A stretch of DNA of 64,000 nucleotides, taken from NCBI RefSeq assembly GCF_001477625.1, contig NZ_CP013692.1:2046001-2110000 (forward strand), in the 5' to 3' direction. The notes beneath the pieces were generated by a model. The model worked only from the letters and a program-made list of their open reading frames with translations. It was not told where the DNA came from and made no database searches. A program made the translations under genes and the position numbers. The DNA is from Paucibacter sp. KCTC 42545. Its GTDB lineage: Bacteria; Pseudomonadota; Gammaproteobacteria; Burkholderiales; Burkholderiaceae_C. Shown piece by piece: positions 1 to 64,000 of the stretch. Position 1 is the stretch's first letter, and each line of letters begins with the position of its first letter.

Positions 1-1016
1 GCGCCCTGCCCCGGCATGATGAAGGTGCGGCCGACGTAGCGGTTCTTCACAAAGCCTTCGCGGTAAGGCTTGCCGATGCGGTGGGCCAATTGCATGGCCG
101 AGGGACGGCTCGATTCCGGAATCGGGATCACCACATCGATGTCGCTGGGCGGCATGGTGGAGATCAGGCGCTGGGCCAGCGTTTCACCCATATTCAGACG
201 CGCCTGGTAGACCGAGATGCCGTCCATCACCGAGTCCGGGCGGGCCAGGTAGACAAACTCAAACATGCAGGGGTTCAGCGTCGGGTTCTCAGCGCATTGC
301 TGGCTGGTCATTTGACCCTTCATATCGATGAACAAGGCCTCGCCCGGCGCCACATCGCGCACCAGTTGGTGGCCGGTGCCTTCCAGGGCCACGCTCTCGC
401 TGGCCACCATGAATTCGCCATCTGCCGCTTGGCCAAAGCACAGCGGGCGGATGCCGTAGGGGTCGCGGAAAGCCAGCAAGCCGTGGCCGGCGATCAGGGC
501 GATCACAGCGTAGCTGCCCTTGATGCGCTTGTGCACGGCGGCGACGGCCTTGAACACCTCGGCGGGTGTCAGCGGCAGGTCGCGGGCGACCATTTCCAAC
601 TCATGGGCCAGCACATTCAGCAGCACCTCGGAATCACTCTCGGTGTTGATGTGGCGGCGGTCCACATCAAACAACTCGGTCTTGAGGCTTTGCGCATTGG
701 TCAGGTTGCCGTTGTGCACCAGCACCAGGCCAAAAGGCGCGTTGACGTAGAAGGGCTGTGCCTCTTCTTCGTTGTAAGCATTGCCGGCCGTGGGGTAACG
801 CACCTGGCCCAAGCCGATGCTGCCCGGCAAGGCGCGCATATTGCGGGTGCGGAACACATCGCGCACCATGCCGCGGGCCTTGTGCATGAAGCACTTATTG
901 CCTTGCATGGTGACGATGCCGGCGGCATCCTGACCACGGTGCTGCAGCAGCAACAGCGCGTCGTAAATCAGCTGATTGACGGGGTTGGGGGAGATCACGC
1001 CGACGATGCCACACAT
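1..1016 (-). CDS. purF: Amidophosphoribosyltransferase PurF (3' end cut by window edge)
   Basis: This gene encodes the first committed enzyme of purine synthesis, which moves the glutamine amide nitrogen onto PRPP to give phosphoribosylamine in the cytoplasm. The protein opens MCGIVGVIS, so Cys2 is the N-terminal nucleophile of the Ntn glutaminase domain once Met is removed. HRGQDAAG at about residues 26-33 and HNGNLTN at 101-107 are further glutaminase signatures. About 338 of the roughly 500 residues usual for the family are visible, and the PRPP-binding C-terminal part lies outside the window. It is the last gene of the minus-strand block, 49 bp after cvpA, which is the usual cvpA-purF order. 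Start chosen because Cys must follow Met directly. Confidence 0.97.
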   Translation of the reverse strand, partial: MCGIVGVISPNPVNQLIYDALLLLQHRGQDAAGIVTMQGNKCFMHKARGMVRDVFRTRNMRALPGSIGLGQVRYPTAGNAYNEEEAQPFYVNAPFGLVLVHNGNLTNAQSLKTELFDVDRRHINTESDSEVLLNVLAHELEMVARDLPLTPAEVFKAVAAVHKRIKGSYAVIALIAGHGLLAFRDPYGIRPLCFGQAADGEFMVASESVALEGTGHQLVRDVAPGEALFIDMKGQMTSQQCAENPTLNPCMFEFVYLARPDSVMDGISVYQARLNMGETLAQRLISTMPPSDIDVVIPIPESSRPSAMQLAHRIGKPYREGFVKNRYVGRTFIMPGQG

Positions 1017-1065
1017 GGCTTTTCCTTCACTCACTGCTTCTAAACACGAGGCCCAAGCAAGATGC

Positions 1066-1554
1066 TCAGGCCGGAATCAACTTCAATACTTCTGCCGGCA
1101 ACACCGGCTTGGCGGCCTGGATCACGGTTTGCAAACCAGGCACCAATTGCGAACTCAACCAAGTCTCGGACTCGACCGCTGGCGTCATGCTGACCAAGAG
1201 CACCACCGCAATGCAAATCAAGAGCCCGCGCAGCACGCCGAAACCTGCGCCGGCCAACCGGTCCAGCACGCTCAGCGGCGTCGCATGAATCAGGCTGCGC
1301 AGCAGCTTGGCGCAAATACCCCACAAGAGCAAGACCAGCACAAAACTCAAGCCCAAGCTGAGGGCATGCGCCAAGCCCGGCCCCAACTTTTCTTGCGGCA
1401 AAAACTCTTGCAGCACCGGCGCCAACCAGGGCATGCAAAAGTAGGCCACCACCCAACCCGCCAGCGACAAAACCTCAAACACCAAGCCGCGCCACAAGCC
1501 CATCAAAATGGACAAGGCCAGCACGGTCAGAAAAATCCAATCAAGCCAAACCAT
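1066..1554 (-). CDS. cvpA: CvpA family inner-membrane protein
   Basis: This is a 162-residue integral membrane protein of the CvpA family, named for its need in colicin V production; its molecular role is not settled. I see four hydrophobic segments, at roughly residues 5-22, 25-45, 65-87 and 105-125, with a short polar tail, which matches the family. The gene lies 27 bp after the SPOR-protein gene and 49 bp before purF on the same strand, the standard arrangement in beta- and gammaproteobacteria, so it is probably cotranscribed with both. The assignment rests on length, topology and synteny. Confidence 0.92.
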   Translation of the reverse strand: MVWLDWIFLTVLALSILMGLWRGLVFEVLSLAGWVVAYFCMPWLAPVLQEFLPQEKLGPGLAHALSLGLSFVLVLLLWGICAKLLRSLIHATPLSVLDRLAGAGFGVLRGLLICIAVVLLVSMTPAVESETWLSSQLVPGLQTVIQAAKPVLPAEVLKLIPA

Positions 1555-1581
1555 GCGCTACCCCGCAAGAAAGCGGCCGCT

Positions 1582-2520
1582 TCACAGCGTCAGCACAGCC
1601 GTGCTCAGGCCCGTGGCCCGCACCTTGGCTGCGGCTTTATCCGCTTCCTCGCGGCTGGCGAAGGGCCCCACCCGCACGCGGATGCGCGTGCCTGAAGGCG
1701 TGTTCACCTCTTGCGTATAAGTCTTGAGGCCCAGTTTTTCGACCTTGTGCCGCGCCTCTTGAGCCGCCTGCATATCCGCATAAGCGCCCACCTGCAGGAT
1801 CACGCGTGTGGCGCCATCGGCGGGCTTTTTGCTCTCATCCGGCTTGGGTGGCATCTTGCCATCCAGCAAAGCCTGCACCCGCGCCGCTTCCTGGCTGCTG
1901 GCACTCATGGCCTGAGGCTTAGGCTTATCGGCGGGCTTTTCGGCCACTTTTTCGGTGGGCTTGTCGATGTGCCTATCTGCCTGTTTCTCGGCCGCCTTCT
2001 CACTTGCCTTGGCGACAGGCTTGTCAGCAGCCACCTTGGCGCTTGGCGCTGGGACAGGCTTGGCAGGCTCTGTAGCTGCTACTTGACTTGGCTTCGGGGC
2101 CGCCACCTGGGCTGACTGAGCCGGTTGCGGCTGAGGTTTGACTTGCGCCACCGGCTCACTGGCCTTCGGCGGCTCAGGCTGCACCGGCTCGGGCCGCGAA
2201 GGCTCAGTCGTGCGCGTCAAAGCAGGCGGCTCCACCACCGCCACCTTGGGGCCCACCTTGCCGGCCAAGCCCGGGGGCGGGCTCAGCACCGGCACGCCGT
2301 CTTTGTCCGGAATGGTGATCAAAAGATCAACGGGAATAGGCCGAGGCTGGGTTTCAAACACCAGCGGGAAGCCGATCACCCCAATCGCCACCAGCACCGC
2401 GGCGCCAATCAGACGTCGGCGTGCGCGTACCCGCAACTGCTGAACCGCATCGGCTGTGTCAGACACCGGCTTGGCCGCCGGCTTATTGCTTGATCGCTTA
2501 AGGAATGACAGCAAGCCCAT
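1582..2520 (-). CDS. dedD: DedD-like SPOR-domain cell-division protein
   Basis: This is a 312-residue bitopic membrane protein. It has a short cytoplasmic basic N-terminus, one transmembrane helix at about residues 37-55, a long periplasmic linker rich in Pro, Ala and Lys (about 75-225), and a C-terminal SPOR domain from about residue 236 (VILQVGAYADMQAAQEA onward). SPOR domains bind glycan strands lacking stem peptides at the division septum, so a role in cell constriction is expected. The linker has many Lys-Pro-Ala-Glu steps such as EKAAEKQ and DKPTEKV and is low-complexity. It sits between folC and cvpA as in many Burkholderiales. The dedD name is by position and architecture; overall sequence is poorly conserved in this family. 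Confidence 0.88.
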   Translation of the reverse strand: MGLLSFLKRSSNKPAAKPVSDTADAVQQLRVRARRRLIGAAVLVAIGVIGFPLVFETQPRPIPVDLLITIPDKDGVPVLSPPPGLAGKVGPKVAVVEPPALTRTTEPSRPEPVQPEPPKASEPVAQVKPQPQPAQSAQVAAPKPSQVAATEPAKPVPAPSAKVAADKPVAKASEKAAEKQADRHIDKPTEKVAEKPADKPKPQAMSASSQEAARVQALLDGKMPPKPDESKKPADGATRVILQVGAYADMQAAQEARHKVEKLGLKTYTQEVNTPSGTRIRVRVGPFASREEADKAAAKVRATGLSTAVLTL

Positions 2521-2676
2521 GGCTAGATTGGCAGCTCAAACGCTGGGTTAGGGGTTACAAGTGAAGGGCGCAACGCCCAATAGTGCAAAACCAAGACCGC
2601 CCCCGGCTACTGCAAACCCGGGGAGATGGTCAAAAAAACAGCTGTACGGTGGTGTTCAAACCCTGCCCGGCATGGC

Positions 2677-3978
2677 TCAGGCGCGCTGCAAACGAGGCAC
2701 GCCCTGCTTGAGCACGCCGCCCACCGTGTAGAAGGAACCAAACACCAGAATTCTATCAGCCGGGTCTGCCACAGCCGCCGCTGCAGCCAGGGCGGCCAGG
2801 GGTTCGGCATGGGTGTGCAAGCTGAGTTGGGGCGGTGTTTTCAAGGCGCCTGCTTGCTGCAGGGCTTCGAACTGCTGGCGCAGGTCGGTAGCCTTGGCGG
2901 CGCGCGGAATCTCCAGGTCGCAAAAGTGCCAGGCATCGACCAGCGGTGCCATCTTTTGGAAGATCGCGGCCAAGTCTTTATCGGCCATGGCGCCAAACAC
3001 CACATGGGTGCGCGGGAAGAAACCCATTTGGTCAAGGTTCTGAGCCAGCGCCGCCACCGCATGCGGGTTGTGCGCCACGTCCAGCACCAGCGCGGGCTGG
3101 CCCGCCACCACTTGGAAGCGGCCCGGCAGCTCCACCATCGCCAAACCATTGCGTACCGCTTGGGCGCTGATGGGCAAGCGCGCATACAGCGCCTCGAACA
3201 CGGCGAGCACACCGGAAGCGTTGAGCAGCTGATTAACACCGCGCAGCGCCGGATAGGCCAGGCCGCTGAAGCGCTTCTCGCGGCCGGTCCACTGCCATTG
3301 CTGGCGGTCGCCGCTGTAGGTGAAGTCTTTACCCAGCTGGCGCAAGTCGGCACCGATCTCGGCTGCGCGCGCTGCCAAGCTGGCCGGCGGCATGGGGTCG
3401 CTCACCACCACCGGGCGGCCGGCACGCATGATGCCGGCCTTCTCTCGGCCCACCGACTCCCGGTCGGGGCCTAGGTATTCGGTGTGATCCAGGTCGATGC
3501 TGGTGATGACCGAGCAGTCTGCATCAATGGCATTGACGGCGTCCAAACGGCCGCCCAAGCCGACTTCCAGAATCACCAGATCCAAGGGCTCGGCCGCCAG
3601 ACGCAGCATGATGGCCAGGGTGGTGAACTCGAAATAGCTCAGCGTCATCTCGCCGCGCGCCGCTTCAACAGCCGCGAAAAATGGCAGCAGCGACTCCGCC
3701 GAGACCGACTCGCCGCCCACGCGGCAGCGCTCCTGGAAATGCACCAGATGCGGCTTGATGTAGAGGCCCACCCGGTAGCCGGCCTGCAAGGCAATGCACT
3801 CCAGCATCGCGCAGGTGCTGCCCTTGCCATTGGTGCCGGCCACCATCACCACCGGGGCCTCGAACTTCAGGCCCAGGCGGTCGCGCATCAGCTGCACGCG
3901 CTCCAAGGTCATGTCGATGGTCTTGGGGTGCAGGCGCTCGCAATGGGCGAGCCAGTCATCAAGCGTTTGGGGCAACAT
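2677..3978 (-). CDS. folC: Bifunctional folylpolyglutamate / dihydrofolate synthase FolC
   Basis: FolC adds glutamate to dihydropteroate and then to folates, using ATP, in the cytoplasm. The P-loop GTNGKGST lies at residues 48-55, followed by the Mur-ligase-like segments YIKPHLVHFQERC and VILEVGLGGRLDAVN. The length of 433 residues fits the family. I chose the ATG giving MLPQTLDDWL. A TTG ten codons upstream would also keep the frame, but it falls inside the hairpin that follows accD, so it is less likely. The gene is downstream of accD and upstream of the SPOR gene, the conserved accD-folC-dedD order. The gap of about 156 bp to the SPOR gene holds no gene that I can see. Confidence 0.96.
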   Translation of the reverse strand: MLPQTLDDWLAHCERLHPKTIDMTLERVQLMRDRLGLKFEAPVVMVAGTNGKGSTCAMLECIALQAGYRVGLYIKPHLVHFQERCRVGGESVSAESLLPFFAAVEAARGEMTLSYFEFTTLAIMLRLAAEPLDLVILEVGLGGRLDAVNAIDADCSVITSIDLDHTEYLGPDRESVGREKAGIMRAGRPVVVSDPMPPASLAARAAEIGADLRQLGKDFTYSGDRQQWQWTGREKRFSGLAYPALRGVNQLLNASGVLAVFEALYARLPISAQAVRNGLAMVELPGRFQVVAGQPALVLDVAHNPHAVAALAQNLDQMGFFPRTHVVFGAMADKDLAAIFQKMAPLVDAWHFCDLEIPRAAKATDLRQQFEALQQAGALKTPPQLSLHTHAEPLAALAAAAAVADPADRILVFGSFYTVGGVLKQGVPRLQRA

Positions 3979-3997
3979 GTCTTTTTTTCGCTCAAGC

Positions 3998-4028
3998 AAA
4001 ACGGCCAAGCCTTGTGGGCCTGGCCGTT
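3998..4028 (-). terminator. Hairpin between accD and folC, probable weak intrinsic terminator
   Basis: On the minus-strand transcript two 12-base arms (plus-strand 4000-4011 and 4017-4028) pair with a single G-U, enclose a 5-base loop, and are followed by a short run of four U. The hairpin starts about 27 bp after the accD stop codon and ends about 20 bp before the folC start. It could attenuate read-through from the trp-accD unit into folC. The short U tract suggests partial termination only. Confidence 0.55.
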
Positions 4029-4055
4029 GAATTCAAAAAATCAGGAGGTTTGCGA

Positions 4056-4928
4056 TCAGGCCACCGCGTCGGAGCTCTGGCGCTGCAGCATGGCCAGCTG
4101 GCGGGCGATGGTCTCACGCAGCTTGCGGCGATCAACAATCATGTCGACAGCGCCCTTCTCCATCAAGAACTCGGCGCGCTGGAAGCCGGCTGGCAGCTTT
4201 TCACGCACGGTGTTCTCGATCACGCGCGGGCCGGCAAAACCGATCAGCGCCTTGGGCTCGGCAATCACCACATCGCCCACAAAAGCAAAGCTGGCCGAGA
4301 CGCCGCCCATGGTCGGGTCTGTCAGCACGCTGATGTAAGGCAGTTTGGCCTTGGCCAGGTGCGTCAGGGCCGCATTGGTCTTGGCCATCTGCATCAGGCT
4401 CAACAAACCTTCTTGCATGCGCGCGCCACCGGTGGCGGTGAAGCAGATGAAAGGCGTCTTTTGCTCGATGGCGGTTTCCACGCCACGCACAAAACGCTCA
4501 CCCACCACGGAGCCCATTGAGCCGCCCATGAAGCTGAACTCGAAGCAAGCAGCCACCACAGGCACCGTCATCACCGCGCCGCCGAACACCACGAGGGCGT
4601 CGGTTTCACCGGTGTGCTCCAGCGCTTCTTTCAGGCGATCGGGGTACTTCTTGCTGTCCTTGAACTTCAAGGCATCGACGGGCAGCACTTCCTGACCGAT
4701 TTCGTAGCGACCTTCGCCGTCCAGGAAGGCGTTCAAGCGCTCACGCGCGCCGATGCGGTGATGGTGGCTGCACTTGGGGCAGACGTTGACGTTCTGCTCC
4801 AGGTCGGTCTTGTAGAGCACGGTCTCGCAAGACGGGCATTTGATCCAAAGCCCCTCGGGCACCATGCGGCGCTCGTTGGGATCGGTTTGCTGCATCTTGG
4901 GCGGCAGTAGTTTTTCAAGCCAACTCAT
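4056..4928 (-). CDS. accD: Acetyl-CoA carboxylase carboxyltransferase subunit beta
   Basis: AccD is the beta half of the carboxyltransferase that moves CO2 from carboxybiotin to acetyl-CoA for fatty-acid synthesis. The N-terminus carries a four-cysteine zinc ribbon at Cys31, Cys34, Cys50 and Cys53 (CPSC and CPKC). The crotonase-fold carboxyltransferase domain follows, with GGARMQEG and [13 protein letters not shown] as recognisable parts. At 290 residues it is the usual size. It is the last gene of the truA-trpFBA-accD unit, 47 bp after trpA, and is followed by a hairpin. Linkage of accD to trpA and folC is standard in proteobacteria. Confidence 0.97.
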
Positions 4929-4975
4929 GGGCAGATTCCTCTAAAAAAATTGACTCTGACCCCAGATACTGGGAT

Positions 4976-5773
4976 TCAGGCGTCGAGCGCGGCGCGGATT
5001 TCTCGGATGAATTGCGCCCCTGTTGCGGCGACATTATCGCGCGGCTGGGCCTCGAGCAATTCAACCAGGCGCGAACCGATGACGACGGCGTCCGAGTGAT
5101 CGGCCACCGCGCGCGCGCTGACCGCGTCGCGAATGCCAAAACCGACACCCACCGGCACGCTGACATGGCGGCGGATGCGCGGAATCATCGCGGCTACCGC
5201 CGCGGTGTCCAGATGCCCTGCCCCGGTCACGCCCTTGATCGACACATAGTAGACATAGCCACGCGCCACCTTGCCGACGCGCGCCATGCGCTCCTCGGTC
5301 GAGGTGGGGGCCAGCAAGAAGATGGGATCCATATCCTGGGCATGCAGCAGCCCAGCAAAGGCCTCGCATTCCTCGGGCGGATAGTCCACCACCAGCACGC
5401 CATCCACACCCGCCGCCTTGGCATCGCTGACAAAGCGGGCCTGGCCGTAGCGCTCAATCGGATTGGCATAACCCATCAACACCACCGGCGTGCTGTTATT
5501 GCTGGCGCGAAAGCGCTGCACATCGGCCAGTACCTGCTTCATGCCCACACCGGCGCGCACGGCGCGCTCGGCCGCGCGCTGAATCACCGGGCCATCGGCC
5601 ATGGGGTCGGAAAACGGCACGCCCAGTTCGATCACATCGGCGCCCGCCTCGGCCATGGCCAGCATCAGCTCGACGGTGACATCGGGATAAGGGTCACCGG
5701 TTGTGACGAAGGGGATCAAGGCCTTGCGGCCCTCAGCGGCCAGGCGCTCAAACGTGCTTTGGATGCGGCTCAT
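4976..5773 (-). CDS. trpA: Tryptophan synthase alpha subunit
   Basis: TrpA cleaves indole-3-glycerol phosphate to indole and glyceraldehyde 3-phosphate; indole is channelled to TrpB. The two catalytic acids fall at Glu49 and Asp60, the same numbers as in the E. coli enzyme, inside [16 protein letters not shown]. Length is 265 residues. The ATG chosen overlaps the trpB stop as ATGA, so translation is probably coupled to trpB and gives the balanced amounts an alpha2beta2 complex needs. An upstream in-frame extension of 27 codons lies within trpB coding sequence and is rejected. Confidence 0.97.
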
Positions 5774-7080
5774 GGCTGGGCTCCTGTCTTGCTTTGCCCA
5801 TGCAAGGCATCCAGCGAAATCGTGTTGCCCCCCTTGACCGATTGCCCGGTGCAAGACGGTCGGCAGAAGAAGGACGCCTGCGACAAATCAGCCACCGTGC
5901 CAATATCCTTATCACCGCGGCCCGACAAATTCACCAGCAAATGCTGATCCGCCGGCAGCGTAGGCGCCAGCTTGATCGCATAGGCCAGCGCATGGCTGGA
6001 TTCCAACGCCGGGATGATGCCTTCGGTGCGGCACAGGCGATGGAAGGCGCTGAGCGCTTCGTCGTCGGTGACCGACACATACTCGGCGCGGCCAATGTCC
6101 TTCAGATACGCATGCTCTGGGCCCACGCCGGGGTAGTCAAGGCCGGCTGACACCGAGTGCGTCTCGGTGATCTGACCGTTATCGTCCTGCAGCAAATAGG
6201 TACGGTTGCCATGCAAAACGCCCGGCGTACCCTTAGACAGCGTGGCGGCATGCTTGTCGGTATCCACACCCAAACCAGCAGCCTCAACGCCGATCAAGCG
6301 CGTGGCTTCATGCTCGATATAGGGATAGAAGATGCCGATGGCATTGCTGCCACCGCCCACGCAGGCGATCACCGCATCGGGCTGGCGGCCGGTCATCTCC
6401 GGCATCTGCGTCAGGCACTCATCGCCGATGATGCGCTGGAAGTCGCGCACCATCATCGGATAGGGGTGCGGGCCGGCCACGGTGCCGATGATGTAGAAGG
6501 TGGACTCCACATTCGTCACCCAGTCGCGCATCGCTTCGTTCAGCGCGTCCTTCAGGGTCTTGGAGCCCGACTCCACCGGCACCACACGGGCGCCCAGCAG
6601 ATTCATGCGGTAAACATTGGGGCTTTGGCGCTTGACGTCCTCGCTGCCCATATAGACCACGCACTCCATGCCGTAGCGCGCGCAGATGGTGGCAGTGGCC
6701 ACGCCATGCTGGCCCGCGCCGGTCTCAGCAATGATGCGCTTCTTGCCCATGCGCTTGGCCAACAAGGCCTGGCCGATGGTGTTGTTGATCTTGTGCGCGC
6801 CGGTGTGGTTCAGGTCTTCACGCTTGAGGAAGATCTGCGCGCCACCGAGTTCGCGGCTCAGGCGGTCCGCGTGATAGATGGGGCTGGGGCGACCCACGAA
6901 ATGGGCCAGTTCCTTGTTGAACTCAGCGATGAACTCCGGATCCTTGCTGTAGTGCGCATAGGCTTGCTTGAGTTCGTCAAGCGCGTGGACCAGGGTTTCG
7001 GCAACAAAGCTGCCGCCATAGGTCTGGCCCTTGACCGGGCCGAAATGCCCATTGGCATCGGGCTGTTGATACTTGCTCAT
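5770..7080 (-). CDS. trpB: Tryptophan synthase beta subunit
   Basis: TrpB is the PLP enzyme that joins indole and serine to make tryptophan, in complex with TrpA. The PLP lysine is Lys97 in [10 protein letters not shown], and the phosphate-binding GGGSNAIG loop is near residue 240. The core ends at [15 protein letters not shown], which is where most TrpB proteins stop. Here the protein continues for about 30 residues with a Cys-containing, low-conservation tail (CRPSC onward), giving 436 residues against the usual 395-400. That tail overlaps the trpA start by ATGA. It may simply be a lineage extension. Confidence 0.97.
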
Positions 7081-7098
7081 GGTGCTGGATTTCTCTGT

Positions 7099-7752
7099 TC
7101 AGGTTGAAAGTTCCTGGATGCGCGCATCGGCTTGACGCACCGCATCGCAGAACTGACGGATCAGGGCGGCGCTCTTGAGGCCCTTGGCCTCTTCCACGCC
7201 GGAACTCACGTCAACGGCGATAGGCCGAACCTGAAGAATCCCGGTCAGCACATTTCCGGCATGCAACCCACCAGACAAAACGACTGGAGAGGGCACGTTT
7301 TTTGGAATGAGTGACCAATCGAAAACCTTTCCACCGCCGCCGTAGCCCTCGACATGGGCGTCGAGCAGCACGGCTTGGGCACTTGAGTACTGTGAGGCGA
7401 AGTTTAGCAAATCAAAACCCTCGCCCATGCGCGCGGCACGCAGATAGGGCCGCCCTGCCCCCTCACACTCGCGCGGGCTCTCATCCCCGTGAAACTGCAG
7501 CAGCATATTGGGCAGCGCCTGCAAGCCCGCCGCCAACTCGGCCTCACTGGCGTTGACGAACAAGCCCACCGGCGTGACAAAGGGTGGCAGCAAGCGCGCC
7601 AACTCGGCCGCGCGGGCCGGGCTGACATAACGCGGGCTTTTGGCGTACATCACAAAGCCGATCGCATCGGCACCGGCCGCCACGGCCGCAGCCACATCGG
7701 CCTCGCGGGTCAAGCCACAAATCTTGATTCGGGTACGGCTCATCATCGTCAT
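7099..7752 (-). CDS. trpF: Phosphoribosylanthranilate isomerase
   Basis: TrpF performs the Amadori rearrangement of phosphoribosylanthranilate in tryptophan synthesis. The catalytic cysteine is in IKICGLTREAD near the N-terminus and the general acid aspartate is in the VDVSSGVEE segment; both are present. The (beta/alpha)8 barrel length of about 217 residues is normal. The first ATG overlaps the truA stop as ATGA and is preferred for that reason, although ATG codons three and four codons later (MMSR, MSR) are also possible. trpB follows 18 bp downstream. Confidence 0.96.
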   Translation of the reverse strand: MTMMSRTRIKICGLTREADVAAAVAAGADAIGFVMYAKSPRYVSPARAAELARLLPPFVTPVGLFVNASEAELAAGLQALPNMLLQFHGDESPRECEGAGRPYLRAARMGEGFDLLNFASQYSSAQAVLLDAHVEGYGGGGKVFDWSLIPKNVPSPVVLSGGLHAGNVLTGILQVRPIAVDVSSGVEEAKGLKSAALIRQFCDAVRQADARIQELST

Positions 7753-8534
7753 CCGGGCAGCCAGTCCATGGTTGCGGTGTGTTCGGGAATATCAAACTGA
7801 GGCTCGTAGTACGGCCCCATGAAGTAAAGCCCATCGGCCGGAAAGGTGGGCGCGGCCAAGGCACGATCACGCGCCGCCAAGACCTGAGCCAACCACTCGA
7901 GCGACTGGCTGCCATTGCCCACGGCGATCAAGCAACCCATGATGTTGCGCACCATATGGTGCAAAAAGGCCGAGGCATCAAAGTCAAAGCGCCAGTAGGC
8001 ACCGCGTCGGCTGATGCTGATCTTGCGCAGGGTTTTGATGGGCGATTTGGCCTGGCATTGGGCGGCGCGAAAAGCGCTGAAGTCGTGCTCGCCGATCAGC
8101 AGGTCTGCCGCCGCGCGCATGGCCTCAGCGTCGAGCGGACGAAACACCCAGCCCACACCACCCGCTTCGATGGCCGGGCGCACCACCGACTCCAGCACCA
8201 AAAAGGCATAACGCCGGCCTTGCGCGGAGAAGCGCGCATGAAATTCATCACCCGGAAAGCGGCACCACTGAACCGCCACGTCGGCGGGCAAGTAACGGTT
8301 GGTGCCACGCACCCAGGAGGCGGCCTCGCGGCTGATCTCGGTATCGAAATGCACCACTTGGTTGAGGCCATGCACCCCGGTATCCGTGCGGCCGGCGCAA
8401 ATGCTGCGGATCGGCGTGGCCGCGAATTCGCTCAGGGCGGCTTCCAGCACATCCTGAACCGTTTGCCCATCCACCTGGCTTTGCCAGCCGTGATAGGCCT
8501 GACCGCGGTAACTCACTCCCAGCGCAACGCGCAT
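7749..8534 (-). CDS. truA: tRNA pseudouridine(38-40) synthase TruA
   Basis: TruA makes pseudouridine at positions 38-40 of the anticodon arm of many tRNAs. The catalytic aspartate is Asp51 in AGRTDTGVHG, and the start SYRGQAYHGWQSQ is the usual TruA N-terminus. I chose the ATG giving MRVALGVSYRG because a GAGG ribosome-binding site lies nine bases upstream. Longer forms are possible (MRMDGM or an upstream start at 8591) but add nonconserved residues. It opens the truA-trpFBA-accD unit and is separated from fimV by a strong terminator, so a promoter must lie in the short stretch 8535-8605. No clear -35/-10 pair stands out there. Confidence 0.95.
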   Translation of the reverse strand: MRVALGVSYRGQAYHGWQSQVDGQTVQDVLEAALSEFAATPIRSICAGRTDTGVHGLNQVVHFDTEISREAASWVRGTNRYLPADVAVQWCRFPGDEFHARFSAQGRRYAFLVLESVVRPAIEAGGVGWVFRPLDAEAMRAAADLLIGEHDFSAFRAAQCQAKSPIKTLRKISISRRGAYWRFDFDASAFLHHMVRNIMGCLIAVGNGSQSLEWLAQVLAARDRALAAPTFPADGLYFMGPYYEPQFDIPEHTATMDWLPG

Positions 8535-8605
8535 GCCGTCCATCCTCATTTGCCTATTGGCTATTTGGCTGCTTGGCTTCTTGAGTAGCAAGCCTTGCCG
8601 CCATG

Positions 8606-8636
8606 AAAAAAGGCGCCCCGGTTGCGAGCGCCTTTT
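8606..8636 (-). terminator. Intrinsic terminator after fimV
   Basis: A perfect nine-base inverted repeat (arms 8608-8616 and 8628-8636) with an 11-base loop is followed, on the minus strand, by six U residues. It sits about 25 bp after the fimV stop and upstream of truA, so it should end the fimV transcript. Confidence 0.85.
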
Positions 8637-8659
8637 GGGTTCAAGTCGAGCAGCTTAAC

Positions 8660-11395
8660 TTAACGCAACTCGTTGAGCATGGACTGGGCCTTTTCCTTCA
8701 GCAGACCACTGGCCTTGCCGATCAGTTCCTGCAGCACTTCGCGCGCGCCTTCGGTGTCACCGATCTGGCGGAATTCGTCAGCCAATTCCAGCTGGCGCAT
8801 CAGCGGATCACCATCGTCATCGGGCAACTCCTCGATCACATGAGCAACGGGCTCCTGCGGCGCTTCCGCGGCTTCAACCACCTCACCCGGCTGATTCAGC
8901 ATGGCGGCGAAGTCGGCCGGCAGATCATCGTCCAGGCTCGAAGACTCGGCAGCCGGAATCGCTGCAGGTTTGCTGTCATCCAGGCTCAGGTCGATGGACG
9001 ACATATCGAAGTCCAGCGCGCCGTCAGTCGCAGGGGCAGCAGGGGCCGATGCGGGTGCGCTGGCATGCTCACCCAGATCAGGCAGATCCAAATCAAACTC
9101 CAGATCCGCCTTGCCATCACTTTGCACCGTGGTGGGTTCAGGATCCGACAGGTCAAAATCCATTGACAAAGGCGCTTGCTCCACCGAGGTGGCCATGGCT
9201 TGCGTAGCGGCCATGGCCGAAGCAGGCGCAGCGCTCGGGCCGCCGAGGTCCAGATCAAGATCCAGATCAAAGCCGCTCATCGGGCCGGAATCGGCTGCTG
9301 CGCTGCTGGCCAGTGGCGCAGTTGCCAGATGGGCGGCGGCACTGACCGTATGCGGCATGGTGCTGGCATCCATCGGCTCGGGATGAATATCGCGGCCATC
9401 ATCGGTCTGCGTGGGCGCGCCACCGGGCTGGTACAACGGATTGTCCGGGTCAATCTGACGGCCCAGCTCTTGCGCCTTGGCCCAGTCATCACCCAGGCCA
9501 TGGGTCTCGGCAAACAGCTGAATGGCCAGTTGCTCAAAGCCCTTGGTATCGCGGCGCTTGGCATAGACCTCCAGCAGCTTGAGGCGGATCGCCAAGCGCT
9601 CGGGATTGGCGCGCAGGGCTTCCTTGAGGATTTCCTCGGCTTGCAGGTCACGGCCGTAGGCCAGGTAAACATCGGCCTCGGCCACCGGATCGACGTCGCC
9701 GATCGCATCCAACTGGCTGAGCGAATAGTTCATCGATGAACCGGTCGCTTCACGCGTATCCACCCGTGCGCCGCCCGAGGCGCCGAAGAATGAATCCGGT
9801 TGCGCACGGCTCTCTTGGAAGCCAGTGTCCGGCTTGCTGGCAGCCTTGCGGCCACGCAAGCGATACAGACCGAAGGCGCCGAGCGCGGCCACCAGGGCAC
9901 CGGCGATCGGCAGCACCAGGGGGCTCTCAAGCAAGTCTTCCAGGAAGCTCGGCTCGGCGGGGCTGCTGACCGGTGCTGGCATGGCGGGCATGCTGGCAGC
10001 CGAGGCAGCGGCCAGCACGGGCCTTGCGGCTGAGGCCGGCTTGCTTGCTGGTTCTGCAGCAGCCACAGCAGGCGCAGCACTGGCTTGCGGCGCAGCCGGA
10101 ACGGGTGCTGCCACCACGGCAGGTGCCGCAGGCATCGCTGGCGCCGTCGATGCCGCGGGTGCAGTTGCAGGCGCTGGCTTAGCCGCGCTGGAGAGCTTTT
10201 TCAGCTCTTCCACATTGCGGGTCAGCTCAGCCATGCGGGCGCTGGCATCCTTCTTCTCAGTCTCTTTGGAGGCCTGAGCCAATTTGGCGTTAGCGGCGCT
10301 CTGCGCCTCGGCCGCGCTGGCGGCCTTGCTCAGCGTCAGCTTGTCGGGTTTGGCCGCTGCAGATGCTTTCTTGTCATCTACCGCTGCTTGCACCTGGCCC
10401 TTGGCGGCGCGCTCGTTCTGCTCTTGCTGCAGCGCTGGCGCAGCCGTACCCAGTTGTTGGCGGTAGGCATTGAAGTCCGTGCTCTGCGCACGGATCACTT
10501 GCCTAGCTTGCGCGGTGCTCAGGTCGCTCAGGCTGTCGCTGCTCGGCACTTGCATGACAGCGCCGACCTTCAGGCGATTCATATTGCCGTCAACAAAAGC
10601 TTCTGGATTGCTGCGGTACAAGCCCACCAGCATTTGATCCAGAGAAACGCCTTGCGGCTGTGTTTTGGCGGCGATGCGGTACAGCACATCGCCGGGCTTG
10701 ACGCGATATTCAGAGGCCGACTGCGGTGCTTCGGCGCGCGGCTTGGGTTCGGGCTTGGCTTCAGCTTTGGCACGCGTGGCTGCAGGGGTCGCTGGGCTCG
10801 GCGCGGGCGAAGGCCTGGGGGCAATCGTGGACGAAGCGGACGGCGTCGGCACGGCCACAGCATCACTCACAGCGCCAGATGGCTGAGGGGCGGCGGCAAT
10901 CACTGCAGGCGCCACCGGCGCAGGTGCGGCGCCGGGGCGCGGGGCATTCACTGGCGGATCGAACAGCAAGGTGTATTCGCGCACCAAGCGGCCGGTGGCC
11001 CAGTTCAGCTCAAGAATCACGTCCACAAAGGGCTCTTGCACCGCGCGGTCACTGCTGACGCGCAGGTAGGTGCGGCCGTCACGGCGGCTCACCTGCACCT
11101 GGGTGCCGGTCAAGACGCTGTTGTATTCCACCCCGGTAGCACGGTAGGCATCGGGCGAAGCGACCTTGACCTTGAGGGTGCTGGCTTCTTCGGCGCTGAG
11201 GCTGGTGACATCGATCTCGGCTTTTAGCGTTTCGCCCAAAGCGGATTGCACCGTCAAACGCCCCAAGCCCACAGCACCCGCTTGGGCGCTGAGCAAAAGC
11301 AAAGTCGCCGCAGCGATACGGGAGAAGGCAAAAAGGCCGGGCTGCAAGAGCCCTTGGGTCAAGCGGCTGGGCGCTTGGCCCGTGGCTTCATTCAT
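8660..11395 (-). CDS. fimV: FimV-like polar hub / pilus-assembly protein
   Basis: FimV proteins are inner-membrane, peptidoglycan-binding polar hubs needed for type IV pilus assembly and twitching. The N-terminal hydrophobic stretch (about residues 22-40) is followed by the conserved FimV N-domain beginning GLGRLTVQSALGE. A LysM peptidoglycan-binding domain is at about 228-285 (YRVKPGDVLYRIAAK), then a coiled, Ala/Lys-rich segment, one transmembrane helix at about 490-507, and a cytoplasmic TPR-containing acidic region. The acidic region has DLDLDLDLGG runs and ends in the FimV C-domain (LELADEFRQIGDTEGAREVL). Length is about 911 residues. The ATG giving MNEATGQ was chosen; a TTG 11 codons earlier is also in frame. 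The asd-fimV-truA order is the classic one. Confidence 0.93.
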   Translation of the reverse strand: MNEATGQAPSRLTQGLLQPGLFAFSRIAAATLLLLSAQAGAVGLGRLTVQSALGETLKAEIDVTSLSAEEASTLKVKVASPDAYRATGVEYNSVLTGTQVQVSRRDGRTYLRVSSDRAVQEPFVDVILELNWATGRLVREYTLLFDPPVNAPRPGAAPAPVAPAVIAAAPQPSGAVSDAVAVPTPSASSTIAPRPSPAPSPATPAATRAKAEAKPEPKPRAEAPQSASEYRVKPGDVLYRIAAKTQPQGVSLDQMLVGLYRSNPEAFVDGNMNRLKVGAVMQVPSSDSLSDLSTAQARQVIRAQSTDFNAYRQQLGTAAPALQQEQNERAAKGQVQAAVDDKKASAAAKPDKLTLSKAASAAEAQSAANAKLAQASKETEKKDASARMAELTRNVEELKKLSSAAKPAPATAPAASTAPAMPAAPAVVAAPVPAAPQASAAPAVAAAEPASKPASAARPVLAAASAASMPAMPAPVSSPAEPSFLEDLLESPLVLPIAGALVAALGAFGLYRLRGRKAASKPDTGFQESRAQPDSFFGASGGARVDTREATGSSMNYSLSQLDAIGDVDPVAEADVYLAYGRDLQAEEILKEALRANPERLAIRLKLLEVYAKRRDTKGFEQLAIQLFAETHGLGDDWAKAQELGRQIDPDNPLYQPGGAPTQTDDGRDIHPEPMDASTMPHTVSAAAHLATAPLASSAAADSGPMSGFDLDLDLDLGGPSAAPASAMAATQAMATSVEQAPLSMDFDLSDPEPTTVQSDGKADLEFDLDLPDLGEHASAPASAPAAPATDGALDFDMSSIDLSLDDSKPAAIPAAESSSLDDDLPADFAAMLNQPGEVVEAAEAPQEPVAHVIEELPDDDGDPLMRQLELADEFRQIGDTEGAREVLQELIGKASGLLKEKAQSMLNELR

Positions 11396-11742
11396 TGCGC
11401 TGCGACTTTGTTTCAAGGCATCCCCCAAAGCAAGAAAGCGGGTCCTCCCGGGCGCCCGCTCGCTTCATTGATGATCATTTCTTTGTATTGAACAGCGCTC
11501 ACGGTGCCATCCCTTGGCGCGGCATCGCCCTCGCGTGCCACTGAAATTCCTAACAGGGGCAAGCATATACGCAAGCAAGCTCAGGTAAAGCCGCATAAGC
11601 CCTCAGGAGGCCCGGCAGTTCAAGGCACTGGACACCGCCTGTCGTATACAGACAACGGCCGAGCAAATGCCCGGCCGCGGTCTGTGACTCTTTGTAAAAG
11701 TGCTTGCAAGCAGGCGCCTGCCAAGCACTTCGCCGCGCTGAC
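11396..11742. other. Intergenic region between asd and fimV
   Basis: This 347-bp stretch holds no convincing gene. It contains the asd terminator at its asd end and a second weaker hairpin around 11647-11684 with ACAGAC/GTCTGT outer arms. Near the fimV start there is a GC-rich inverted repeat (AGCGGG/CCCGCT, about 11436-11459). The fimV promoter is expected here; I could not pick a convincing -35/-10 pair. Small reading frames on either strand lack ribosome-binding sites. Confidence 0.5.
11693..11730 (-). terminator. Intrinsic terminator after asd
   Basis: On the minus strand, outer arms of nine bases (plus-strand 11698-11706 and 11722-11730) enclose a smaller self-complementary GCAGGCGCCTGC. 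The stem is followed by UUUUAC, starting 12 bp after the asd stop. This fits a rho-independent terminator for the leu-asd transcript. Confidence 0.78.
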
Positions 11743-12873
11743 TCAGCGCGCCAGCAGAATGCGCAGCATGCGGCGCAGCGGCTCGGCAGCACCCCACAGC
11801 AACTGGTCGCCAATGGTGAAGGCACCCAGATACTCAGGGCCCATGGCCAGCTTGCGCAAGCGGCCGACCGGGATCGTCATGGTGCCGGTGACGGCCACTG
11901 GGGTCAGGTCTTTCACCGTCGCCTCGCGGGTATTGGGCACCACTTTGACCCATTCGTTGTCGGCGGCGATCATGGCCTCGATGTCAGCCAGGGGCACATC
12001 GCCCTTGAGCTTGAAGGTCAGCGCCTGGCTGTGGCAGCGCATCGCACCGACGCGCACGCAGAAACCGTCCACGGGGATGGCAGGGGCAGCGAAGCCCTCA
12101 CCCTGACCCAGAATCTTGTTGGTCTCGGCCATGCCCTTCCACTCTTCCTTGGACATGCCATTGCCCAAGTCTTTGTCAATCCAGGGGATCAGCGAGCCGC
12201 CCAGCGGCACGCCGAAATTGGCCGTCTCGGCGGCACTTAGTCCACGCTGAGTCGCAATGACCTGGCGATCGATTTCGAGAATGGCGCTCTTGGGATCGTC
12301 CAGCAGACCGCGCACCGACGCATTCAGCGTTCCGTACTGCGTCAGCAGCTCGCGCATATGCTGCGCGCCACCGCCCGAAGCGGCCTGGTAAGTCTGGGTG
12401 CTCATCCACTCGACCAAGCCGGCCTTGTAGAGCGCGCCCACGCCCATCAACATGCAGGACACGGTGCAGTTGCCGCCGACCCAGTTCTTGCCGCCCTTGT
12501 CCAAGGCTTGCTGTATCACCGGCATATTGACGGGGTCCAGGATGATGACGGCATCGGACTCCATGCGCAGCGTGGACGCAGCGTCAATCCAATGGCCGTC
12601 CCAGCCGGCAGCGCGCAGCTTGGGGAAGACCTCGCTGGTGTAGTCGCCACCCTGCGCGGTGATGATGATGTCGCAGCGCTTGAGCTGCTCGATATCAAAC
12701 GCGTTCTGCAGCTTGGTCTCGTTCTTGGCTTGCGCGGGAGCGGCGCCGCCGGCATTCGATGTGCTGAAGAACAGCGGCTCGATCAAATCGAAATCGCGCT
12801 CAGCGCTCATGCGATCCATGAGCACCGAGCCCACCATGCCGCGCCAGCCTACCAGTCCAACCAGTGTTGTCAT
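11743..12873 (-). CDS. asd: Aspartate-semialdehyde dehydrogenase
   Basis: Asd reduces aspartyl phosphate to aspartate semialdehyde with NADPH, feeding lysine, threonine, methionine and the peptidoglycan precursor diaminopimelate. The N-terminal [17 protein letters not shown] is the dinucleotide-binding motif of the gram-negative enzyme class. The catalytic cysteine is Cys136 in GGNCTVSCM, and the [10 protein letters not shown] segment carries the active-site histidine. Length is 376 residues, as for E. coli-type Asd. It follows leuB after a 205-bp gap that carries a palindromic element, and is closed by a strong terminator. Confidence 0.97.
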
Positions 12874-12920
12874 CTTGATTACCTCTATCGCCCTAAAGAT
12901 TCAGTCCAACTCTCGCCAAA

Positions 12921-12991
12921 GCGCTGCAGCGTTTCTCAAGTGCACGGCAGTACAGCAAGTACTGTCTTCGACTCTTGGCTTCGCTGCAGCA
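12921..12991. repeat. Palindromic intergenic element, copy A (upstream of asd)
   Basis: The asd-leuB gap contains nested inverted repeats. The centre is CAGTAC-agcaa-GTACTG (12948-12964). Outer arms carry GCTGCAGC at 12923-12930 and 12983-12990 with flanking CAAG/CTTG pairing. The same design, with the centre ACGTAC-aggaa-GTACGT, recurs at 58280-58411 in another intergenic gap. This suggests a dispersed REP/ERIC-like element rather than a simple terminator. In transcripts it would form a long cruciform-like hairpin between leuB and asd. Confidence 0.6.
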
Positions 12992-13078
12992 GTATTTTTG
13001 AAAGTCCTGTTAACTTGGAACTTTGCTCCCCCCGGCTTGTTCGCCTGAGGGGTAGGGGCGAGACAAACCGGAGCTGAA

Positions 13079-14170
13079 CTAGCCCTTAATGGTTTTGGTC
13101 ATGGTGATCGCAGCGACAACCGCATCACCCATCTCGCGCGTGCCCACCTTCTGGGTGCCCTCGCTCCAAATGTCTGGCGTGCGCAGACCTTGGGCCAATA
13201 CAGCGGCCACAGCCGACTCAATACGAGCGGCGGCAACTGGTTGGTTGAGGGAAAATTTGAGCATCATGGCAGCAGAGAGAATTGTAGCCAAAGGATTGGC
13301 CACGCCCTTGCCTGCGATGTCCGGCGCGCTGCCGTGGCTCGGTTCGTACAGGCCTTTGTTGTTCTTGTCCAACGAGGCCGAGGGCAGCATGCCGATGGAG
13401 CCGGTCAGCATGGCCGCTGCGTCCGAGAGGATGTCGCCGAACATATTGCCGGTCACCAGCACGTCAAAGCGCTTGGGCGCCTTGACCAACTGCATGGCGG
13501 CGTTGTCCACATACATATGGTCGAGTTCCACGTCCGGGTACTGGGCGCCGATCTCGATCATCACGTCTTTCCAGAACTGGAAGGTCTCCAGCACATTGGC
13601 CTTGTCGACGCTGGTGACGCGCTTGCCGCGCTTGCGGGCGGCCTGGAAAGCCACGTGGGCGATGCGCTCGATCTCCGGGCGCGAGTAGCGCATGGTGTCG
13701 AAGGCTTCTTCGCTACCGGGGAAATGACCATCCACCGCCGTGCGGCGGCCGCGCGGCTGGCCGAAATAGATGTCACCGGTCAGCTCACGAATGATCAGGA
13801 TGTCCAGGCCAGCCACCAACTCGGGCTTCAGGCTCGAGGCATGCGTCAGCTCGGGGTAGCAAATGGCCGGACGGAAGTTGGCAAACAGACCCAGATGCTT
13901 GCGCAGGCCCAGAATCGCTTGCTCAGGGCGCAGCGGGCGATCGAGCTTGTCGTATTTCCAGTCACCGACGGCGCCAAACAGAATGGCATCGGCATCTTTG
14001 GCCAGTTGAAGCGTCGCGTCGGGCAGCGGATGGCCGCTGGACTCAAAGGCCGCGCCGCCCACGTCGGCGTGTTCCAACTCCAGCGGCAGATCCAGGACCT
14101 TCAGGACCTTGACCGCCTCGGCGACGATTTCGGTGCCAATGCCGTCACCCGGCAAAACTGCAATTTTCAT
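13079..14170 (-). CDS. leuB: 3-isopropylmalate dehydrogenase
   Basis: LeuB oxidatively decarboxylates 3-isopropylmalate to 2-oxoisocaproate with NAD+ in leucine synthesis. The N-terminal [19 protein letters not shown] is typical, and [18 protein letters not shown] near the C-terminus is the cofactor-binding loop of the isocitrate/isopropylmalate dehydrogenase family. Length is 363 residues. The ATG giving MKIAV was chosen; a TTG ten codons upstream extends into the leuD stop region and is unlikely. It lies 26 bp after leuD in the operon. Confidence 0.97.
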
Positions 14171-14196
14171 TTTCTTGATTCCCGTCAGATGTCTTA

Positions 14197-14847
14197 TCAA
14201 CCGGCCAATTGATTGGCCAACCAGGGCTTGGCTGCCAAGCGCTCGGCCTCATAGCTGCGGATCTTGTCCGCGTGGCGCAGCGTCAGGCCGATATCGTCAA
14301 AGCCGTTGAGCAGGCAGAACTTGCGGAAGGCTTGCACCTCGAAGGGCACTTCGCTGCCGTCGGCCAGGATCACCACCTGGCGCGGCAAGTCCACCGTCAG
14401 CTGATAGCCCGGGAAGGCCGCCACTTCGTCAAACAGCTTGGCCACGACGCTCTCAGGCAACTGGATCGGCAGCACGCCGTTCTTGAAGCAGTTGTTGAAG
14501 AAGATGTCGGCAAAGCTGGGCGCGATGATGACGCGAAAGCCGTACTGCTCCAGCGCCCAAGGCGCATGCTCACGGCTGGAGCCGCAGCCGAAATTGCTGC
14601 GCGCCAGCAGCACCGAAGCGCCTTGGTAGCGCGGTTGATTCAGCACGAAGTCTGGGTTAGGTTTGCGGGTGGCGGGGTCTTGACCGGGTTCGCCAGCATC
14701 AAGATAGCGCCACTCATCGAACAAATTGGGGCCAAAGCCCGAGCGCTTGATCGACTTGAGGAATTGCTTAGGGATGATGGCATCGGTGTCGACGTTGTCG
14801 CGATCCATCGGGGCCACCAGGCCCTTGTGCAGGGTGAACTTTTCCAT
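14197..14847 (-). CDS. leuD: 3-isopropylmalate dehydratase small subunit
   Basis: LeuD is the small swivelling subunit of isopropylmalate isomerase and works as a heterodimer with LeuC. The start [20 protein letters not shown] and the [14 protein letters not shown] loop are hallmarks. Length is 216 residues, normal for the long LeuD class. The true start is 20 bp after the leuC stop; a longer in-frame reading that runs back into leuC is rejected. In many Burkholderiales a short entericidin gene sits between leuC and leuD; here there is no room for one. Confidence 0.97.
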
Positions 14848-14866
14848 GATGTTGTGAGGCTCCTGA

Positions 14867-16288
14867 TCAGGACTTGCTGACGTCAACGAAATGGCCGCGC
14901 ATGGCGGCCGCAGCGGCCATGGCCGGGCTGACCAAATGGGTGCGACCACCGGCGCCTTGACGGCCTTCGAAGTTGCGATTGCTGGTCGAGGCGCAGCGCT
15001 CGCCCGGCTCCAAGCGGTCGGCATTCATGGCCAAGCACATACTGCAACCCGGTTCACGCCACTCAAAGCCTGCGGCCTTGAAAACCTGATCCAGCCCTTC
15101 GGACTCGGCTTGCGCCTTCACCAGGCCGGAGCCTGGCACCACCATGGCCAGCTTGACGTTGGCCGCGATCTTGCCGCCCAGCTTGCGCACCACAGCGGCG
15201 GCTTCACGCATGTCTTCGATGCGGCTATTGGTGCAAGAGCCGATGAAAACCTTGTCGATGTGAATGTCGGCAATCGCCTTGTTCGGCTGCAGCGCCATGT
15301 ACTGCAGGGCGCGCTCGATGGCGCCGCGCTTGACGGCGTCCTTTTCCTTGTCGGGATCGGGCACGCGGTCATTGATGGACAGCACCATCTCGGGTGAAGT
15401 GCCCCAGGTGACCTGGGGCTGAATCTCAGCGGCATTGAGTTCAACCACCGCGTCAAACTTGGCGCCGGCATCCGTGTGCAGCTCGCGCCAGTAAGTCATG
15501 GCCTGCGCCAACTCGACGCCGGTGGGCGTGAAGGGGCGGCCGACCACGTAGTTGAGCGTGGTGTCGTCTACGCCGATCAAGCCCGCGCGCGCGCCGGCCT
15601 CGATGGCCATATTGCAGACCGTCATGCGGCCTTCCATGCTCAGCGCGCGGATGGCCGAGCCGCCGAACTCGATGGTGTAGCCGGTGCCGCCAGCCGTGCC
15701 GATCTTGCCGATGATGGCCAGCACGATGTCTTTGGCGCCCACGCCGGGTGCGACCTGACCCTCGACGCGGATCAACATATTCTTGGCCTTTTTGGCCAGC
15801 AAGGTCTGGGTCGCCAGCACATGCTCCACCTCGGAAGTGCCGATGCCATGCGCCAGCGCGCCGAATGCGCCGTGGGTGGAGGTGTGGCTGTCACCGCAGA
15901 CAACGGTCATGCCAGGCAAGGTAGCGCCCTGCTCCGGGCCAATGACGTGGACGATGCCTTGGCGCAGATCGTTCATCTTGAACTGGGTCAGGCCGAAGCG
16001 GTCGCAGTTCTGGTCCAGGGTGTCGACCTGCAACTTGGACACCGGGTCGCTGATGCCGCCACTGCGGTCGGTGGTGGGCACATTGTGGTCACTCACCGCC
16101 AGATTGGCCGAGACGCGCCAGACCTTGCGCGCCGCCAGATCCAGGCCTTCAAAAGCCTGTGGGCTGGTGACTTCATGCAGCAGATGGCGGTCGATGTAGA
16201 GCACGGTGGTGCCGTCTTCTTCGACGTGCACAACATGCTCATCCCAGAGCTTGTCGTAAAGCGTGCGCGGATTGTGGTTCGCAGTCAT
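14867..16288 (-). CDS. leuC: 3-isopropylmalate dehydratase large subunit
   Basis: LeuC is the aconitase-like large subunit that carries the [4Fe-4S] cluster and isomerises 2- to 3-isopropylmalate. Cluster cysteines are in [13 protein letters not shown] (about residue 352) and CSMCLAMN (about 412-415). Length is 473 residues. The ATG giving [18 protein letters not shown] is preceded by an AGGAAG ribosome-binding site. It is 26 bp downstream of the LysR gene on the same strand, so the regulator and structural genes are probably in one transcript. Confidence 0.97.
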
Positions 16289-16314
16289 GGGGACTTCTTC
16301 CTTTTTCTGAAGGG

Positions 16315-17220
16315 TCAATGCTCGGAGCTTGTTTTGGATTGGGGGCACAGCGCATCAACAAAGCGCTGCAGCACGGCCGGCATGCGCTCTTGCTGGGCCA
16401 CGCCCAAGCGGTATTCGCGGGCGGCCCAGCTTTCGTCCAGGCGCAGCAGGCGCAGCTTGAAGACGCGGGAAAATCGTTCGGCCGGGCCTTCGGGCAAGAC
16501 CGCCACGCCCAGGCCCGCTTCCACCAACTGGGCGATGGCATCAAAGCCGCGCACTTGCAGGCGCGCCTTGAGCGTGCGGCCGCGTGCTTGCGCCTGTTCG
16601 CGCATCAATTCCTGGGCGCTGGCGCCGGCGTGCAAGCCGATCAAATCAAAGTCCAGCAGGTCGGAGAAATTCACCGCCTCGCGGTTCGCCAATTCATGGT
16701 CCTGCGGCACCAAGACGGCCAAGCGCGCTTCCCGGTACAGCCAATGCTGCAAGCGGTTGTCCAGCAAGGGCGGCGTGAAGATGCCGACATCGGCACGCCC
16801 TTCGGCCACCGCCGCCTGCACCTCGGCGCTGGTTTGATCTTCCAGGCTGATGCGAATTTGCGGGTGCGCTTGCGAGAAGGCGGCCAAATCAGCGGGCAGG
16901 CATTCGGCAATCGCGCCGCTATTGGCGGCAATGCGCAAATGCCCTTTGATGCCGCGGGCGAACTCCACCACTTCGCTTTCCAGCGCGTGCAAAGATGCAT
17001 GCAGGCTGCGGATATGACGCACCAAAGCGCGGCAGGCCTCGGTGGGCTCCACGCCACGAGCGCGGCGCTCAAACAGCTGCACACCCAGGCGCGCTTCCAG
17101 GTCCGATACCCGCTTGCTGGCCGCCGCGAGCGCCAAATGCTCGCGCGCCGCGCCCTTGGTGATGGAGCGGGTTTGCTCAATCGCCAAGACAAGGTTGAGG
17201 GTGGTCAGGTCAAGCCGCAT
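16315..17220 (-). CDS. LysR-family transcriptional regulator upstream of leuCDB
   Basis: This is a 301-residue LysR-type regulator. The N-terminal winged helix-turn-helix covers about residues 1-62 ([18 protein letters not shown], then [18 protein letters not shown]). The remaining 220 residues form the periplasmic-binding-protein-like effector domain. It stands directly upstream of leuC on the same strand, so it may respond to a leucine-pathway intermediate, but no ligand can be read from the sequence. In the recognition helix the usual SQPAVS is replaced by [15 protein letters not shown]5-TGCGC palindrome 21 bp upstream of its start is a candidate autoregulatory site. Confidence 0.93.
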
Positions 17221-17240
17221 AGTGAGGAGAATAAACCTTC

Positions 17241-17255
17241 GCGCAAATGATGCGC
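17241..17255. promoter_or_regulatory. Candidate LysR operator (GCGCA-N5-TGCGC)
   Basis: A perfect 5-base inverted repeat with a 5-base spacer lies 21 bp upstream of the LysR start codon. Its 15-bp size and dyad fit a LysR box, although the strict T-N11-A form is not met. Autoregulation by the adjacent LysR protein is an inference. Confidence 0.35.
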
Positions 17256-17457
17256 TGCGTCAGAAAACAATAGACCATTCTCGCACCGCGAAGGGTTGAT
17301 ATTCCAATTCCGCTGCAATTCGATCAGCGCCCACACCCTCACCGACTCCTCAGCAAGGCATATCGAGAAGCGCAAACAGCCCTGCGCTCGCCAAGCAGTC
17401 ACGGCCGCGCGGCGGGATGCAATTCAGCCGAGCGTGCAAAGGCCTCAGGAGGAAAAA

Positions 17458-17604
17458 GTGGCAGGAATCAGGTATTTCGGGATTCGACTACCATCAACCC
17501 GGCGTAGGCTCGCGCTGAGTGAGCCAGGACCAGCATGCAGGGAAAAGCTGAATTCGGTTTGCGATATCAACCCCCGAGCGCGTGCGCACAGCACGCCGGC
17601 CTGA
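17458..17604 (+). CDS. Possible small ORF with a perfect Shine-Dalgarno site
   Basis: A GTG codon at 17458 is preceded by a perfect AGGAGG (17447-17452) at 5-base spacing and opens a 48-codon frame. The product would be an arginine-rich peptide starting VAGIRYFGIRL, with no recognisable domain or membrane segment. It lies in the 423-bp gap between the divergent LysR and solute-binding genes. The composition looks like non-coding GC-rich sequence, so the call rests on the ribosome-binding site alone. The rest of the gap holds only the LysR palindrome. Confidence 0.2.
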   Translation: MAGIRYFGIRLPSTRRRLALSEPGPACREKLNSVCDINPRARAHSTPA

Positions 17605-17643
17605 CATGATTTCTCGTCGAGTTCATCCACTGAAAGTCGGGCC

Positions 17644-18513
17644 ATGCCCATAGCGCGACGCAAGCTCATGCTGGCCGGCCTGGGCGGGGCGTCAGCGTTG
17701 CCCAGCTGGGGCCAGGCCGGCACCGGCGACGAGCGGGACGTGACCTGGGTGGTCGAGAACTTCGAGCCCTACTTCATTCAGTCCGGCCCACTGAAGGGCA
17801 AGGGAATTGGCGATCGCGTCAATCAAACCCTCATCGACGGCCTGCCTGACTACCGGCACCAGACCGCTCATGTGCCGATATTGCGCATCACCGAGGGGTT
17901 TAAGTCCGGCCGACACCTGGCCATCACCACCTACCTCAAAAACCCTGCCGACTTTGAACTGGTGCACTACAGCATCACCAGCCTGGTGGTTCCGCCGCTG
18001 GAATTAACGCTGCGCCGCGCCGACTGGCAAGTCATCTGGCGCTCCGCCCCGCAGATCAGCCTGCGGCGCTTTTTGCAAAGCGGCAAGGTGATTGGCGTGG
18101 CCGGCAGGCGCTTTTACGGCGAGGCCATTTCCAACATCGTGGCGGACAAGCAGCATGACCCCAAGGGCGTCTTCACTCAACAATCCACGCATTACCGCAA
18201 TCTGGCCGAGATAGTGGCCCGCAAGCGCATTGACGCCACCATCGGCTACGGCGCCGAACTGAGATTTCTTGAGTTGAGCAATCCGCCAGCTGAGCCACTG
18301 GTCAGTGTGCCAATTGTCGAAAACGCCGACTATCTTTATGCCCACGTCGCCGTGCCCAAGACACCCTGGGGTGAAGAGTTGCGGGATCAGGTGGACAAGG
18401 TGCTGCGCAAACAGCGCAACACCCCCGCCTACCGCGCCATCATGCTGGATTGGTTCGGGCACTCAGCGGCCCTGGAGCACGCCATCACGGCGCGCTTTAG
18501 TTCAGGGCTCTGA
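17644..18513 (+). CDS. Periplasmic solute-binding-like protein (bac_SBP_3 type)
   Basis: This is a 289-residue secreted protein resembling the extracellular solute-binding family 3 fold, of the group usually annotated as a transporter substrate-binding domain protein without a known ligand. The N-terminus MPIARRKLMLAGLGG has a twin-arginine-like RRKLML, followed by a short hydrophobic region and a likely cleavage before GTGDERD. The mature part starts with the strand VTWVVENFEPYFIQ and has a KGKGIGDRVNQTLID helix. No permease or ATPase gene is adjacent, so it may be an orphan sensor-like binding protein. It faces the VOC gene convergently. Confidence 0.75.
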   Translation: MPIARRKLMLAGLGGASALPSWGQAGTGDERDVTWVVENFEPYFIQSGPLKGKGIGDRVNQTLIDGLPDYRHQTAHVPILRITEGFKSGRHLAITTYLKNPADFELVHYSITSLVVPPLELTLRRADWQVIWRSAPQISLRRFLQSGKVIGVAGRRFYGEAISNIVADKQHDPKGVFTQQSTHYRNLAEIVARKRIDATIGYGAELRFLELSNPPAEPLVSVPIVENADYLYAHVAVPKTPWGEELRDQVDKVLRKQRNTPAYRAIMLDWFGHSAALEHAITARFSSGL

Positions 18514-18575
18514 GGCCAACCGAGTCGGAGCCACACAAGCCAGGTCAAGGCCCTGCCCATGCAGCGCGACCCGTT

Positions 18576-19043
18576 TCAGGACAAGGCCGCCACAACGTCC
18601 GGCGGCGCCTGCACCAACTCGATCAACACGCCCTCCCCGCCAATCGGGAACTCGGCGCTGCTCTTGGGGTGGATGAAGCAGATGTCGTAGCCCGCTGCGC
18701 CAGGGCGGATGCCTCCAGGCGCAAAACGAACACCGTTGGCGCTCATCCACGCCACCGCCTTGGGCAGGTCATCCACCCACAGGCCAACATGGTTCAGCGG
18801 CGTGCTGTGCACGGCGGGCTTTTTCTCGGGGTCCAGAGGCTGCATCAGGTCAACCTCCACCTTGTGCGGCCCGCTGCCAATGGTGCAGATGTCTTCGTCG
18901 ACGTTCTCGCGTTCGGACACGAAGTTGCCGGTGACAGTGAGGCCCAGCACATCCACCCACAGCTTGCGCAATGCGGCCTTATCCGGGCCGCCGATGGCGA
19001 TTTGCTGGATGCCGAGAATCTTGTAAGGCTTGCTCGTGCTCAT
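18576..19043 (-). CDS. VOC-superfamily protein, probable methylmalonyl-CoA epimerase
   Basis: This is a 155-residue vicinal-oxygen-chelate protein with the paired beta-alpha-beta-beta-beta layout ([18 protein letters not shown], then [17 protein letters not shown]). It is the last gene of the propionyl-CoA operon, and its ATG overlaps the pccA stop as TGATG. By position it should interconvert (S)- and (R)-methylmalonyl-CoA. Putative metal ligands in [12 protein letters not shown] and LIELVQ are visible. The first ligand position, usually His in epimerases, reads Gln (IQQIAIG), so either Gln serves as ligand or it is a related VOC enzyme such as a glyoxalase-like protein. A GTG one codon upstream is an alternative start. 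Confidence 0.7.
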
Positions 19044-21106
19044 CACTCGAACCTCAGAATCGGTTGATCCACCGACAAGCTTTCGCCCGGCTTGGCCAGT
19101 ACTTCAGCAACCTTCACATCCTGTGTCGCCAGCAAGATGTTTTCCATCTTCATGGCTTCGATGATGGCCAGGCGCTCACCCGCCTGCACCACCTGGCCCG
19201 GCTGCACCGTCACCTGGGCCAGCAGCCCCGGCATGGGCGAGAGCAAGAACTTGCTGGTGTCCGGTGGCGCCTTGTAAGGCATCAAGGCATGCAGCTCTGC
19301 CGCGCGTGGCGACAACACCGTGACCTTGATGGACAAGCCGTTGTGGCTGATGCGATAGGCCAAGGGGTTCTTGGTCGTGCCGCGTTCAGCCTGGGCAAAG
19401 AAAGGCTTGCCATTGACCAAGCCGCTGAGGCGGATCTCGCTCAGGCGCGAGCGGCATTCGATCTTGTAGCTCTGCTCACCAATCCGGATGGTGGCTTGGC
19501 CCGCCAAGCCAAGGTATTCCGACACATGCACCTCATAGCGCAAGACCTGACCCTGGCCTTGGTGAACGATGGCGACGTAGTCGCTGTCCAACTGCATTTC
19601 ATGGCCAGCCAATTGCCCGCTGATGCCGGCGGCGCGCTCATTGGCCTTGCGGCGAATGAAGGCCGCCAAGGCCACCAGGAACAAGGGGTCCTCATGCGGC
19701 ACATCCTCGGCGCGGAAGCCGTCGGCATAGTGCTGGGCGATGAAGCCGGTGTTGAAGTTGCCCGAGACGAAGTCCGGATGCGCCAGCAGCGCCGACTGGA
19801 AGGGGATGTTGCTGGAGATGCCGCGAATCACAAAGCCATTGAGTGCCTCGCGCATCTTGGCAATGGCGTCCAGGCGATCCTTGCCGTGCACGATCAGCTT
19901 GGCGATCATCGAGTCGTAGAACATCGGGATCTCGCCGCCTTCGTAGACGCCGGTATCCACTCGCACGCCATCCGGCAAGGGCCGGTCACGCGGCGGCGTG
20001 GTGGCGGCCTCCAAGCTGGTGGGCGGCGGCAGATAGCTCACCAAACGGCCGGTGGAAGGCAGGAAGTTGCGGAACGGGTCTTCGGCATTGATGCGGCATT
20101 CAATCGCCCAGCCATCACGGCGCAGGTCTTCTTGCTTGAAGGCCAGCGCTTCGCCAGCCGCCACGCGAATCATCTGCTCCACCAGGTCCAGGCCGGTGAT
20201 GCACTCCGTCACCGGATGCTCTACCTGCAAGCGGGTGTTCATCTCCAGAAAGTAAAAGCTCTGGTCCTTGCCGACCACGAACTCCACCGTACCTGCGCTC
20301 TGGTACTTCACGGCTTTAGCCAAGGCCACGGCCTGCTCGCCCATGGCCTTGCGGGTGGCTTCGGAAATAAAGGGCGACGGCGCCTCTTCGATCACCTTCT
20401 GATGGCGGCGCTGGATGGAGCATTCACGCTCCCAGAGGTAAAGCACATTGCCCTGCGAGTCGCCCAGCACCTGAATCTCGATATGGCGCGGCTCTTCGAC
20501 GAACTTCTCCATGAAGACGCGGTCGTCGCCAAAGCTATTGCGCGCCTCGTTGCGGCAGCTGGTGAAGCCCTCGAAGCATTCCTTGTCGTTGAAGGCCACC
20601 CGCAAGCCCTTGCCACCACCGCCTGCGCTGGCCTTGATCATCACCGGGTAGCCAATGCCTTGCGCGATCTTGACGGCATCTTCGGCCGCCAGAATCGGCT
20701 CGTTGTGGCCGGGAATGGTGTTGACCTGGGCCGCGCCGGCCAGCTTCTTGGAAGCAATCTTGTCGCCCATCGCCGCGATGGAATGGGCCTTGGGGCCGAT
20801 GAAGACCAAGCCTTCTTCTTCCACACGGCGGGCGAACTCTTCGTTTTCGCTCAGGAAACCGTAGCCGGGGTGGATGGCTTCAGCGCCGGTGCTCTTGGCC
20901 GCCGCAATGATCTTGTCGGCCACCAGATAGGACTCGCGCGAAGGCGCTGGGCCAAGCAGCACGGCCTCGTCGGCCAGCTCCACATGGCGGGCATCGCGGT
21001 CCGCCTCGGAGTAAACCGCCACCGTCTTGATGCCCATTTTCTGGGCCGTCTTGATCACCCGGCAGGCGATCTCCCCGCGGTTCGCGATCAGGATTTTCTT
21101 AAACAT
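19043..21106 (-). CDS. pccA: Propionyl/acetyl-CoA carboxylase biotin-containing alpha subunit
   Basis: This is the biotin carboxylase plus biotin-carrier subunit that carboxylates biotin with ATP and bicarbonate and serves PccB. The biotin carboxylase domain begins [18 protein letters not shown] and has the ATP-grasp [13 protein letters not shown] segment. The C-terminal carrier domain has the biotinylated lysine in EAMKMEN, near residue 653. Length is 687 residues, in line with bacterial PccA. GGGAG lies just upstream of the start. The partners (pccB, mutase, meaB) in the same operon point to propionyl-CoA rather than acetyl-CoA as substrate. Confidence 0.95.
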
Positions 21107-21176
21107 GCTGCTCTCCCGGGGTGAACTCGCCTGCGGCGCGAGCACCGCGATGGGTCATGAGGAACTTGGTCAACAT
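21099..21176 (-). CDS. Possible 25-codon leader peptide overlapping the pccA start
   Basis: On the minus strand an ATG at 21176 is preceded by GGAG seven bases upstream and encodes a 25-residue peptide starting MLTKFLMTHRG. Its TAA stop lies just inside pccA, so it overlaps the pccA start codon by 8 bases in another frame. The arrangement would allow translational coupling of pccA to the leader. No domain is expected in so short a peptide. The start site and overlap are seen directly; translation and any regulatory role are inference. Confidence 0.35.
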   Translation of the reverse strand: MLTKFLMTHRGARAAGEFTPGEQHV

Positions 21177-21207
21177 TGTCAGTCTCCAAACTAAATTTTT
21201 TGATCGT

Positions 21208-21882
21208 CTACTTGGGCAGCAGCAAGCGGCCGGCCAGACATTGTTCGGTCCAATCGGCCACGCGGCGGTCGATCCAGGCGCGGCTTTGCCCCACCACCGG
21301 GCCTGCGCCCTGGTAGGTGAAGGACAGCATCAAGGGCGCGCGGCGGGCCTGCTCACCCTCGTCGTCCAAGCCGCCGGCCCGCTTCAAATCGGCGGCGGCT
21401 GCGGCGCGGCTTTGGCCATCGACGCGGTAGAGCAAGATCACCGGCAAGGTCGATAAATCAAACTCGCAGGCCGCGATCCGCGTCAGCACGCTCTCGCCAT
21501 AAATGCGCCGGGCGCAAGCGGCAAAGCCTTCGGCGGCCACGGCGCGGCTCTTGGCCTCGCTCCACTCGCCTTGTTCTGCCAGGGGTTTGGCCGCACTCAA
21601 AGCCTGATCGAGGTCGCGCACCAAGACGCCTTGCGCCTGCGCTGCCGAATCCAGGCTCTGGCGTGCAGCCGCATCGCCCAGGGCCGCCGGCGCGATCAGC
21701 AAGGACTGCTCCAGCGGCAGCGCATGCATGGCCACACAAGGCTTGGCCCGGCTGGGCGTGGCGCCTCCCAAAGGCATGAGGTTAGGAACCTGCGCTTGCA
21801 CCGCCTGCGCCAAGCCGGCAGAAGCCAAGCCTGCCGCCAGCAGCGCCTTCAAAAAGACCTTGGCACGCATAGGGCGGCCCAT
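21208..21882 (-). CDS. Secreted protein of unknown function between pccB and pccA
   Basis: This is a protein of about 225 residues that I do not recognise. A signal peptide is clear: RAKVFLKALLAAGLASAG, with a likely signal-peptidase site at AQA before QVPNLMPLGG. The mature part has at least three cysteines (KPCVAMHAL, FAACARRIYGE and IAACEFDLS), and a further one near the C-terminus (TEQCLAGRLLLPK), consistent with periplasmic disulfides. The ATG chosen overlaps the pccB stop as TGATG; an ATG four codons later is equally possible. Being inside a cytoplasmic catabolic operon, a periplasmic protein is out of place, so its function cannot be inferred from its neighbours. Confidence 0.75.
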   Translation of the reverse strand: MGRPMRAKVFLKALLAAGLASAGLAQAVQAQVPNLMPLGGATPSRAKPCVAMHALPLEQSLLIAPAALGDAAARQSLDSAAQAQGVLVRDLDQALSAAKPLAEQGEWSEAKSRAVAAEGFAACARRIYGESVLTRIAACEFDLSTLPVILLYRVDGQSRAAAAADLKRAGGLDDEGEQARRAPLMLSFTYQGAGPVVGQSRAWIDRRVADWTEQCLAGRLLLPK

Positions 21883-23423
21883 CACAGCGGCATATTGCCG
21901 TGCTTGCGCCACGGGTTTTCCAGCTTCTTGTCCTTCAACATGGCCAAGCTGCGGCAGATGCGCTTGCGCGTCTCATGCGGCTGGATCACATCGTCGATGA
22001 AGCCGCGTGCGCCAGCCACAAAGGGGTTGGCAAAGCGGGCCTTGTACTCGGCTTCCTTGGCGGCCAGTTTGGCGGGATCGCCCTTGTCTTCGCGGAAGAT
22101 GATCTCCACCGCGCCCTTGGCACCCATCACCGCGATTTCAGCGTTAGGCCAGGCAAAGTTGACGTCGCCACGCAGGTGCTTGGAGCTCATCACATCGTAA
22201 GCGCCGCCGTAGGCCTTGCGGGTGATCACGGTGACCTTGGGCACCGTGCATTCGGCATAGGCATAAAGCAGCTTGGCGCCATGCTTGATGATGCCGCCGT
22301 ACTCTTGGCTCGTGCCGGGCATGAAGCCGGGCACATCGACGAAGGTGATGACGGGAATATTGAAGGCATCGCAAAAACGCACAAAGCGGGCGGCCTTGAT
22401 GCTGCTCTTGATGTCCAGGCAGCCAGCCAGCACCAGGGGCTGATTGGCGACGATGCCCACCGTTTGGCCTTCCATGCGGGCGAAACCGGTGAGGATGTTC
22501 TTGGCGTACTCGGGCTGCAGTTCGAAGAAATCGCCGTCGTCCACGACCTTGAGCAAAAGCTCCTTCATGTCGTAGGGCTTGTTGGCGTTGTCGGGCACCA
22601 AGGTGTCCAGCGAATAGTCCAAGCGGCCAGCCGGGTCGCCGCCGTTGAAGCCCTGACGGGTGGGGGCCTTCTCGCGGTTGTTCAGCGGCAGATAGTTGAA
22701 GAAGCGCCGCAGCATCAGAATCGCCTCGACATCGTTGTCGAAAGCCAGATCGGCCACGCCGCTCTTGGATGTGTGCGTTGCCGCGCCGCCCAACTCCTCG
22801 GCGGTCACTTCCTCATGGGTGACGGTCTTCACCACCTCGGGGCCGGTGACGAACATATAGCTGGAGTCCTTCACCATGAAGATGAAGTCCGTCATCGCCG
22901 GGCTGTACACCGCGCCACCAGCGCAGGGGCCCATGATCATGCTGATCTGCGGAATCACGCCCGAGGCCAGCACATTGCGCTGGAAGACATCGGCATAGCC
23001 GCCCAAGGAGGCCACGCCTTCCTGGATGCGCGCACCGCCCGAGTCGTTCAAGCCGATCACCGGGGCACCAACCTTCATGGCCTGGTCCATCACCTTGCAG
23101 ATCTTCTCGGCATGCGATTCGCTCAGCGCGCCGCCGAAGACGGTGAAGTCCTGGCTGAAGCTAAAGGCCAGGCGGCCGTTGATCATGCCGTAGCCGGTCA
23201 CCACGCCGTCGCCGGGGATCTTGTTGTCGGCCATGCCGAAGTCCACGCAGCGGTGCTCGACAAACATATCCCATTCTTCGAAGGTACCTTCGTCGAACAG
23301 CAGTTCCAGCCGCTCGCGCGCCGTCAGCTTGCCCTTGGCATGTTGGGCCGCAATGCGCTTCTCGCCGCCGCCCAGGCGGGCCAGGGCGCGCTTTTCTTCT
23401 AGCCTTTGTTGGATGTCATGCAT
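21882..23423 (-). CDS. pccB: Propionyl-CoA carboxylase carboxyltransferase beta subunit
   Basis: PccB transfers CO2 from carboxybiotin on PccA to propionyl-CoA to make (S)-methylmalonyl-CoA. The N-terminal [20 protein letters not shown] and the oxyanion segments [16 protein letters not shown] and [20 protein letters not shown] are typical of PccB-type carboxyltransferases. Length is 513 residues. The start overlaps the meaB stop by 8 bp. A much longer in-frame reading that runs back into meaB is rejected. The order mcm-GNAT-meaB-pccB-X-pccA-VOC is a complete propionate-to-succinate route. Confidence 0.96.
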
Positions 23424-24426
23424 GCTTGTCTCCAGAGAAATGAGCGAGTAGTTGACGCGCCGCCGTACTGGGCGCGAGTTGGCCGGCCAGCACTTGTTCA
23501 ATGCTAGGTGCCAGGGCCGCTTGCACGGCGGTGTGGGTAGAAAACTGTTGTTGCAAGCCGGCTTGGATGCGTTCCCACATCCAGGCCAGGGCCTGCTGGC
23601 GGCGCTTCTCAGCCAAAGCGCCATTGGCCTCTTGCAGGCTGCGGTAGCGGCACACCGCCGCCCAAAATTCTTCCAGCCCTTGGGCTTTCAAAGCGCTGAG
23701 TTGCATCACCTGGGGATACCAGGCCGGCGCTTGCTCCGCAGAATCATGACCATGGCCATGCATGGCATGCACACGCAGATTGCTGCTGATGTGGGCACGC
23801 GCCCGGGTGGCGGCCAGCGCATCGAGATCGGCCTTGTTGATCACCACCAAGTCGGCCAATTCCATCACGCCTTTTTTGATGGCCTGCAAGTCATCGCCCG
23901 CATTGGGCAATTGCAGGAGCACATACATATCCGTCATGCCGGCCACGGCGGTTTCGCTCTGGCCCACGCCCACGGTTTCGACGATGACGACGTCATAGCC
24001 CGCCGCCTCACAAACCAGCATGGCCTCGCGCGTTTTCTCGGCCACGCCGCCCAGGGTGCCGCTACTGGGGCTGGGGCGGATATAAGCTTGGGGCTGCATG
24101 GAAAGCCGCTCCATGCGGGTCTTGTCACCCAAGATGGAGCCGCCGGACACGGTGCTGGAGGGATCCACCGCCAGCACCGCCACGCGCAGGCCGCGCTCGA
24201 TCAAGAAGAGGCCAAGCGCTTCGATGAAGGTGCTTTTGCCCACACCCGGCACGCCGGAAATGCCCAGGCGGAAGGCGCGGCCGGTGAGCGGCAAGATCTC
24301 GGTCAGCAAGGCATCGGCCTGCAAGCGATGGTCCGCGCGGGTCGACTCCAGCAAGGTGATGGCCTTGGCCATGGCACGGCGCTGGACCGGGTTTGAGGCT
24401 GATTGCAAGTCCGCCGCCAGATTCAT
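23416..24426 (-). CDS. meaB: MeaB/ArgK-type G-protein chaperone of methylmalonyl-CoA mutase
   Basis: MeaB is a GTPase that loads and protects the adenosylcobalamin cofactor of methylmalonyl-CoA mutase. The Walker A motif is GVPGVGKS at residues 58-65. The signal-recognition-like [19 protein letters not shown] follows, and NKADLDAL near residue 197 is the guanine-specificity motif. Length is 336 residues. It is encoded between the GNAT gene (4-bp ATGA overlap) and pccB (8-bp overlap), close to its client enzyme, as in most bacteria with this pathway. The older name ArgK is a historical misassignment. Confidence 0.95.
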
Positions 24427-24908
24427 GCGCGCAACTCCATGGCCGGGTTCCAGCGGTACTCCACATCGAACTCCTGCTCGGCCACTTGCTGAAAGCCGTG
24501 GGCCTGGTAGAAGTCATTCGCGCGGCTCAGCTTGAGTGCGCCAAGGCTGATCTCACAAGCGCTCAGGCGCGCTTGGCGCTTGATTTGTTCCATCACCCAG
24601 CTACCGGCGCCATGTCCTTGAGCTGCTGGACTGAGGTAGAGATGTTCCAAACGCAAGACCTGACCCTCGGGGCGCGGCTTGACGGTGAAGAAGCCCAGCC
24701 TCTGACCGGACTCGGCACTGACGATGTGCTGCATGAAAGCGGGCTCGAAGCCGGCCTGGAAGCGCGCCCGCGCCCGCGCCGGGTCAAAGCGGCCCAGCCG
24801 TTCCAGGCTTTCCTGCAAGGCGGCGATGCGCAGGGCCAGCAGCGACTCAAAGTCGGCCTCGACCACCGGCTCCAGCCGCCATTTCAGCGATGCTGGCGCA
24901 GGGCTCAA
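24423..24908 (-). CDS. GNAT-family N-acetyltransferase inside the methylmalonyl-CoA operon
   Basis: This is a 161-residue GNAT protein with the acetyl-CoA-binding pattern around [17 protein letters not shown] and the C-terminal [12 protein letters not shown] element. It is tightly embedded in the operon, with 4-bp ATGA overlaps to both the mutase upstream and meaB downstream, so it is cotranslated with them. Its substrate is unknown. Position suggests it acylates something linked to propionyl- or methylmalonyl-CoA metabolism, for example lysines on a pathway enzyme, but a passenger gene is equally possible. One position of the Q/RxxGxG/A loop reads HGAGS. Confidence 0.85.
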
Positions 24909-27133
24909 GCGGCCACCGCCTGGCGAATTTGCTCCAGCACGTCTTTGGCACTCGCCGGGATGGGCGTGCCCGGGCCGTAAATGCCCTTGACGCCGGACTG
25001 GTACAAGAACTCGTAATCCTGCGCCGGGATGACGCCGCCAACGAAGACGATGATGTCGTCCGCGCCCTGCTCTTTCAGCGCCGCGATGATGGCGGGCACC
25101 AAGGTCTTGTGCCCTGCCGCCAAGGTCGACACGCCAACGGCGTGCACATCATTCTCGATCGCTTGGCGGGCGCATTCCTCGGGCGTCTGGAACAGCGGGC
25201 CGATGTCCACATCGAAGCCCAGGTCGGCATAGGCACTGGCCACCACCTTGGCGCCGCGGTCATGGCCGTCCTGGCCCAGCTTGGCAATCATCACGCGGGG
25301 GCGGCGGCCTTGGCCTTCAGCAAAAGCCTTGATCTCGTCTTGCAGCTTGGCCCAACCTTCGGCCGAGTCGTAAGCGGCGGCATAGACACCACTGACCTTC
25401 TGAGTATCCGCGCGGTGGCGGCCGAACTCGGCTTCCAGCGCATCGCTGATCTCACCCACGGTGGCGCGCAATCGCGTGGCCTTGATGGCCAAGTCCAGCA
25501 GATTGCCTTGGCCGGTGCGGGCCGACTCCGTCAGCGCCGCCAAGGCGGCCTGCACCGCCGCCGCATCGCGGGTGGCGCGAATCTGCTTCAGGCGGGTGAT
25601 CTGGCCATCGCGCACGCGCACATTGTCCACATCAAGAATTTCGATCGGATCTTCCTTGGCCAGCTTGTATTTGTTGACGCCAACAATCACGTCTTTGCCG
25701 GAGTCGATGCGAGCTTGCTTCTCCGCCGCGCTGGCCTCGATCTTGAGCTTGGCCCAGCCGCTGTCCACCGCCTTGACCATGCCGCCCATGGCCTCGACCT
25801 CTTCGATGATGGACCAGGCCTTGTCGGCCATGTCCTGCGTCAGCTTCTCCATCATGTAGCTACCGGCCCAGGGGTCGATGACGCTGGTGATGTGCGTTTC
25901 TTCCTGGATGATCAGCTGGGTGTTGCGGGCGATGCGCGAGGAAAACTCGGTGGGCAGCGCAATCGCTTCGTCCAGCGAATTGGTGTGCAGCGATTGCGTG
26001 CCGCCAAACACCGCAGCCATCGCCTCGATGGTGGTGCGCACCACATTGTTGTAGGGGTCTTGCTCGGTCAGCGACCAGCCCGAAGTCTGGCTGTGGGTGC
26101 GCAGCATCAGGCTCTTGGGCTTCTTGGCATCAAAGCCCTTCATGATTCGGCACCACAGCAGGCGCGCGGCCCGCATCTTTGCGATCTCCAGATAGAAGTT
26201 CATGCCCACGGCCCAGAAGAAGCTCAGGCGGCCGGCAAAGTCATCCACATCCATGCCCTTGGCAATAGCGGTCTTCACATATTCCTTGCCATCGGCCAGG
26301 GTGAAGGCCAGCTCCAAAGCTTGATTGGCGCCCGCCTCTTGCATGTGATAGCCCGAGATCGAGATCGAGTTGAACTTCGGCATGTGCTGGGCCGTGTACT
26401 CGATGATGTCGCCGATGATCTTCATCGACGGCTCGGGCGGGTAGATATAAGTGTTGCGAACCATGAACTCCTTGAGGATGTCGTTCTGGATCGTGCCACT
26501 CAGCTGATCTTGCGAAACGCCCTGCTCCTCGGCCGCCACCACATAGCCGGCCAACACTGGCAGCACGGCGCCATTCATGGTCATGGACACCGAAACCTTG
26601 TCGAGCGGAATGCCGTCGAACAAGATCTTCATGTCTTCGGCCGAATCAATCGCCACGCCGGCCTTGCCGACGTCACCGGTCACGCGCGGGTGATCGCTGT
26701 CGTAGCCGCGGTGGGTCGCCAAGTCGAAGGCCACCGACACGCCCTGCCCGCCCGCCGCCAAGGCCTTGCGGTAGAAGGCATTGCTTTCCTCCGCAGTAGA
26801 GAAACCGGCGTACTGGCGGATGGTCCAGGGGCGCACCGCATACATGGTGGCTTGCGGGCCGCGCAAAAAGGGCTCGAAGCCGGGCAAGGTATTGGCGTGG
26901 GGTAGTTCCGCCGTGTCCTCGGCCGTGTACAGGGGCTTGACCACCAAGCCTTCCGGCGTATGCCAGTTCAAAGCATCCACATTGCCGCCGGGGGCCGACT
27001 TGGCAGCGGCCTTGTGCCACTGCGCCAGATCGGCTGCAGCAAATTCGCCAGCCGCCGAAGGCGAGTTGACGGGCGCCGTTGACTTGGGCGCTGCTGCAGC
27101 TGAGGCGGGAACTGATGAACGTGAATCTGACAT
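24905..27133 (-). CDS. scpA: Adenosylcobalamin-dependent methylmalonyl-CoA mutase
   Basis: This enzyme rearranges (R)-methylmalonyl-CoA to succinyl-CoA with coenzyme B12. The catalytic barrel includes [20 protein letters not shown], and the C-terminal B12-binding domain has DGHDRGAK (cobalt-ligating His near 624). Length is 742 residues, matching the homodimeric or large-subunit type. A low-complexity N-terminal 45 residues (Ala/Ser-rich) precede the conserved part. It is the first gene of the minus-strand operon and faces a divergent GntR regulator across 83 bp. Confidence 0.96.
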
Positions 27134-27216
27134 GGGAGGCTCCGGTCGTTCAACTACGCTGTCGAACTTTCATTCATAATTATAAATTCAAAAATGACTG
27201 AACTCTGACAAATCCA
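27134..27216. promoter_or_regulatory. Divergent promoter/operator region between the mutase and GntR genes
   Basis: This 83-bp gap is strikingly AT-rich around 27170-27195. It contains the palindrome ATAATTAT (27176-27183) inside a stretch that supplies TATAAT-like -10 boxes in both directions. Both promoters and a GntR operator probably overlap here. The regulator gene begins at the other edge, so autoregulation with control of the mutase operon is likely, though inferred. Confidence 0.45.
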
Positions 27217-27885
27217 ATGGCCACACCCCAAGCTCTGGCACCGCGAGCCCTCTACCAAGAGGTGGCCGAACGCCTGCGCGCGCAAATCTTCAGCCGCGAA
27301 CTCGAGCCCGGCCATTGGATTGATGAACTCAAGATTTGCCGCGACCTCGGCATCAGCCGAACACCGCTGCGCGAAGCCCTGAAAGTCTTGGCGGCTGAAG
27401 GCCTGGTGACGATGAAGGTGCGGCGCGGCGCCTATGTGACCGAAATGTCAGAGCGCGATGTGCGCGAGGCCTACCAGTTGCTGGCCCTGCTGGAAAGCGA
27501 TGCCACGGCACGCGTTTGCCAACTGGCGAGCGCGGAGCAAATGCAAGAGCTACAGGCCCTGCACAAAACCCTGGTGGACCAAGCAGAGCATCACGAGGCC
27601 TTTTTCGCGACCAATGAGCGCTTTCACCTGCGCATCCTAGAAATTGAAGGCAATCGCTGGCGCCAGCAAATCGTCACCGACCTGCGCCGAGTGATGAAGC
27701 TCAACCGCCATCACTCCTTGTTCAAGCAAGGGCGAATCCAAGATTCGCTGCAGGAGCACGAAATGCTGATCGCCGCACTGGTCGAACGCCGCAGCGAGGA
27801 CGCGGCGCGACTCATGCGCATGCATTTCGACAACGGCCTCGCCGCAGCCACCCACGGCACGCCCGCATCAGGCGCGGGCGACTAA
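27217..27885 (+). CDS. GntR/FCD-family regulator, probable controller of the methylmalonyl-CoA operon
   Basis: This is a 222-residue FadR-subfamily GntR regulator. The winged helix covers about residues 10-75 (DELKICRDLGISRTPLREALK, a typical recognition helix) and the FCD ligand domain about 85-210. In the FCD domain ERFHLRILE and the later HEMLIAAL supply the usual metal or ligand histidines. It is divergent from the mutase gene and convergent with, only 2 bp from, the glycosyltransferase/methyltransferase gene. The likely effector is a propionate- or methylcitrate-related acid, by context only. Confidence 0.9.
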   Translation: MATPQALAPRALYQEVAERLRAQIFSRELEPGHWIDELKICRDLGISRTPLREALKVLAAEGLVTMKVRRGAYVTEMSERDVREAYQLLALLESDATARVCQLASAEQMQELQALHKTLVDQAEHHEAFFATNERFHLRILEIEGNRWRQQIVTDLRRVMKLNRHHSLFKQGRIQDSLQEHEMLIAALVERRSEDAARLMRMHFDNGLAAATHGTPASGAGD

Positions 27886-27887
27886 CT

Positions 27888-29261
27888 TCAGATTGCGACG
27901 GCACGCACCACGTATTGCAAGGGCAGCGCATCCCGCACTGCCCCTTCCGGGTCACGGCCCATGGCCAAGGCCATCTGCCGGATGGCCGCCAGCACAGGCT
28001 CCCGCCCCGGCTCATTGAAAATGCGCGGCACGCCGGCCTCCACCCTCAAACCAGCCGACTGAAACAGCTCAAACAAGGTGATGCGGGTGAACCAGCGCAA
28101 ATGGGTGCGGTCCAGTAAACCATCAGCCTCATAACGAAAATCCCCCACGGCTAGGCGCCCTTGCAGGCTCCAATGCTGCACATTGGGAATGCTCGCCACC
28201 ACGCAAGCGCCCGCCGGCATGACCTTGCGAATCTGGCTCAGCACTCGCCAGGGGTCACGCAAATGCTCCAGCACATCGCCAAAAATCCAGCAGTCGCGGT
28301 CAGCGAAGTCGCGGAACAAGGCCTCATCGGCGGCTTCGATGTCCAAATTCAAGACCTCGTTGCAATGCCCACGTGCCACTTGGGCCGCCTTGGGATCAAG
28401 CTCCAAGCCAAGGATGTGCACATCCGGCCTTTGCAATTTCAGGGCATGCGCCAGCGCACCGGTGCTGCAACCCACCTCCAAAATGCGCCGCGCGCCGGCC
28501 GGAATCATGGGTAGCAAATCGGGGTTGTAGCCGGTTGGCGCGGCGCCTTGAGCTTGTGCCAGCTTTTGCTGGGCTCGCGCCTGCGCTTCAGCCATCCACT
28601 CTTCCAAGTGGTAGCCCTGGGTAGCGGTGACCGTGCCACGGCCGATGTGATCCAAATAGAGCTTGCGGGTATCGGGGGTGACGTCGTTGAACGTCCAGTC
28701 CAGATGCCGCAGCAGATGCGAGCGCCCCGCATCATGCAAGGCCAACATGGGCGCCACCATGGGCGCGCCATGCTTGATGGGCAGCGGCCACTGTTTCATC
28801 ACCTCGATATTGCACAGCATGCACGGCGGGTGCAGATAAGGCACTGCCCCGTAGGCATAGGGAATATCAAAACCCTCGCGATTGACATAGGCCACGCCGC
28901 CCACGCCATAGTCCTCGGGCTGCAGATGGGACAGCAAGTCCTCAATAAAGCCCGGTTTCAGGACCACGATATCGCTATCCAGAAACAAGGCGCGGGGGCC
29001 CAGGTCCAACTGACTGATGGCCCAGGCCATGCCCGGGCCATGGTGGATGTTGAACTCCTGCGCATGCAGAGTCACGCCCTCAAACTCGACCAGCATGGTG
29101 CGAATGTCGGCCAGCGGGCCAGGCTCTGAGCCATCCACCACATGGACCGGATTGGGATAGAAGCTCCGAAAGGAGCTCAATAGATTGCGCAGCAAGTCCA
29201 CGCTGTTGTAGGACACCACCACCACCGGCAGGGTTTGGGCTTCAGAGGCAACAAGACTCAT
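27888..29261 (-). CDS. Fused family-2-like glycosyltransferase and SAM methyltransferase
   Basis: This is a two-domain protein of 457 residues. The N-terminal part (about 10-240) has a GT-A-type start LPVVVVSYNSVDLLRNLLSS and a metal-binding-like ALFLDSDIVVLKPG. The C-terminal part, from about 253, is a class I methyltransferase with motif I ILEVGCSTGALAHAL and LGLELDPKAAQVA, plus IFGDVLEHLRDPW. Such fusions are often found in O-antigen or flagellin glycan clusters, where sugar transfer and O-methylation go together. It follows the next glycosyltransferase gene by 43 bp. I chose the ATG giving MSLVASEAQTLP; an upstream extension to 29414 would run into the preceding gene. Confidence 0.8.
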   Translation of the reverse strand: MSLVASEAQTLPVVVVSYNSVDLLRNLLSSFRSFYPNPVHVVDGSEPGPLADIRTMLVEFEGVTLHAQEFNIHHGPGMAWAISQLDLGPRALFLDSDIVVLKPGFIEDLLSHLQPEDYGVGGVAYVNREGFDIPYAYGAVPYLHPPCMLCNIEVMKQWPLPIKHGAPMVAPMLALHDAGRSHLLRHLDWTFNDVTPDTRKLYLDHIGRGTVTATQGYHLEEWMAEAQARAQQKLAQAQGAAPTGYNPDLLPMIPAGARRILEVGCSTGALAHALKLQRPDVHILGLELDPKAAQVARGHCNEVLNLDIEAADEALFRDFADRDCWIFGDVLEHLRDPWRVLSQIRKVMPAGACVVASIPNVQHWSLQGRLAVGDFRYEADGLLDRTHLRWFTRITLFELFQSAGLRVEAGVPRIFNEPGREPVLAAIRQMALAMGRDPEGAVRDALPLQYVVRAVAI

Positions 29262-29304
29262 GGCTGGCTTTCTGGCGAATAGTTCTCGAACGCTGGGCGC
29301 TGAA

Positions 29305-30261
29305 TCAAAACTTGTGGCTGCGCAGGAATTGCTCCCACAGGAGCAAGAACTCCGCCTCGGCCTCAGCTTCGCCCGCAGCCAGGCGCCCCAGCACCGGGAT
29401 GAAGGGCGCCACATCGGGCTCGGCGGTGTAACGGTCCAGCAGCGCCTGATGCAGGCCGGCGTAACCCTTGCGCGCGCTGTCAGGGCTGAGCCGCTCCAGC
29501 CGCACCGCCCCCAGGCTCAAGGCTGCGTAGGCCAGATGAGCGGCTTTCATATGCTTGCCCAGCAACTGCGCGGAGTGGCCCTCGCCGCCCGCCCGGAACG
29601 CACCCAACCGGTCTTGGATATAGGCCACCGGCCCGATCAGGCTGGCCGCCAAAAATGCACCCAAATCCCACAGGCCTTCATAGGAGACGCCTGCAAATTG
29701 CGGGCTGAAAAGCAAATCGGCAGCCTCCTTGCGCATCACGCAGTTGGAGAACTCCCCCAACCAATTGGTGCAATCGGGCAAGGTGCTGGAGAACAGCAAG
29801 GACGCTTCCAACAAGACGATACGGTCGTTAGAAAACCAGACATTCTTCGGGATGGGCATGCCCTCCACCGGCTGGCCTCGCTCATTGGTGCACCAGCGGG
29901 CACTGATGCTGCTGGGGCTGCGGCAACTGGCGTGCGCCATCAGGTGGCGCAGATAGAAGTCGGGGTAGAGGATGTCGTCGTCCAACAAGAGGTGGACCAG
30001 CTCGGTCGACCCGTCCCACAAGCGCAGCAAGTGCTTGAAGTTTTCGTAGGCACCGGCGCGCGGGCCGGTATGCACTTCGATCTGCAGCTTGCGCCGCGCC
30101 AACTCCATTTGCGGTGACTGCAACAAGGCACCGAATACGCCATCCGGGCTGTCGTCCGAAACGATGACTTTTTGCGGCTTGAGCGTCTGCGTCATCAGCC
30201 CCGTCAACAACTCAACGATGTACTTGGTCTTGTAAGCAGGAATCAGGGTGGTGACTTGCAT
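29305..30261 (-). CDS. Glycosyltransferase family 2 protein
   Basis: This is a 318-residue GT-A-fold glycosyltransferase. The start MQVTTLIPAYKTKYIVELL, then VIVSDDSPDG and the metal-binding triplet LLLDDDILYPD, are the standard family-2 marks. The remainder is rich in aromatic and hydrophobic residues with no clear membrane anchor, so it is probably cytoplasmic or membrane-associated. It is the first gene of a two-gene minus-strand operon that diverges from the giant repeat genes across about 500 bp. Donor and acceptor are unknown. Confidence 0.88.
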   Translation of the reverse strand: MQVTTLIPAYKTKYIVELLTGLMTQTLKPQKVIVSDDSPDGVFGALLQSPQMELARRKLQIEVHTGPRAGAYENFKHLLRLWDGSTELVHLLLDDDILYPDFYLRHLMAHASCRSPSSISARWCTNERGQPVEGMPIPKNVWFSNDRIVLLEASLLFSSTLPDCTNWLGEFSNCVMRKEAADLLFSPQFAGVSYEGLWDLGAFLAASLIGPVAYIQDRLGAFRAGGEGHSAQLLGKHMKAAHLAYAALSLGAVRLERLSPDSARKGYAGLHQALLDRYTAEPDVAPFIPVLGRLAAGEAEAEAEFLLLWEQFLRSHKF

Positions 30262-30767
30262 GGCGAGTGTGCCCAACAGGCTTGACGCCGATATTGAGCA
30301 TTACAGCGAGAACTCGCGCCCAGCCATCCTGCCAAAAGCTGCACGTTTGGGCAGCTTTTCCATCCAATGCCTGCTTGCCAGACACCTAGCATGCCGACAG
30401 AGATTTGCTGAGATGCCTGACTGTGTCATTTTGAAGTTATGCGACCAGAACCAGGCTTTAAGCAAAAAGTACCCAATCAGCACATGTCTGAGCGAAAGCC
30501 CTGCATGTGAAGCCATGGTTGCTAAAGATTGGCAGCCTTGTGCCGAAGTTTGCAGATATCGCCCCAGAGCCCAAGCCCATATTGAGCCCAAACCCTGGAA
30601 CCACAGACAGTTTTCAGTTCTGTACCTGAGCGTGGCGCCCTTCGTTTCGACGCCGAGCGCCAAGCCCAAAGCATTCACGTGACTGTAGCGAAACGATCCG
30701 GTGAGCCTCCAAGTTCAGTCTTGAATTCACCAGCCCCGAACAGTCACGCCCACCTGAGGTAAAGCTC
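30262..30767. other. Intergenic region upstream of the giant repeat gene
   Basis: This 506-bp stretch is less GC-rich than its surroundings and holds no convincing gene; frames on both strands lack good starts or family features. It contains a perfect nine-base hairpin (AAAAGCTGC 30334-30342 and GCAGCTTTT 30351-30359), which is terminator-like in both directions. It should also carry the promoters of the divergent glycosyltransferase and giant genes. A good ribosome-binding site GAGGT (30753-30757) stands seven to eight bases before the giant gene's ATG. Confidence 0.45.
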
Positions 30768-33700
30768 ATGCCCTCGATCATCACAAGCCTTTCCACCGAC
30801 CAAATTGATGGTCTGACCACGGCGACTCTGCGCAAGCTGACTTCAGAAGACTGGGCAGCATTTACGTCTGATCAGCTGAAAGCGCTGACGACCGAGCAGA
30901 CGGCCAGCTTGTCCACCTTGGCGATCAAGTCACTCAGCTCGGAGCAGATCAGCTTCTTCGAGACCGAGGATTTCGCTAAATTCAGCACGGCGGCCATACA
31001 GGCCTTCAGCGCGAATCAGATCAAGGGCATGACCAGTGAGCAAGCACAGGCACTGACCACTAAGCAGGTCAGTGCCTTTGTCACTGAACACATGGCCGCT
31101 TTGGAGTCGCAGGACCTGAAAGCCTTGGGGACCGAGGTTTTCAAGGTCATCAACTCCAAGCAGCTCGGCGCCCTGACCTCGGATCAGCTTTCAAAGATCG
31201 AGACCGAAGACGTCGCCAAGCTGAGCACCTCAGCACTGCGAGGCGTCACCAGTGATTCCCTGGGCGCATTTGGCACCGACCAGATCAACGCCCTGCTGAC
31301 CAATCAGATTCAAGCCCTCACGACCCAACAGCTCAAGGGCATGGGAACCGACCAGGTTGCCAAACTGGAAACCGAGGATTTGCGTGCCCTGACGACGGCG
31401 CAGATTCGGTCCTTGGCCACCGATCAATTCAACGCACTGGGCACCGACCAGATCGCCCAGTTGACCACGACACAGGTCCAGTCGCTTAACACCACCCAGC
31501 TCGCTGGCATGGAGTCGGCCGACCTGAAAGCCCTGGCCACCGACCAAGCCAAGATCCTCAGTTCCGCGCAAGTCGGCGCCCTGGCTTCGGACCAACTCAA
31601 CAAGCTGGAGACCGAAGACTTTGCCCTGCTGAGCACGGCCGCCCTGCGTGGCCTGACGTCCGACGGCATCCGTGCCCTGGTGTCTGACCAGATCAACGCT
31701 TTGGGCTCGGCTCAGATCCAATCCCTGACGACCCAGCAGCTCAAGGGTCTGGGTACCGATCAAGTTGCCTCGATGGAAACCGCCGATCTGCGCGCGCTGA
31801 CCACCGTGCAGCTGCGCTCCCTCGGCACCGATCAGTTCAATGCGCTGGGCACCGATCAGATTGGCCAGCTGACCAACGCACAGATCCAATCCCTGACGAC
31901 GGCTCAACTCGCCGGCATGGAATCGGCCGACCTGAAGGCCCTGGCCACCGATCAAGCCAAGCTGCTCAGCTCCGCTCAGATCGGCGCGCTGGCCTCGGAT
32001 CAGCTCAACAAGCTGGAGACCGAAGACTTCGCCCTGCTGAGCACGGCCGCCCTGCGTGGCCTGACTTCCGACGGTATCCGTGCCCTGGTGTCTGACCAGA
32101 TCAACTCCCTGGGCTCGAACCAGATCCAGTCGCTGACGACCCAGCAACTCAAGGGCTTGGGAACCGATCAGGTCGGCTCGATGGAAACCGCCGATCTGCG
32201 CGCGTTGACCACGGCACAGATCCGCTCTTTGGCGACCGACCAATTCAATGCCCTGGGCACTGACCAGATCGGTCAGCTGACCACCCTGCAGGTGCAAGCC
32301 CTGACGACGGCCCAGTTCGCCGGCATGGAATCGGCCGACCTGAAGGCCTTGGCCACCGATCACGCCAAGATCCTCAGCTCCGCTCAGATCGGCGCCCTGG
32401 CTTCGGATCAGCTCAACAAGCTGGAGACCGAAGACTTCGCCCTGCTGACCACGGCCGCCCTGCGTGGCTTGGGTTCGGACGGTATCCGTGCCCTGGTGTC
32501 TGACCAGATCAATGCTTTGGGCTCAGCTCAGATCCAGTCCCTGACAACCCGGCAACTCGACGGCCTGGGCACCGATCAGATCGCCGCGATGGAGACCGCC
32601 GATCTGCGCGCCTTGACCACGGTACAGATTCGCTCCCTGGGTACCGACCAGATCAACGCCCTGGGCACCGATCAAATTGCTCAGCTGACCAGTGCGCAGA
32701 TCCAAGCCCTGACGACCGCCCAGGTCGCCGGCATGGAGTCGGCCGACCTGAAGGCCCTGGCCACCGACCAAGCCAAGCTGCTCAGCTCCGCTCAGATCGG
32801 CGCCCTGGCCTCGGATCAGCTCAACAAGCTGGAGACCGAAGACTTCGCGCTGCTGACCACGGCCGCCCTGCGAGGCCTGAGCTCCGACGGCATCCGTGCT
32901 TTGGTGTCTGACCAGATCAATGCCCTGGGCTCAGCGCAGATCCAGTCGCTGACCACTCAGCAACTCAAGGGTCTGGGCACCGACCAGATCGCCGCGATGG
33001 AAACCGCCGATCTGCGCGCTTTGACCACGGCGCAGATCCGTTCCCTCGGCACCGACCAGATCAACGCCCTGGGCACCGACCAGATCAGCCAGCTGACCAC
33101 AGCTCAGATCCAGGCCCTGACGACCGCACAAATGGCCGGCATGGAGTCGGCCGACCTGAAGGCCCTGGCCACCGACCAGGCCAAGATCCTCAGCTCCGCT
33201 CAGATCGGCGCCCTGGCTTCCGACCAGCTCAACAAGCTGGAGACCGAAGACTTCGCCCTGCTGAGCACCGCTGCATTGCGGGGCCTGACGTCCGACGGCA
33301 TCCGTGCCCTGGTGTCTGATCAGATCAATGCCCTGGGCTCGAACCAGATCCAGTCACTGACAACCCGTCAACTCGACGGTCTGGGCACCGATCAGATCGC
33401 CTCGATGGAAAGCGCCGATCTGCGTGCGCTGACCACGGGTCAGCTGCGCTCCTTGGGCACCGACCAACTCAATGCCTTGGGCACCGACCAGATCGGCCAA
33501 CTGACGACCACTCAGATCCAGGCCATCACGACAACACAGGCCGCCGGAATCGAAACCACCGATATCCGTGCCCTGACCACTGAACAGGCCAAGGTGCTGA
33601 GTTCGGCCCAAATCGCCGCACTGGCTTCTGACCAGCTCAGCAAGATGGAGACCGAGGACTTCGCATTGCTGACCACGGCCGCCCTGCGTGGCCTGGGTTC

Positions 33701-36700
33701 GGACGGCATCCGTGCCCTGGTGTCTGATCAGATCAATGCCCTGGGCTCGAACCAGATCCAGTCGCTGACCACTCAGCAACTCAAGGGTCTGGGGACCGAT
33801 CAGGCCGCCTCGCTGGAGACCGCTGATCTGCGTGCCTTGACCACGGCGCAGATCCGCTCCCTGGCCACCGATCAGTTCAATGCCTTGGGCACTGACCAGA
33901 TCGCTCAGCTGACCACCCTGCAAGTGCAAGCCCTGACGACGGCCCAGTTCGCTGGCATGGAGTCAGCCGACCTGAAGGCCTTGGCTACCGACCATGCCAA
34001 GATCCTCAGCTCCGCTCAGATCGGCGCCCTGGCTTCGGATCAGCTCAACAAGCTGGAGACCGAAGACTTCGCCCTGCTGACCACGGCCGCCCTGCGTGGC
34101 TTGGGTTCGGACGGCATCCGTGCCCTGGTGTCTGACCAGATCAATGCTTTGGGCTCGAACCAGATCCAGTCGCTGACGACCCGGCAACTCGACGGCCTGG
34201 GCACCGATCAGATCGCCGCGATGGAAACCGCCGATCTGCGCGCCTTGACCACGGCGCAGATCCGCTCCCTGGGTACCGACCAGATCAACGCACTGGGCAC
34301 CGACCAGATTGCTCAGCTCACCAGTGCGCAGATCCAAGCCCTGACGACGGCTCAGTTCGCCGGCATGGAGTCGGCCGACCTGAAGGCCCTGGCCACCGAC
34401 CAGGCCAAGATCCTCAGCTCCGCTCAAATCGGCGCCCTGGCCTCGGATCAGCTCAACAAGCTGGAGACCGAAGACTTCGCCCTGCTGACCACCGCCGCCT
34501 TGCGTGGTCTGGGTTCGGACGGCATCCGTGCCTTGGTGTCTGATCAGATCAATGCCCTGGGCTCGAACCAGATCCAGTCGCTGACCACTCAGCAACTCAA
34601 GGGTCTGGGCACCGATCAGGTCGCCTCACTGGAAACCGCTGATCTGCGTGCCTTGACCACGGCGCAGATCCGCTCCCTGGCCACCGATCAGTTCAATGCC
34701 TTGGGCACTGATCAGATCGCTCAGCTGACCACCCTGCAGGTGCAAGCCCTGACAACGGCCCAGTTCGCTGGTATGGAGTCGGCCGACCTGAAGGCTCTGG
34801 CCACCGACCAGGCCAAGATCCTCAGCTCCGCTCAGATCGGCGCCTTGGCGTCGGATCAGCTCAACAAGCTGGAAACCGAAGACTTCGCCCTGCTGAGCAC
34901 CGCCGCCCTGCGTGGCCTGGGTTCGGACGGCATCCGTGCCCTGGTGTCTGACCAGATCAATGCCTTGGGCTCGAACCAGATCCAGGCGCTGACCACTCAG
35001 CAACTCAAGGGTCTGGGGACTGATCAAGTCGCCTCGCTGGAAACCGCTGATCTGCGTGCATTGACGACGGCACAGATCCGCTCCTTGGCCACCGATCAGT
35101 TCAATGCCTTGGGCACGGACCAGATCGCTCAGCTGACCACCCTGCAGGTGCAAGCCCTGACGACCGCCCAGTTCGCTGGCATGGAGTCGGCCGACCTGAA
35201 GGCTCTGGCCACCGACCATGCCAAGATCCTCAGCTCCGCTCAGATCGGCGCCCTGGCCTCGGATCAGCTCAACAAGCTGGAGACCGAAGACTTTGCCCTG
35301 CTGACCACCGCCGCCCTGCGTGGCTTGGGTTCGGACGGCATCCGTGCCCTGGTGTCCGACCAGATCAATGCCCTGGGCTCAGCTCAGATCCAGTCGCTGA
35401 CGACCCGGCAACTCGACGGTCTGGGCACCGATCAGATCGCCGCAATGGAAACCGCCGATCTGCGCGCCTTGACCACGGCGCAGATCCGCTCCCTGGGCAC
35501 CGACCAGATCAACGCCCTGGGCACCGATCAAATTGCTCAGCTGACCAGTGCGCAGATCCAAGCCCTGACGACGGCTCAGTTCGCCGGCATGGAGTCGGCC
35601 GATCTGAAGGCCCTGGCCACCGACCAAGCCAAGCTGCTCAGCTCGGCTCAGATCGGCGCCCTGGCCTCGGATCAGCTCAACAAGCTGGAGACTGAAGACT
35701 TTGCCCTGCTGACCACGGCCGCCCTGCGTGGCCTGGGTTCGGACGGCATCCGTGCCCTGGTGTCTGATCAGATCAATGCCCTGGGTTCGAACCAGATCCA
35801 GTCGCTGACCACTCAGCAACTCAAGGGTCTGGGCACCGATCAGATCGCCTCGATGGAGACCGCCGATCTGCGCGCTTTGACCACGGCGCAGATCCGCTCC
35901 CTCGGCACCGACCAACTCAACGCCCTGGGCACCGACCAGATCAGCCAGCTGACCACCGCTCAGATCCAGTCCCTGACGACCGCACAGATGGCCGGCATGG
36001 AGTCGGCCGACCTGAAGGCCCTGGCCACCGACCAGGCCAAGATCCTCAGCTCCGCTCAGATCGGCGCCCTGGCCTCGGATCAGCTCAACAAGCTGGAGAC
36101 CGAAGACTTCGCCCTGCTGAGCACAGCCGCCCTGCGTGGCCTGACCTCCGACGGCATCCGCGCCCTGGTGTCTGATCAGATCAATGCCCTGGGCTCGAAC
36201 CAGATCCAGTCGCTGACCACTCAGCAACTCAAGGGTCTGGGGACCGATCAGGTCGCCTCCTTGGAAACCGCTGATTTGCGTGCCCTGACGACGGCTCAGA
36301 TCCGCTCCTTGGCCACCGATCAATTCAATGCCTTGGGCACTGATCAAATCGCTCAGCTGACCACCCTGCAGGTGCAAGCCCTGACGACGGCCCAGTTCGC
36401 TGGCATGGAGTCGGCCGACCTGAAGGCCCTGGCCACCGACCATGCCAAGATCCTCAGCTCCGCTCAGATCGGCGCACTGGCCTCGGATCAGCTCAACAAG
36501 CTGGAGACCGAAGACTTTGCCCTGCTGACCACGGCAGCCCTGCGTGGCCTGACCTCCGACGGCATCCGTGCCCTGGTGTCTGACCAAATCAATGCTCTGG
36601 GCACAGCACAGATCCAGTCGCTGACAACCCAGCAACTCAACGGCTTGGGCACCGATCAGATCGCCTCGATGGAAACGGCCGATCTGCGCGCCCTGACCAC

Positions 36701-39479
36701 GGCACAGCTGCGCTCCCTCGGCACGGATCAAATCAATGCCCTGGGCACCGATCAGATAGCACAGCTCACCAGTGTGCAGATCCAAGCCCTGACGACGGCT
36801 CAGTTTGCCGGCATGGAGTCGGCCGACCTGAAGGCCCTGGCCACCGACCAAGCCAAGCTGCTCAGCTCGGCTCAAATCGGCGCCCTGGCTTCGGATCAGC
36901 TCAACAAGCTGGAGACCGAAGACTTTGCCCTGCTGACCACGGCAGCCCTGCGTGGCCTGACGTCCGACGGCATCCGTGCCCTGGTGTCTGACCAGATCAA
37001 TGCCTTGGGCTCGGCCCAGATCCAGTCGCTGACGACCCAGCAACTCAATGGCCTGGGCACCGATCAGGTCGCTGCGATGGAAACCGCCGATCTGCGCGCC
37101 TTGACCACGGCACAGATCCGTTCCCTGGCCACCGAGCAGCTCAACGCCATGGGCACCGATCAGATCAGCCAGCTGACCACAGCTCAGATCCAGTCCCTGA
37201 CGACGGCCCAGATGGCCGGGATGGAATCGGCCGACCTGAAGGCCCTGGCCACCGACCAGGCCAAGATCCTCAGCTCCGCTCAAATCGGCGCCCTGGCATC
37301 GGATCAGCTCAACAAGCTGGAGACCGAAGACTTCGCCTTGCTGAGCACGGCCGCCTTGCGTGGCTTGGGTTCGGACGGCATCCGTGCCCTGGTGTCTGAC
37401 CAGATCAACGCCCTGGGCTCGAACCAGATCCAGTCGCTGACCACTCAGCAACTCAAGGGGCTGGGCACCGATCAAGTCGCCTCGCTGGAAACCGCTGATC
37501 TGCGTGCCTTGACCACGGCGCAGATCCGCTCCTTGGCCACCGATCAGTTCAATGCTTTGGGCACGGACCAGATCGCTCAGCTGACCACGCTGCAGGTGCA
37601 AGCCCTGACGACGGCCCAGTTCGCTGGTATGGAGTCGGCCGACCTGAAGGCCCTGACCACCGATCAGGCCAAGATCCTTAGCTCCGCTCAGATCGGCGCC
37701 CTGGCCTCGGATCAGCTCAACAAGCTGGAGACCGAAGACTTTGCCCTGCTGAGCACGGCCGCCCTGCGTGGCCTGGGTTCGGACGGCATCCGTGCCCTGG
37801 TGTCTGACCAGATCAACGCCTTGGGCTCGAACCAGATCCAGTCGCTGACCACTCAGCAACTGAAGGGCCTGGGCACTGATCAGCTTGCCAGCTTGGAAAC
37901 CGCCGACCTGCGTGCCCTGACGACGGCTCAGATCCGCTCACTGGGTACCGATCAGTTGAATGCTCTGGCCTCCGACCAGATCGGCCAGCTGACCTCGGCG
38001 CAGATCCAAGCGCTCAGCACGGCTCAGTTTGCCGGTATGGAAACGGCTGACCTGAAGGCACTGGCCACCGACCAGTTCAAGCTACTCAGCTCGGCCCAAC
38101 TGTCTGTACTTGGCTCCGACCAGGTGCGAGCGCTGGAAACCGCAGACCTGAGCCAGCTGAGCACCAGTGCCCTGCGCGGATTCGGATCGGACCAGCTGGC
38201 CGCCTTCATCACCGATCAGATCGAGGGCCTCAGCACTGCACAAATTGCGTCTCTGAGCACCACGCAAATCCGCGGCATGACGAGTGAACACTTCCGGGTC
38301 ATGGAATCGGAGGACGTGCAGGCCTTGAGCACGGCACAAATCCGCGCCATCGCCACCGACCAGTTCTCCGCCCTGCACTCGGATCAGCTGACGGCGATGA
38401 GCAGCGCACAGCTGGCCGCGATCAACTCTGAGCAACTGCACACGCTGAGCTCGGAAGAGATTCGCGCCTTCGACAGCAGCGACATCAGCTACTTCAGCAC
38501 AGCGGCTCTGCGTGGCTTCACCAGCGACCAGATCCAGGCTCTGCAAACTGATGACATCAAGGCCTTGACCTCGGCCCAGTTCTCTACCTTCACGACGGAG
38601 CAGATCCACTCGCTGATCAGCGAGCAGATTGCCGGACTGGATGCGTCGGATATCAGCAAGCTCTCGATGACGCAGGCGACCTCCTTCGCCACCGAGGCGA
38701 TCAACGCCATGAGCAGCGATCAGCTCAATGCACTGGTCGCGGCCCAGGTCTCGCCCATCATCCTTGACCTGGACGGCAACGGTGTGGAGACCATCTCTGC
38801 CGACAAGGGCGTTACTTACGACCTCTTGGGCATGGGTGTCTGGCAGAAGTGGGGCTGGGTGGGCGGCAATGACGGCCTGCTGGTGCGCGATATCAACGGC
38901 GACGGCAAGATCAATGACGGCCGCGAGCTCTTCGGCGAAGGCACCCGCCTGGCCGATGGCTCACACGCCAAGGATGGCTACGCCGCGATGGCCGCGATGG
39001 ACAGCAACCATGACGGCAAGCTGGATGCCAAGGACAAGGACTTTGCCCAGCTGCAGGTTTGGGTGGATGGCAACCACGACGGCATCACCCAGGCCGGCGA
39101 GCTGAAGTCCCTGGACTCCCTGCATATTGCCAACCTGGATCTGCATGCCCAGACCTCGACGGCGGTCAACAACGGCAATCTGGTGGGCCTGGTCTCGGGT
39201 TATCAGGCGACGGATGGCAAGACGCACGATATGGCCGACGTCTGGTTCAGCCGCGACTCCAGCCAAGCGGCCACGACCACGGCGCCCACGGCCGTGACGG
39301 GCAGCGACGGAGCCAAGCTGCAGCTCAGCGATGTGCTGGTGCCGCCCGCCGAGGTGCCACTGCCAGGAGCGCCAAGTGCCGACAAGCTGACGCATCAGGC
39401 CATCGACGGCCCAGCGCTGATCAAGCACAAGAACCCAGGCGATGACGACGACCTGAGTCGCCACCTGCCTCTGATCTGA
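30768..39479 (+). CDS. Giant octapeptide-repeat protein 1 with C-terminal calcium-binding FrpC-like module
   Basis: This 2903-residue protein has no signal peptide, and I see no cysteine. From residue 8 to about 2663 it is an unbroken series of 332 octads of the form L-x-[TS]-x-[QD]-[LIF]-x-[ASG], for example LTTAQIRS or LGTDQINA. About a quarter of residues are Ser/Thr. Residues 280-2455 are 16 near-identical copies of a 17-octad unit. The C-terminal module starts [13 protein letters not shown] and holds further acidic loops (DINGDGKINDGRELFG, DSNHDGKLDAKD, DGNHDGITQAGEL), like the FrpC self-processing module. The preceding residue is Ser, not the scissile Asp. The tail is acidic and ends HLPLI. 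It is probably a type I-secreted surface or extracellular protein; no transporter is nearby. Function unknown. Confidence 0.85.
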   Translation: MPSIITSLSTDQIDGLTTATLRKLTSEDWAAFTSDQLKALTTEQTASLSTLAIKSLSSEQISFFETEDFAKFSTAAIQAFSANQIKGMTSEQAQALTTKQVSAFVTEHMAALESQDLKALGTEVFKVINSKQLGALTSDQLSKIETEDVAKLSTSALRGVTSDSLGAFGTDQINALLTNQIQALTTQQLKGMGTDQVAKLETEDLRALTTAQIRSLATDQFNALGTDQIAQLTTTQVQSLNTTQLAGMESADLKALATDQAKILSSAQVGALASDQLNKLETEDFALLSTAALRGLTSDGIRALVSDQINALGSAQIQSLTTQQLKGLGTDQVASMETADLRALTTVQLRSLGTDQFNALGTDQIGQLTNAQIQSLTTAQLAGMESADLKALATDQAKLLSSAQIGALASDQLNKLETEDFALLSTAALRGLTSDGIRALVSDQINSLGSNQIQSLTTQQLKGLGTDQVGSMETADLRALTTAQIRSLATDQFNALGTDQIGQLTTLQVQALTTAQFAGMESADLKALATDHAKILSSAQIGALASDQLNKLETEDFALLTTAALRGLGSDGIRALVSDQINALGSAQIQSLTTRQLDGLGTDQIAAMETADLRALTTVQIRSLGTDQINALGTDQIAQLTSAQIQALTTAQVAGMESADLKALATDQAKLLSSAQIGALASDQLNKLETEDFALLTTAALRGLSSDGIRALVSDQINALGSAQIQSLTTQQLKGLGTDQIAAMETADLRALTTAQIRSLGTDQINALGTDQISQLTTAQIQALTTAQMAGMESADLKALATDQAKILSSAQIGALASDQLNKLETEDFALLSTAALRGLTSDGIRALVSDQINALGSNQIQSLTTRQLDGLGTDQIASMESADLRALTTGQLRSLGTDQLNALGTDQIGQLTTTQIQAITTTQAAGIETTDIRALTTEQAKVLSSAQIAALASDQLSKMETEDFALLTTAALRGLGSDGIRALVSDQINALGSNQIQSLTTQQLKGLGTDQAASLETADLRALTTAQIRSLATDQFNALGTDQIAQLTTLQVQALTTAQFAGMESADLKALATDHAKILSSAQIGALASDQLNKLETEDFALLTTAALRGLGSDGIRALVSDQINALGSNQIQSLTTRQLDGLGTDQIAAMETADLRALTTAQIRSLGTDQINALGTDQIAQLTSAQIQALTTAQFAGMESADLKALATDQAKILSSAQIGALASDQLNKLETEDFALLTTAALRGLGSDGIRALVSDQINALGSNQIQSLTTQQLKGLGTDQVASLETADLRALTTAQIRSLATDQFNALGTDQIAQLTTLQVQALTTAQFAGMESADLKALATDQAKILSSAQIGALASDQLNKLETEDFALLSTAALRGLGSDGIRALVSDQINALGSNQIQALTTQQLKGLGTDQVASLETADLRALTTAQIRSLATDQFNALGTDQIAQLTTLQVQALTTAQFAGMESADLKALATDHAKILSSAQIGALASDQLNKLETEDFALLTTAALRGLGSDGIRALVSDQINALGSAQIQSLTTRQLDGLGTDQIAAMETADLRALTTAQIRSLGTDQINALGTDQIAQLTSAQIQALTTAQFAGMESADLKALATDQAKLLSSAQIGALASDQLNKLETEDFALLTTAALRGLGSDGIRALVSDQINALGSNQIQSLTTQQLKGLGTDQIASMETADLRALTTAQIRSLGTDQLNALGTDQISQLTTAQIQSLTTAQMAGMESADLKALATDQAKILSSAQIGALASDQLNKLETEDFALLSTAALRGLTSDGIRALVSDQINALGSNQIQSLTTQQLKGLGTDQVASLETADLRALTTAQIRSLATDQFNALGTDQIAQLTTLQVQALTTAQFAGMESADLKALATDHAKILSSAQIGALASDQLNKLETEDFALLTTAALRGLTSDGIRALVSDQINALGTAQIQSLTTQQLNGLGTDQIASMETADLRALTTAQLRSLGTDQINALGTDQIAQLTSVQIQALTTAQFAGMESADLKALATDQAKLLSSAQIGALASDQLNKLETEDFALLTTAALRGLTSDGIRALVSDQINALGSAQIQSLTTQQLNGLGTDQVAAMETADLRALTTAQIRSLATEQLNAMGTDQISQLTTAQIQSLTTAQMAGMESADLKALATDQAKILSSAQIGALASDQLNKLETEDFALLSTAALRGLGSDGIRALVSDQINALGSNQIQSLTTQQLKGLGTDQVASLETADLRALTTAQIRSLATDQFNALGTDQIAQLTTLQVQALTTAQFAGMESADLKALTTDQAKILSSAQIGALASDQLNKLETEDFALLSTAALRGLGSDGIRALVSDQINALGSNQIQSLTTQQLKGLGTDQLASLETADLRALTTAQIRSLGTDQLNALASDQIGQLTSAQIQALSTAQFAGMETADLKALATDQFKLLSSAQLSVLGSDQVRALETADLSQLSTSALRGFGSDQLAAFITDQIEGLSTAQIASLSTTQIRGMTSEHFRVMESEDVQALSTAQIRAIATDQFSALHSDQLTAMSSAQLAAINSEQLHTLSSEEIRAFDSSDISYFSTAALRGFTSDQIQALQTDDIKALTSAQFSTFTTEQIHSLISEQIAGLDASDISKLSMTQATSFATEAINAMSSDQLNALVAAQVSPIILDLDGNGVETISADKGVTYDLLGMGVWQKWGWVGGNDGLLVRDINGDGKINDGRELFGEGTRLADGSHAKDGYAAMAAMDSNHDGKLDAKDKDFAQLQVWVDGNHDGITQAGELKSLDSLHIANLDLHAQTSTAVNNGNLVGLVSGYQATDGKTHDMADVWFSRDSSQAATTTAPTAVTGSDGAKLQLSDVLVPPAEVPLPGAPSADKLTHQAIDGPALIKHKNPGDDDDLSRHLPLI
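31605..38132. repeat. 16 tandem copies of a 408-bp (136-codon) unit
   Basis: The landmark LETEDFAL recurs every 408 bp from 31605 to 37725, 16 times, with no insertion or deletion (spacing checked at 31608, 32016 and 37728: 6120 bp is exactly 15 x 408). Each unit is 17 octads of 24 bp. Protein copies are nearly identical while many third positions differ. Copies fall into classes by two marker octads, and the order contains the triplet A-B-C three times (copies 2-4, 9-11, 12-14), so there is a third level of about 1224 bp. Degenerate copies in the same register flank both ends. Confidence 0.95.
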
Positions 39480-39490
39480 GTTTGATCGAC

Positions 39491-39531
39491 GACAAATCCG
39501 GATGCATCGTGAACGATGCATCCGGTTTGTC
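39491..39531 (+). terminator. Strong intrinsic terminator after giant gene 1
   Basis: Twelve-base arms (39498-39509 and 39514-39525) with a 4-base loop extend outward by GACAAA/TTTGTC with one bulged base. This gives a stem of about 18 pairs that starts 12 bp after the stop codon. The short U tract lies within the stem edge. It should separate transcription of giant gene 1 from giant gene 2. Confidence 0.8.
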
Positions 39532-39687
39532 CACTTTGTGAGGCCCTGTTTGAACGAGAGCCAAGCGCCGCCACCTAATATCCCAGCCAAGCGTCGCGCC
39601 TACCCCAGGGCGAGCGCGCCGCTGGGTTTGAACCCTTGTCCTTTTGCAATGCTGCTGCCGGCTCCAGCCTGATCAAGCAGAACAGCC

Positions 39688-42600
39688 ATGGCCACCTCCG
39701 TCCCCACACCACCGAGCCCCGAAGAGCTTGCTCAAATGAGCACGCAGGCCCTCGCCAAGCTCAGTCCGGCTGTGTGGGCGCAGTTCACCCCTGACCATAT
39801 TGCGGCGCTGAGTTATGAGCAGGCCCTGTCCTTGAAGGCGGGGGCGTTCAAATCTTTGCCCGCCAGCTTGATGTCGGCCTTTTCAGTCGAACAGCTGCAA
39901 GCCCTCACCCCCACCGTCTTCAAGGCGCTCAATACGGCCCAGTTGGGCGCATTGACCCTGGACCAGTTTTCTCAGCTGCTGCCCGAGCAGGTCGGCAGCC
40001 TGCAGTCCAAACAATTTCCGGGCATACGTGCCGAGCAATTTGAGGTCTTGGGCGTGGACCAGTTGGTGCAGCTCAATCCCGCTCAGCTCAAGGGCATGTC
40101 CACCAGCCTGTTGGCGGTAATCGCACCCAACGAGCTCAGCGAACTGAGCACCAAGTTCATTTCCAGCCTCTCCGGTGGCCAACTGAGCTCCCTGGCGCCC
40201 GAACAAATCACCGCCTTGACGGTGGACCAAATCGGCAGTCTCAACGGCAGCCACGGCAGTGCGCTGAAGGCGACACTGCTCGCCACCTTGGCGCCGGAAG
40301 CCTTGCAAAACCTGTCCTCCGCGGCCATCCGAGCCATCAGCGGCGCCACCTTGCGCGAACTGCCGGCTGAGCTGCTGCAGACCTTCGCCAGCGGCCAAAT
40401 TCGAGCCCTGAGCACCGGTCAGATCAGCAGCCTGGGTAGCGCTGGCATCGACGCCCTGAGCAGCGATCAAATCCCTGCCCTGAGCACGGCGCAACTCAAA
40501 AGCCTCAGCACCAGCCAACTGGGCGTGCTCACCACCAGCGATTTTGAGCAGCTGGGCACCAAGGCCTTGCAGGGCTTTAGCGCCAAGCAGCTGGGCGTGC
40601 TGCAGTCGGACCAGCTCGGCGGGCTCAGCGGCGCCCAACTCGGCGTGCTGACCTCCGCCCAAGCCATGGGGCTCAAGTCGGATCAGCTGCAAATGCTGAC
40701 CAGCGATGCCTTGCCCGGCTTGTCCACCGGCGCGATCCGTGGCCTGACGCTCAGTGCCTTGCAAGGCCTGGTCAGCGATCAAGTAGGCTCGCTGGCCACC
40801 CGCCAGATCGCCTCATTCAGCTCCCGTCAGTTTGCGGTGCTGGACAGCGCGGACCTGATGGCCATGAGCACCCAGCAGTTCCGCAGCCTCAGCTCCGCCC
40901 AGCTCGTGGCCCTGAGCAGCCGTCAGATCGGCGCCCTGGAAACCGAAGACGTGGCCGCCATCAGCAGCGCCGGCATACGCGCACTCAGCGGCAATACACT
41001 CAATGCCTTGGCCAGCGATCAGCTGCAGGCCCTGGTCACCGCCCAGATCGCGGCATTGAGTTCGGCCCAAGTCTCCGCGCTGAGCAGCAAGCAGCTGAGC
41101 CTGATGGAGACCGAGGATCTGCGCAGCCTGAGCACGACGGCCCTGCAATCCTTGCGCAGCACCCAGCTGAGCGCACTGAGCAGCGATCAGTGGCAAAGCC
41201 TGTCCACCGTACAAATTCGATCACTGAGCACCGATCAAATTCAGTGGCTCAGTACCGAGCAGCTCAATCTGATGAGCACCTTGCAGATGGCTGCGCTCAG
41301 CTCCAAGCAATTGCAAGCGCTCAGCGCCAATCAACTGGCCCATCTGGAGACCGACGACTTTGCCGCGCTGTCAACCGCCGCTTTCAAGTCGCTCACCGGG
41401 GAGCAACTGCATTCGCTGGATCCTAATCTCTTGCGCGTGCTGAGCAGCAGCCAAGCTGCGATTCTGAGCTCGGCCCAGATTGCTGGACTGAGCTCCGAGC
41501 AGTTCGTGCAGATCGGCAGCGAAGCCTTGCAGGCCTTCAGCAGTGGTGCTATTCGAGGCTTGCAAGCCACCCAGCTGCACCAGTTGACCGAGGCTCAGGT
41601 GCAAATGCTGAGTTCACGCCAGTTGATGGCGCTGAGTTCGGAGCAAATCGCAGCGCTGCGCATCGATCAGCTCATCGCCCTGGGTACCGAGCAATGGGCG
41701 GCCCTGGGTTCACAGCAGGTGGCAGGCCTGAGCCCTGAGCGCATTGACGAGCTGAGCATGCAGTCCCTCAATGCCTTGAGCAGCGCCGGGCTGCGAGCTT
41801 TGTCGGCCGCCCAGGTCGATGCCTTGACCGTTGACCAATGGGGTGCCATCAGCTCGCGCCAGATGGCCTTGATGAGCTCACAGCAATTGGCCAAGGTGGG
41901 TACCGACGAGATGTGGGCCCTGCCGGTTGATGCCTTGTTGGCCATCAGCACCGCCGCCATCCGGGGACTCACCTCCAGCCAACTGGCCAATATCGACCTG
42001 AGCCAGGCGGCGACCCTGACTACCGCCCAAATTGCTGCGCTGAGCAGCCAGCAGCTGGGCCAACTCAGCACCGACGCCATCCAGGTCATGCTGAGCGAGC
42101 AATTCAGCGTCTTGAGTGATAAGCAGCTGATGGGCCTGAGCACCCAACAAGTCGCCGCCATGGAGCTGGCCGATGTGGCCGCCCTGGGGGCGCGCGGCGT
42201 GCGAGCCCTGTCGGCGAAGCAACTTGCCGCCATGACGCTGGATCAGCTGACCGGGCTCAACAGCGCGCAGGTCGCGGGCCTGGGCACCTCACAACTCGCC
42301 CTGCTCAGTTCGGATCAAATCATGGCCATCGTGGCCGACGATCTGGCCGCCATGTCCACGGCCGCCTTGCGCGCTCTGTCAACCGCTCAGTTCGCGGCCT
42401 TTGGCGCGGCGGAACTGGTGCAGCTCAACAGTGCCCAGCTCGCCACGCTGGGCTCGGTGCAGCTGGCTGCCATCAGCACGGATGAGATCGCCCAGCTGCT
42501 GCCCCAGCAATTCGCCGCCCTGAACGCCGATCAGCTGCGCTTTCTCGACAGCGCACAACTGACAGCCATCAGCGCAGATGGCCTGGCCGCCATCAGCAGC

Positions 42601-45009
42601 CAGGCCTTGCGCGGCTTGAGCAGCGTCCAGCTGCGCCAGCTCAATAGCGAGCAGTTCGCCTCACTCAACAGCCAGCAACTGCAATCACTCAATAGCGAGC
42701 AGCTGCGCAGCCTGGAAACCAATGACTTGGTGGCGCTGACCGAAGCGCAATGGGCGGTGATGGGCTCGACCCAGCTCAATGGTTTGAGTTCGGCCCAGAT
42801 CGCCAGCATTGAACTCGTGGACATTGCCGCCATCAGCAGCAATGCCTTGCGCGGCTGGTCCACCGCCGGATTGGATGCCTTGCAAAGTGATCAGGTGGCC
42901 ACCCTCACGGCGCAACAAGTGGGTGTTTTGCAGGCCAATCAGATGGCCGGGCTGAACAGCGCCGACATCGCCCTGCTGTCGGCGGAAGGCATGGGCTTGC
43001 TCAGCAGCAAGTCCATCCAGGCCTTGAACAGCAGCCAGGTGCATGCACTTAATGGCGCGCAGGTCCAGGCCCTGAGCAGCGAACAGATCCGCGCCATCAG
43101 CACCTTGGCGGTGGGCAATTTGTCCAGCGAGGCGGTGCTGGCACTGGCCACGGAGCAGATCGCGGCCTTGAGCACGGCTCAGCTGCGCGCCCTTAGCAGC
43201 GAGGAGCTGCAGCTGTTTTCCCAGCAACAACTCCACAGTTTGGAATCCGACCAGATTCGCGGCCTGGGTTCGCGCCAACTCAGCATGCTGGCCAGCGAGC
43301 AATTTGCCCTGCTGGCCAGCGAACAGCTGAGTCTGCTGAGCAGCGCACAAATTCGCGGCCTCGCCAGCGAGGACATCACGGCACTGAGCCCCTTGCAGCT
43401 GCAGGCCTTAAGCACCGGCGCGCTTGCTGGCATGAGCACCGTGCAAATCGCCAGCTTGAGCGGCGCGCAGGTCGAGGGCCTGAGCACGCTGCAGATTCGC
43501 TCACTGTCCTCCCTGGCCCTCAACGGCTTGAGCACCGAGGCCTTTGATGCCTTGGGCTCCGAGCAAATTGCCGCCCTCAGCAGCGCGCAACTGGCGCGCC
43601 TGAGCACCGAAAACATCTCTTTGCTGGCAGGCAGCGATATGCACGCCATGCTGAGCGAATCCCTGCGCGCCTTCAGCAGCTTGCAACTCGGCGCCTTCAG
43701 CACCGAAGCCATTGCTGAGCTGAGTCAGGCGCAGATGAGTGCCCTGAGCAGCCGCCAAGCGGGCGGATTCAAGCTCGCCCAATTGGCCGCCATCGAGACC
43801 GAAGACATCGTGGCGCTGAGCACCTCCGTCTTGCAGTCACTCAGCACCAACCAACTCAATGCCTTCACCACGGATCAGTTCGGCGCCCTGCTGACCCAGC
43901 AGTTGAACGGCCTCAGCAGCAAGCAAATTCGCTCCCTGGAGACCGAAGACATAGCCGCCTTGCAGACTTGGCAGATCGCCGGGCTGAATTCCCGCAGCAT
44001 CGCCGCGCTGAGCACCGATCAAATCCGCGCGCTGGAAACCGAGGACATCGCCGCCCTCAGCTCGGCCCAGCTGCGCGCCTGGAGCACGGCTCAGATTCAC
44101 GCACTGCTGACGGAGCAGATCCAGGGCCTGGAATCGCAGGACATCGCCAGCCTGAATATGCAGCAGGTGCACGCCTTCAGCACCGAGCAAATCGCGGCCA
44201 TGAGCGCCAACCAGGTGGACGCCTTGTTTGCGGCCACACCCATCGTCTTGGATCTGGACGGCAATGGCGTTCACACCACCGCCGCCGCCCAAGGCGTGCA
44301 GTTCGACCTCAATGCCACCGGCAAGAGCCAGCAATGGGGCTGGACCGATGGCAAGGACGGTTTGTTGGTGATGGACCGCAACCACAACGGGCAGATCGAC
44401 AACGGCGCCGAGCTCTTCGGCAGCGGCGTGCATTTGGCCGATGGCAAACGCGCGGGCGACGGCTATGCCGCCATGCGCAGCCTGGACAGCAATGGTGACG
44501 GAGTGCTGGACACACACGACGCGGCCTTCGCCGACCTGCGCGTCTGGGTAGACCGCAACCGCGATGGCTTGAGCGCAGCGGCAGAGCTGCTCAACCTGTC
44601 TGAGCTGAACATCGTCTCGCTGGACTTGCATGCCCAAAAGAGTAGCCAAATGGATGCGGGCAATCTGATCGGCCTGGTGTCCGGCTACACCTTGGCCGAC
44701 GGCAGCCAGAAGCTCATGGCCGATGTCTGGTTCGCCAAAAACACGCCCGGGGATGTGCCGCTGGCCCAGGAGATCGCCACTCATGGCGAGCACGATGCCG
44801 CCCAGCCTGGGGCGGCCAACGCAAACACCCCGCTGCCCAATCTGCAGGATCTATTGGTGGCTGCCGATCAAAGCCTGCCGGCCTCACTGAGCCAGGCGGC
44901 CCCGACCGCGCAGGCCCAGGCGGCGGATCCAGACACCCTTCTGCGTCAGGCGCTTGCACACCGCCGACCCGCCCATGAAGATGGCGACCCCTGGTTGCCG
45001 CTGATCTAA
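39688..45009 (+). CDS. Giant octapeptide-repeat protein 2, paralogue of the preceding gene
   Basis: This 1773-residue protein has the same design: no signal peptide, no cysteine seen, about 187-188 octads from residue 17 to about 1516, then the same C-terminal module ([54 protein letters not shown]) and the same end, WLPLI. Here the octads are diverged and there is no homogeneous 408-bp array. Acidic octads still recur at multiples of 17 octads. The first repeats align with those of protein 1 (LSPAVWAQF against LTSEDWAAF), so the two arose by tandem duplication. Thr, not Asp, precedes the module's Pro. Likely secreted; function unknown. Confidence 0.85.
39736..44223. repeat. Diverged octad repeat tract in giant gene 2
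   Basis: About 187 units of 24 bp run in constant phase (octads begin at residues 17, 25 and 33, and still at 1505), without net insertion or deletion. Consensus is L-[ST]-[ST]-x-Q-[LIV]-x-[AS], with Ser favoured over the Thr of protein 1. Nucleotide similarity between units is low, so this is an old expansion compared with the 408-bp array next door. Confidence 0.85.
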
Positions 45010-45061
45010 GCGCAACACAGGCTTCGCCGGAAATGCAGGCAGGCATGGGTATGCTAGCCAT

Positions 45062-45568
45062 ATGAGCGAACAGAACGACGCCCCCAAGATTCACGCCCTG
45101 GCCGATGTGGCCAGCCCCCATATCGGCCCGCGCACCCGCATCTGGCAGTTTTGCGTGGTGCTGGCAGGTGCCCGCATCGGCGCGGACTGCAATATCAACG
45201 CGCAGGTGTTGATTGAAAACGAGGTCGTGATCGGGGATCGGGTCACCGTCAAGAGCGGCGTGCAGTTATGGGACGGCCTGCGGGTGGAGGACGATGTCTT
45301 CATCGGCCCCAACGCCACTTTCACCAATGACCGCACACCGCGCTCACGCCAGTACCCGGCCGAGTTTCAAACCATCACGCTGGAGCGTGGCGCCTCCATC
45401 GGGGCCAATGCCACCATTCTGGGCGGGGTGCGTATCGGGGCTGGCGCCATGATTGGCGCCGGTAGCGTGGTCACACGCGATGTGCCGCCGGGCGAGCTTT
45501 GGGTGGGCAATCCGGCGCGCAGCCGGGGCCCGGCGCCGGCACCTTGGGTGAAAAGCGAAGAGGCTTAA
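45062..45568 (+). CDS. Left-handed beta-helix acyltransferase (FdtC/WbpD-like)
   Basis: This is a 168-residue hexapeptide-repeat acyltransferase, with repeats such as [20 protein letters not shown] and [17 protein letters not shown] and the usual WVGNPAR ending. Close relatives N-acetylate a 3-amino sugar nucleotide such as dTDP-3-amino-3,6-dideoxyhexose or UDP-GlcNAc3NA. It is convergent with, and overlaps by 4 bp, the aminotransferase gene that would make such a 3-amino sugar. It closely resembles the N-terminal domain of the fusion protein at 46697, so the island has two such acyltransferases. It starts 52 bp after giant gene 2, with no terminator seen between. Confidence 0.85.
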
Positions 45569-46731
45569 ACGCTGGCCCGTACGACGCGAATCACGCGATC
45601 GATCTGCGCCTCGCTCATGCCGGGCCACAGCGGCAAGCTCAACACCTCACGGTGCATGGCCTCGCTGATGGGGAAGTCACCCGCGGCATAGCCTAGTTCG
45701 GCATAGGCCGGCTGCAGATGCGGCGGCACCGGGTAGTGAATCAGGCTGCCCACACCTTGGCGGGCGAGTTCGGCCTGCAGGCGGTCGCGTGCCTCATGCC
45801 TGACGACAAACAAATGCCAGGCCGACTCCAGATGCGCGGCCGGTGGTGTTGGCAGTTGCAGGGGCAGACCCGCCAAGCCATCGAGCAAACGTGTAGCAAT
45901 GCGGCGCCGCTCTTCGGTCTGAGCCTGCAGATGCGGCAGCTTGGCAGACAGCACGGCGGCCTGGATTTCGTCCAGCCGCGAGTTACGGCCCTTGACCTCG
46001 TTGTGATACTTGACCCGCGAGCCGTAGTTGCGCAGCACCCGGATCTGATCCAGCAAGGCCGGGTCCGCGCCGGTCACACCGCCACCGTCACCAAAAGCCC
46101 CGAGGTTTTTGCCAGGATAAAAGCTCCAGGCCGACAAATCCGCCAGGCTGCCAACGGCGCGGCCCCGAACCATCGCCCCATGGGCTTGGGCGCAATCGTC
46201 CAGCACCTTGAGGCCATGGCGCCGGGCGATCTGCAAGATCTCATCCATCTCGGCTGGCAAGCCGTAGAGATGCACCGGCAGGATGACCTTGCTGCGCGGC
46301 GTGATGGCCGCCTCGATACGGGCGGGGTCGATGTTGTAGCTGAGCGGGTCAGGCTCCACTGGCACCGGGCGGGCGCCACATTGGCTGACCGCCAACCAGG
46401 TGGCGATATAGGTATTGGCGGGCACGATGACCTCATCGCCTGGCCCAACGCCCAGGGCTTGCAGGGCCAAAGCCAGCGCATCCAGACCATTGGCCACGCC
46501 CACACAGCCTTCCGCGCCCACGCTTTGCGCATAGGCCGCCTCGAAGCTCTGCAATTCCCGCCCCAACAAGAACCAGCCGCTACGGGCTACCCGCAGCAGT
46601 GCGGCATCAATCTCGGCCTGCGCGACTTGGTAAGCGGGCTGCAAATTCAGGAAGGGGATGGGCGCCTCGGCCACGGCAGCTTCAGGCACTGCAGCTTCAG
46701 GCACGTTGAATGGCGGCGAGGTAGTCGTCAT
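45565..46731 (-). CDS. DegT/DnrJ/EryC1-family sugar aminotransferase (FdtB/QdtB-like)
   Basis: This is a PLP-dependent aminotransferase of 388 residues. The Schiff-base lysine is Lys208 in [15 protein letters not shown], and DDCAQAHGA and [14 protein letters not shown] are typical for enzymes that aminate dTDP-3-keto-6-deoxyhexoses. It follows the WxcM-like ketoisomerase gene and starts inside its last 35 bp, so the two are coupled. A short Ala-Pro-Val-Glu repeat ([14 protein letters not shown]) precedes the conserved start [11 protein letters not shown] longer frame into the previous gene is rejected. The likely product is dTDP-3-amino-3,6-dideoxygalactose or -glucose. Confidence 0.85.
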
Positions 46732-47647
46732 AGCTGCGGATGTAATCTTGAGCGTCATAGGGGTCCGAGGCCAGCACCAGCAGGACGGCGTCGGCGCTGA
46801 AGCGGTACTGTATGCCCCAGACCATGGGCGGGATGTGTAAGCCCAGGCGGGGGTTGTCCAGCAGCAACTCGTCGCGGCGCTCGCCATCGTCCAGCACCAC
46901 GCTGAGGCTGCCCTTCACACAAACCAGGAACTGATGGCAGAGCTTGTGCGCATGCTCGCCCCGCACCTCGCGGCTGGGCACGTCATAGACCATGAAAAAG
47001 CGCTGCGGCGTGAAGGGCAGTTGCTTGCCGATCTCCCCCACGCAAAGCGAGCCTCGCATGTCCACCGCTTGCGGCAGTTGCACCAGCGAGGCGCCCGCCA
47101 CCTGCAAGCGCTCAGGCACCTGGCCAGGCCGTGTTGCCGAGGGCTGCGTGGCTTGCACCGCCGGATGCAAGGTATCCACATAACCGATGACATGAGCGGG
47201 ATTACCCGCCACGATGGCATTGGCCGGCACATCACGAGTCACCACCGCGCCGTCCTGCACCATGGCATGAGCGCCAATGGTGACACCTGGCCTCACGGTC
47301 GCATTGGAGCCCAAGCTGGCCCCCTTGCGCACGCGGGTCTGCACAAACTGCTCGGGCCGCTGCTTGCTGCGCGGGAAGGCATCGTTGCTGAAGGTCACAT
47401 TGGGGCCGATGAAGACATCGTCCTCGATGCGCACCCCGTCCCAGAGTTGCACGCCGCACTTGATCGTCACCCGGTCGCCCACCTCCACATCGTTCTCGAT
47501 GAAGACATGGTCACAGATATTGGCGTCCCGCCCGATGCGCGCGCCCGGCAGGATGTGCACAAAGGCCCAGACCCGTGTCCCCGCGCCGATATGCGGGCTC
47601 TCGACCAGGGCATGGGCATGGATGGAGCAAGAGGAGGTCGACGGCAT
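46697..47647 (-). CDS. WxcM-like fusion: hexapeptide acyltransferase plus FdtA-type cupin ketoisomerase
   Basis: This 316-residue protein has two domains. Residues about 10-150 form a left-handed beta-helix acyltransferase ([20 protein letters not shown], then [20 protein letters not shown]). Residues about 185-316 are a cupin like FdtA/QdtA, with [19 protein letters not shown], the signature of dTDP-4-oxo-6-deoxyglucose 3,4-ketoisomerases. The same fusion is known as WxcM in Xanthomonas. Together with the aminotransferase it makes and acylates a dTDP-3-amino sugar. RmlA/RmlB, which would supply the substrate, are not in the window. Start chosen at [14 protein letters not shown]; the frame continues upstream without conservation. 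Confidence 0.88.
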
Positions 47648-47909
47648 GGCTTGGACTTGAAAACAAGAATGCCTGAACGCTAACAGCTGCGGGCGCCCTG
47701 CGATGGCCAGAATTCCGGGGCAATCCCTGCCCTGCAATTCTTTGCTGGGCCACGCCCCTTGCAAGGCCACTCTGCCCCAAGTTCCCTGGGCTGCAAAATA
47801 GACCACCCGCCTGCGCTTTTTTCAGGGATCAAGCACCCTCAAGTGCGGCGAAAGTCACAACAAGCCTGTGGTTCACCCTGGGCACCCTTCAACCAACCTT
47901 CGGCACACC

Positions 47910-48920
47910 ATGCTCAACGGCAAATCCATCCTCATCACCGGCGCTACCGGTTCCTTCGGCAAGGCATTTGTCGACACGGTGTTCAAGCGCTATCCCGATG
48001 TCCGGAGGGTGGTGGTGTTCTCGCGCGACGAGCTCAAGCAGTTTGAGATGGCCCAGCGCTTCAGCGAGCGGGAGTTCCCCAGCATTCGCTATTTCCTGGG
48101 TGATGTGCGTGACGAGTCCCGGCTGCGCCGCGCGCTTGAAGGCATTGACATCGTCATCCACGCCGCTGCGCTCAAGCAGGTGCCGGCGGCTGAGTACAAC
48201 CCCTTTGAGTGCATCAAGACCAATATCCTGGGTGCGCAGAATTTGATCGAAGCCTGCATGGACCAAAACGTCGAGCGGGTCGTCGCCCTGTCCACCGACA
48301 AGGCCGCTGCGCCCATCAATCTCTACGGCGCCACCAAGCTGTGCTCGGACAAGCTCTTCATCGCCGCCAACAATATCCGCGGCCATCGCCCCACCCGCTA
48401 CTCGGTCGTGCGCTACGGCAATGTGATGGGCAGCCGGGGTTCGGTGATCCCTTTCTTCGTGGATAAGCGCGCCAGCGGCGTCTTGCCCATCACCGACCCC
48501 AATATGACCCGCTTCAATATCTCCTTGCAAGACGGGGTGGAGATGGTCTTGTGGGCCTTGCAGAACGCCGAAGGCGGCGAGATCTTTGTGCCCAAGATTC
48601 CTTCTTATCGCATTGGCGATGTGGCCACCGCCGTGGCGCCCGACTGCCGCCAGGAGATTGTGGGCATTCGCCCCGGCGAGAAGATCCACGAAGAGATGAT
48701 CACCGGCAGCGACAGCTATCAAACCGTTGATCTGGGCCGTTACTACGCCATCCTGCCCTCCAACTGCGAGTACAGCATTGAGCAGTACTGCAAGAAGACC
48801 GGCGCCGAGCGCGTGCCCGCCGGCTTTGCCTATGACAGCGGCAGCAACCCCGATTTCCTCAGCGTGGCCCAGTTGCGTGAGCTGATCATGGAGCATGTGC
48901 CCGAAGCTCGCTTGATCTAA
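47910..48920 (+). CDS. pseB: UDP-N-acetylglucosamine 4,6-dehydratase (inverting), PseB
   Basis: PseB removes water from UDP-GlcNAc and inverts C5, the first step to pseudaminic acid. It is an extended SDR: GATGSFGKAF at 11-20 binds NADP, and the catalytic Asp130-Lys131 (STDKAAAP) with Tyr139 and Lys143 in LYGATK match the FlaA1/PseB type, where Asp-Lys replaces the ordinary SDR serine. Length is 336 residues. The ATG giving MLNGKSILIT was chosen, 14 codons into the open frame. It starts the plus-strand pse operon and diverges from the WxcM-like gene across 262 bp. Confidence 0.95.
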   Translation: MLNGKSILITGATGSFGKAFVDTVFKRYPDVRRVVVFSRDELKQFEMAQRFSEREFPSIRYFLGDVRDESRLRRALEGIDIVIHAAALKQVPAAEYNPFECIKTNILGAQNLIEACMDQNVERVVALSTDKAAAPINLYGATKLCSDKLFIAANNIRGHRPTRYSVVRYGNVMGSRGSVIPFFVDKRASGVLPITDPNMTRFNISLQDGVEMVLWALQNAEGGEIFVPKIPSYRIGDVATAVAPDCRQEIVGIRPGEKIHEEMITGSDSYQTVDLGRYYAILPSNCEYSIEQYCKKTGAERVPAGFAYDSGSNPDFLSVAQLRELIMEHVPEARLI

Positions 48921-48928
48921 ATTCGGCC

Positions 48929-50095
48929 ATGACAGTTTCCATCCCTTACAGCCGCCAGCAGATCAGCGAAGAAGACATCGCCGCGGTCTGCGCGGTGCTG
49001 CGCTCCGACTTCCTGACGCAAGGCCCAGAGCTGCCCGCCTTCGAGGCCGAATTCGCCGCCGTGCACCAAGTGCCGGACGCCATTGCCGTTAGCAATGCCA
49101 CCGCCGGCCTGCACATTGCCTGCCTTGCGTTGGGGGTGGGCCCGCAGTCCTTGGTCTGGACGACACCGAACAGCTTTTTGGCCTCGGCCAATTGCGCACG
49201 GTACTGTGGCGCCAGTGTTGACTTCGTCGACATCGACCCCTTCAGCCGCCAAATGGGCATCGAAGCCCTGAGCAGCAAGCTGGCCCAAGCCCAGATTGCT
49301 GGCCGCCTGCCCGATGTGGTGATCCCGGTGGACTTTGCCGGCCTGCCTTGCGACTGGCCAGCCCTGCGGGCCCTGGCTGATCGCTACGGCTTCAAGCTGC
49401 TGCAAGACGCCTCCCACGCCACCGGCGCCAGCCAGCACGGCCGGCCCATGGGTTCGGACTGGGCCGATATCTCGGTCTTCAGCTTTCACGCCGTCAAGGT
49501 AGTGACCACGGCCGAAGGCGGCATGCTCACCTGCCGTGACCCACAGCTGGCCCAGGCCCTGCAAGGCCTGCGTTCGCACGGCATGGTGCGCGAAGCCGCC
49601 GCCATGACCCAGCCGCCCGAAGGCGCCTGGCTTTATGAGCAGCAGGCGCTGGGCTACAACTACCGCATGACGGAGTTGCAAGCTGCCCTCGGCCGCTCAC
49701 AACTGCGCCGCCTGCCCCAGATGCAAGCCGCACGCGAAGCCTTGGCGGCACGCTATGACCTGTTGCTCAAGGATTTGCCGCTGCGCCTGCCACCACGCTT
49801 TGCCGACCGGCAATCGGCCTGGCATTTGTATGCCGTCGAGCTGGATGCCCAGCGCTGCCCCATCACGCGGGCTCAGCTCTTTGCTGCCCTGCGCGAGCAA
49901 GGCTTTGGCGTGCAGGTGCACTACATCCCCATCCACACCCAGCCCTATTACCAAGCCCTGGGTTTCAAGCCGGGCGACTTCCCGCTGGCCGAGGCCTATT
50001 ACGCCCACTGCATCTCCCTGCCCCTGTTCCCTGCCATGACGGAGGCTGATCAGGATCGCGTCGTCGCCACGCTGCGTCATTTGCTGGCGCGATGA
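48929..50095 (+). CDS. pseC: UDP-4-amino-4,6-dideoxy-L-AltNAc transaminase, PseC
   Basis: PseC aminates C4 of the PseB product using PLP and glutamate. It is a DegT-family enzyme of 388 residues. The start SIPYSRQQISEEDIAAV is typical of PseC, the PLP lysine is Lys190 in SFHAVKVVTTAEGG, and VDFAGLPCDWPAL is a family marker. The gene begins 8 bp after pseB and overlaps the aldo/keto reductase by ATGA, so the set is one coupled operon. Confidence 0.95.
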   Translation: MTVSIPYSRQQISEEDIAAVCAVLRSDFLTQGPELPAFEAEFAAVHQVPDAIAVSNATAGLHIACLALGVGPQSLVWTTPNSFLASANCARYCGASVDFVDIDPFSRQMGIEALSSKLAQAQIAGRLPDVVIPVDFAGLPCDWPALRALADRYGFKLLQDASHATGASQHGRPMGSDWADISVFSFHAVKVVTTAEGGMLTCRDPQLAQALQGLRSHGMVREAAAMTQPPEGAWLYEQQALGYNYRMTELQAALGRSQLRRLPQMQAAREALAARYDLLLKDLPLRLPPRFADRQSAWHLYAVELDAQRCPITRAQLFAALREQGFGVQVHYIPIHTQPYYQALGFKPGDFPLAEAYYAHCISLPLFPAMTEADQDRVVATLRHLLAR

Positions 50096-50970
50096 GTCAG
50101 GCCATGGAACTGGCACTAGGTACTGTGCAATTTGGCCTCGCCTATGGCGCGGTCGGCAGCGGCCAGACCGTGGCTGAGGCTGAGGTCGAACGCATCTTGG
50201 CCGCCGCCTGGCAGCAAGGCGTGCGCACGCTGGACACGGCCGCGGCTTACGGCGATATCGAAGCCCGGCTGGCCCGCCTGTGCGGCACGCTGGACTTTCG
50301 CATCATCAGCAAGATCAGGCCGCTGAGCGGGCTCTCGCAAGCCCAAGCTTTGGCTGCCGTGCAGATGAGCATTGAGCAATCCCGCCAACGCCTGGGCGAA
50401 CGCCTGAATGCCCTGCTGTTCCACAGCGCCGCTGACCTTTTGGCCGCAGGCGGCCCAGCACTTTGGGAACAGGCCGAGCAGCAGCTCAAGGGCAGCGGCA
50501 TTCGCCTTGGTGTCTCCTGCTACGGACCGGAAGAGTTGCTGACGCTACGTCAGCGCCACGACATCAGCATCGCCCAGCTGCCGGCCAATGCCCTCGATCA
50601 ACGCCTTCAGCAAACCCTGCAAGGCCCGCAGGCCGAGCAGCTGAAGGGCGTTGAGCTGCATGTGCGCTCAGCCTTTTTGCAAGGCCTGCTGCTGGCGCCT
50701 GAACGCGGGGCCCAACGCGTACCGGCCGCCGCGCCATTTCTGCATGCCTGGCAAAACGACTGCCAAGCCCAAGACCTATCTCCCACCGTGGCCGCGCTAG
50801 GCCTCGTGAAGGCCCTGCCCCAGGTGCACAGCTGCGTGGTCGGCGTAGAGAGCTTGGCGCAATGGCAAGACATCGCCGGCGCCTGGCAGCAAGCCCGGCC
50901 CCTGCATCGCCCTCACCTGGCCTGCGCCCTGCCCGAAGCCTACGACCCCCGCCTGTGGCCCAAACCATGA
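50092..50970 (+). CDS. Aldo/keto reductase in the nonulosonate operon
   Basis: This is a 292-residue AKR-fold oxidoreductase. All four catalytic residues are present: Asp48 and Tyr53 (LDTAAAYGD), Lys74 (IISKIRP) and His111 (LLFHSAAD). NAD(P)H-dependent reduction of a sugar keto group is therefore expected. It is translated with ATGA overlaps to pseC before and the cytidylyltransferase after. Canonical Campylobacter and Helicobacter pseudaminic acid pathways need no such enzyme, so it probably modifies the nine-carbon sugar or a precursor. Confidence 0.88.
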   Translation: MSQAMELALGTVQFGLAYGAVGSGQTVAEAEVERILAAAWQQGVRTLDTAAAYGDIEARLARLCGTLDFRIISKIRPLSGLSQAQALAAVQMSIEQSRQRLGERLNALLFHSAADLLAAGGPALWEQAEQQLKGSGIRLGVSCYGPEELLTLRQRHDISIAQLPANALDQRLQQTLQGPQAEQLKGVELHVRSAFLQGLLLAPERGAQRVPAAAPFLHAWQNDCQAQDLSPTVAALGLVKALPQVHSCVVGVESLAQWQDIAGAWQQARPLHRPHLACALPEAYDPRLWPKP

Positions 50971-51776
50971 GTTCAATGAATCCGCGCCCTTCATGCCTGG
51001 CGATTGTGCAAGCCCGTCTGTCCAGCAGCCGCCTGCCTGGCAAGGTCTTGATGCCGCTAGCCGGCATGCCGATGATTTTGTTCATGCTGGAGCGCGTCAA
51101 ACGCGCCACGCTCATCGACCAGATCGTGCTGGCCACCAGCACCGACCCCAGCGATGACGCGCTGGCGGCCGCCGTGCGCGAAGCCGGTTATGCGGTTCAT
51201 CGTGGCCCGCTGGACGATGTGCTGACCCGCTTTGCCGGCGCCGCCCAGGCCAGCGACGCCGAACTGATCGTGCGCCTGACAGGCGACTGCCCCCTGATCG
51301 ACCCGGCCCTGATCGACCGCGTCATCAGCCAGCTCTGCGCGCAGAAGCTGGACTACTGCACCAATAGCGAGCCCGCCAGCTACCCCGATGGCCTGGATGT
51401 CGAAGTCTTCACCCGCCAAGCCTTGCTGCAAGCCGCAGAACACGCCCGCTTGCCCAGCGAGCGTGAGCACGTCACCCCCTGGCTGCGCGCGCAAGCCCAG
51501 AAGCTGCGCATTGGCAGCCTGAGCAGCGTGATTCCATTGGCCCAGCTGCGCTGGACCGTAGACCATCTGGATGATTTGCACCTGGTGCGCGCCCTGGTCG
51601 ACGCCTTGGACGCGCAAGCCGGCGCAGGTGCCGCCCTGCGCGCCGATCTGTTTGACTTTCTGCGCTTGCTGGATGCCCGGCCCGAACTGCTGCGGCTCAA
51701 CCCGCACCAGCGCAATGAGGGCTATGCCAAGAGCCTGCGCAATGACGCGCTGCAAGCCGCTGCCGCCCAGCTCTGA
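50967..51776 (+). CDS. SpsF-type cytidylyltransferase, probable CMP-nonulosonate synthetase
   Basis: This is a 269-residue nucleotidyltransferase of the SpsF branch. The NTP-binding motif IVQARLSSSRLPGKVLMPL is at about residues 13-31, and LTGDCPLIDPALIDRV supplies the metal-binding aspartate. It occupies the place where PseF (CMP-pseudaminic acid synthetase) would be, and no other pseF is in the window, so it may activate the finished nonulosonic acid. SpsF proteins are longer than PseF and have a C-terminal extension of unclear role. The ATG overlaps the reductase stop as ATGA. Confidence 0.82.
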   Translation: MSSMNPRPSCLAIVQARLSSSRLPGKVLMPLAGMPMILFMLERVKRATLIDQIVLATSTDPSDDALAAAVREAGYAVHRGPLDDVLTRFAGAAQASDAELIVRLTGDCPLIDPALIDRVISQLCAQKLDYCTNSEPASYPDGLDVEVFTRQALLQAAEHARLPSEREHVTPWLRAQAQKLRIGSLSSVIPLAQLRWTVDHLDDLHLVRALVDALDAQAGAGAALRADLFDFLRLLDARPELLRLNPHQRNEGYAKSLRNDALQAAAAQL

Positions 51777-51809
51777 CTCCGAACACCTATTTCCAAAGAG
51801 ACTGCCATC

Positions 51810-53099
51810 ATGCGTACATTCACCGCTTCCGAAGCCATGCTGGAGCGCGCCGAGCGCGTCATCCCCCTGGGCAGCCAAACCTTCAGCAAGAGCCGCACCC
51901 AATACCCCAAGGGCGTCTCGCCCTTCTTCATCGAACGTGGCCAGGGTGCGCGCGTTTGGGATGTGGACGGCAATGAGTATCTGGACCTGGTGATGAGCCT
52001 GGCCTCGGTCACCCTGGGCTATCAAGACGCAGAGGTCAACAGCGCCGTCAGCCGCCAGCTGCAGGACTCCGGCGTCATCTTCAGCCTGCCGCACCGCCTG
52101 GAATGCGAGGTGGCCGAGCTGATCGTGGACATGGTGCCTTGCGCCGAGAAAGTGCGCTTCGGCAAGAACGGCTCTGACGCCACCTCCGGCGCCGTGCGCC
52201 TGGCCCGCGCCTTCACCGGCCGCGACCACATTGCGGTTTGCGGCTACCACGGCTGGCAGGACTGGTATATCGGCAGCACCGCCCGCCATCGCGGCGTGCC
52301 CGAGGCCACCCGCGCCCTCACCCATGCCTTTGCCTACAACGAGCTGAACTCGCTGGAGGCCTTGTTCCAGCAGTTCCCCGAGCAGTTGGCCGCGGTGATT
52401 CTGGAACCCATGAATGTGGCGGCGCCACAGCCCGGCTTTCTGGAAGGCGTCAAGGCCCTGGCCCACAAGCATGGCGCCTTGCTTGTGTTTGATGAAACCA
52501 TCACCGGCTTCCGTTTCGCCAACGGCGGCGCGCAGGAGCTGTTCGGCGTCACCCCCGATCTGGCCACTTTCGGCAAGGGCTTGGCCAATGGCTTCCCGGT
52601 CTCTGCCATCGCCGGCCGCGCCGATGTGATGCAGCTGATGGAGGAGATCTTCTTCTCCTTCACCTTCGGCGGCGAAGCCCTGTCCCTGGCTGCCGCCAAG
52701 GCCACGCTGAGCAAGCTTAAGCGCGAGCCTGTTTTGGCCGGCATCGCGGCCAAGGGCGAACAGCTGCAAACCGGTTTGCGCCGCTTGCTGGATGAACAGA
52801 ACTTGAACGATTTGTTCTCGGTCAGCGGCCATCCGAGCTGGACCTTCCTGAACGTGCGCGAAGCGCGCGGCGCCAACATCTTCGACATCAAAACCCTGCT
52901 GGCGCAAGAGCAGCATCAGCGCGGCGTGCTGGGTCTGGGCACCCACAACCTCAGCCACGCTCACAGCAGCGGCGACATCGAGCAGGTCCTGGCCATGTAC
53001 CGCGAGCTGTTGCCCATGGTGGGTGAAGCCGCCAGCGACGGCCGGGTGCCGGAACTCTTGCGCTGCGCCCCCCTGGTGCCCTTGTTCAAGCTGCGCTGA
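51810..53099 (+). CDS. Class III (HemL-like) PLP aminotransferase in the nonulosonate operon
   Basis: This 429-residue fold-type I enzyme resembles glutamate-1-semialdehyde aminomutase. The PLP lysine is Lys256 in TFGKGLANGFP, FDETITGFRFANGGAQELFGV is the cofactor-ring aspartate segment, and RFGKNGSDATSGAVRLAR is the phosphate loop. Heme synthesis is unlikely as its role: it is inside the pse operon and overlaps pseG by one base (TGATG). It probably adds a second amino group to the sugar, or exchanges one after a redox step by the adjacent reductase. Confidence 0.87.
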   Translation: MRTFTASEAMLERAERVIPLGSQTFSKSRTQYPKGVSPFFIERGQGARVWDVDGNEYLDLVMSLASVTLGYQDAEVNSAVSRQLQDSGVIFSLPHRLECEVAELIVDMVPCAEKVRFGKNGSDATSGAVRLARAFTGRDHIAVCGYHGWQDWYIGSTARHRGVPEATRALTHAFAYNELNSLEALFQQFPEQLAAVILEPMNVAAPQPGFLEGVKALAHKHGALLVFDETITGFRFANGGAQELFGVTPDLATFGKGLANGFPVSAIAGRADVMQLMEEIFFSFTFGGEALSLAAAKATLSKLKREPVLAGIAAKGEQLQTGLRRLLDEQNLNDLFSVSGHPSWTFLNVREARGANIFDIKTLLAQEQHQRGVLGLGTHNLSHAHSSGDIEQVLAMYRELLPMVGEAASDGRVPELLRCAPLVPLFKLR

Positions 53100-54625
53100 T
53101 GCGCATCGCCTTCCGCGCCGATGGCTCTTCCCAGATCGGGCTGGGTCATCTGCGCCGGTGCCTCTCGCTCGCCCAGGCCTTGCAGCGTCTGGGGGCACAA
53201 ACGCTGTTTCTTTGCCGAGCCAGCGATGTTGACGCGCAGGCCTTGCTGGCCTCGGCCGGCATCGAAAGCCGACTGCTGGCGCAGCTGCCGGCCGTCATTC
53301 AGCCGGGCGCTTTGGCCGACGCGGCAGCCGATGCCCAAGCCTGCATCGAAGTCCTCAAGCACGAGGCGCCCGCCCTTCTCATCGTTGACCACTACGGTAT
53401 CGCGGCCGACTGGCACGAGGCTCTGCGCCAAGCCTTGGGCTGCCGCATCGCAGTGATCGACGATTTGGCCGACAGGCCCTTGAGCGCTGATGCCTTGATC
53501 GACCAAAACCTCTGCGTCGAGTCCAGCCATCAAGCCCGTTATGCCCCCTGGCTACGCCGCCCGCCCGCGCGCTGGTTTTGCGGACCCGGCTTTGCCCTGC
53601 TGGGTGAAAGCTATGCCGAACTGCAAGCCCATGTGCCGGCGGCCGAGGTGCGCAGCATCGGCATATTTCTGGGCGGCACCGACCCACTGAACCTCAGCCC
53701 CACGGCCCTGCAAGCCTGCCGAAGCGGCGTAGGTTTCCAAGGGCCGATCGAGATCGTTTCCACCCACGCCAACCCCCATCTCGCCGCCTTGCGCGAAGCC
53801 GTGCGCGCAGACGCACAAACCCAGCTGAGCCTCGATTTGCCCGAGCTCAGCGCCTTCTACGCCCGCCATGATGTGCAAATCGGCGCCGCAGGAGGTGCAG
53901 CCTGGGAGCGCTGTGCCGTCGGTGTGCCCTCCTTGACGCTTTGCCTGGCCGACAACCAACGCGCCGTGCTGCCCGAGTTGGAACGCCGCCAGGCGGTGCT
54001 GGCCGCCACCGGCCTGGATGCCCCAGCACTGGCCCAGGGCCTGCGCCGCTTGCTGGACGATGCGAGCTTGCGCCAGACGCTGGCGACGAATAGCCGCGCC
54101 CTGGTCGATGGCCAAGGCGCACGCAAGGTGGCGATGGGCTTGCTGATGCTAGCCCAGGCGCCGCTGCAACTGCGTGCGGCCGAGCTGAGCGATGCCGAAT
54201 TCATGTGGCGCTGGCGCAATCACCCCAGCACACGGCAAGTCTCACGCTCACAGGAGGAAATTCCGCTGGACACCCACCGCGGCTGGCTGGAGCGCCTGCT
54301 GGCGGCCGGGCAGAGTCGACTCTTTCTGGCCTATCGGGGCTCGCTTGCGGTCGGCGTGATTCGCTTCGATCCCTTGCCCACGTCGGATACGGACCCCGCC
54401 TTCGAGGTCTCGCTCTATTTGGATCCCCAGCTGCAAGGCCTGGGGCTGGGACGCGCCCTGCTGCAAGCCGGTGAAGCGGCCATGGCCGCGATGCATGCGG
54501 ATATTGCCTTGAACATCCATGCCGAGGTCTTGCCCGGTAATGAGAGTTCCCTGGCCTTGTTCCGCGGCGCCGATTACGGCCCTGGGGCCACGCCGCTGCG
54601 CTTCATCAAACGCCTGAAGCCATAG
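53099..54625 (+). CDS. pseG: PseG-PseH fusion: UDP-sugar hydrolase plus GNAT acetyltransferase
   Basis: This is a two-domain protein of 508 residues. Residues 1-350 are the PseG GT-B-like hydrolase, which releases UDP from the diacetamido altropyranose: MRIAFRADGSSQIGLGHLRR with the catalytic His in GLGHLRR, then IFLGGTDPLNLS and the acceptor loop IGAAGGAAWERC. From about 356 on it is a GNAT domain (LQLRAAELSDAEFMWRWRNHP, LDPQLQGLGLGRALLQAG) that fits PseH, the N4-acetyltransferase acting just before PseG. In most species these are two genes. The frame converges with the FemAB-like gene, overlapping it by 20 bp. Confidence 0.92.
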   Translation: MRIAFRADGSSQIGLGHLRRCLSLAQALQRLGAQTLFLCRASDVDAQALLASAGIESRLLAQLPAVIQPGALADAAADAQACIEVLKHEAPALLIVDHYGIAADWHEALRQALGCRIAVIDDLADRPLSADALIDQNLCVESSHQARYAPWLRRPPARWFCGPGFALLGESYAELQAHVPAAEVRSIGIFLGGTDPLNLSPTALQACRSGVGFQGPIEIVSTHANPHLAALREAVRADAQTQLSLDLPELSAFYARHDVQIGAAGGAAWERCAVGVPSLTLCLADNQRAVLPELERRQAVLAATGLDAPALAQGLRRLLDDASLRQTLATNSRALVDGQGARKVAMGLLMLAQAPLQLRAAELSDAEFMWRWRNHPSTRQVSRSQEEIPLDTHRGWLERLLAAGQSRLFLAYRGSLAVGVIRFDPLPTSDTDPAFEVSLYLDPQLQGLGLGRALLQAGEAAMAAMHADIALNIHAEVLPGNESSLALFRGADYGPGATPLRFIKRLKP

Positions 54626-55700
54626 GCCAGACAAACTCTGGCCGTGCAAACACATGGCTGGCAAAGCCCTGCTTGAAGGCTGAGATCGACAGCTGCTTGG
54701 CGCTGGGCGTGGGCTGATCCTGGGCGAACTGCCGCTCGCCCAGGCGATACCAACGGGTGCCCTGGCGCTTGAGGTACTCAATCGCCACCTGTTGCACCAC
54801 ATGGCCCAGAGGCTTGTCGAACAGGGCGCGGTCATAGGCCCCCACGCCGTACAAGCCTTCATCCCGGTTGATCTGGAACACGCCTGCACCCACCAGCCGG
54901 TGAGTCTCCGGATCGCGCAAGGTGACCATAAAGGCCTCGCCCGCCTGAATCATGGCGAACTGGCGCTGCCAGCTGTCGTCGCTACGGGTCTTGCGACCGG
55001 CCACGTCCAAATGCAAGGCCTTGAGTTCCTCCCATACCGCTACATCTGCCGCTGCCGCGTCCATCAAGTCCACCTGCCAATGGCGCAGGCCAGCGTTGAT
55101 CAGGGGGCGAAAGCTCTTGCGAAAGCCAGCGCGGATCTCGTCCAAGGAGGGGCTCAGATCCACAAACAAATCATGTTTGACCGTGACCGAGGCACCGGCC
55201 GCCAGCAGCTGTTGAGACCACTCACTCAAGCCCAGCGCAGTTTGATCAGGCAGCACAGCCTGTTGCAGGTTCAGGCTGTTCTGGCCCAGGCGCTGCGCCA
55301 GCATTTGCAGCAGCTCCAGCAGACGTGCGCAGATCTTCTTGACGGTGTTGGGCGACAAGCCCTGCACAAACAGCGGCGCCATCAAGGGCCCGCCAAAGCC
55401 GCTCAAACTCACGCTAGCCGGCGGGCCACCCAAGGCGAGCGGGAAGATGCCGCAGGGCCGGCCATCGGTTTGCAGGATCAGGCTGATGTCCTGCAACTGC
55501 CAGCCGGCGTCCTCCAGATAGGCTTGCTGATAAGCCAGCGAGCTTGGCGCATAGCTGACCGAGCGATAGGTTAGGCCCTCCCACACCTGCGCCCAAGCCT
55601 GGGGCTGCTGATGTGCCAGGCTGGCGTCCAGGCGGCTGTCATTCAACAAGGCCTGCAAGGCAGCAGGCTCAAGCATTTGCTTCATTTCAGGCATGGGCAT
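54606..55700 (-). CDS. FemAB/GNAT-like acyl- or aminoacyltransferase
   Basis: This 364-residue protein has a FemAB-like double-GNAT layout. The C-terminal half has AFMVTLRDPETHRLVGAGVF, the GNAT beta-strand pair, then AYDRALFDKPLGHVVQQVAI. The N-terminal half contains FPLALGGPPASVSLSGFGGP. Related proteins in surface-sugar clusters transfer acyl or aminoacyl groups to sugars or lipids. It is inserted in antisense orientation between pseG and pseI, downstream of the M28-like gene, overlapping none of it. Of several possible ATG codons I took the one giving MPMPEMKQML. Confidence 0.65.
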   Translation of the reverse strand: MPMPEMKQMLEPAALQALLNDSRLDASLAHQQPQAWAQVWEGLTYRSVSYAPSSLAYQQAYLEDAGWQLQDISLILQTDGRPCGIFPLALGGPPASVSLSGFGGPLMAPLFVQGLSPNTVKKICARLLELLQMLAQRLGQNSLNLQQAVLPDQTALGLSEWSQQLLAAGASVTVKHDLFVDLSPSLDEIRAGFRKSFRPLINAGLRHWQVDLMDAAAADVAVWEELKALHLDVAGRKTRSDDSWQRQFAMIQAGEAFMVTLRDPETHRLVGAGVFQINRDEGLYGVGAYDRALFDKPLGHVVQQVAIEYLKRQGTRWYRLGERQFAQDQPTPSAKQLSISAFKQGFASHVFARPEFVWPMASGV

Positions 55701-55711
55701 GCTCGCAAGGC

Positions 55712-56995
55712 TCAGGCGCTGACCAGCAAGCCATGCTGTTTGAGTTGGCTGACAACGGGGCCTAACTCCCAAATCGGGCGGCCAATGCGCTCGGCCACAT
55801 CCAGCAGGCTCTCGCTACCGTCACAGTAAGCCAGCAGATTCATCATGGCCTCCACCTGTTTGCCACTTTCCTTGGTACTGATCGAGGGGTAGAGCCCGCG
55901 CTTGCCCAGCTGCGGTTCACACAGAGTGCTGCAGCTGAGGGTCTCGTCGGCTTCGATGGCCTCGATGCAGCGCTGCACGGCGGTGAAGCCACCAGCAAGG
56001 CCGGCCGGGGTCACCAGCTCAAGATCATCCAAAGAGGTGTGGTACTCGGGGTAGCAGGCGTATTTGCTGCGCATCACCGAGGCCACGGGCAGGTCCACGC
56101 CGGGGCTGCAGTACTGGCGCTCATCGCTGCCTCGGTCCAAGAAAGAATAGCTGGCATAGCCCGGTGCCAGATGCGACAGCACATGGCGCGCCGCCCGGTC
56201 GGCCAAGGTCGTGCCCCGCCGAGAGGGCAGGAAGGAATAGGCCCGCTCATCCCCCATGCAGCTCAAGACATAGCCCGCCACCACATTCTTCTTCATGGCG
56301 TCGAGATGGCGGCTCAGGTAGGTGATGGCGCCAATCGTCTCAGGCACGATGAGCAGGCGGTAGCTATAGCGGCGGCGAGGCAGGCTTTGCAGCCAGCGGG
56401 CCAGATAGGTGCCGACCACCGGGCCGCTGAGCTCGTTATTGGCCATGGAGGGATGGCAGAGATAGCTGGACAGCAGCACCTCTTCCTCGGTCTCGCCTCG
56501 GATCAAGGCCTCGCCATAGTTCAAGACGCCGGGCTCCAGGCTGGCGTCGATATGCACGCGGTAGCGCCCTGGCTGCAAGGCCATTCGCTGCTTGTGCGTC
56601 AGGCAAAAACCCCAGCGGCGGCTGTAGTAGGAGGTGATGTAGGGAATCGCGTCCGGCTGCTCGGGCAAGGAATACAGATGCGGCTGCAAATCCTCCAGCG
56701 ACAGCTCGGCCTCCACCGGCTCGGAGTAGCCCATCACATGCAGATTGTGTTGGGCCAAATCGCAGATGCGGCTGCCGTCGGGTGTCTCAATCCAGGCGGA
56801 GCGGATATTCCACTCCAGCGGCACGGTCCAATCGAAGGCCTGGGTGCCGCTGGGCACCGCATGCATAGTCAGAGCCGGCAGTTCGCGCCGCAAGATGTCC
56901 ATGGAGCTGCGAAAGCCTGCGCCGGTGAGTGAGCGACAGATAGGAAACAGCTCGCGGCAAAGCGCGTGCATCTGCTGACCCAGTTCAAGATTCAT
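55712..56995 (-). CDS. DUF4910-type aminopeptidase-like protein of sugar clusters
   Basis: This 427-residue protein belongs to a family found in polysaccharide clusters, with a DUF2172/DUF4910 layout: an N-terminal domain then an M28-like zinc-peptidase fold and a small winged-helix tail (about 350-427). The probable metal-binding parts are SYLCHPSMANNELSGPVV, IVPETIGAI and CYPEYHTSLDDLE. The substrate is unknown; the fold could remove an N-acyl or aminoacyl group from a sugar. It is transcribed with the FemAB-like gene, against the flanking pse genes. Start chosen at MNLELGQQM; the first frame codon is a TTG three codons upstream. Confidence 0.8.
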   Translation of the reverse strand: MNLELGQQMHALCRELFPICRSLTGAGFRSSMDILRRELPALTMHAVPSGTQAFDWTVPLEWNIRSAWIETPDGSRICDLAQHNLHVMGYSEPVEAELSLEDLQPHLYSLPEQPDAIPYITSYYSRRWGFCLTHKQRMALQPGRYRVHIDASLEPGVLNYGEALIRGETEEEVLLSSYLCHPSMANNELSGPVVGTYLARWLQSLPRRRYSYRLLIVPETIGAITYLSRHLDAMKKNVVAGYVLSCMGDERAYSFLPSRRGTTLADRAARHVLSHLAPGYASYSFLDRGSDERQYCSPGVDLPVASVMRSKYACYPEYHTSLDDLELVTPAGLAGGFTAVQRCIEAIEADETLSCSTLCEPQLGKRGLYPSISTKESGKQVEAMMNLLAYCDGSESLLDVAERIGRPIWELGPVVSQLKQHGLLVSA

Positions 56996-57231
56996 AGTTC
57001 CCAATTCCTACATCCAATACCCACGTCGCGGCAAAGCGAGCCCACTTAAGCGTTCGCCCTGGGCCATCCTATGGCAGGCCAAGCATGGCCGAGGTTCGGA
57101 GTATCCGGGCTCAAACCGCCTATCTTTGCGGACGCCTGTATTGGGCCGGCTCCCGCCCCCTATTTCACTCTTGAGCGAGCACCTAGCTGTGCGAGCATGC
57201 GCAACCGAAAGCCAATTGCCACAGGCCCACC

Positions 57232-58275
57232 ATGCAGATTTCGCAACGCCTCATTGATCAAACCCAAAGGCCCTATCTGATTGCCGAGATGTCGGGCAAT
57301 CACAATCAATCGCTGCAAAGGGCTTTGCAGATCGTTGAGGCCGCCGCAGCCTCGGGTGCTGACGCGATCAAGCTGCAGACCTATACCGCCGACACCATGA
57401 CCTTGAAGGTCGACGCACCAGACTTCGTCATCCAGGACAAGAACAGCCTGTGGGCCGGCCGGCATCTGCATGAGCTCTACGACGAGGCCCACACGCCTTG
57501 GGACTGGCATGGCCCCATCATGCAAAGAGCCAAGGAGCTGGGCATGCACTGCTTCAGCACGCCTTTTGACGAGACCTCGGTCGACTTTCTGGAAGAGCTG
57601 GGCGTGCCCGCCTACAAGATTGCCTCCTTCGAGCTGACCGATCTGCCCCTGATCGCCAAGGTGGCCAGCACCGGCAAGCCCATGATCATGTCCACCGGCA
57701 TGGCCTCGGTGGCGGAGATCGATGAGGCCGTGCGCACCGCACGCGGGGCCGGCGCCAAGGACCTGATTTTGCTCAAGTGCACCAGCACCTATCCCGCCAC
57801 GCCTGAGAACAGCCATTTGCGCACCCTGCCCAATATGCGCGCCACCTTCGGCTGCGAGGTCGGTCTATCGGACCACACCATGGGCGTGGGCGCGGCCGTG
57901 GCTGCCGTGGCCCTGGGTGCCAGCTTGATCGAAAAGCACTTCACCCTGCGGCGTGCCGATGGCGGCGTGGACTCGGCCTTTTCGATGGAGCCCGAAGAGT
58001 TCAAGCTGCTGCGCTGCGAAACCGAACGCGCCTGGGCTGCCCTGGGCCAAACCAACTACGGCGGCAGCCAGGCCGAGGAGAAGTCCAAGGCCTTCCGCCG
58101 CTCCATCTATGTGGCTGTGCCTGTGAAGGCCGGCGAGGCCTTGCAGGCTGAGCACCTGCGCATCGTGCGCCCCGGCTTTGGCCTGGCGCCCAAGTTCTAC
58201 GACACCGTGCTCGGCAAACGCGCCAGCCGCGACCTGAGCCCGGGCACGCCCTTGGCCTGGGACTGCATCGGTTGA
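57232..58275 (+). CDS. pseI: Pseudaminic acid synthase PseI (NeuB family)
   Basis: PseI condenses the 6-deoxy-2,4-diacetamido altrose with phosphoenolpyruvate to give pseudaminic acid. Residues 1-270 are the NeuB TIM barrel (PYLIAEMSGNHNQSLQRAL, ADAIKLQTYTADTMTL, IMSTGMAS, VGLSDHTMG) and 285-345 the antifreeze-like SAF domain. The NHNQ and FVIQDKNSLW segments match PseI better than NeuB or LegI. The gene is 236 bp downstream of, and divergent from, the M28-like gene; that gap carries no gene I can identify. Confidence 0.94.
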   Translation: MQISQRLIDQTQRPYLIAEMSGNHNQSLQRALQIVEAAAASGADAIKLQTYTADTMTLKVDAPDFVIQDKNSLWAGRHLHELYDEAHTPWDWHGPIMQRAKELGMHCFSTPFDETSVDFLEELGVPAYKIASFELTDLPLIAKVASTGKPMIMSTGMASVAEIDEAVRTARGAGAKDLILLKCTSTYPATPENSHLRTLPNMRATFGCEVGLSDHTMGVGAAVAAVALGASLIEKHFTLRRADGGVDSAFSMEPEEFKLLRCETERAWAALGQTNYGGSQAEEKSKAFRRSIYVAVPVKAGEALQAEHLRIVRPGFGLAPKFYDTVLGKRASRDLSPGTPLAWDCIG

Positions 58276-58279
58276 ACGG

Positions 58280-58411
58280 CTGAGAACTTTTTACTGCGCG
58301 GCCGCCATGCGTCGTTGGGCGGTGCTCGAAATCCTCACGTACAGGAAGTACGTTCCGGTTTCTGCGCTCCGTCCGCCTAGCCTGACAGCCGCTCGCTACA
58401 AAAGTTCTCAG
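58280..58411. repeat. Palindromic intergenic element, copy B (after pseI)
   Basis: This is a near-perfect 132-bp palindrome. Outer arms are CTGAGAACTTTT (58280-58291) and AAAAGTTCTCAG (58400-58411), and the centre is ACGTAC-aggaa-GTACGT (58337-58353), with imperfect pairing between. It lies 5 bp after the pseI stop. Its centre shares the pattern GTAC-A[GC][GC]AA-GTAC-like spacing with copy A at 12921-12991. It would fold into a long hairpin in the pse mRNA and may also act as a terminator or processing site before the next gene. Confidence 0.75.
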
Positions 58412-58475
58412 CCTACGACGCTGCCCCATGCGGGCTTTGCTAGCCGGCCTTAGCGCCCACTTTTGGAGACTGAAT

Positions 58476-60179
58476 TTGAGCGAGATCGTCGTCGTCGTCA
58501 ATCGATTCGACCTGCCGATTGCGGCCACTTTATTGAGTCAGCGGGATGCGCAAGTGCTGGTCGCTGACCCCTTGTTGCAAAACCACGCCCAGGCCCAAGG
58601 CATGGCCGCGCCGCTGCTGGAACCTGGCTTGGATGCACACGCCTACCTGCGCGCTTTCAGGCAGGCCGAACAAGCCGCCTTGCAACTCAACCGCGCGCTG
58701 GCACCTTTGCTAGACCGCTGGGCGCCCAACGCCGGCGCCGCGGCCTGGTCCAGCCACCGCACGCTGCAGATGTTCTCCACCCTGTTCTGCTACCGGGACA
58801 TCTGGAAACATGTGGTCCCCGCCCATGCCCAGCGCAGCTGGCATGTGCTGCTGCCCAGCAACCCGCATGACTACGGCGTGCACTCCTTTCTGCCGGGCCT
58901 GACCCTGGTGGATGCCCTGCAGGCGGCCGGCATACCGCATACCGCCTATGGCTATGACTGCCCCGGTGCCGACGCTTTTGTCTTACCGGATTTGCGCCAG
59001 TTGCCGGCTGAGATTGATCTGCTCTGCCATCTGCCGACCTGCTTCCACGACGCCGCCTACTTCGGCGAAGAGCTGCATGCCAGCGGCCTGCGCTGCGGCA
59101 TCCTCAGCTCGCAGCGCTACGACGTGGCCTTGCCCGGCCACACGGCCACCGGTCTGATCGACCTGTCCACCGTGGCCGCTGAACTCGGTGCGGAAGGACG
59201 GGCCCGGATCGATGCGCTGGAAGTCGAGATCAAAGAAGTCTTGCTCAGCCATCTGCGGCCCCACATCCTGCAGCGCAGCTTTCTGCTCAAGCAGATCGAT
59301 TCGTTATGGGAAGTCTTGGCCCTGCAAGGCCTGTTCTACCTCTGGTTGGAGCAGCGCCTGGGCGCCAAGCCACCGGCGCAGCTGCTGATCTCCAATCACG
59401 ACGCCACGGTGCATGGCGCTCTGATGAGCTTTGCCCAGAACCACGGCATGAAGATCACCGTCATCCCGCATTCCCGGGTGCACAACTCCTTGCTCAAGAC
59501 CGATGGGCTCAAGCCGGTTTGCCTGCACCACGGCATGCAAGATGGCCCGGTGCTGGACTTGTCGGAGCGGGTGCTGCCCTCGCGCCGCCTGAGCTACCCA
59601 GGCACCTGGCAAGCGCCACAGGTGCTGGCTCAAGTCGAGGCCAAGCCCTTTCAAACCCTAGGCCTGATCCTCAACGGCATCAGCGGCAACGGGGTTTGCG
59701 TGGTCGACTTCAATCAGTACATCGCCGATATCGACCACATCCGCAGCTGGGCCAAGGCGCGCGGCATTCAGTTCAAGCTACGGGTACGCGCCGCCGAAAC
59801 ACCGATAGGCCTGGTGGGCGAGCGGCTGAACATTCCCGCGCAAGAACTGCTGCAGCATGCCCAAGGCAGCTTGCTGGACTTTGCCCGCGGCTGCGATGTC
59901 TGCGTGGGGTATGACTCGCCGACCTCGGGCCTGCAGGATCTGATCCGCGAGGGCGTTCCCAGCTTGCAGATCGACCGCCGGCCACTGTCACGCCTGGAGT
60001 GGAGCATCATCGACGCGCGCATCGTGCCGCGTTATGCCATGAGCGAGGGCTTGGAGCGACTGGGCTTTATGCACAGCAACCCGGCTGAGTTCCAGGCCTT
60101 CGCCCAGCGGCAACACGAGGCCGGCTTGGCCAGCCAGCACGGCGCACAGCCCTTGCGACATTGGTTGCTGGCCAACTAG
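58476..60179 (+). CDS. Putative glycosyltransferase-like protein at the end of the pse operon
   Basis: This large soluble protein (about 568 residues) has no family that I can name with confidence. It starts with a strand LSEIVVVVNRFDLP and shows GT-B-like features: IPHSRVHNSLLK in the middle and, near the end, GYDSPTSGLQDLIREGVPS, which resembles a donor-binding loop. A role in transferring the nonulosonic acid to a protein or polysaccharide is the natural guess. I chose the TTG start because GGAG stands seven bases upstream. The first ATG of the open frame is at 58428 and adds 16 residues; a start there has no such site. Confidence 0.6.
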   Translation: MSEIVVVVNRFDLPIAATLLSQRDAQVLVADPLLQNHAQAQGMAAPLLEPGLDAHAYLRAFRQAEQAALQLNRALAPLLDRWAPNAGAAAWSSHRTLQMFSTLFCYRDIWKHVVPAHAQRSWHVLLPSNPHDYGVHSFLPGLTLVDALQAAGIPHTAYGYDCPGADAFVLPDLRQLPAEIDLLCHLPTCFHDAAYFGEELHASGLRCGILSSQRYDVALPGHTATGLIDLSTVAAELGAEGRARIDALEVEIKEVLLSHLRPHILQRSFLLKQIDSLWEVLALQGLFYLWLEQRLGAKPPAQLLISNHDATVHGALMSFAQNHGMKITVIPHSRVHNSLLKTDGLKPVCLHHGMQDGPVLDLSERVLPSRRLSYPGTWQAPQVLAQVEAKPFQTLGLILNGISGNGVCVVDFNQYIADIDHIRSWAKARGIQFKLRVRAAETPIGLVGERLNIPAQELLQHAQGSLLDFARGCDVCVGYDSPTSGLQDLIREGVPSLQIDRRPLSRLEWSIIDARIVPRYAMSEGLERLGFMHSNPAEFQAFAQRQHEAGLASQHGAQPLRHWLLAN

Positions 60180-60194
60180 GCCAGCACTTAAACA

Positions 60195-61190
60195 TCAAGG
60201 AATGTAGTACGGCGTGGCGGTGTAGACAAAGCCGGCGCCGACCGAGGCCAGCAACACCTTCTTGCCCGGCGCAAACCAGCCCGCGTCGAAAGCCTCGTCC
60301 ATCACCGTGCCCAGCGAGGCCTCGGCCGTGTTGCCGATCTGCTGCACATTGTTGATGGTCTTGCTCATGGGCACGCGCAGGCGGGCCATGCAGTATTCGA
60401 TCAGGCGCAGATTGGCTTGGTGAAAGAGGATCAGATCCAGATCGTTCACCGTCCAACCCAAATCATCCATGGCGCGACGGATGATTTTTGGCAGCTCCAC
60501 CACCACCTCTTTCCAGACGCCCAGCCCCGTGTGCTCGTAGTACAGCGCCTTGCTGTCTTGCTCGAACAAGGCCGGGCTGTGGGGGAAGCTGGAGCCACCG
60601 CCGCGCAAACGCACCACCTCATAATTCTTGGTGTTGCTGGTGAAGTAACTGGGCATTAAGCCACCAGCCTCAGCCTCGGCTTCACTGCGCCTGAGCAGCA
60701 CAACCGAAGCCGCATCGCCAAAAAAGTAGGCGCTGTTTTCGTCAAACGGATCCACAAAAGGCGACTGTTTGGCCAGTCCCACCACAGCGATCACGCGCAG
60801 CGATGGGTTGCCCTGCAGCAGGCAGCGGGCGTTCTCCATCGCCACTTGCATGCCGGCGCAATTGGCCATCAGATCAAAGGCGATGCCGGCTTTGAGCCCC
60901 AAGGTCTGCACCAGTTTGAGGGCTGTGCTGGGGTAGAGATAGTCGCCGGTGAAGGTGGCGACGATGACGCCGTCGATCTCGTCCTTGGCGATTCCGGACT
61001 TGGTGATGGCGGACTCCAGCGCCTTGTGCGCCATCGAAGAGGCTGATTCATCGCCGGCAAGATGGCGCTTCTCAATACCCGTCTTGTGGAGGATGTCCTC
61101 GGTCGACAGGCCCAAACGCTCGGCCACCGTGGCGGTGGTCTCAAAGCCCGGGGGGATGTACTTCCCGGTGCCAACAATCCTAACTGCCAT
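60195..61190 (-). CDS. 3-oxoacyl-ACP synthase III family (FabH-like) enzyme
   Basis: This is a 331-residue KAS III-type condensing enzyme. The full triad is present: Cys111 (MANCAGMQV), His257 (LFHQANLRLI) and Asn287 (IGNTAEASLG). It can therefore condense an acyl-CoA with malonyl-ACP, or transfer an acyl group to an ACP or sugar. It is the last gene of a minus-strand acyl cassette that runs into the pse operon tail. A dedicated ACP and reductase are in the same unit, so it is probably not the housekeeping FabH. Start MAVRIVGTGKYIPPG has AGGGAC just upstream. Confidence 0.9.
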   Translation of the reverse strand: MAVRIVGTGKYIPPGFETTATVAERLGLSTEDILHKTGIEKRHLAGDESASSMAHKALESAITKSGIAKDEIDGVIVATFTGDYLYPSTALKLVQTLGLKAGIAFDLMANCAGMQVAMENARCLLQGNPSLRVIAVVGLAKQSPFVDPFDENSAYFFGDAASVVLLRRSEAEAEAGGLMPSYFTSNTKNYEVVRLRGGGSSFPHSPALFEQDSKALYYEHTGLGVWKEVVVELPKIIRRAMDDLGWTVNDLDLILFHQANLRLIEYCMARLRVPMSKTINNVQQIGNTAEASLGTVMDEAFDAGWFAPGKKVLLASVGAGFVYTATPYYIP

Positions 61191-61857
61191 GTCCCTGCCT
61201 TTGCAAAATATGCGCCCACTTCTTGTTGTGGGCGAGTTCTGCCTCGACCGTGCTGCGATCACCATGCCCAGGCAGGATGACAGTATCCGGGCGAAACTGG
61301 GGAATGGTGCTTTGCAGGAAGTGGAGAAACTCGGCCTTGTTTTCGCGGCTGTCAAACAAGGTGATCTTCAGTTTGTGATGCAGGGCCAGGTCGCCGGTGA
61401 TGATGAAGTCACGGCTCAGGCTGTGAAGGATGCAACTGCCCTTGGTATGCGCGCCCACATGCTGGATGGCCAGCCCCCAATCCAGCAGCAGCGCAATCAG
61501 CACTTCGCTGAAGGCTGCCGCCTTGGCCGGGCGCATTTTGCGCTTGAGCAGCATCAGTGAGTAAGACTGGGCGCGCTTGGCTTCGTCCAGGTCCAACTCG
61601 TGCAAGTACAAGGTATCGACCAAGCCGCTATCAATCATGCCGGCCGCGGCGGAGATGTGGTCAAAGTGAGCATGGGTGCTCAACATGAACTGCAGCTTGA
61701 GCTTGTGCTCTTGCAGATAGGCCAGAATCTGCTCCGGCTGATCGGTGGGATCAACCAGAATGGCCTGATCCCCTTGCTGCAGGATGTAGCAGTTGGTCTT
61801 GAGTTCGTTGAGCAGCAGGCGGTGGATGCTCAGCGCGCCCGCTTGATAAATGATCAC
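61180..61857 (-). CDS. Metallo-beta-lactamase-fold hydrolase
   Basis: This 225-residue protein has a complete binuclear zinc signature: THAHFDHI (His62, His64, Asp66, His67), then a His in GAHTKGSC, an Asp in TGDLAL and a His in PGHGDRS. It resembles the glyoxalase II-like thioesterase group. In this cassette it may hydrolyse an acyl thioester or a sugar lactone. It is coupled to the KAS III gene by an 11-bp overlap and lies 3 bp after the SDR gene. Confidence 0.85.
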   Translation of the reverse strand: MIIYQAGALSIHRLLLNELKTNCYILQQGDQAILVDPTDQPEQILAYLQEHKLKLQFMLSTHAHFDHISAAAGMIDSGLVDTLYLHELDLDEAKRAQSYSLMLLKRKMRPAKAAAFSEVLIALLLDWGLAIQHVGAHTKGSCILHSLSRDFIITGDLALHHKLKITLFDSRENKAEFLHFLQSTIPQFRPDTVILPGHGDRSTVEAELAHNKKWAHILQRQGHGS

Positions 61858-61860
61858 GAC

Positions 61861-62571
61861 TCAGACTCCGCCGAAGTACAAGGTTTGGCCGCCGATGTCG
61901 CGCCCATTGGCCTCAAAGAACTCAATCGCATTGATGATTTCCATCAGCGGCGCGAACTGCTTGTGCGGAATCAGATCCAGCACCTTGTCGGTGTTCTCAC
62001 CCACGATCTGATCCAACATGCCGCTGGGGAAGGCGGACAGGCCGATATTGTTGACGTGCACACCGAAGGGATGGCCTTCCTTGTTGAGCACGCGGGAAAA
62101 CGCTTCCAGCCCGCTCTTGGTGGCCGCGTAGACGGAGTCGCCCACCACGCAGAGCTTGGGCGCCATGGACAGGATGTTGACGATCTGGCCGCGCTTGGCG
62201 CCGACCATTTTGCGAAACACCGTCTTGCTGGCCAGGATCGGCGCCTTCAGGTTCACATCAATCATGCCGGCGATGTCGCTGGCTTTCATGATGCCCAGAG
62301 GCAAGGAGGTCAGGATGGCAGCGTTATTGATCAGCACATCGATCTGCGGCATTGAGCGGCAGATCTGCTGAAAGGTCGACACGGTTGCCGCCTCGTCGGC
62401 CAAATCACAGGCATGAAAGTGCACCGAGGAGCTTGCTGCCGCCAAGGCATCAAAAGCCTCCGAGGACTTGCGGGCCACGGCGATGACGGTGTTCTCCGCC
62501 GCCCAATGCTGCGCTAGCGCCAACCCCAGGCCGCGCGTCGCGCCGGTGATCAGAATCGTTTTATGCCGCAT
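61861..62571 (-). CDS. SDR-family NAD(P)-dependent oxidoreductase
   Basis: This is a 236-residue classical short-chain dehydrogenase. TGATRGLG binds the cofactor at residues 9-16, NNAA is at 82-85, and the catalytic Asn107, Ser135, Tyr148 and Lys152 (VYAATK) are all present. By context it could reduce a 3-oxoacyl-ACP made by the KAS III enzyme to a 3-hydroxyacyl group, or act on a sugar ketone. The ATG giving MRHKTILITG overlaps the ACP gene by 11 bp. Confidence 0.88.
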   Translation of the reverse strand: MRHKTILITGATRGLGLALAQHWAAENTVIAVARKSSEAFDALAAASSSVHFHACDLADEAATVSTFQQICRSMPQIDVLINNAAILTSLPLGIMKASDIAGMIDVNLKAPILASKTVFRKMVGAKRGQIVNILSMAPKLCVVGDSVYAATKSGLEAFSRVLNKEGHPFGVHVNNIGLSAFPSGMLDQIVGENTDKVLDLIPHKQFAPLMEIINAIEFFEANGRDIGGQTLYFGGV

Positions 62572-62866
62572 TCGCTGAGTTCGACTTCGCGATGGCCAGG
62601 GCGGCCAGGGTGCTGGCATTCCTGAACGGTGTCTTGCCTTCGGTGATGATGGCGTCTTCGTCGATCACCTGCACTTCCTTGCCGGTGCGCTCAAAAATGA
62701 ACTCTTCCACCTTGATGATTAGGCCCACCAGGGCCAGCGAGTCGATGATGCTACCGCTGCCAAAGAGCACGGTTTCGCGGTCCACGGGGCCGGCATCGAT
62801 TTCGTTCTCTTCGCAAATTACCTTCAGCTCGGCCAGGATCACGTCGATCAGTTCGGCTTCATTCAT
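62561..62866 (-). CDS. Acyl carrier protein of the sugar-acyl cassette
   Basis: This 101-residue acidic protein has the phosphopantetheine site Ser43 in the DSL of SIIDSLALVGLI. It is an acyl carrier in a cassette with a KAS III enzyme, a reductase, an AMP-ligase and an acyltransferase. The start was set at MNEAELIDVI because GAGG is nine bases upstream. An ATG three codons earlier (62875) would overlap the AAC(3)-like stop as ATGA and may also be used. A frame that continues back to 63031 lies in the preceding gene. Confidence 0.87.
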   Translation of the reverse strand: MNEAELIDVILAELKVICEENEIDAGPVDRETVLFGSGSIIDSLALVGLIIKVEEFIFERTGKEVQVIDEDAIITEGKTPFRNASTLAALAIAKSNSANAA

Positions 62867-62871
62867 GCTGT

Positions 62872-63648
62872 TCATCCTCTTTCTTTGATGTTCTTGATAG
62901 CGCAATAGTAGGGCTGGTCCTGCAGCTCGCTTAAGAAGCACGCATGCGCAGGCTTGATGTCCATGGCGAAAATATTCGCCCCGGCCAGATTCTGCTGGCG
63001 CACCAGGCCTTGGCTGACGAAAAGGTCCCAAACCGGGGCCCAGTCGTTGTCGTATTCATACGCATCCGTGATCTCACGGACGTACATGCGGAAGTTATCC
63101 GGCTGCGCCTGCCCCTGGGCGTCCAGAACTTGGCCCGGAAACTCCTTGTAGAAGCGATAGGGCACGGCTGCGACTTCTTCGGTGTGATGCAAAAAGGTGG
63201 CCCCGCCCACAAACTCGGTACCCAGCGCCAGATTGACCGCCTCCATCTCGACCAGTTGCTCAAAAGGCGAGCCCGGGCCAAAGGAGGACAGATGCTTGCA
63301 ACAGGCAAAGGCCTGCGCCTGCGGCCCGCTGACGCTCAGGGAGTGAAAGGGATGCAGCGTGCGCAGCACGCCGGGCCGCTTGCGGAAGTACTCGGTCAAT
63401 GCGCCAGTCTCGGCGGGCGTTGTACGGCTGTCCCAGACCCGGCTGGCGCCATAGGCAAATGTGAAGGCCGGCATCAGCAGCGTGGTCTGTTCGCCTAGCA
63501 CCTCGTTCAGGACTCGCATCACGCCGGGCAAGCCACCTTCGATCAGCCCAAAGGTCAGCAGAGAGCTGTGCACGATGACGACATGGTTGCGCGGCAAGCC
63601 CAGGCGCGCAAGTCCAGCACCCAGATCATCCAACGAGGTGCGTTTCAT
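62872..63648 (-). CDS. AAC(3)-family N-acyltransferase
   Basis: This is a 258-residue protein of the antibiotic NAT (aminoglycoside 3-N-acetyltransferase) family, with HVVIVHSSLLTFGLIEGG and LLMPAFTFAYG near the start and the catalytic-type LHPFHSLSVSG. Chromosomal members in sugar clusters act on endogenous amino sugars, so antibiotic resistance is not implied. Here it is coupled (ATGA) to an AMP-ligase and followed by an ACP, so it probably moves an acyl group from the ACP to a sugar amine. Confidence 0.85.
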   Translation of the reverse strand: MKRTSLDDLGAGLARLGLPRNHVVIVHSSLLTFGLIEGGLPGVMRVLNEVLGEQTTLLMPAFTFAYGASRVWDSRTTPAETGALTEYFRKRPGVLRTLHPFHSLSVSGPQAQAFACCKHLSSFGPGSPFEQLVEMEAVNLALGTEFVGGATFLHHTEEVAAVPYRFYKEFPGQVLDAQGQAQPDNFRMYVREITDAYEYDNDWAPVWDLFVSQGLVRQQNLAGANIFAMDIKPAHACFLSELQDQPYYCAIKNIKERG

Positions 63649-64000
63649 GGACTGCGCACCTTCTTGAACCGGTCGTTGACGAAGTTTTCCCAGTTGAAGA
63701 TGAACTGGCTGGGCACCTTGAACTTTTCCATGCGAGCCAGGCAGTGGCGCTTGATCAAGCGCTCGGCCTCGGCCTTTTCAAGCGTGCCGTTTTGCAGGAT
63801 GTAGGCCACCACGATCTGGCCCAGCATGGGGTGCTTCTTGGCCTTGACGAAGACATCGTCGACAAAGGGCAACTCGTGGATGCAGTTCTCCACCTCGCTG
63901 GGGTAGACCTTGAGCCCACCCACATTGATGATGTCGGTCTGGCGACCCAGAATCATCAGGTACTCACCATCGGTCTCCACCAGATCATTGGTGCAGAACC
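63645..64000 (-). CDS. AMP-binding acyl/amino-acid ligase (N-terminal part outside window)
   Basis: The C-terminal 118 residues of an ANL-superfamily adenylating enzyme are visible. TNDLVETDGEYLMILGR and QTDIINVGGLKVYPSEVEN are the hinge and the start of the C-terminal domain. The catalytic lysine of the adenylation step is expected in FVNDRFKKVRSP near the end. It would activate an organic acid for loading onto the adjacent ACP. The gene continues beyond the right edge, so the substrate-binding part cannot be read. Confidence 0.85.
   Translation of the reverse strand, partial: FCTNDLVETDGEYLMILGRQTDIINVGGLKVYPSEVENCIHELPFVDDVFVKAKKHPMLGQIVVAYILQNGTLEKAEAERLIKRHCLARMEKFKVPSQFIFNWENFVNDRFKKVRSP

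What the first reader, a model, noticed from the sequence alone, without database searches (positions are those of the whole stretch)
30768..39479. Giant secreted-type protein made of 332 unbroken octads
The frame holds 332 consecutive 8-residue units (residues 8-2663), phase-checked at the start, at the 408-bp landmarks and at the last unit, with no indel. The pattern T-x-x-Q at each unit start looks like a helix capping box, which suggests a solenoid of very short helices rather than a beta-helix RTX roll. I know no characterised protein with this octad fold. No signal peptide or cysteine, an acidic C-terminal calcium module and a hydrophobic LPLI end point to type I secretion.
Basis: partly seen in the sequence, partly recalled or inferred. 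Interest (0 to 1): 0.85.

Follow-up and report, generated by a model that had tools for sequence, protein, structure and literature searches.

The report
Giant secreted-type short-helix repeat protein
A Roseateles bacterium carries a 2,903-residue protein built from 332 eight-residue units, each predicted to be one tiny helix, ending in a calcium-binding-type cap and lying in a gene cluster with an export machine and a sugar-attaching enzyme, which suggests a giant sugar-coated surface fibre.

Summary
In detail: 30768-39479 (+) encodes 2,903 aa, residues 8-2663 being 332 in-register octads, without cysteine. The repeat is not unknown: it is Pfam PF20080 (ALTTAQ), and an apparently designed protein (PDB 9zem, 'HeliScrew4') shares 40 of 110 residues; no paper on the natural family was found. 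The C-terminus has the FrpC self-processing-module fold with its calcium ligands, but Asp-Pro is Ser-Pro (Ser/Thr-Pro in 31 of 31 related stretches read), so FrpC-type self-cleavage is not expected. A diverged paralogue follows. The main new result is linkage: octad genes sit near a type I secretion system (T1SS) and a TPR-GT41 (O-GlcNAc-transferase-like) gene. In a 200-genome family sample all 34 genomes with the GT41 orthologue are among the 43 with the octad gene, 26 of 34 on one contig within 70 kb; the cluster recurs in two more distant groups. Best reading: a giant extracellular solenoid, exported by T1SS, probably O-glycosylated on octad Ser/Thr, capped by a non-cleaving calcium module. 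Export, glycosylation and role are inferred.

The parts
30768..39479 (+). giant octad gene (2903 aa); GAGG ribosome-binding-like sequence about 8 bases upstream of the ATG
   Evidence: PF20080 2193 bits
30789..38756 (+). 332 in-register octads, residues 8-2663, consensus L-[TSG]-[TS]-x-Q-[IL]-x-[AGS]
   Evidence: AlphaFold2 short-helix solenoid for residues 416-823
31197..38132 (+). 17 higher-order units of 136 residues / 408 bp (residues 144-2455); units 2-16 have mean pS 0.31 and pN 0.056 in 105 pairs
38754..39260 (+). C-terminal module, residues 2663-2831, FrpC self-processing-module fold; residue before the Pro is Ser (FrpC: Asp414)
   Evidence: 6sjw E 3.8e-38; Foldseek 6sjw E 1.7e-14, TM 0.83 by target; residue mapping
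39261..39476 (+). predicted-disordered tail ending in acidic residues and LPLI, candidate uncleaved type I secretion signal
   Evidence: pLDDT below 50 over model residues 408-468; LI ending in most octad relatives of alignment A3
39688..45009 (+). diverged paralogue (1773 aa), same octads, same C-terminal module, ends WLPLI
   Evidence: (PF20080 772 bits)
39736..44223 (+). 187 octads of the paralogue, residues 17-1512
44236..44787 (+). C-terminal module of the paralogue, Thr-Pro at the scissile position
45565..46887 (-). DegT/DnrJ/EryC1 sugar aminotransferase
   Evidence: 77-97% identical neighbour of octad genes in L033 and L028
46697..47806 (-). fused hexapeptide acetyltransferase + FdtA-type dTDP-sugar ketoisomerase
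   Evidence: Pfam; PDB 4mzu 'WxcM-like protein' E 4.9e-106

Best explanation
The gene encodes a giant extracellular alpha-solenoid. Each octad forms one 4-6-residue helix, and 332 of them stack into a continuous superhelical rod (predicted for residues 416-823, extrapolated to the rest). The protein is made without a signal peptide and is exported, C-terminus first, by the linked type I secretion system (inferred from linkage and architecture). Outside the cell, calcium folds the C-terminal FrpC-SPM-like module, which caps the rod; with Asp-Pro replaced by Ser-Pro it does not cut itself off in the FrpC way (inferred). Before export, the linked cytoplasmic TPR-GT41 enzyme attaches O-linked sugars to the Ser/Thr residues at the start of each short helix, using donors to which the adjoining sugar-nucleotide genes may contribute (inferred, the least certain step). 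The product is a glycosylated surface or matrix fibre, used for adhesion or coat building (inferred).
For: Fold: AlphaFold2 mean pLDDT 90.3, pTM 0.72, all 50 listed helices starting at octad position 3; 9zem aligns without gaps, 40 of 110 identical. Cap: 6sjw by sequence E 3.8e-38 and by fold TM 0.83 by target; Trp pair and calcium ligands kept in 26 of 26 rows apart from D/N exchanges. No self-cleavage: S/T-P in 31 of 31 stretches. Secretion: ABC-HlyD-OEP operon beside a GT41 gene; HlyD orthologue in 14 of 18 genus genomes, on the contig of the module match within 27 kb in 12 of 14. GT41: orthologue in 13 of 18 genus genomes, 12 of 13 on the same contig within 31 kb; family sample: all 34 are inside the 43 octad genomes, 26 of 34 on the same contig within 70 kb. 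Octads, HlyD and GT41 on one contig also in 6 genomes of another class and 1 of another order of the same class (parts confirmed by Pfam in G389 and G062). GT41 resembles XcOGT, E 3.5e-80.
Against: GT41 presence alone does not separate octad genomes from controls outside the family (19 of 28 against 5 of 10), and HlyD-type genes are in all 18 genomes asked, so only position counts. 9 of 28 PF20080 genomes have no GT41 match; one of them (G409) has a long array. In the family sample 9 of 43 octad genomes lack the GT41 orthologue (6 of the 9 have a more distant GT41 on the octad contig, read). In the genus G012 and G017 have the module without either orthologue, and G011 without GT41. Only 7 of 39 named loci show GT41 and 6 of 39 a clear T1SS within their flanks. 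G368 has octads and GT41 but S/T at position 3 in only 38% of octads. Gene neighbourhoods are related by descent, so the Fisher p of 1.9e-30 overstates independence; in the genus alone p = 0.065. No glycan, secretion or surface data exist here. The AlphaFold2 alignment was mostly shifted windows of the same protein, which favours a regular model. The acceptor sites are a guess.
Confidence: 0.58

Rival explanations
1. T1SS-exported octad fibre or adhesin as above, but not glycosylated: the GT41 enzyme acts on another product of the cluster, and its linkage reflects a shared surface-polysaccharide island.
For: The roughly 24 kb between the paralogue and the T1SS in the own genome hold many sugar and acyl biosynthesis genes; GT41 genes are common (127 of 200 family genomes have some GT41 match).
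Against: All 34 genomes with the orthologous GT41 are among the 43 with the octad gene; pairing recurs in other classes; GT41 lies directly beside the T1SS operon in the own genome and directly after the octad frame in G389 and G368.
Confidence: 0.25
2. It is the main S-layer or coat protein of the cell, a two-dimensional lattice made of octad rods.
For: T1SS linkage, calcium module, no Cys, two large tandem paralogues and a linked amino-sugar pathway would suit a coat.
Against: Nothing seen tests lattice formation; frame length and copy number vary between genomes; known S-layer proteins were seen only as paper titles and abstract starts and were not compared.
Confidence: 0.1
3. An FrpC-type clip-and-link protein: calcium triggers cleavage at the start of the C-terminal module and cross-linking of the released array to a neighbour.
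For: Same fold and calcium sites.
Against: The Asp whose side chain forms the anhydride (PMC7078468, passages) is Ser here and Thr in the paralogue; S/T in 31 of 31 related stretches; FrpC Asp478 is also absent from all 26 aligned rows.
Confidence: 0.03
4. A cytoplasmic scaffold that is never secreted.
For: No N-terminal signal peptide is apparent by eye in the sequence (no predictor was run).
Against: T1SS linkage, a module of an exoprotein family whose Ca2+ affinity in FrpC (about 150 uM, PMC7078468 passages) fits outside conditions, and a disordered tail with a recurring hydrophobic end.
Confidence: 0.04

Closest known systems
Pfam PF20080 ALTTAQ repeat
   Same: Same octad repeat; 2193 and 772 bits against a cut-off of 26.4.
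   Different: Pfam models 38 residues; the name states no function. Fold, 136-residue unit, C-terminal cap and the T1SS/GT41 linkage were not found in print.
FrpC self-processing module (N. meningitidis RTX exoprotein, PDB 6sjw/6sjx)
   Same: Sequence and fold of residues 2663-2831, calcium ligands, the Trp pair, Asp579.
   Different: Scissile Asp replaced by Ser/Thr, Asp478 lost; near the C-terminus rather than internal; no RTX nonapeptides.
HeliScrew4, PDB 9zem (apparently a designed protein, judged by its name)
   Same: Octad period, gap-free alignment over 110 residues, 40 identical.
   Different: 120 residues, Pro common at position 3 where this protein has Ser/Thr. I saw only its sequence match and name, not its coordinates; it was not among the 50 Foldseek rows listed.
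Mesothelin (animal extracellular protein)
   Same: Right-handed solenoid of 24 short helices (PMC10035497 abstract); top Foldseek hit.
   Different: Irregular ARM/HEAT-like repeats of 27-37 residues with disulphides (passages); TM 0.34 at best; no evidence of common descent.
FlmG of Caulobacter
   Same: Cytoplasmic O-glycosylation of an exported structural protein (PMC7591256 abstract and passages).
   Different: FlmG acts on flagellins exported by the flagellar apparatus with pseudaminic acid; here substrate, donor and exporter are inferred, and the exporter would be type I. FlmG was not compared by sequence.

Membership tests
PF20080 ALTTAQ repeat | profile score over the curated cut-off | tested here: met
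   2192.9 and 771.7 bits against 26.4
FrpC-type self-processing module | SPM fold | tested here: met
   6sjw E 3.8e-38; Foldseek TM 0.83 by target
FrpC-type self-processing module | calcium-binding residues and Trp451/Trp519 | tested here: met
   kept in the 26 rows of A3 apart from D/N exchanges. The Asp that closes the second loop is D2756, invariant; my numbering makes it FrpC 510, the paper writes D511, and the variable column that one search prints for 511 is the next one
FrpC-type self-processing module | scissile Asp-Pro bond | tested here: not met
   Ser-Pro here, Thr-Pro in the paralogue; S/T in 31 of 31 stretches from 29 of 39 loci, the other 10 loci giving no pattern match
RTX protein | glycine-rich nonapeptide GGxGxDxxx | tested here: not met
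   no GGxGxD in either protein
Type I secretion substrate | linked ABC / HlyD / outer-membrane genes | tested here: met
   operon in L027; conserved linkage
Type I secretion substrate | export depends on the C-terminus and on that ABC transporter | not testable with these tools
   needs an experiment
LapA-type retained adhesin | N-terminal retention module with a cleavable linker | not tested
   octads start at residue 8; no retention-module search was made
ARM/HEAT or mesothelin-type solenoid | same fold by structural alignment | tested here: inconclusive
GT41 protein O-glycosyltransferase (linked gene, outside the window) | GT41 domain with the XcOGT catalytic region | tested here: met
   PF13844 E 1.9e-77; XcOGT E 3.5e-80 with the aligned His and Lys kept (their catalytic role is recalled)
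GT41 protein O-glycosyltransferase (linked gene, outside the window) | glycosylates the octad protein | not testable with these tools
   needs glycoproteomics

The most novel reading that the evidence does not exclude
A dedicated, widely distributed glyco-secretion system: a GT41 enzyme decorates hundreds of Ser/Thr residues at the helix starts of a minimal eight-residue alpha-solenoid in the cytoplasm, the modified chain is threaded through a type I secretion system, and outside it folds from a calcium-dependent cap (an SPM fold that gave up, or never had, self-cleavage) into a very long single-chain helical rod used as surface coat or adhesin.
Probability: 0.35. Interest if true: 0.85.

Novelty: new variant of a known kind. 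Interest (0 to 1): 0.62.

Why it matters
It gives a predicted fold and a likely mode of life to a Pfam repeat family for which I found no paper, shows that nature uses the same octad pattern as an apparently designed protein (9zem), and proposes a testable pairing of a GT41 protein glycosyltransferase with a type I secretion substrate, for which two searches showed no precedent (no paper; 15 of 19 papers listed, none with the type I secretion term). It also suggests that this module fold is more often without than with the Asp-Pro bond of FrpC: of 134 pattern matches in 120 homologues of this module, 15 have Asp (loose pattern, sample drawn from this protein's relatives).

Tried and rejected
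Rejected: Pfam CAAP1, Prok_Ub, Phage_TAC_7 and LRR_EndoS hits on the array, unrelated families, some above their cut-offs, that I read as low-complexity matches; sigma-factor NCBIfam hits far below cut-off; an LRR reading, since the prediction is all-helical; long antisense ORFs such as 35379-37859 (-), which I read as following from codon repetition. Alignment A1 (78 windows of both proteins) had 872 columns for 408 residues and was replaced by A2 (21 rows, 568 columns). Promoter and terminator scan around the start: nothing found. GT41 presence without position is not informative outside the family (19 of 28 against 5 of 10). Ser/Thr at octad position 3 as a mark of GT41 linkage: 0.99, 0.71, 0.70 and 0.87 in P0001, P0002, L097 and L099, 0.24 in the GT41-less L101, but 0.38 in L098, which has GT41, so only a trend; the GT41 status of the other arrays in that call was not set. 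Literature searches for ALTTAQ, HeliScrew, PF20080/PF26745 and GT41 with T1SS gave no relevant paper (the seven hits and the listed ones were seen as listings only). Searches on octapeptide repeats and short-helix solenoids gave prion and ARM/HEAT papers; the mesothelin paper came.

Rows left out: A3 used 24 of the 31 locus stretches (L051-L055, L062 and L063 were not put in). One search covered the 18 genus genomes returned for n=150. Match lists are truncated by the tool, so same-contig counts are lower bounds; one search scored 150 of 205 candidates. The thresholds for 'orthologue' (679 bits for GT41 in the family; about 850 for GT41 and 480 for HlyD in the genus) and for 'octad plus module' (E at most 2e-99) were set after seeing the gaps in the lists. 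Two further family genomes (G554 at 611 bits, G587 at 478 bits) have a GT41 just below the threshold on a contig with octad-only hits; they are in neither the 34 nor the 43.

Full report
What is there. The reading frame 30768-39479 (+) encodes 2903 residues; residues 8-2663 fall into 332 octads without a break. Column counts over the 332 units: position 1 L 84%, position 3 T 61% and S 37%, position 5 Q 68%, position 6 I 41% and L 33%, position 8 A 42%. The longest in-phase run with hydrophobic 1, S/T 3 and hydrophobic 6 is 281 units, against at most 3 in 200 shuffles. Seventeen octads form a 408-bp higher unit; units 2-16 differ at 31% of synonymous but 5.6% of nonsynonymous sites (mean over 105 pairs), which points to purifying selection on the protein. 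A sister genome (L028, a Roseateles MAG) aligns without gaps over its 1239 available residues, 1183 identical; about seven of the 136-residue units lie in that stretch, so their register is kept.

The neighbour 39688-45009 (+) is a diverged paralogue, 1773 aa, with 187 octads, the same C-terminal module and the end WLPLI. In the own genome all listed PF20080 matches fall in these two frames (150 of 205 candidates scored), as do both module matches. The module (query: the last 240 residues) occurs in 16 of 18 genus genomes, with two or more matches in 13.

Family. The repeat is Pfam PF20080, 'ALTTAQ repeat'; 28 of 398 genomes of the phylum sample have it, the own included. No paper in the held library was found to name it. 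The PDB has a protein, 9zem 'HeliScrew4', apparently designed, that aligns with the octads without gaps, 40 of 110 residues identical; no paper on it was found.

C-terminal module. Residues 2663-2831 match the FrpC self-processing module (6sjw, E 3.8e-38) and its fold (TM 0.83 by target; the C-terminal model has lower overall confidence, pLDDT 73.7, and its last 61 residues are disordered). FrpC uses Asp414, whose side chain attacks its own carbonyl to give an anhydride (PMC7078468, passages). Here that residue is Ser2662, Thr in the paralogue, and S or T in 31 of 31 stretches in 29 of 39 related loci, the other 10 giving no pattern match. FrpC Asp478 is also replaced in all 26 aligned rows, while Trp451, Trp519, Asp456, Asp579 and the ligands of the EF-hand-like loops are kept apart from D/N exchanges. 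One numbering point: the Asp closing the second loop is D2756, invariant in A3; by my count it is FrpC 510, where the paper writes D511, and the variable column printed for 511 is the next one. In 120 homologues from the protein search, 134 pattern matches had Asp before the Pro in 15; the 6 matches in proteins that passed my octad test were all Thr, and 15 proteins gave no match. The pattern is loose and some matches may not be modules. I infer a calcium-folding cap without FrpC-type cleavage.

Gene cluster. Downstream lie a DegT aminotransferase, a fused hexapeptide acetyltransferase/FdtA ketoisomerase resembling PDB 4mzu, and other sugar and acyl genes. At genome 2115.5-2122.5 kb, beyond the window and about 24 kb past the paralogue's end, are four genes in line on the minus strand: TPR-GT41 glycosyltransferase, ABC transporter, HlyD, outer-membrane efflux protein. 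The GT41 protein aligns with XcOGT (E 3.5e-80), with the His and Lys that I recall as catalytic conserved.

Linkage. Genus: GT41 orthologue in 13 of 18 and HlyD orthologue in 14 of 18 genomes; 12 of 13 and 12 of 14 lie on a contig with a module match, 9.6-30.4 kb and 5.3-26.8 kb away. The two genomes without a module match (G015, G016) lack both orthologues by my thresholds, but so do G012 and G017, which have the module, and G011 lacks GT41; Fisher p for GT41 in the genus alone is 0.065. Family sample of 200: octad-plus-module hits (E at most 2e-99) in 43, GT41 orthologue (679 bits or more) in 34, all inside the 43 (p 1.9e-30, not corrected for descent); 26 of 34 on one contig within 70 kb, median 14.8 kb; 7 on different contigs and 1 at 436 kb. 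Of the 9 octad genomes without the orthologue, 6 (G426, G457, G478, G543, G562, G565) have a more distant GT41 on the octad contig within about 21 kb, read by eye. In 39 named related loci with flanks of up to 10 kb, GT41 relatives were found in 7 and clear T1SS relatives in 6 (L041, L044, L047, L060, L062, L065); partial T1SS hits in L038, L045 and L066 were not counted. Beyond the family: of 28 PF20080 genomes in the phylum sample (own included) 19 have GT41, against 5 of 10 controls, which is not informative by presence; but in 10 of the 18 others with GT41 it lies on a PF20080 contig within 25 kb, and in 7 (six of group f47, and G389) an HlyD gene lies in the same cluster (which asked 18 genomes; all 18 have HlyD-type genes somewhere). 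Pfam confirmed the parts in G389 (GT41, OEP, HlyD, ABC), in G062 (octads, HlyD, ABC, GT41) and GT41 in G368. In G389 the octad protein carries the S-P form of the module.

Mechanism. Shown: sequence architecture, family membership, linkage. Predicted: the solenoid and the SPM fold. Inferred: export by the linked T1SS, folding outside from the C-terminal cap, no self-cleavage, and cytoplasmic O-glycosylation of octad Ser/Thr by the GT41. A precedent for the last step is FlmG, a cytoplasmic O-glycosyltransferase that modifies flagellins (PMC7591256 abstract and passages; glycosylation before secretion is stated there for flagellin). Ser/Thr at position 3 seems not to be forced by the fold, since 9zem and several natural arrays often use Pro or another residue there, but the correlation with GT41 has a counterexample (G368). 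Whether the fibre serves adhesion, matrix or coat is open.

Verdict. The new points are the architecture with a cap that has lost the FrpC cleavage residue, and the octad-T1SS-GT41 gene cluster.

Noticed in passing
39492-39530: Near-perfect inverted repeat (ACAAATCCGGATGCATCG ... CGATGCATCCGGTTTGT) just after the octad gene, without a T run; possibly a transcription terminator or attenuator between the two octad genes (by eye).
   Followed up: no
46697-47806: Fused acetyltransferase + FdtA ketoisomerase, 4mzu-like, beside a DegT aminotransferase: a dTDP-3-acetamido-deoxyhexose type pathway next to the octad genes (the pathway is recalled).
   Followed up: partly
   Followed up: partly
G058, G118, G106: Genomes of group f47 show 29-39 GT41 profile matches each, several on one contig, besides octad genes: an expanded GT41 set.
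   Followed up: no
P0003-P0122: Accession PF26745 is listed as a precomputed domain on most of the 120 listed homologues of the C-terminal module; the Pfam copy scanned did not report it for the window protein, so I do not know its name or text.
   Followed up: no
51810-63648: Class-III aminotransferase, GNAT, DUF4910, KAS III, SDR and Antibiotic_NAT-like genes between octads and T1SS; with FkbH-like and AMP-ligase-like genes beyond the window (by eye) they look like an acylated-sugar or small-molecule island.
   Followed up: no
31230-39590 (-): Seven antisense ORFs of 175-826 codons mirror the array; I read them as a by-product of codon repetition and not as genes.
   Followed up: no
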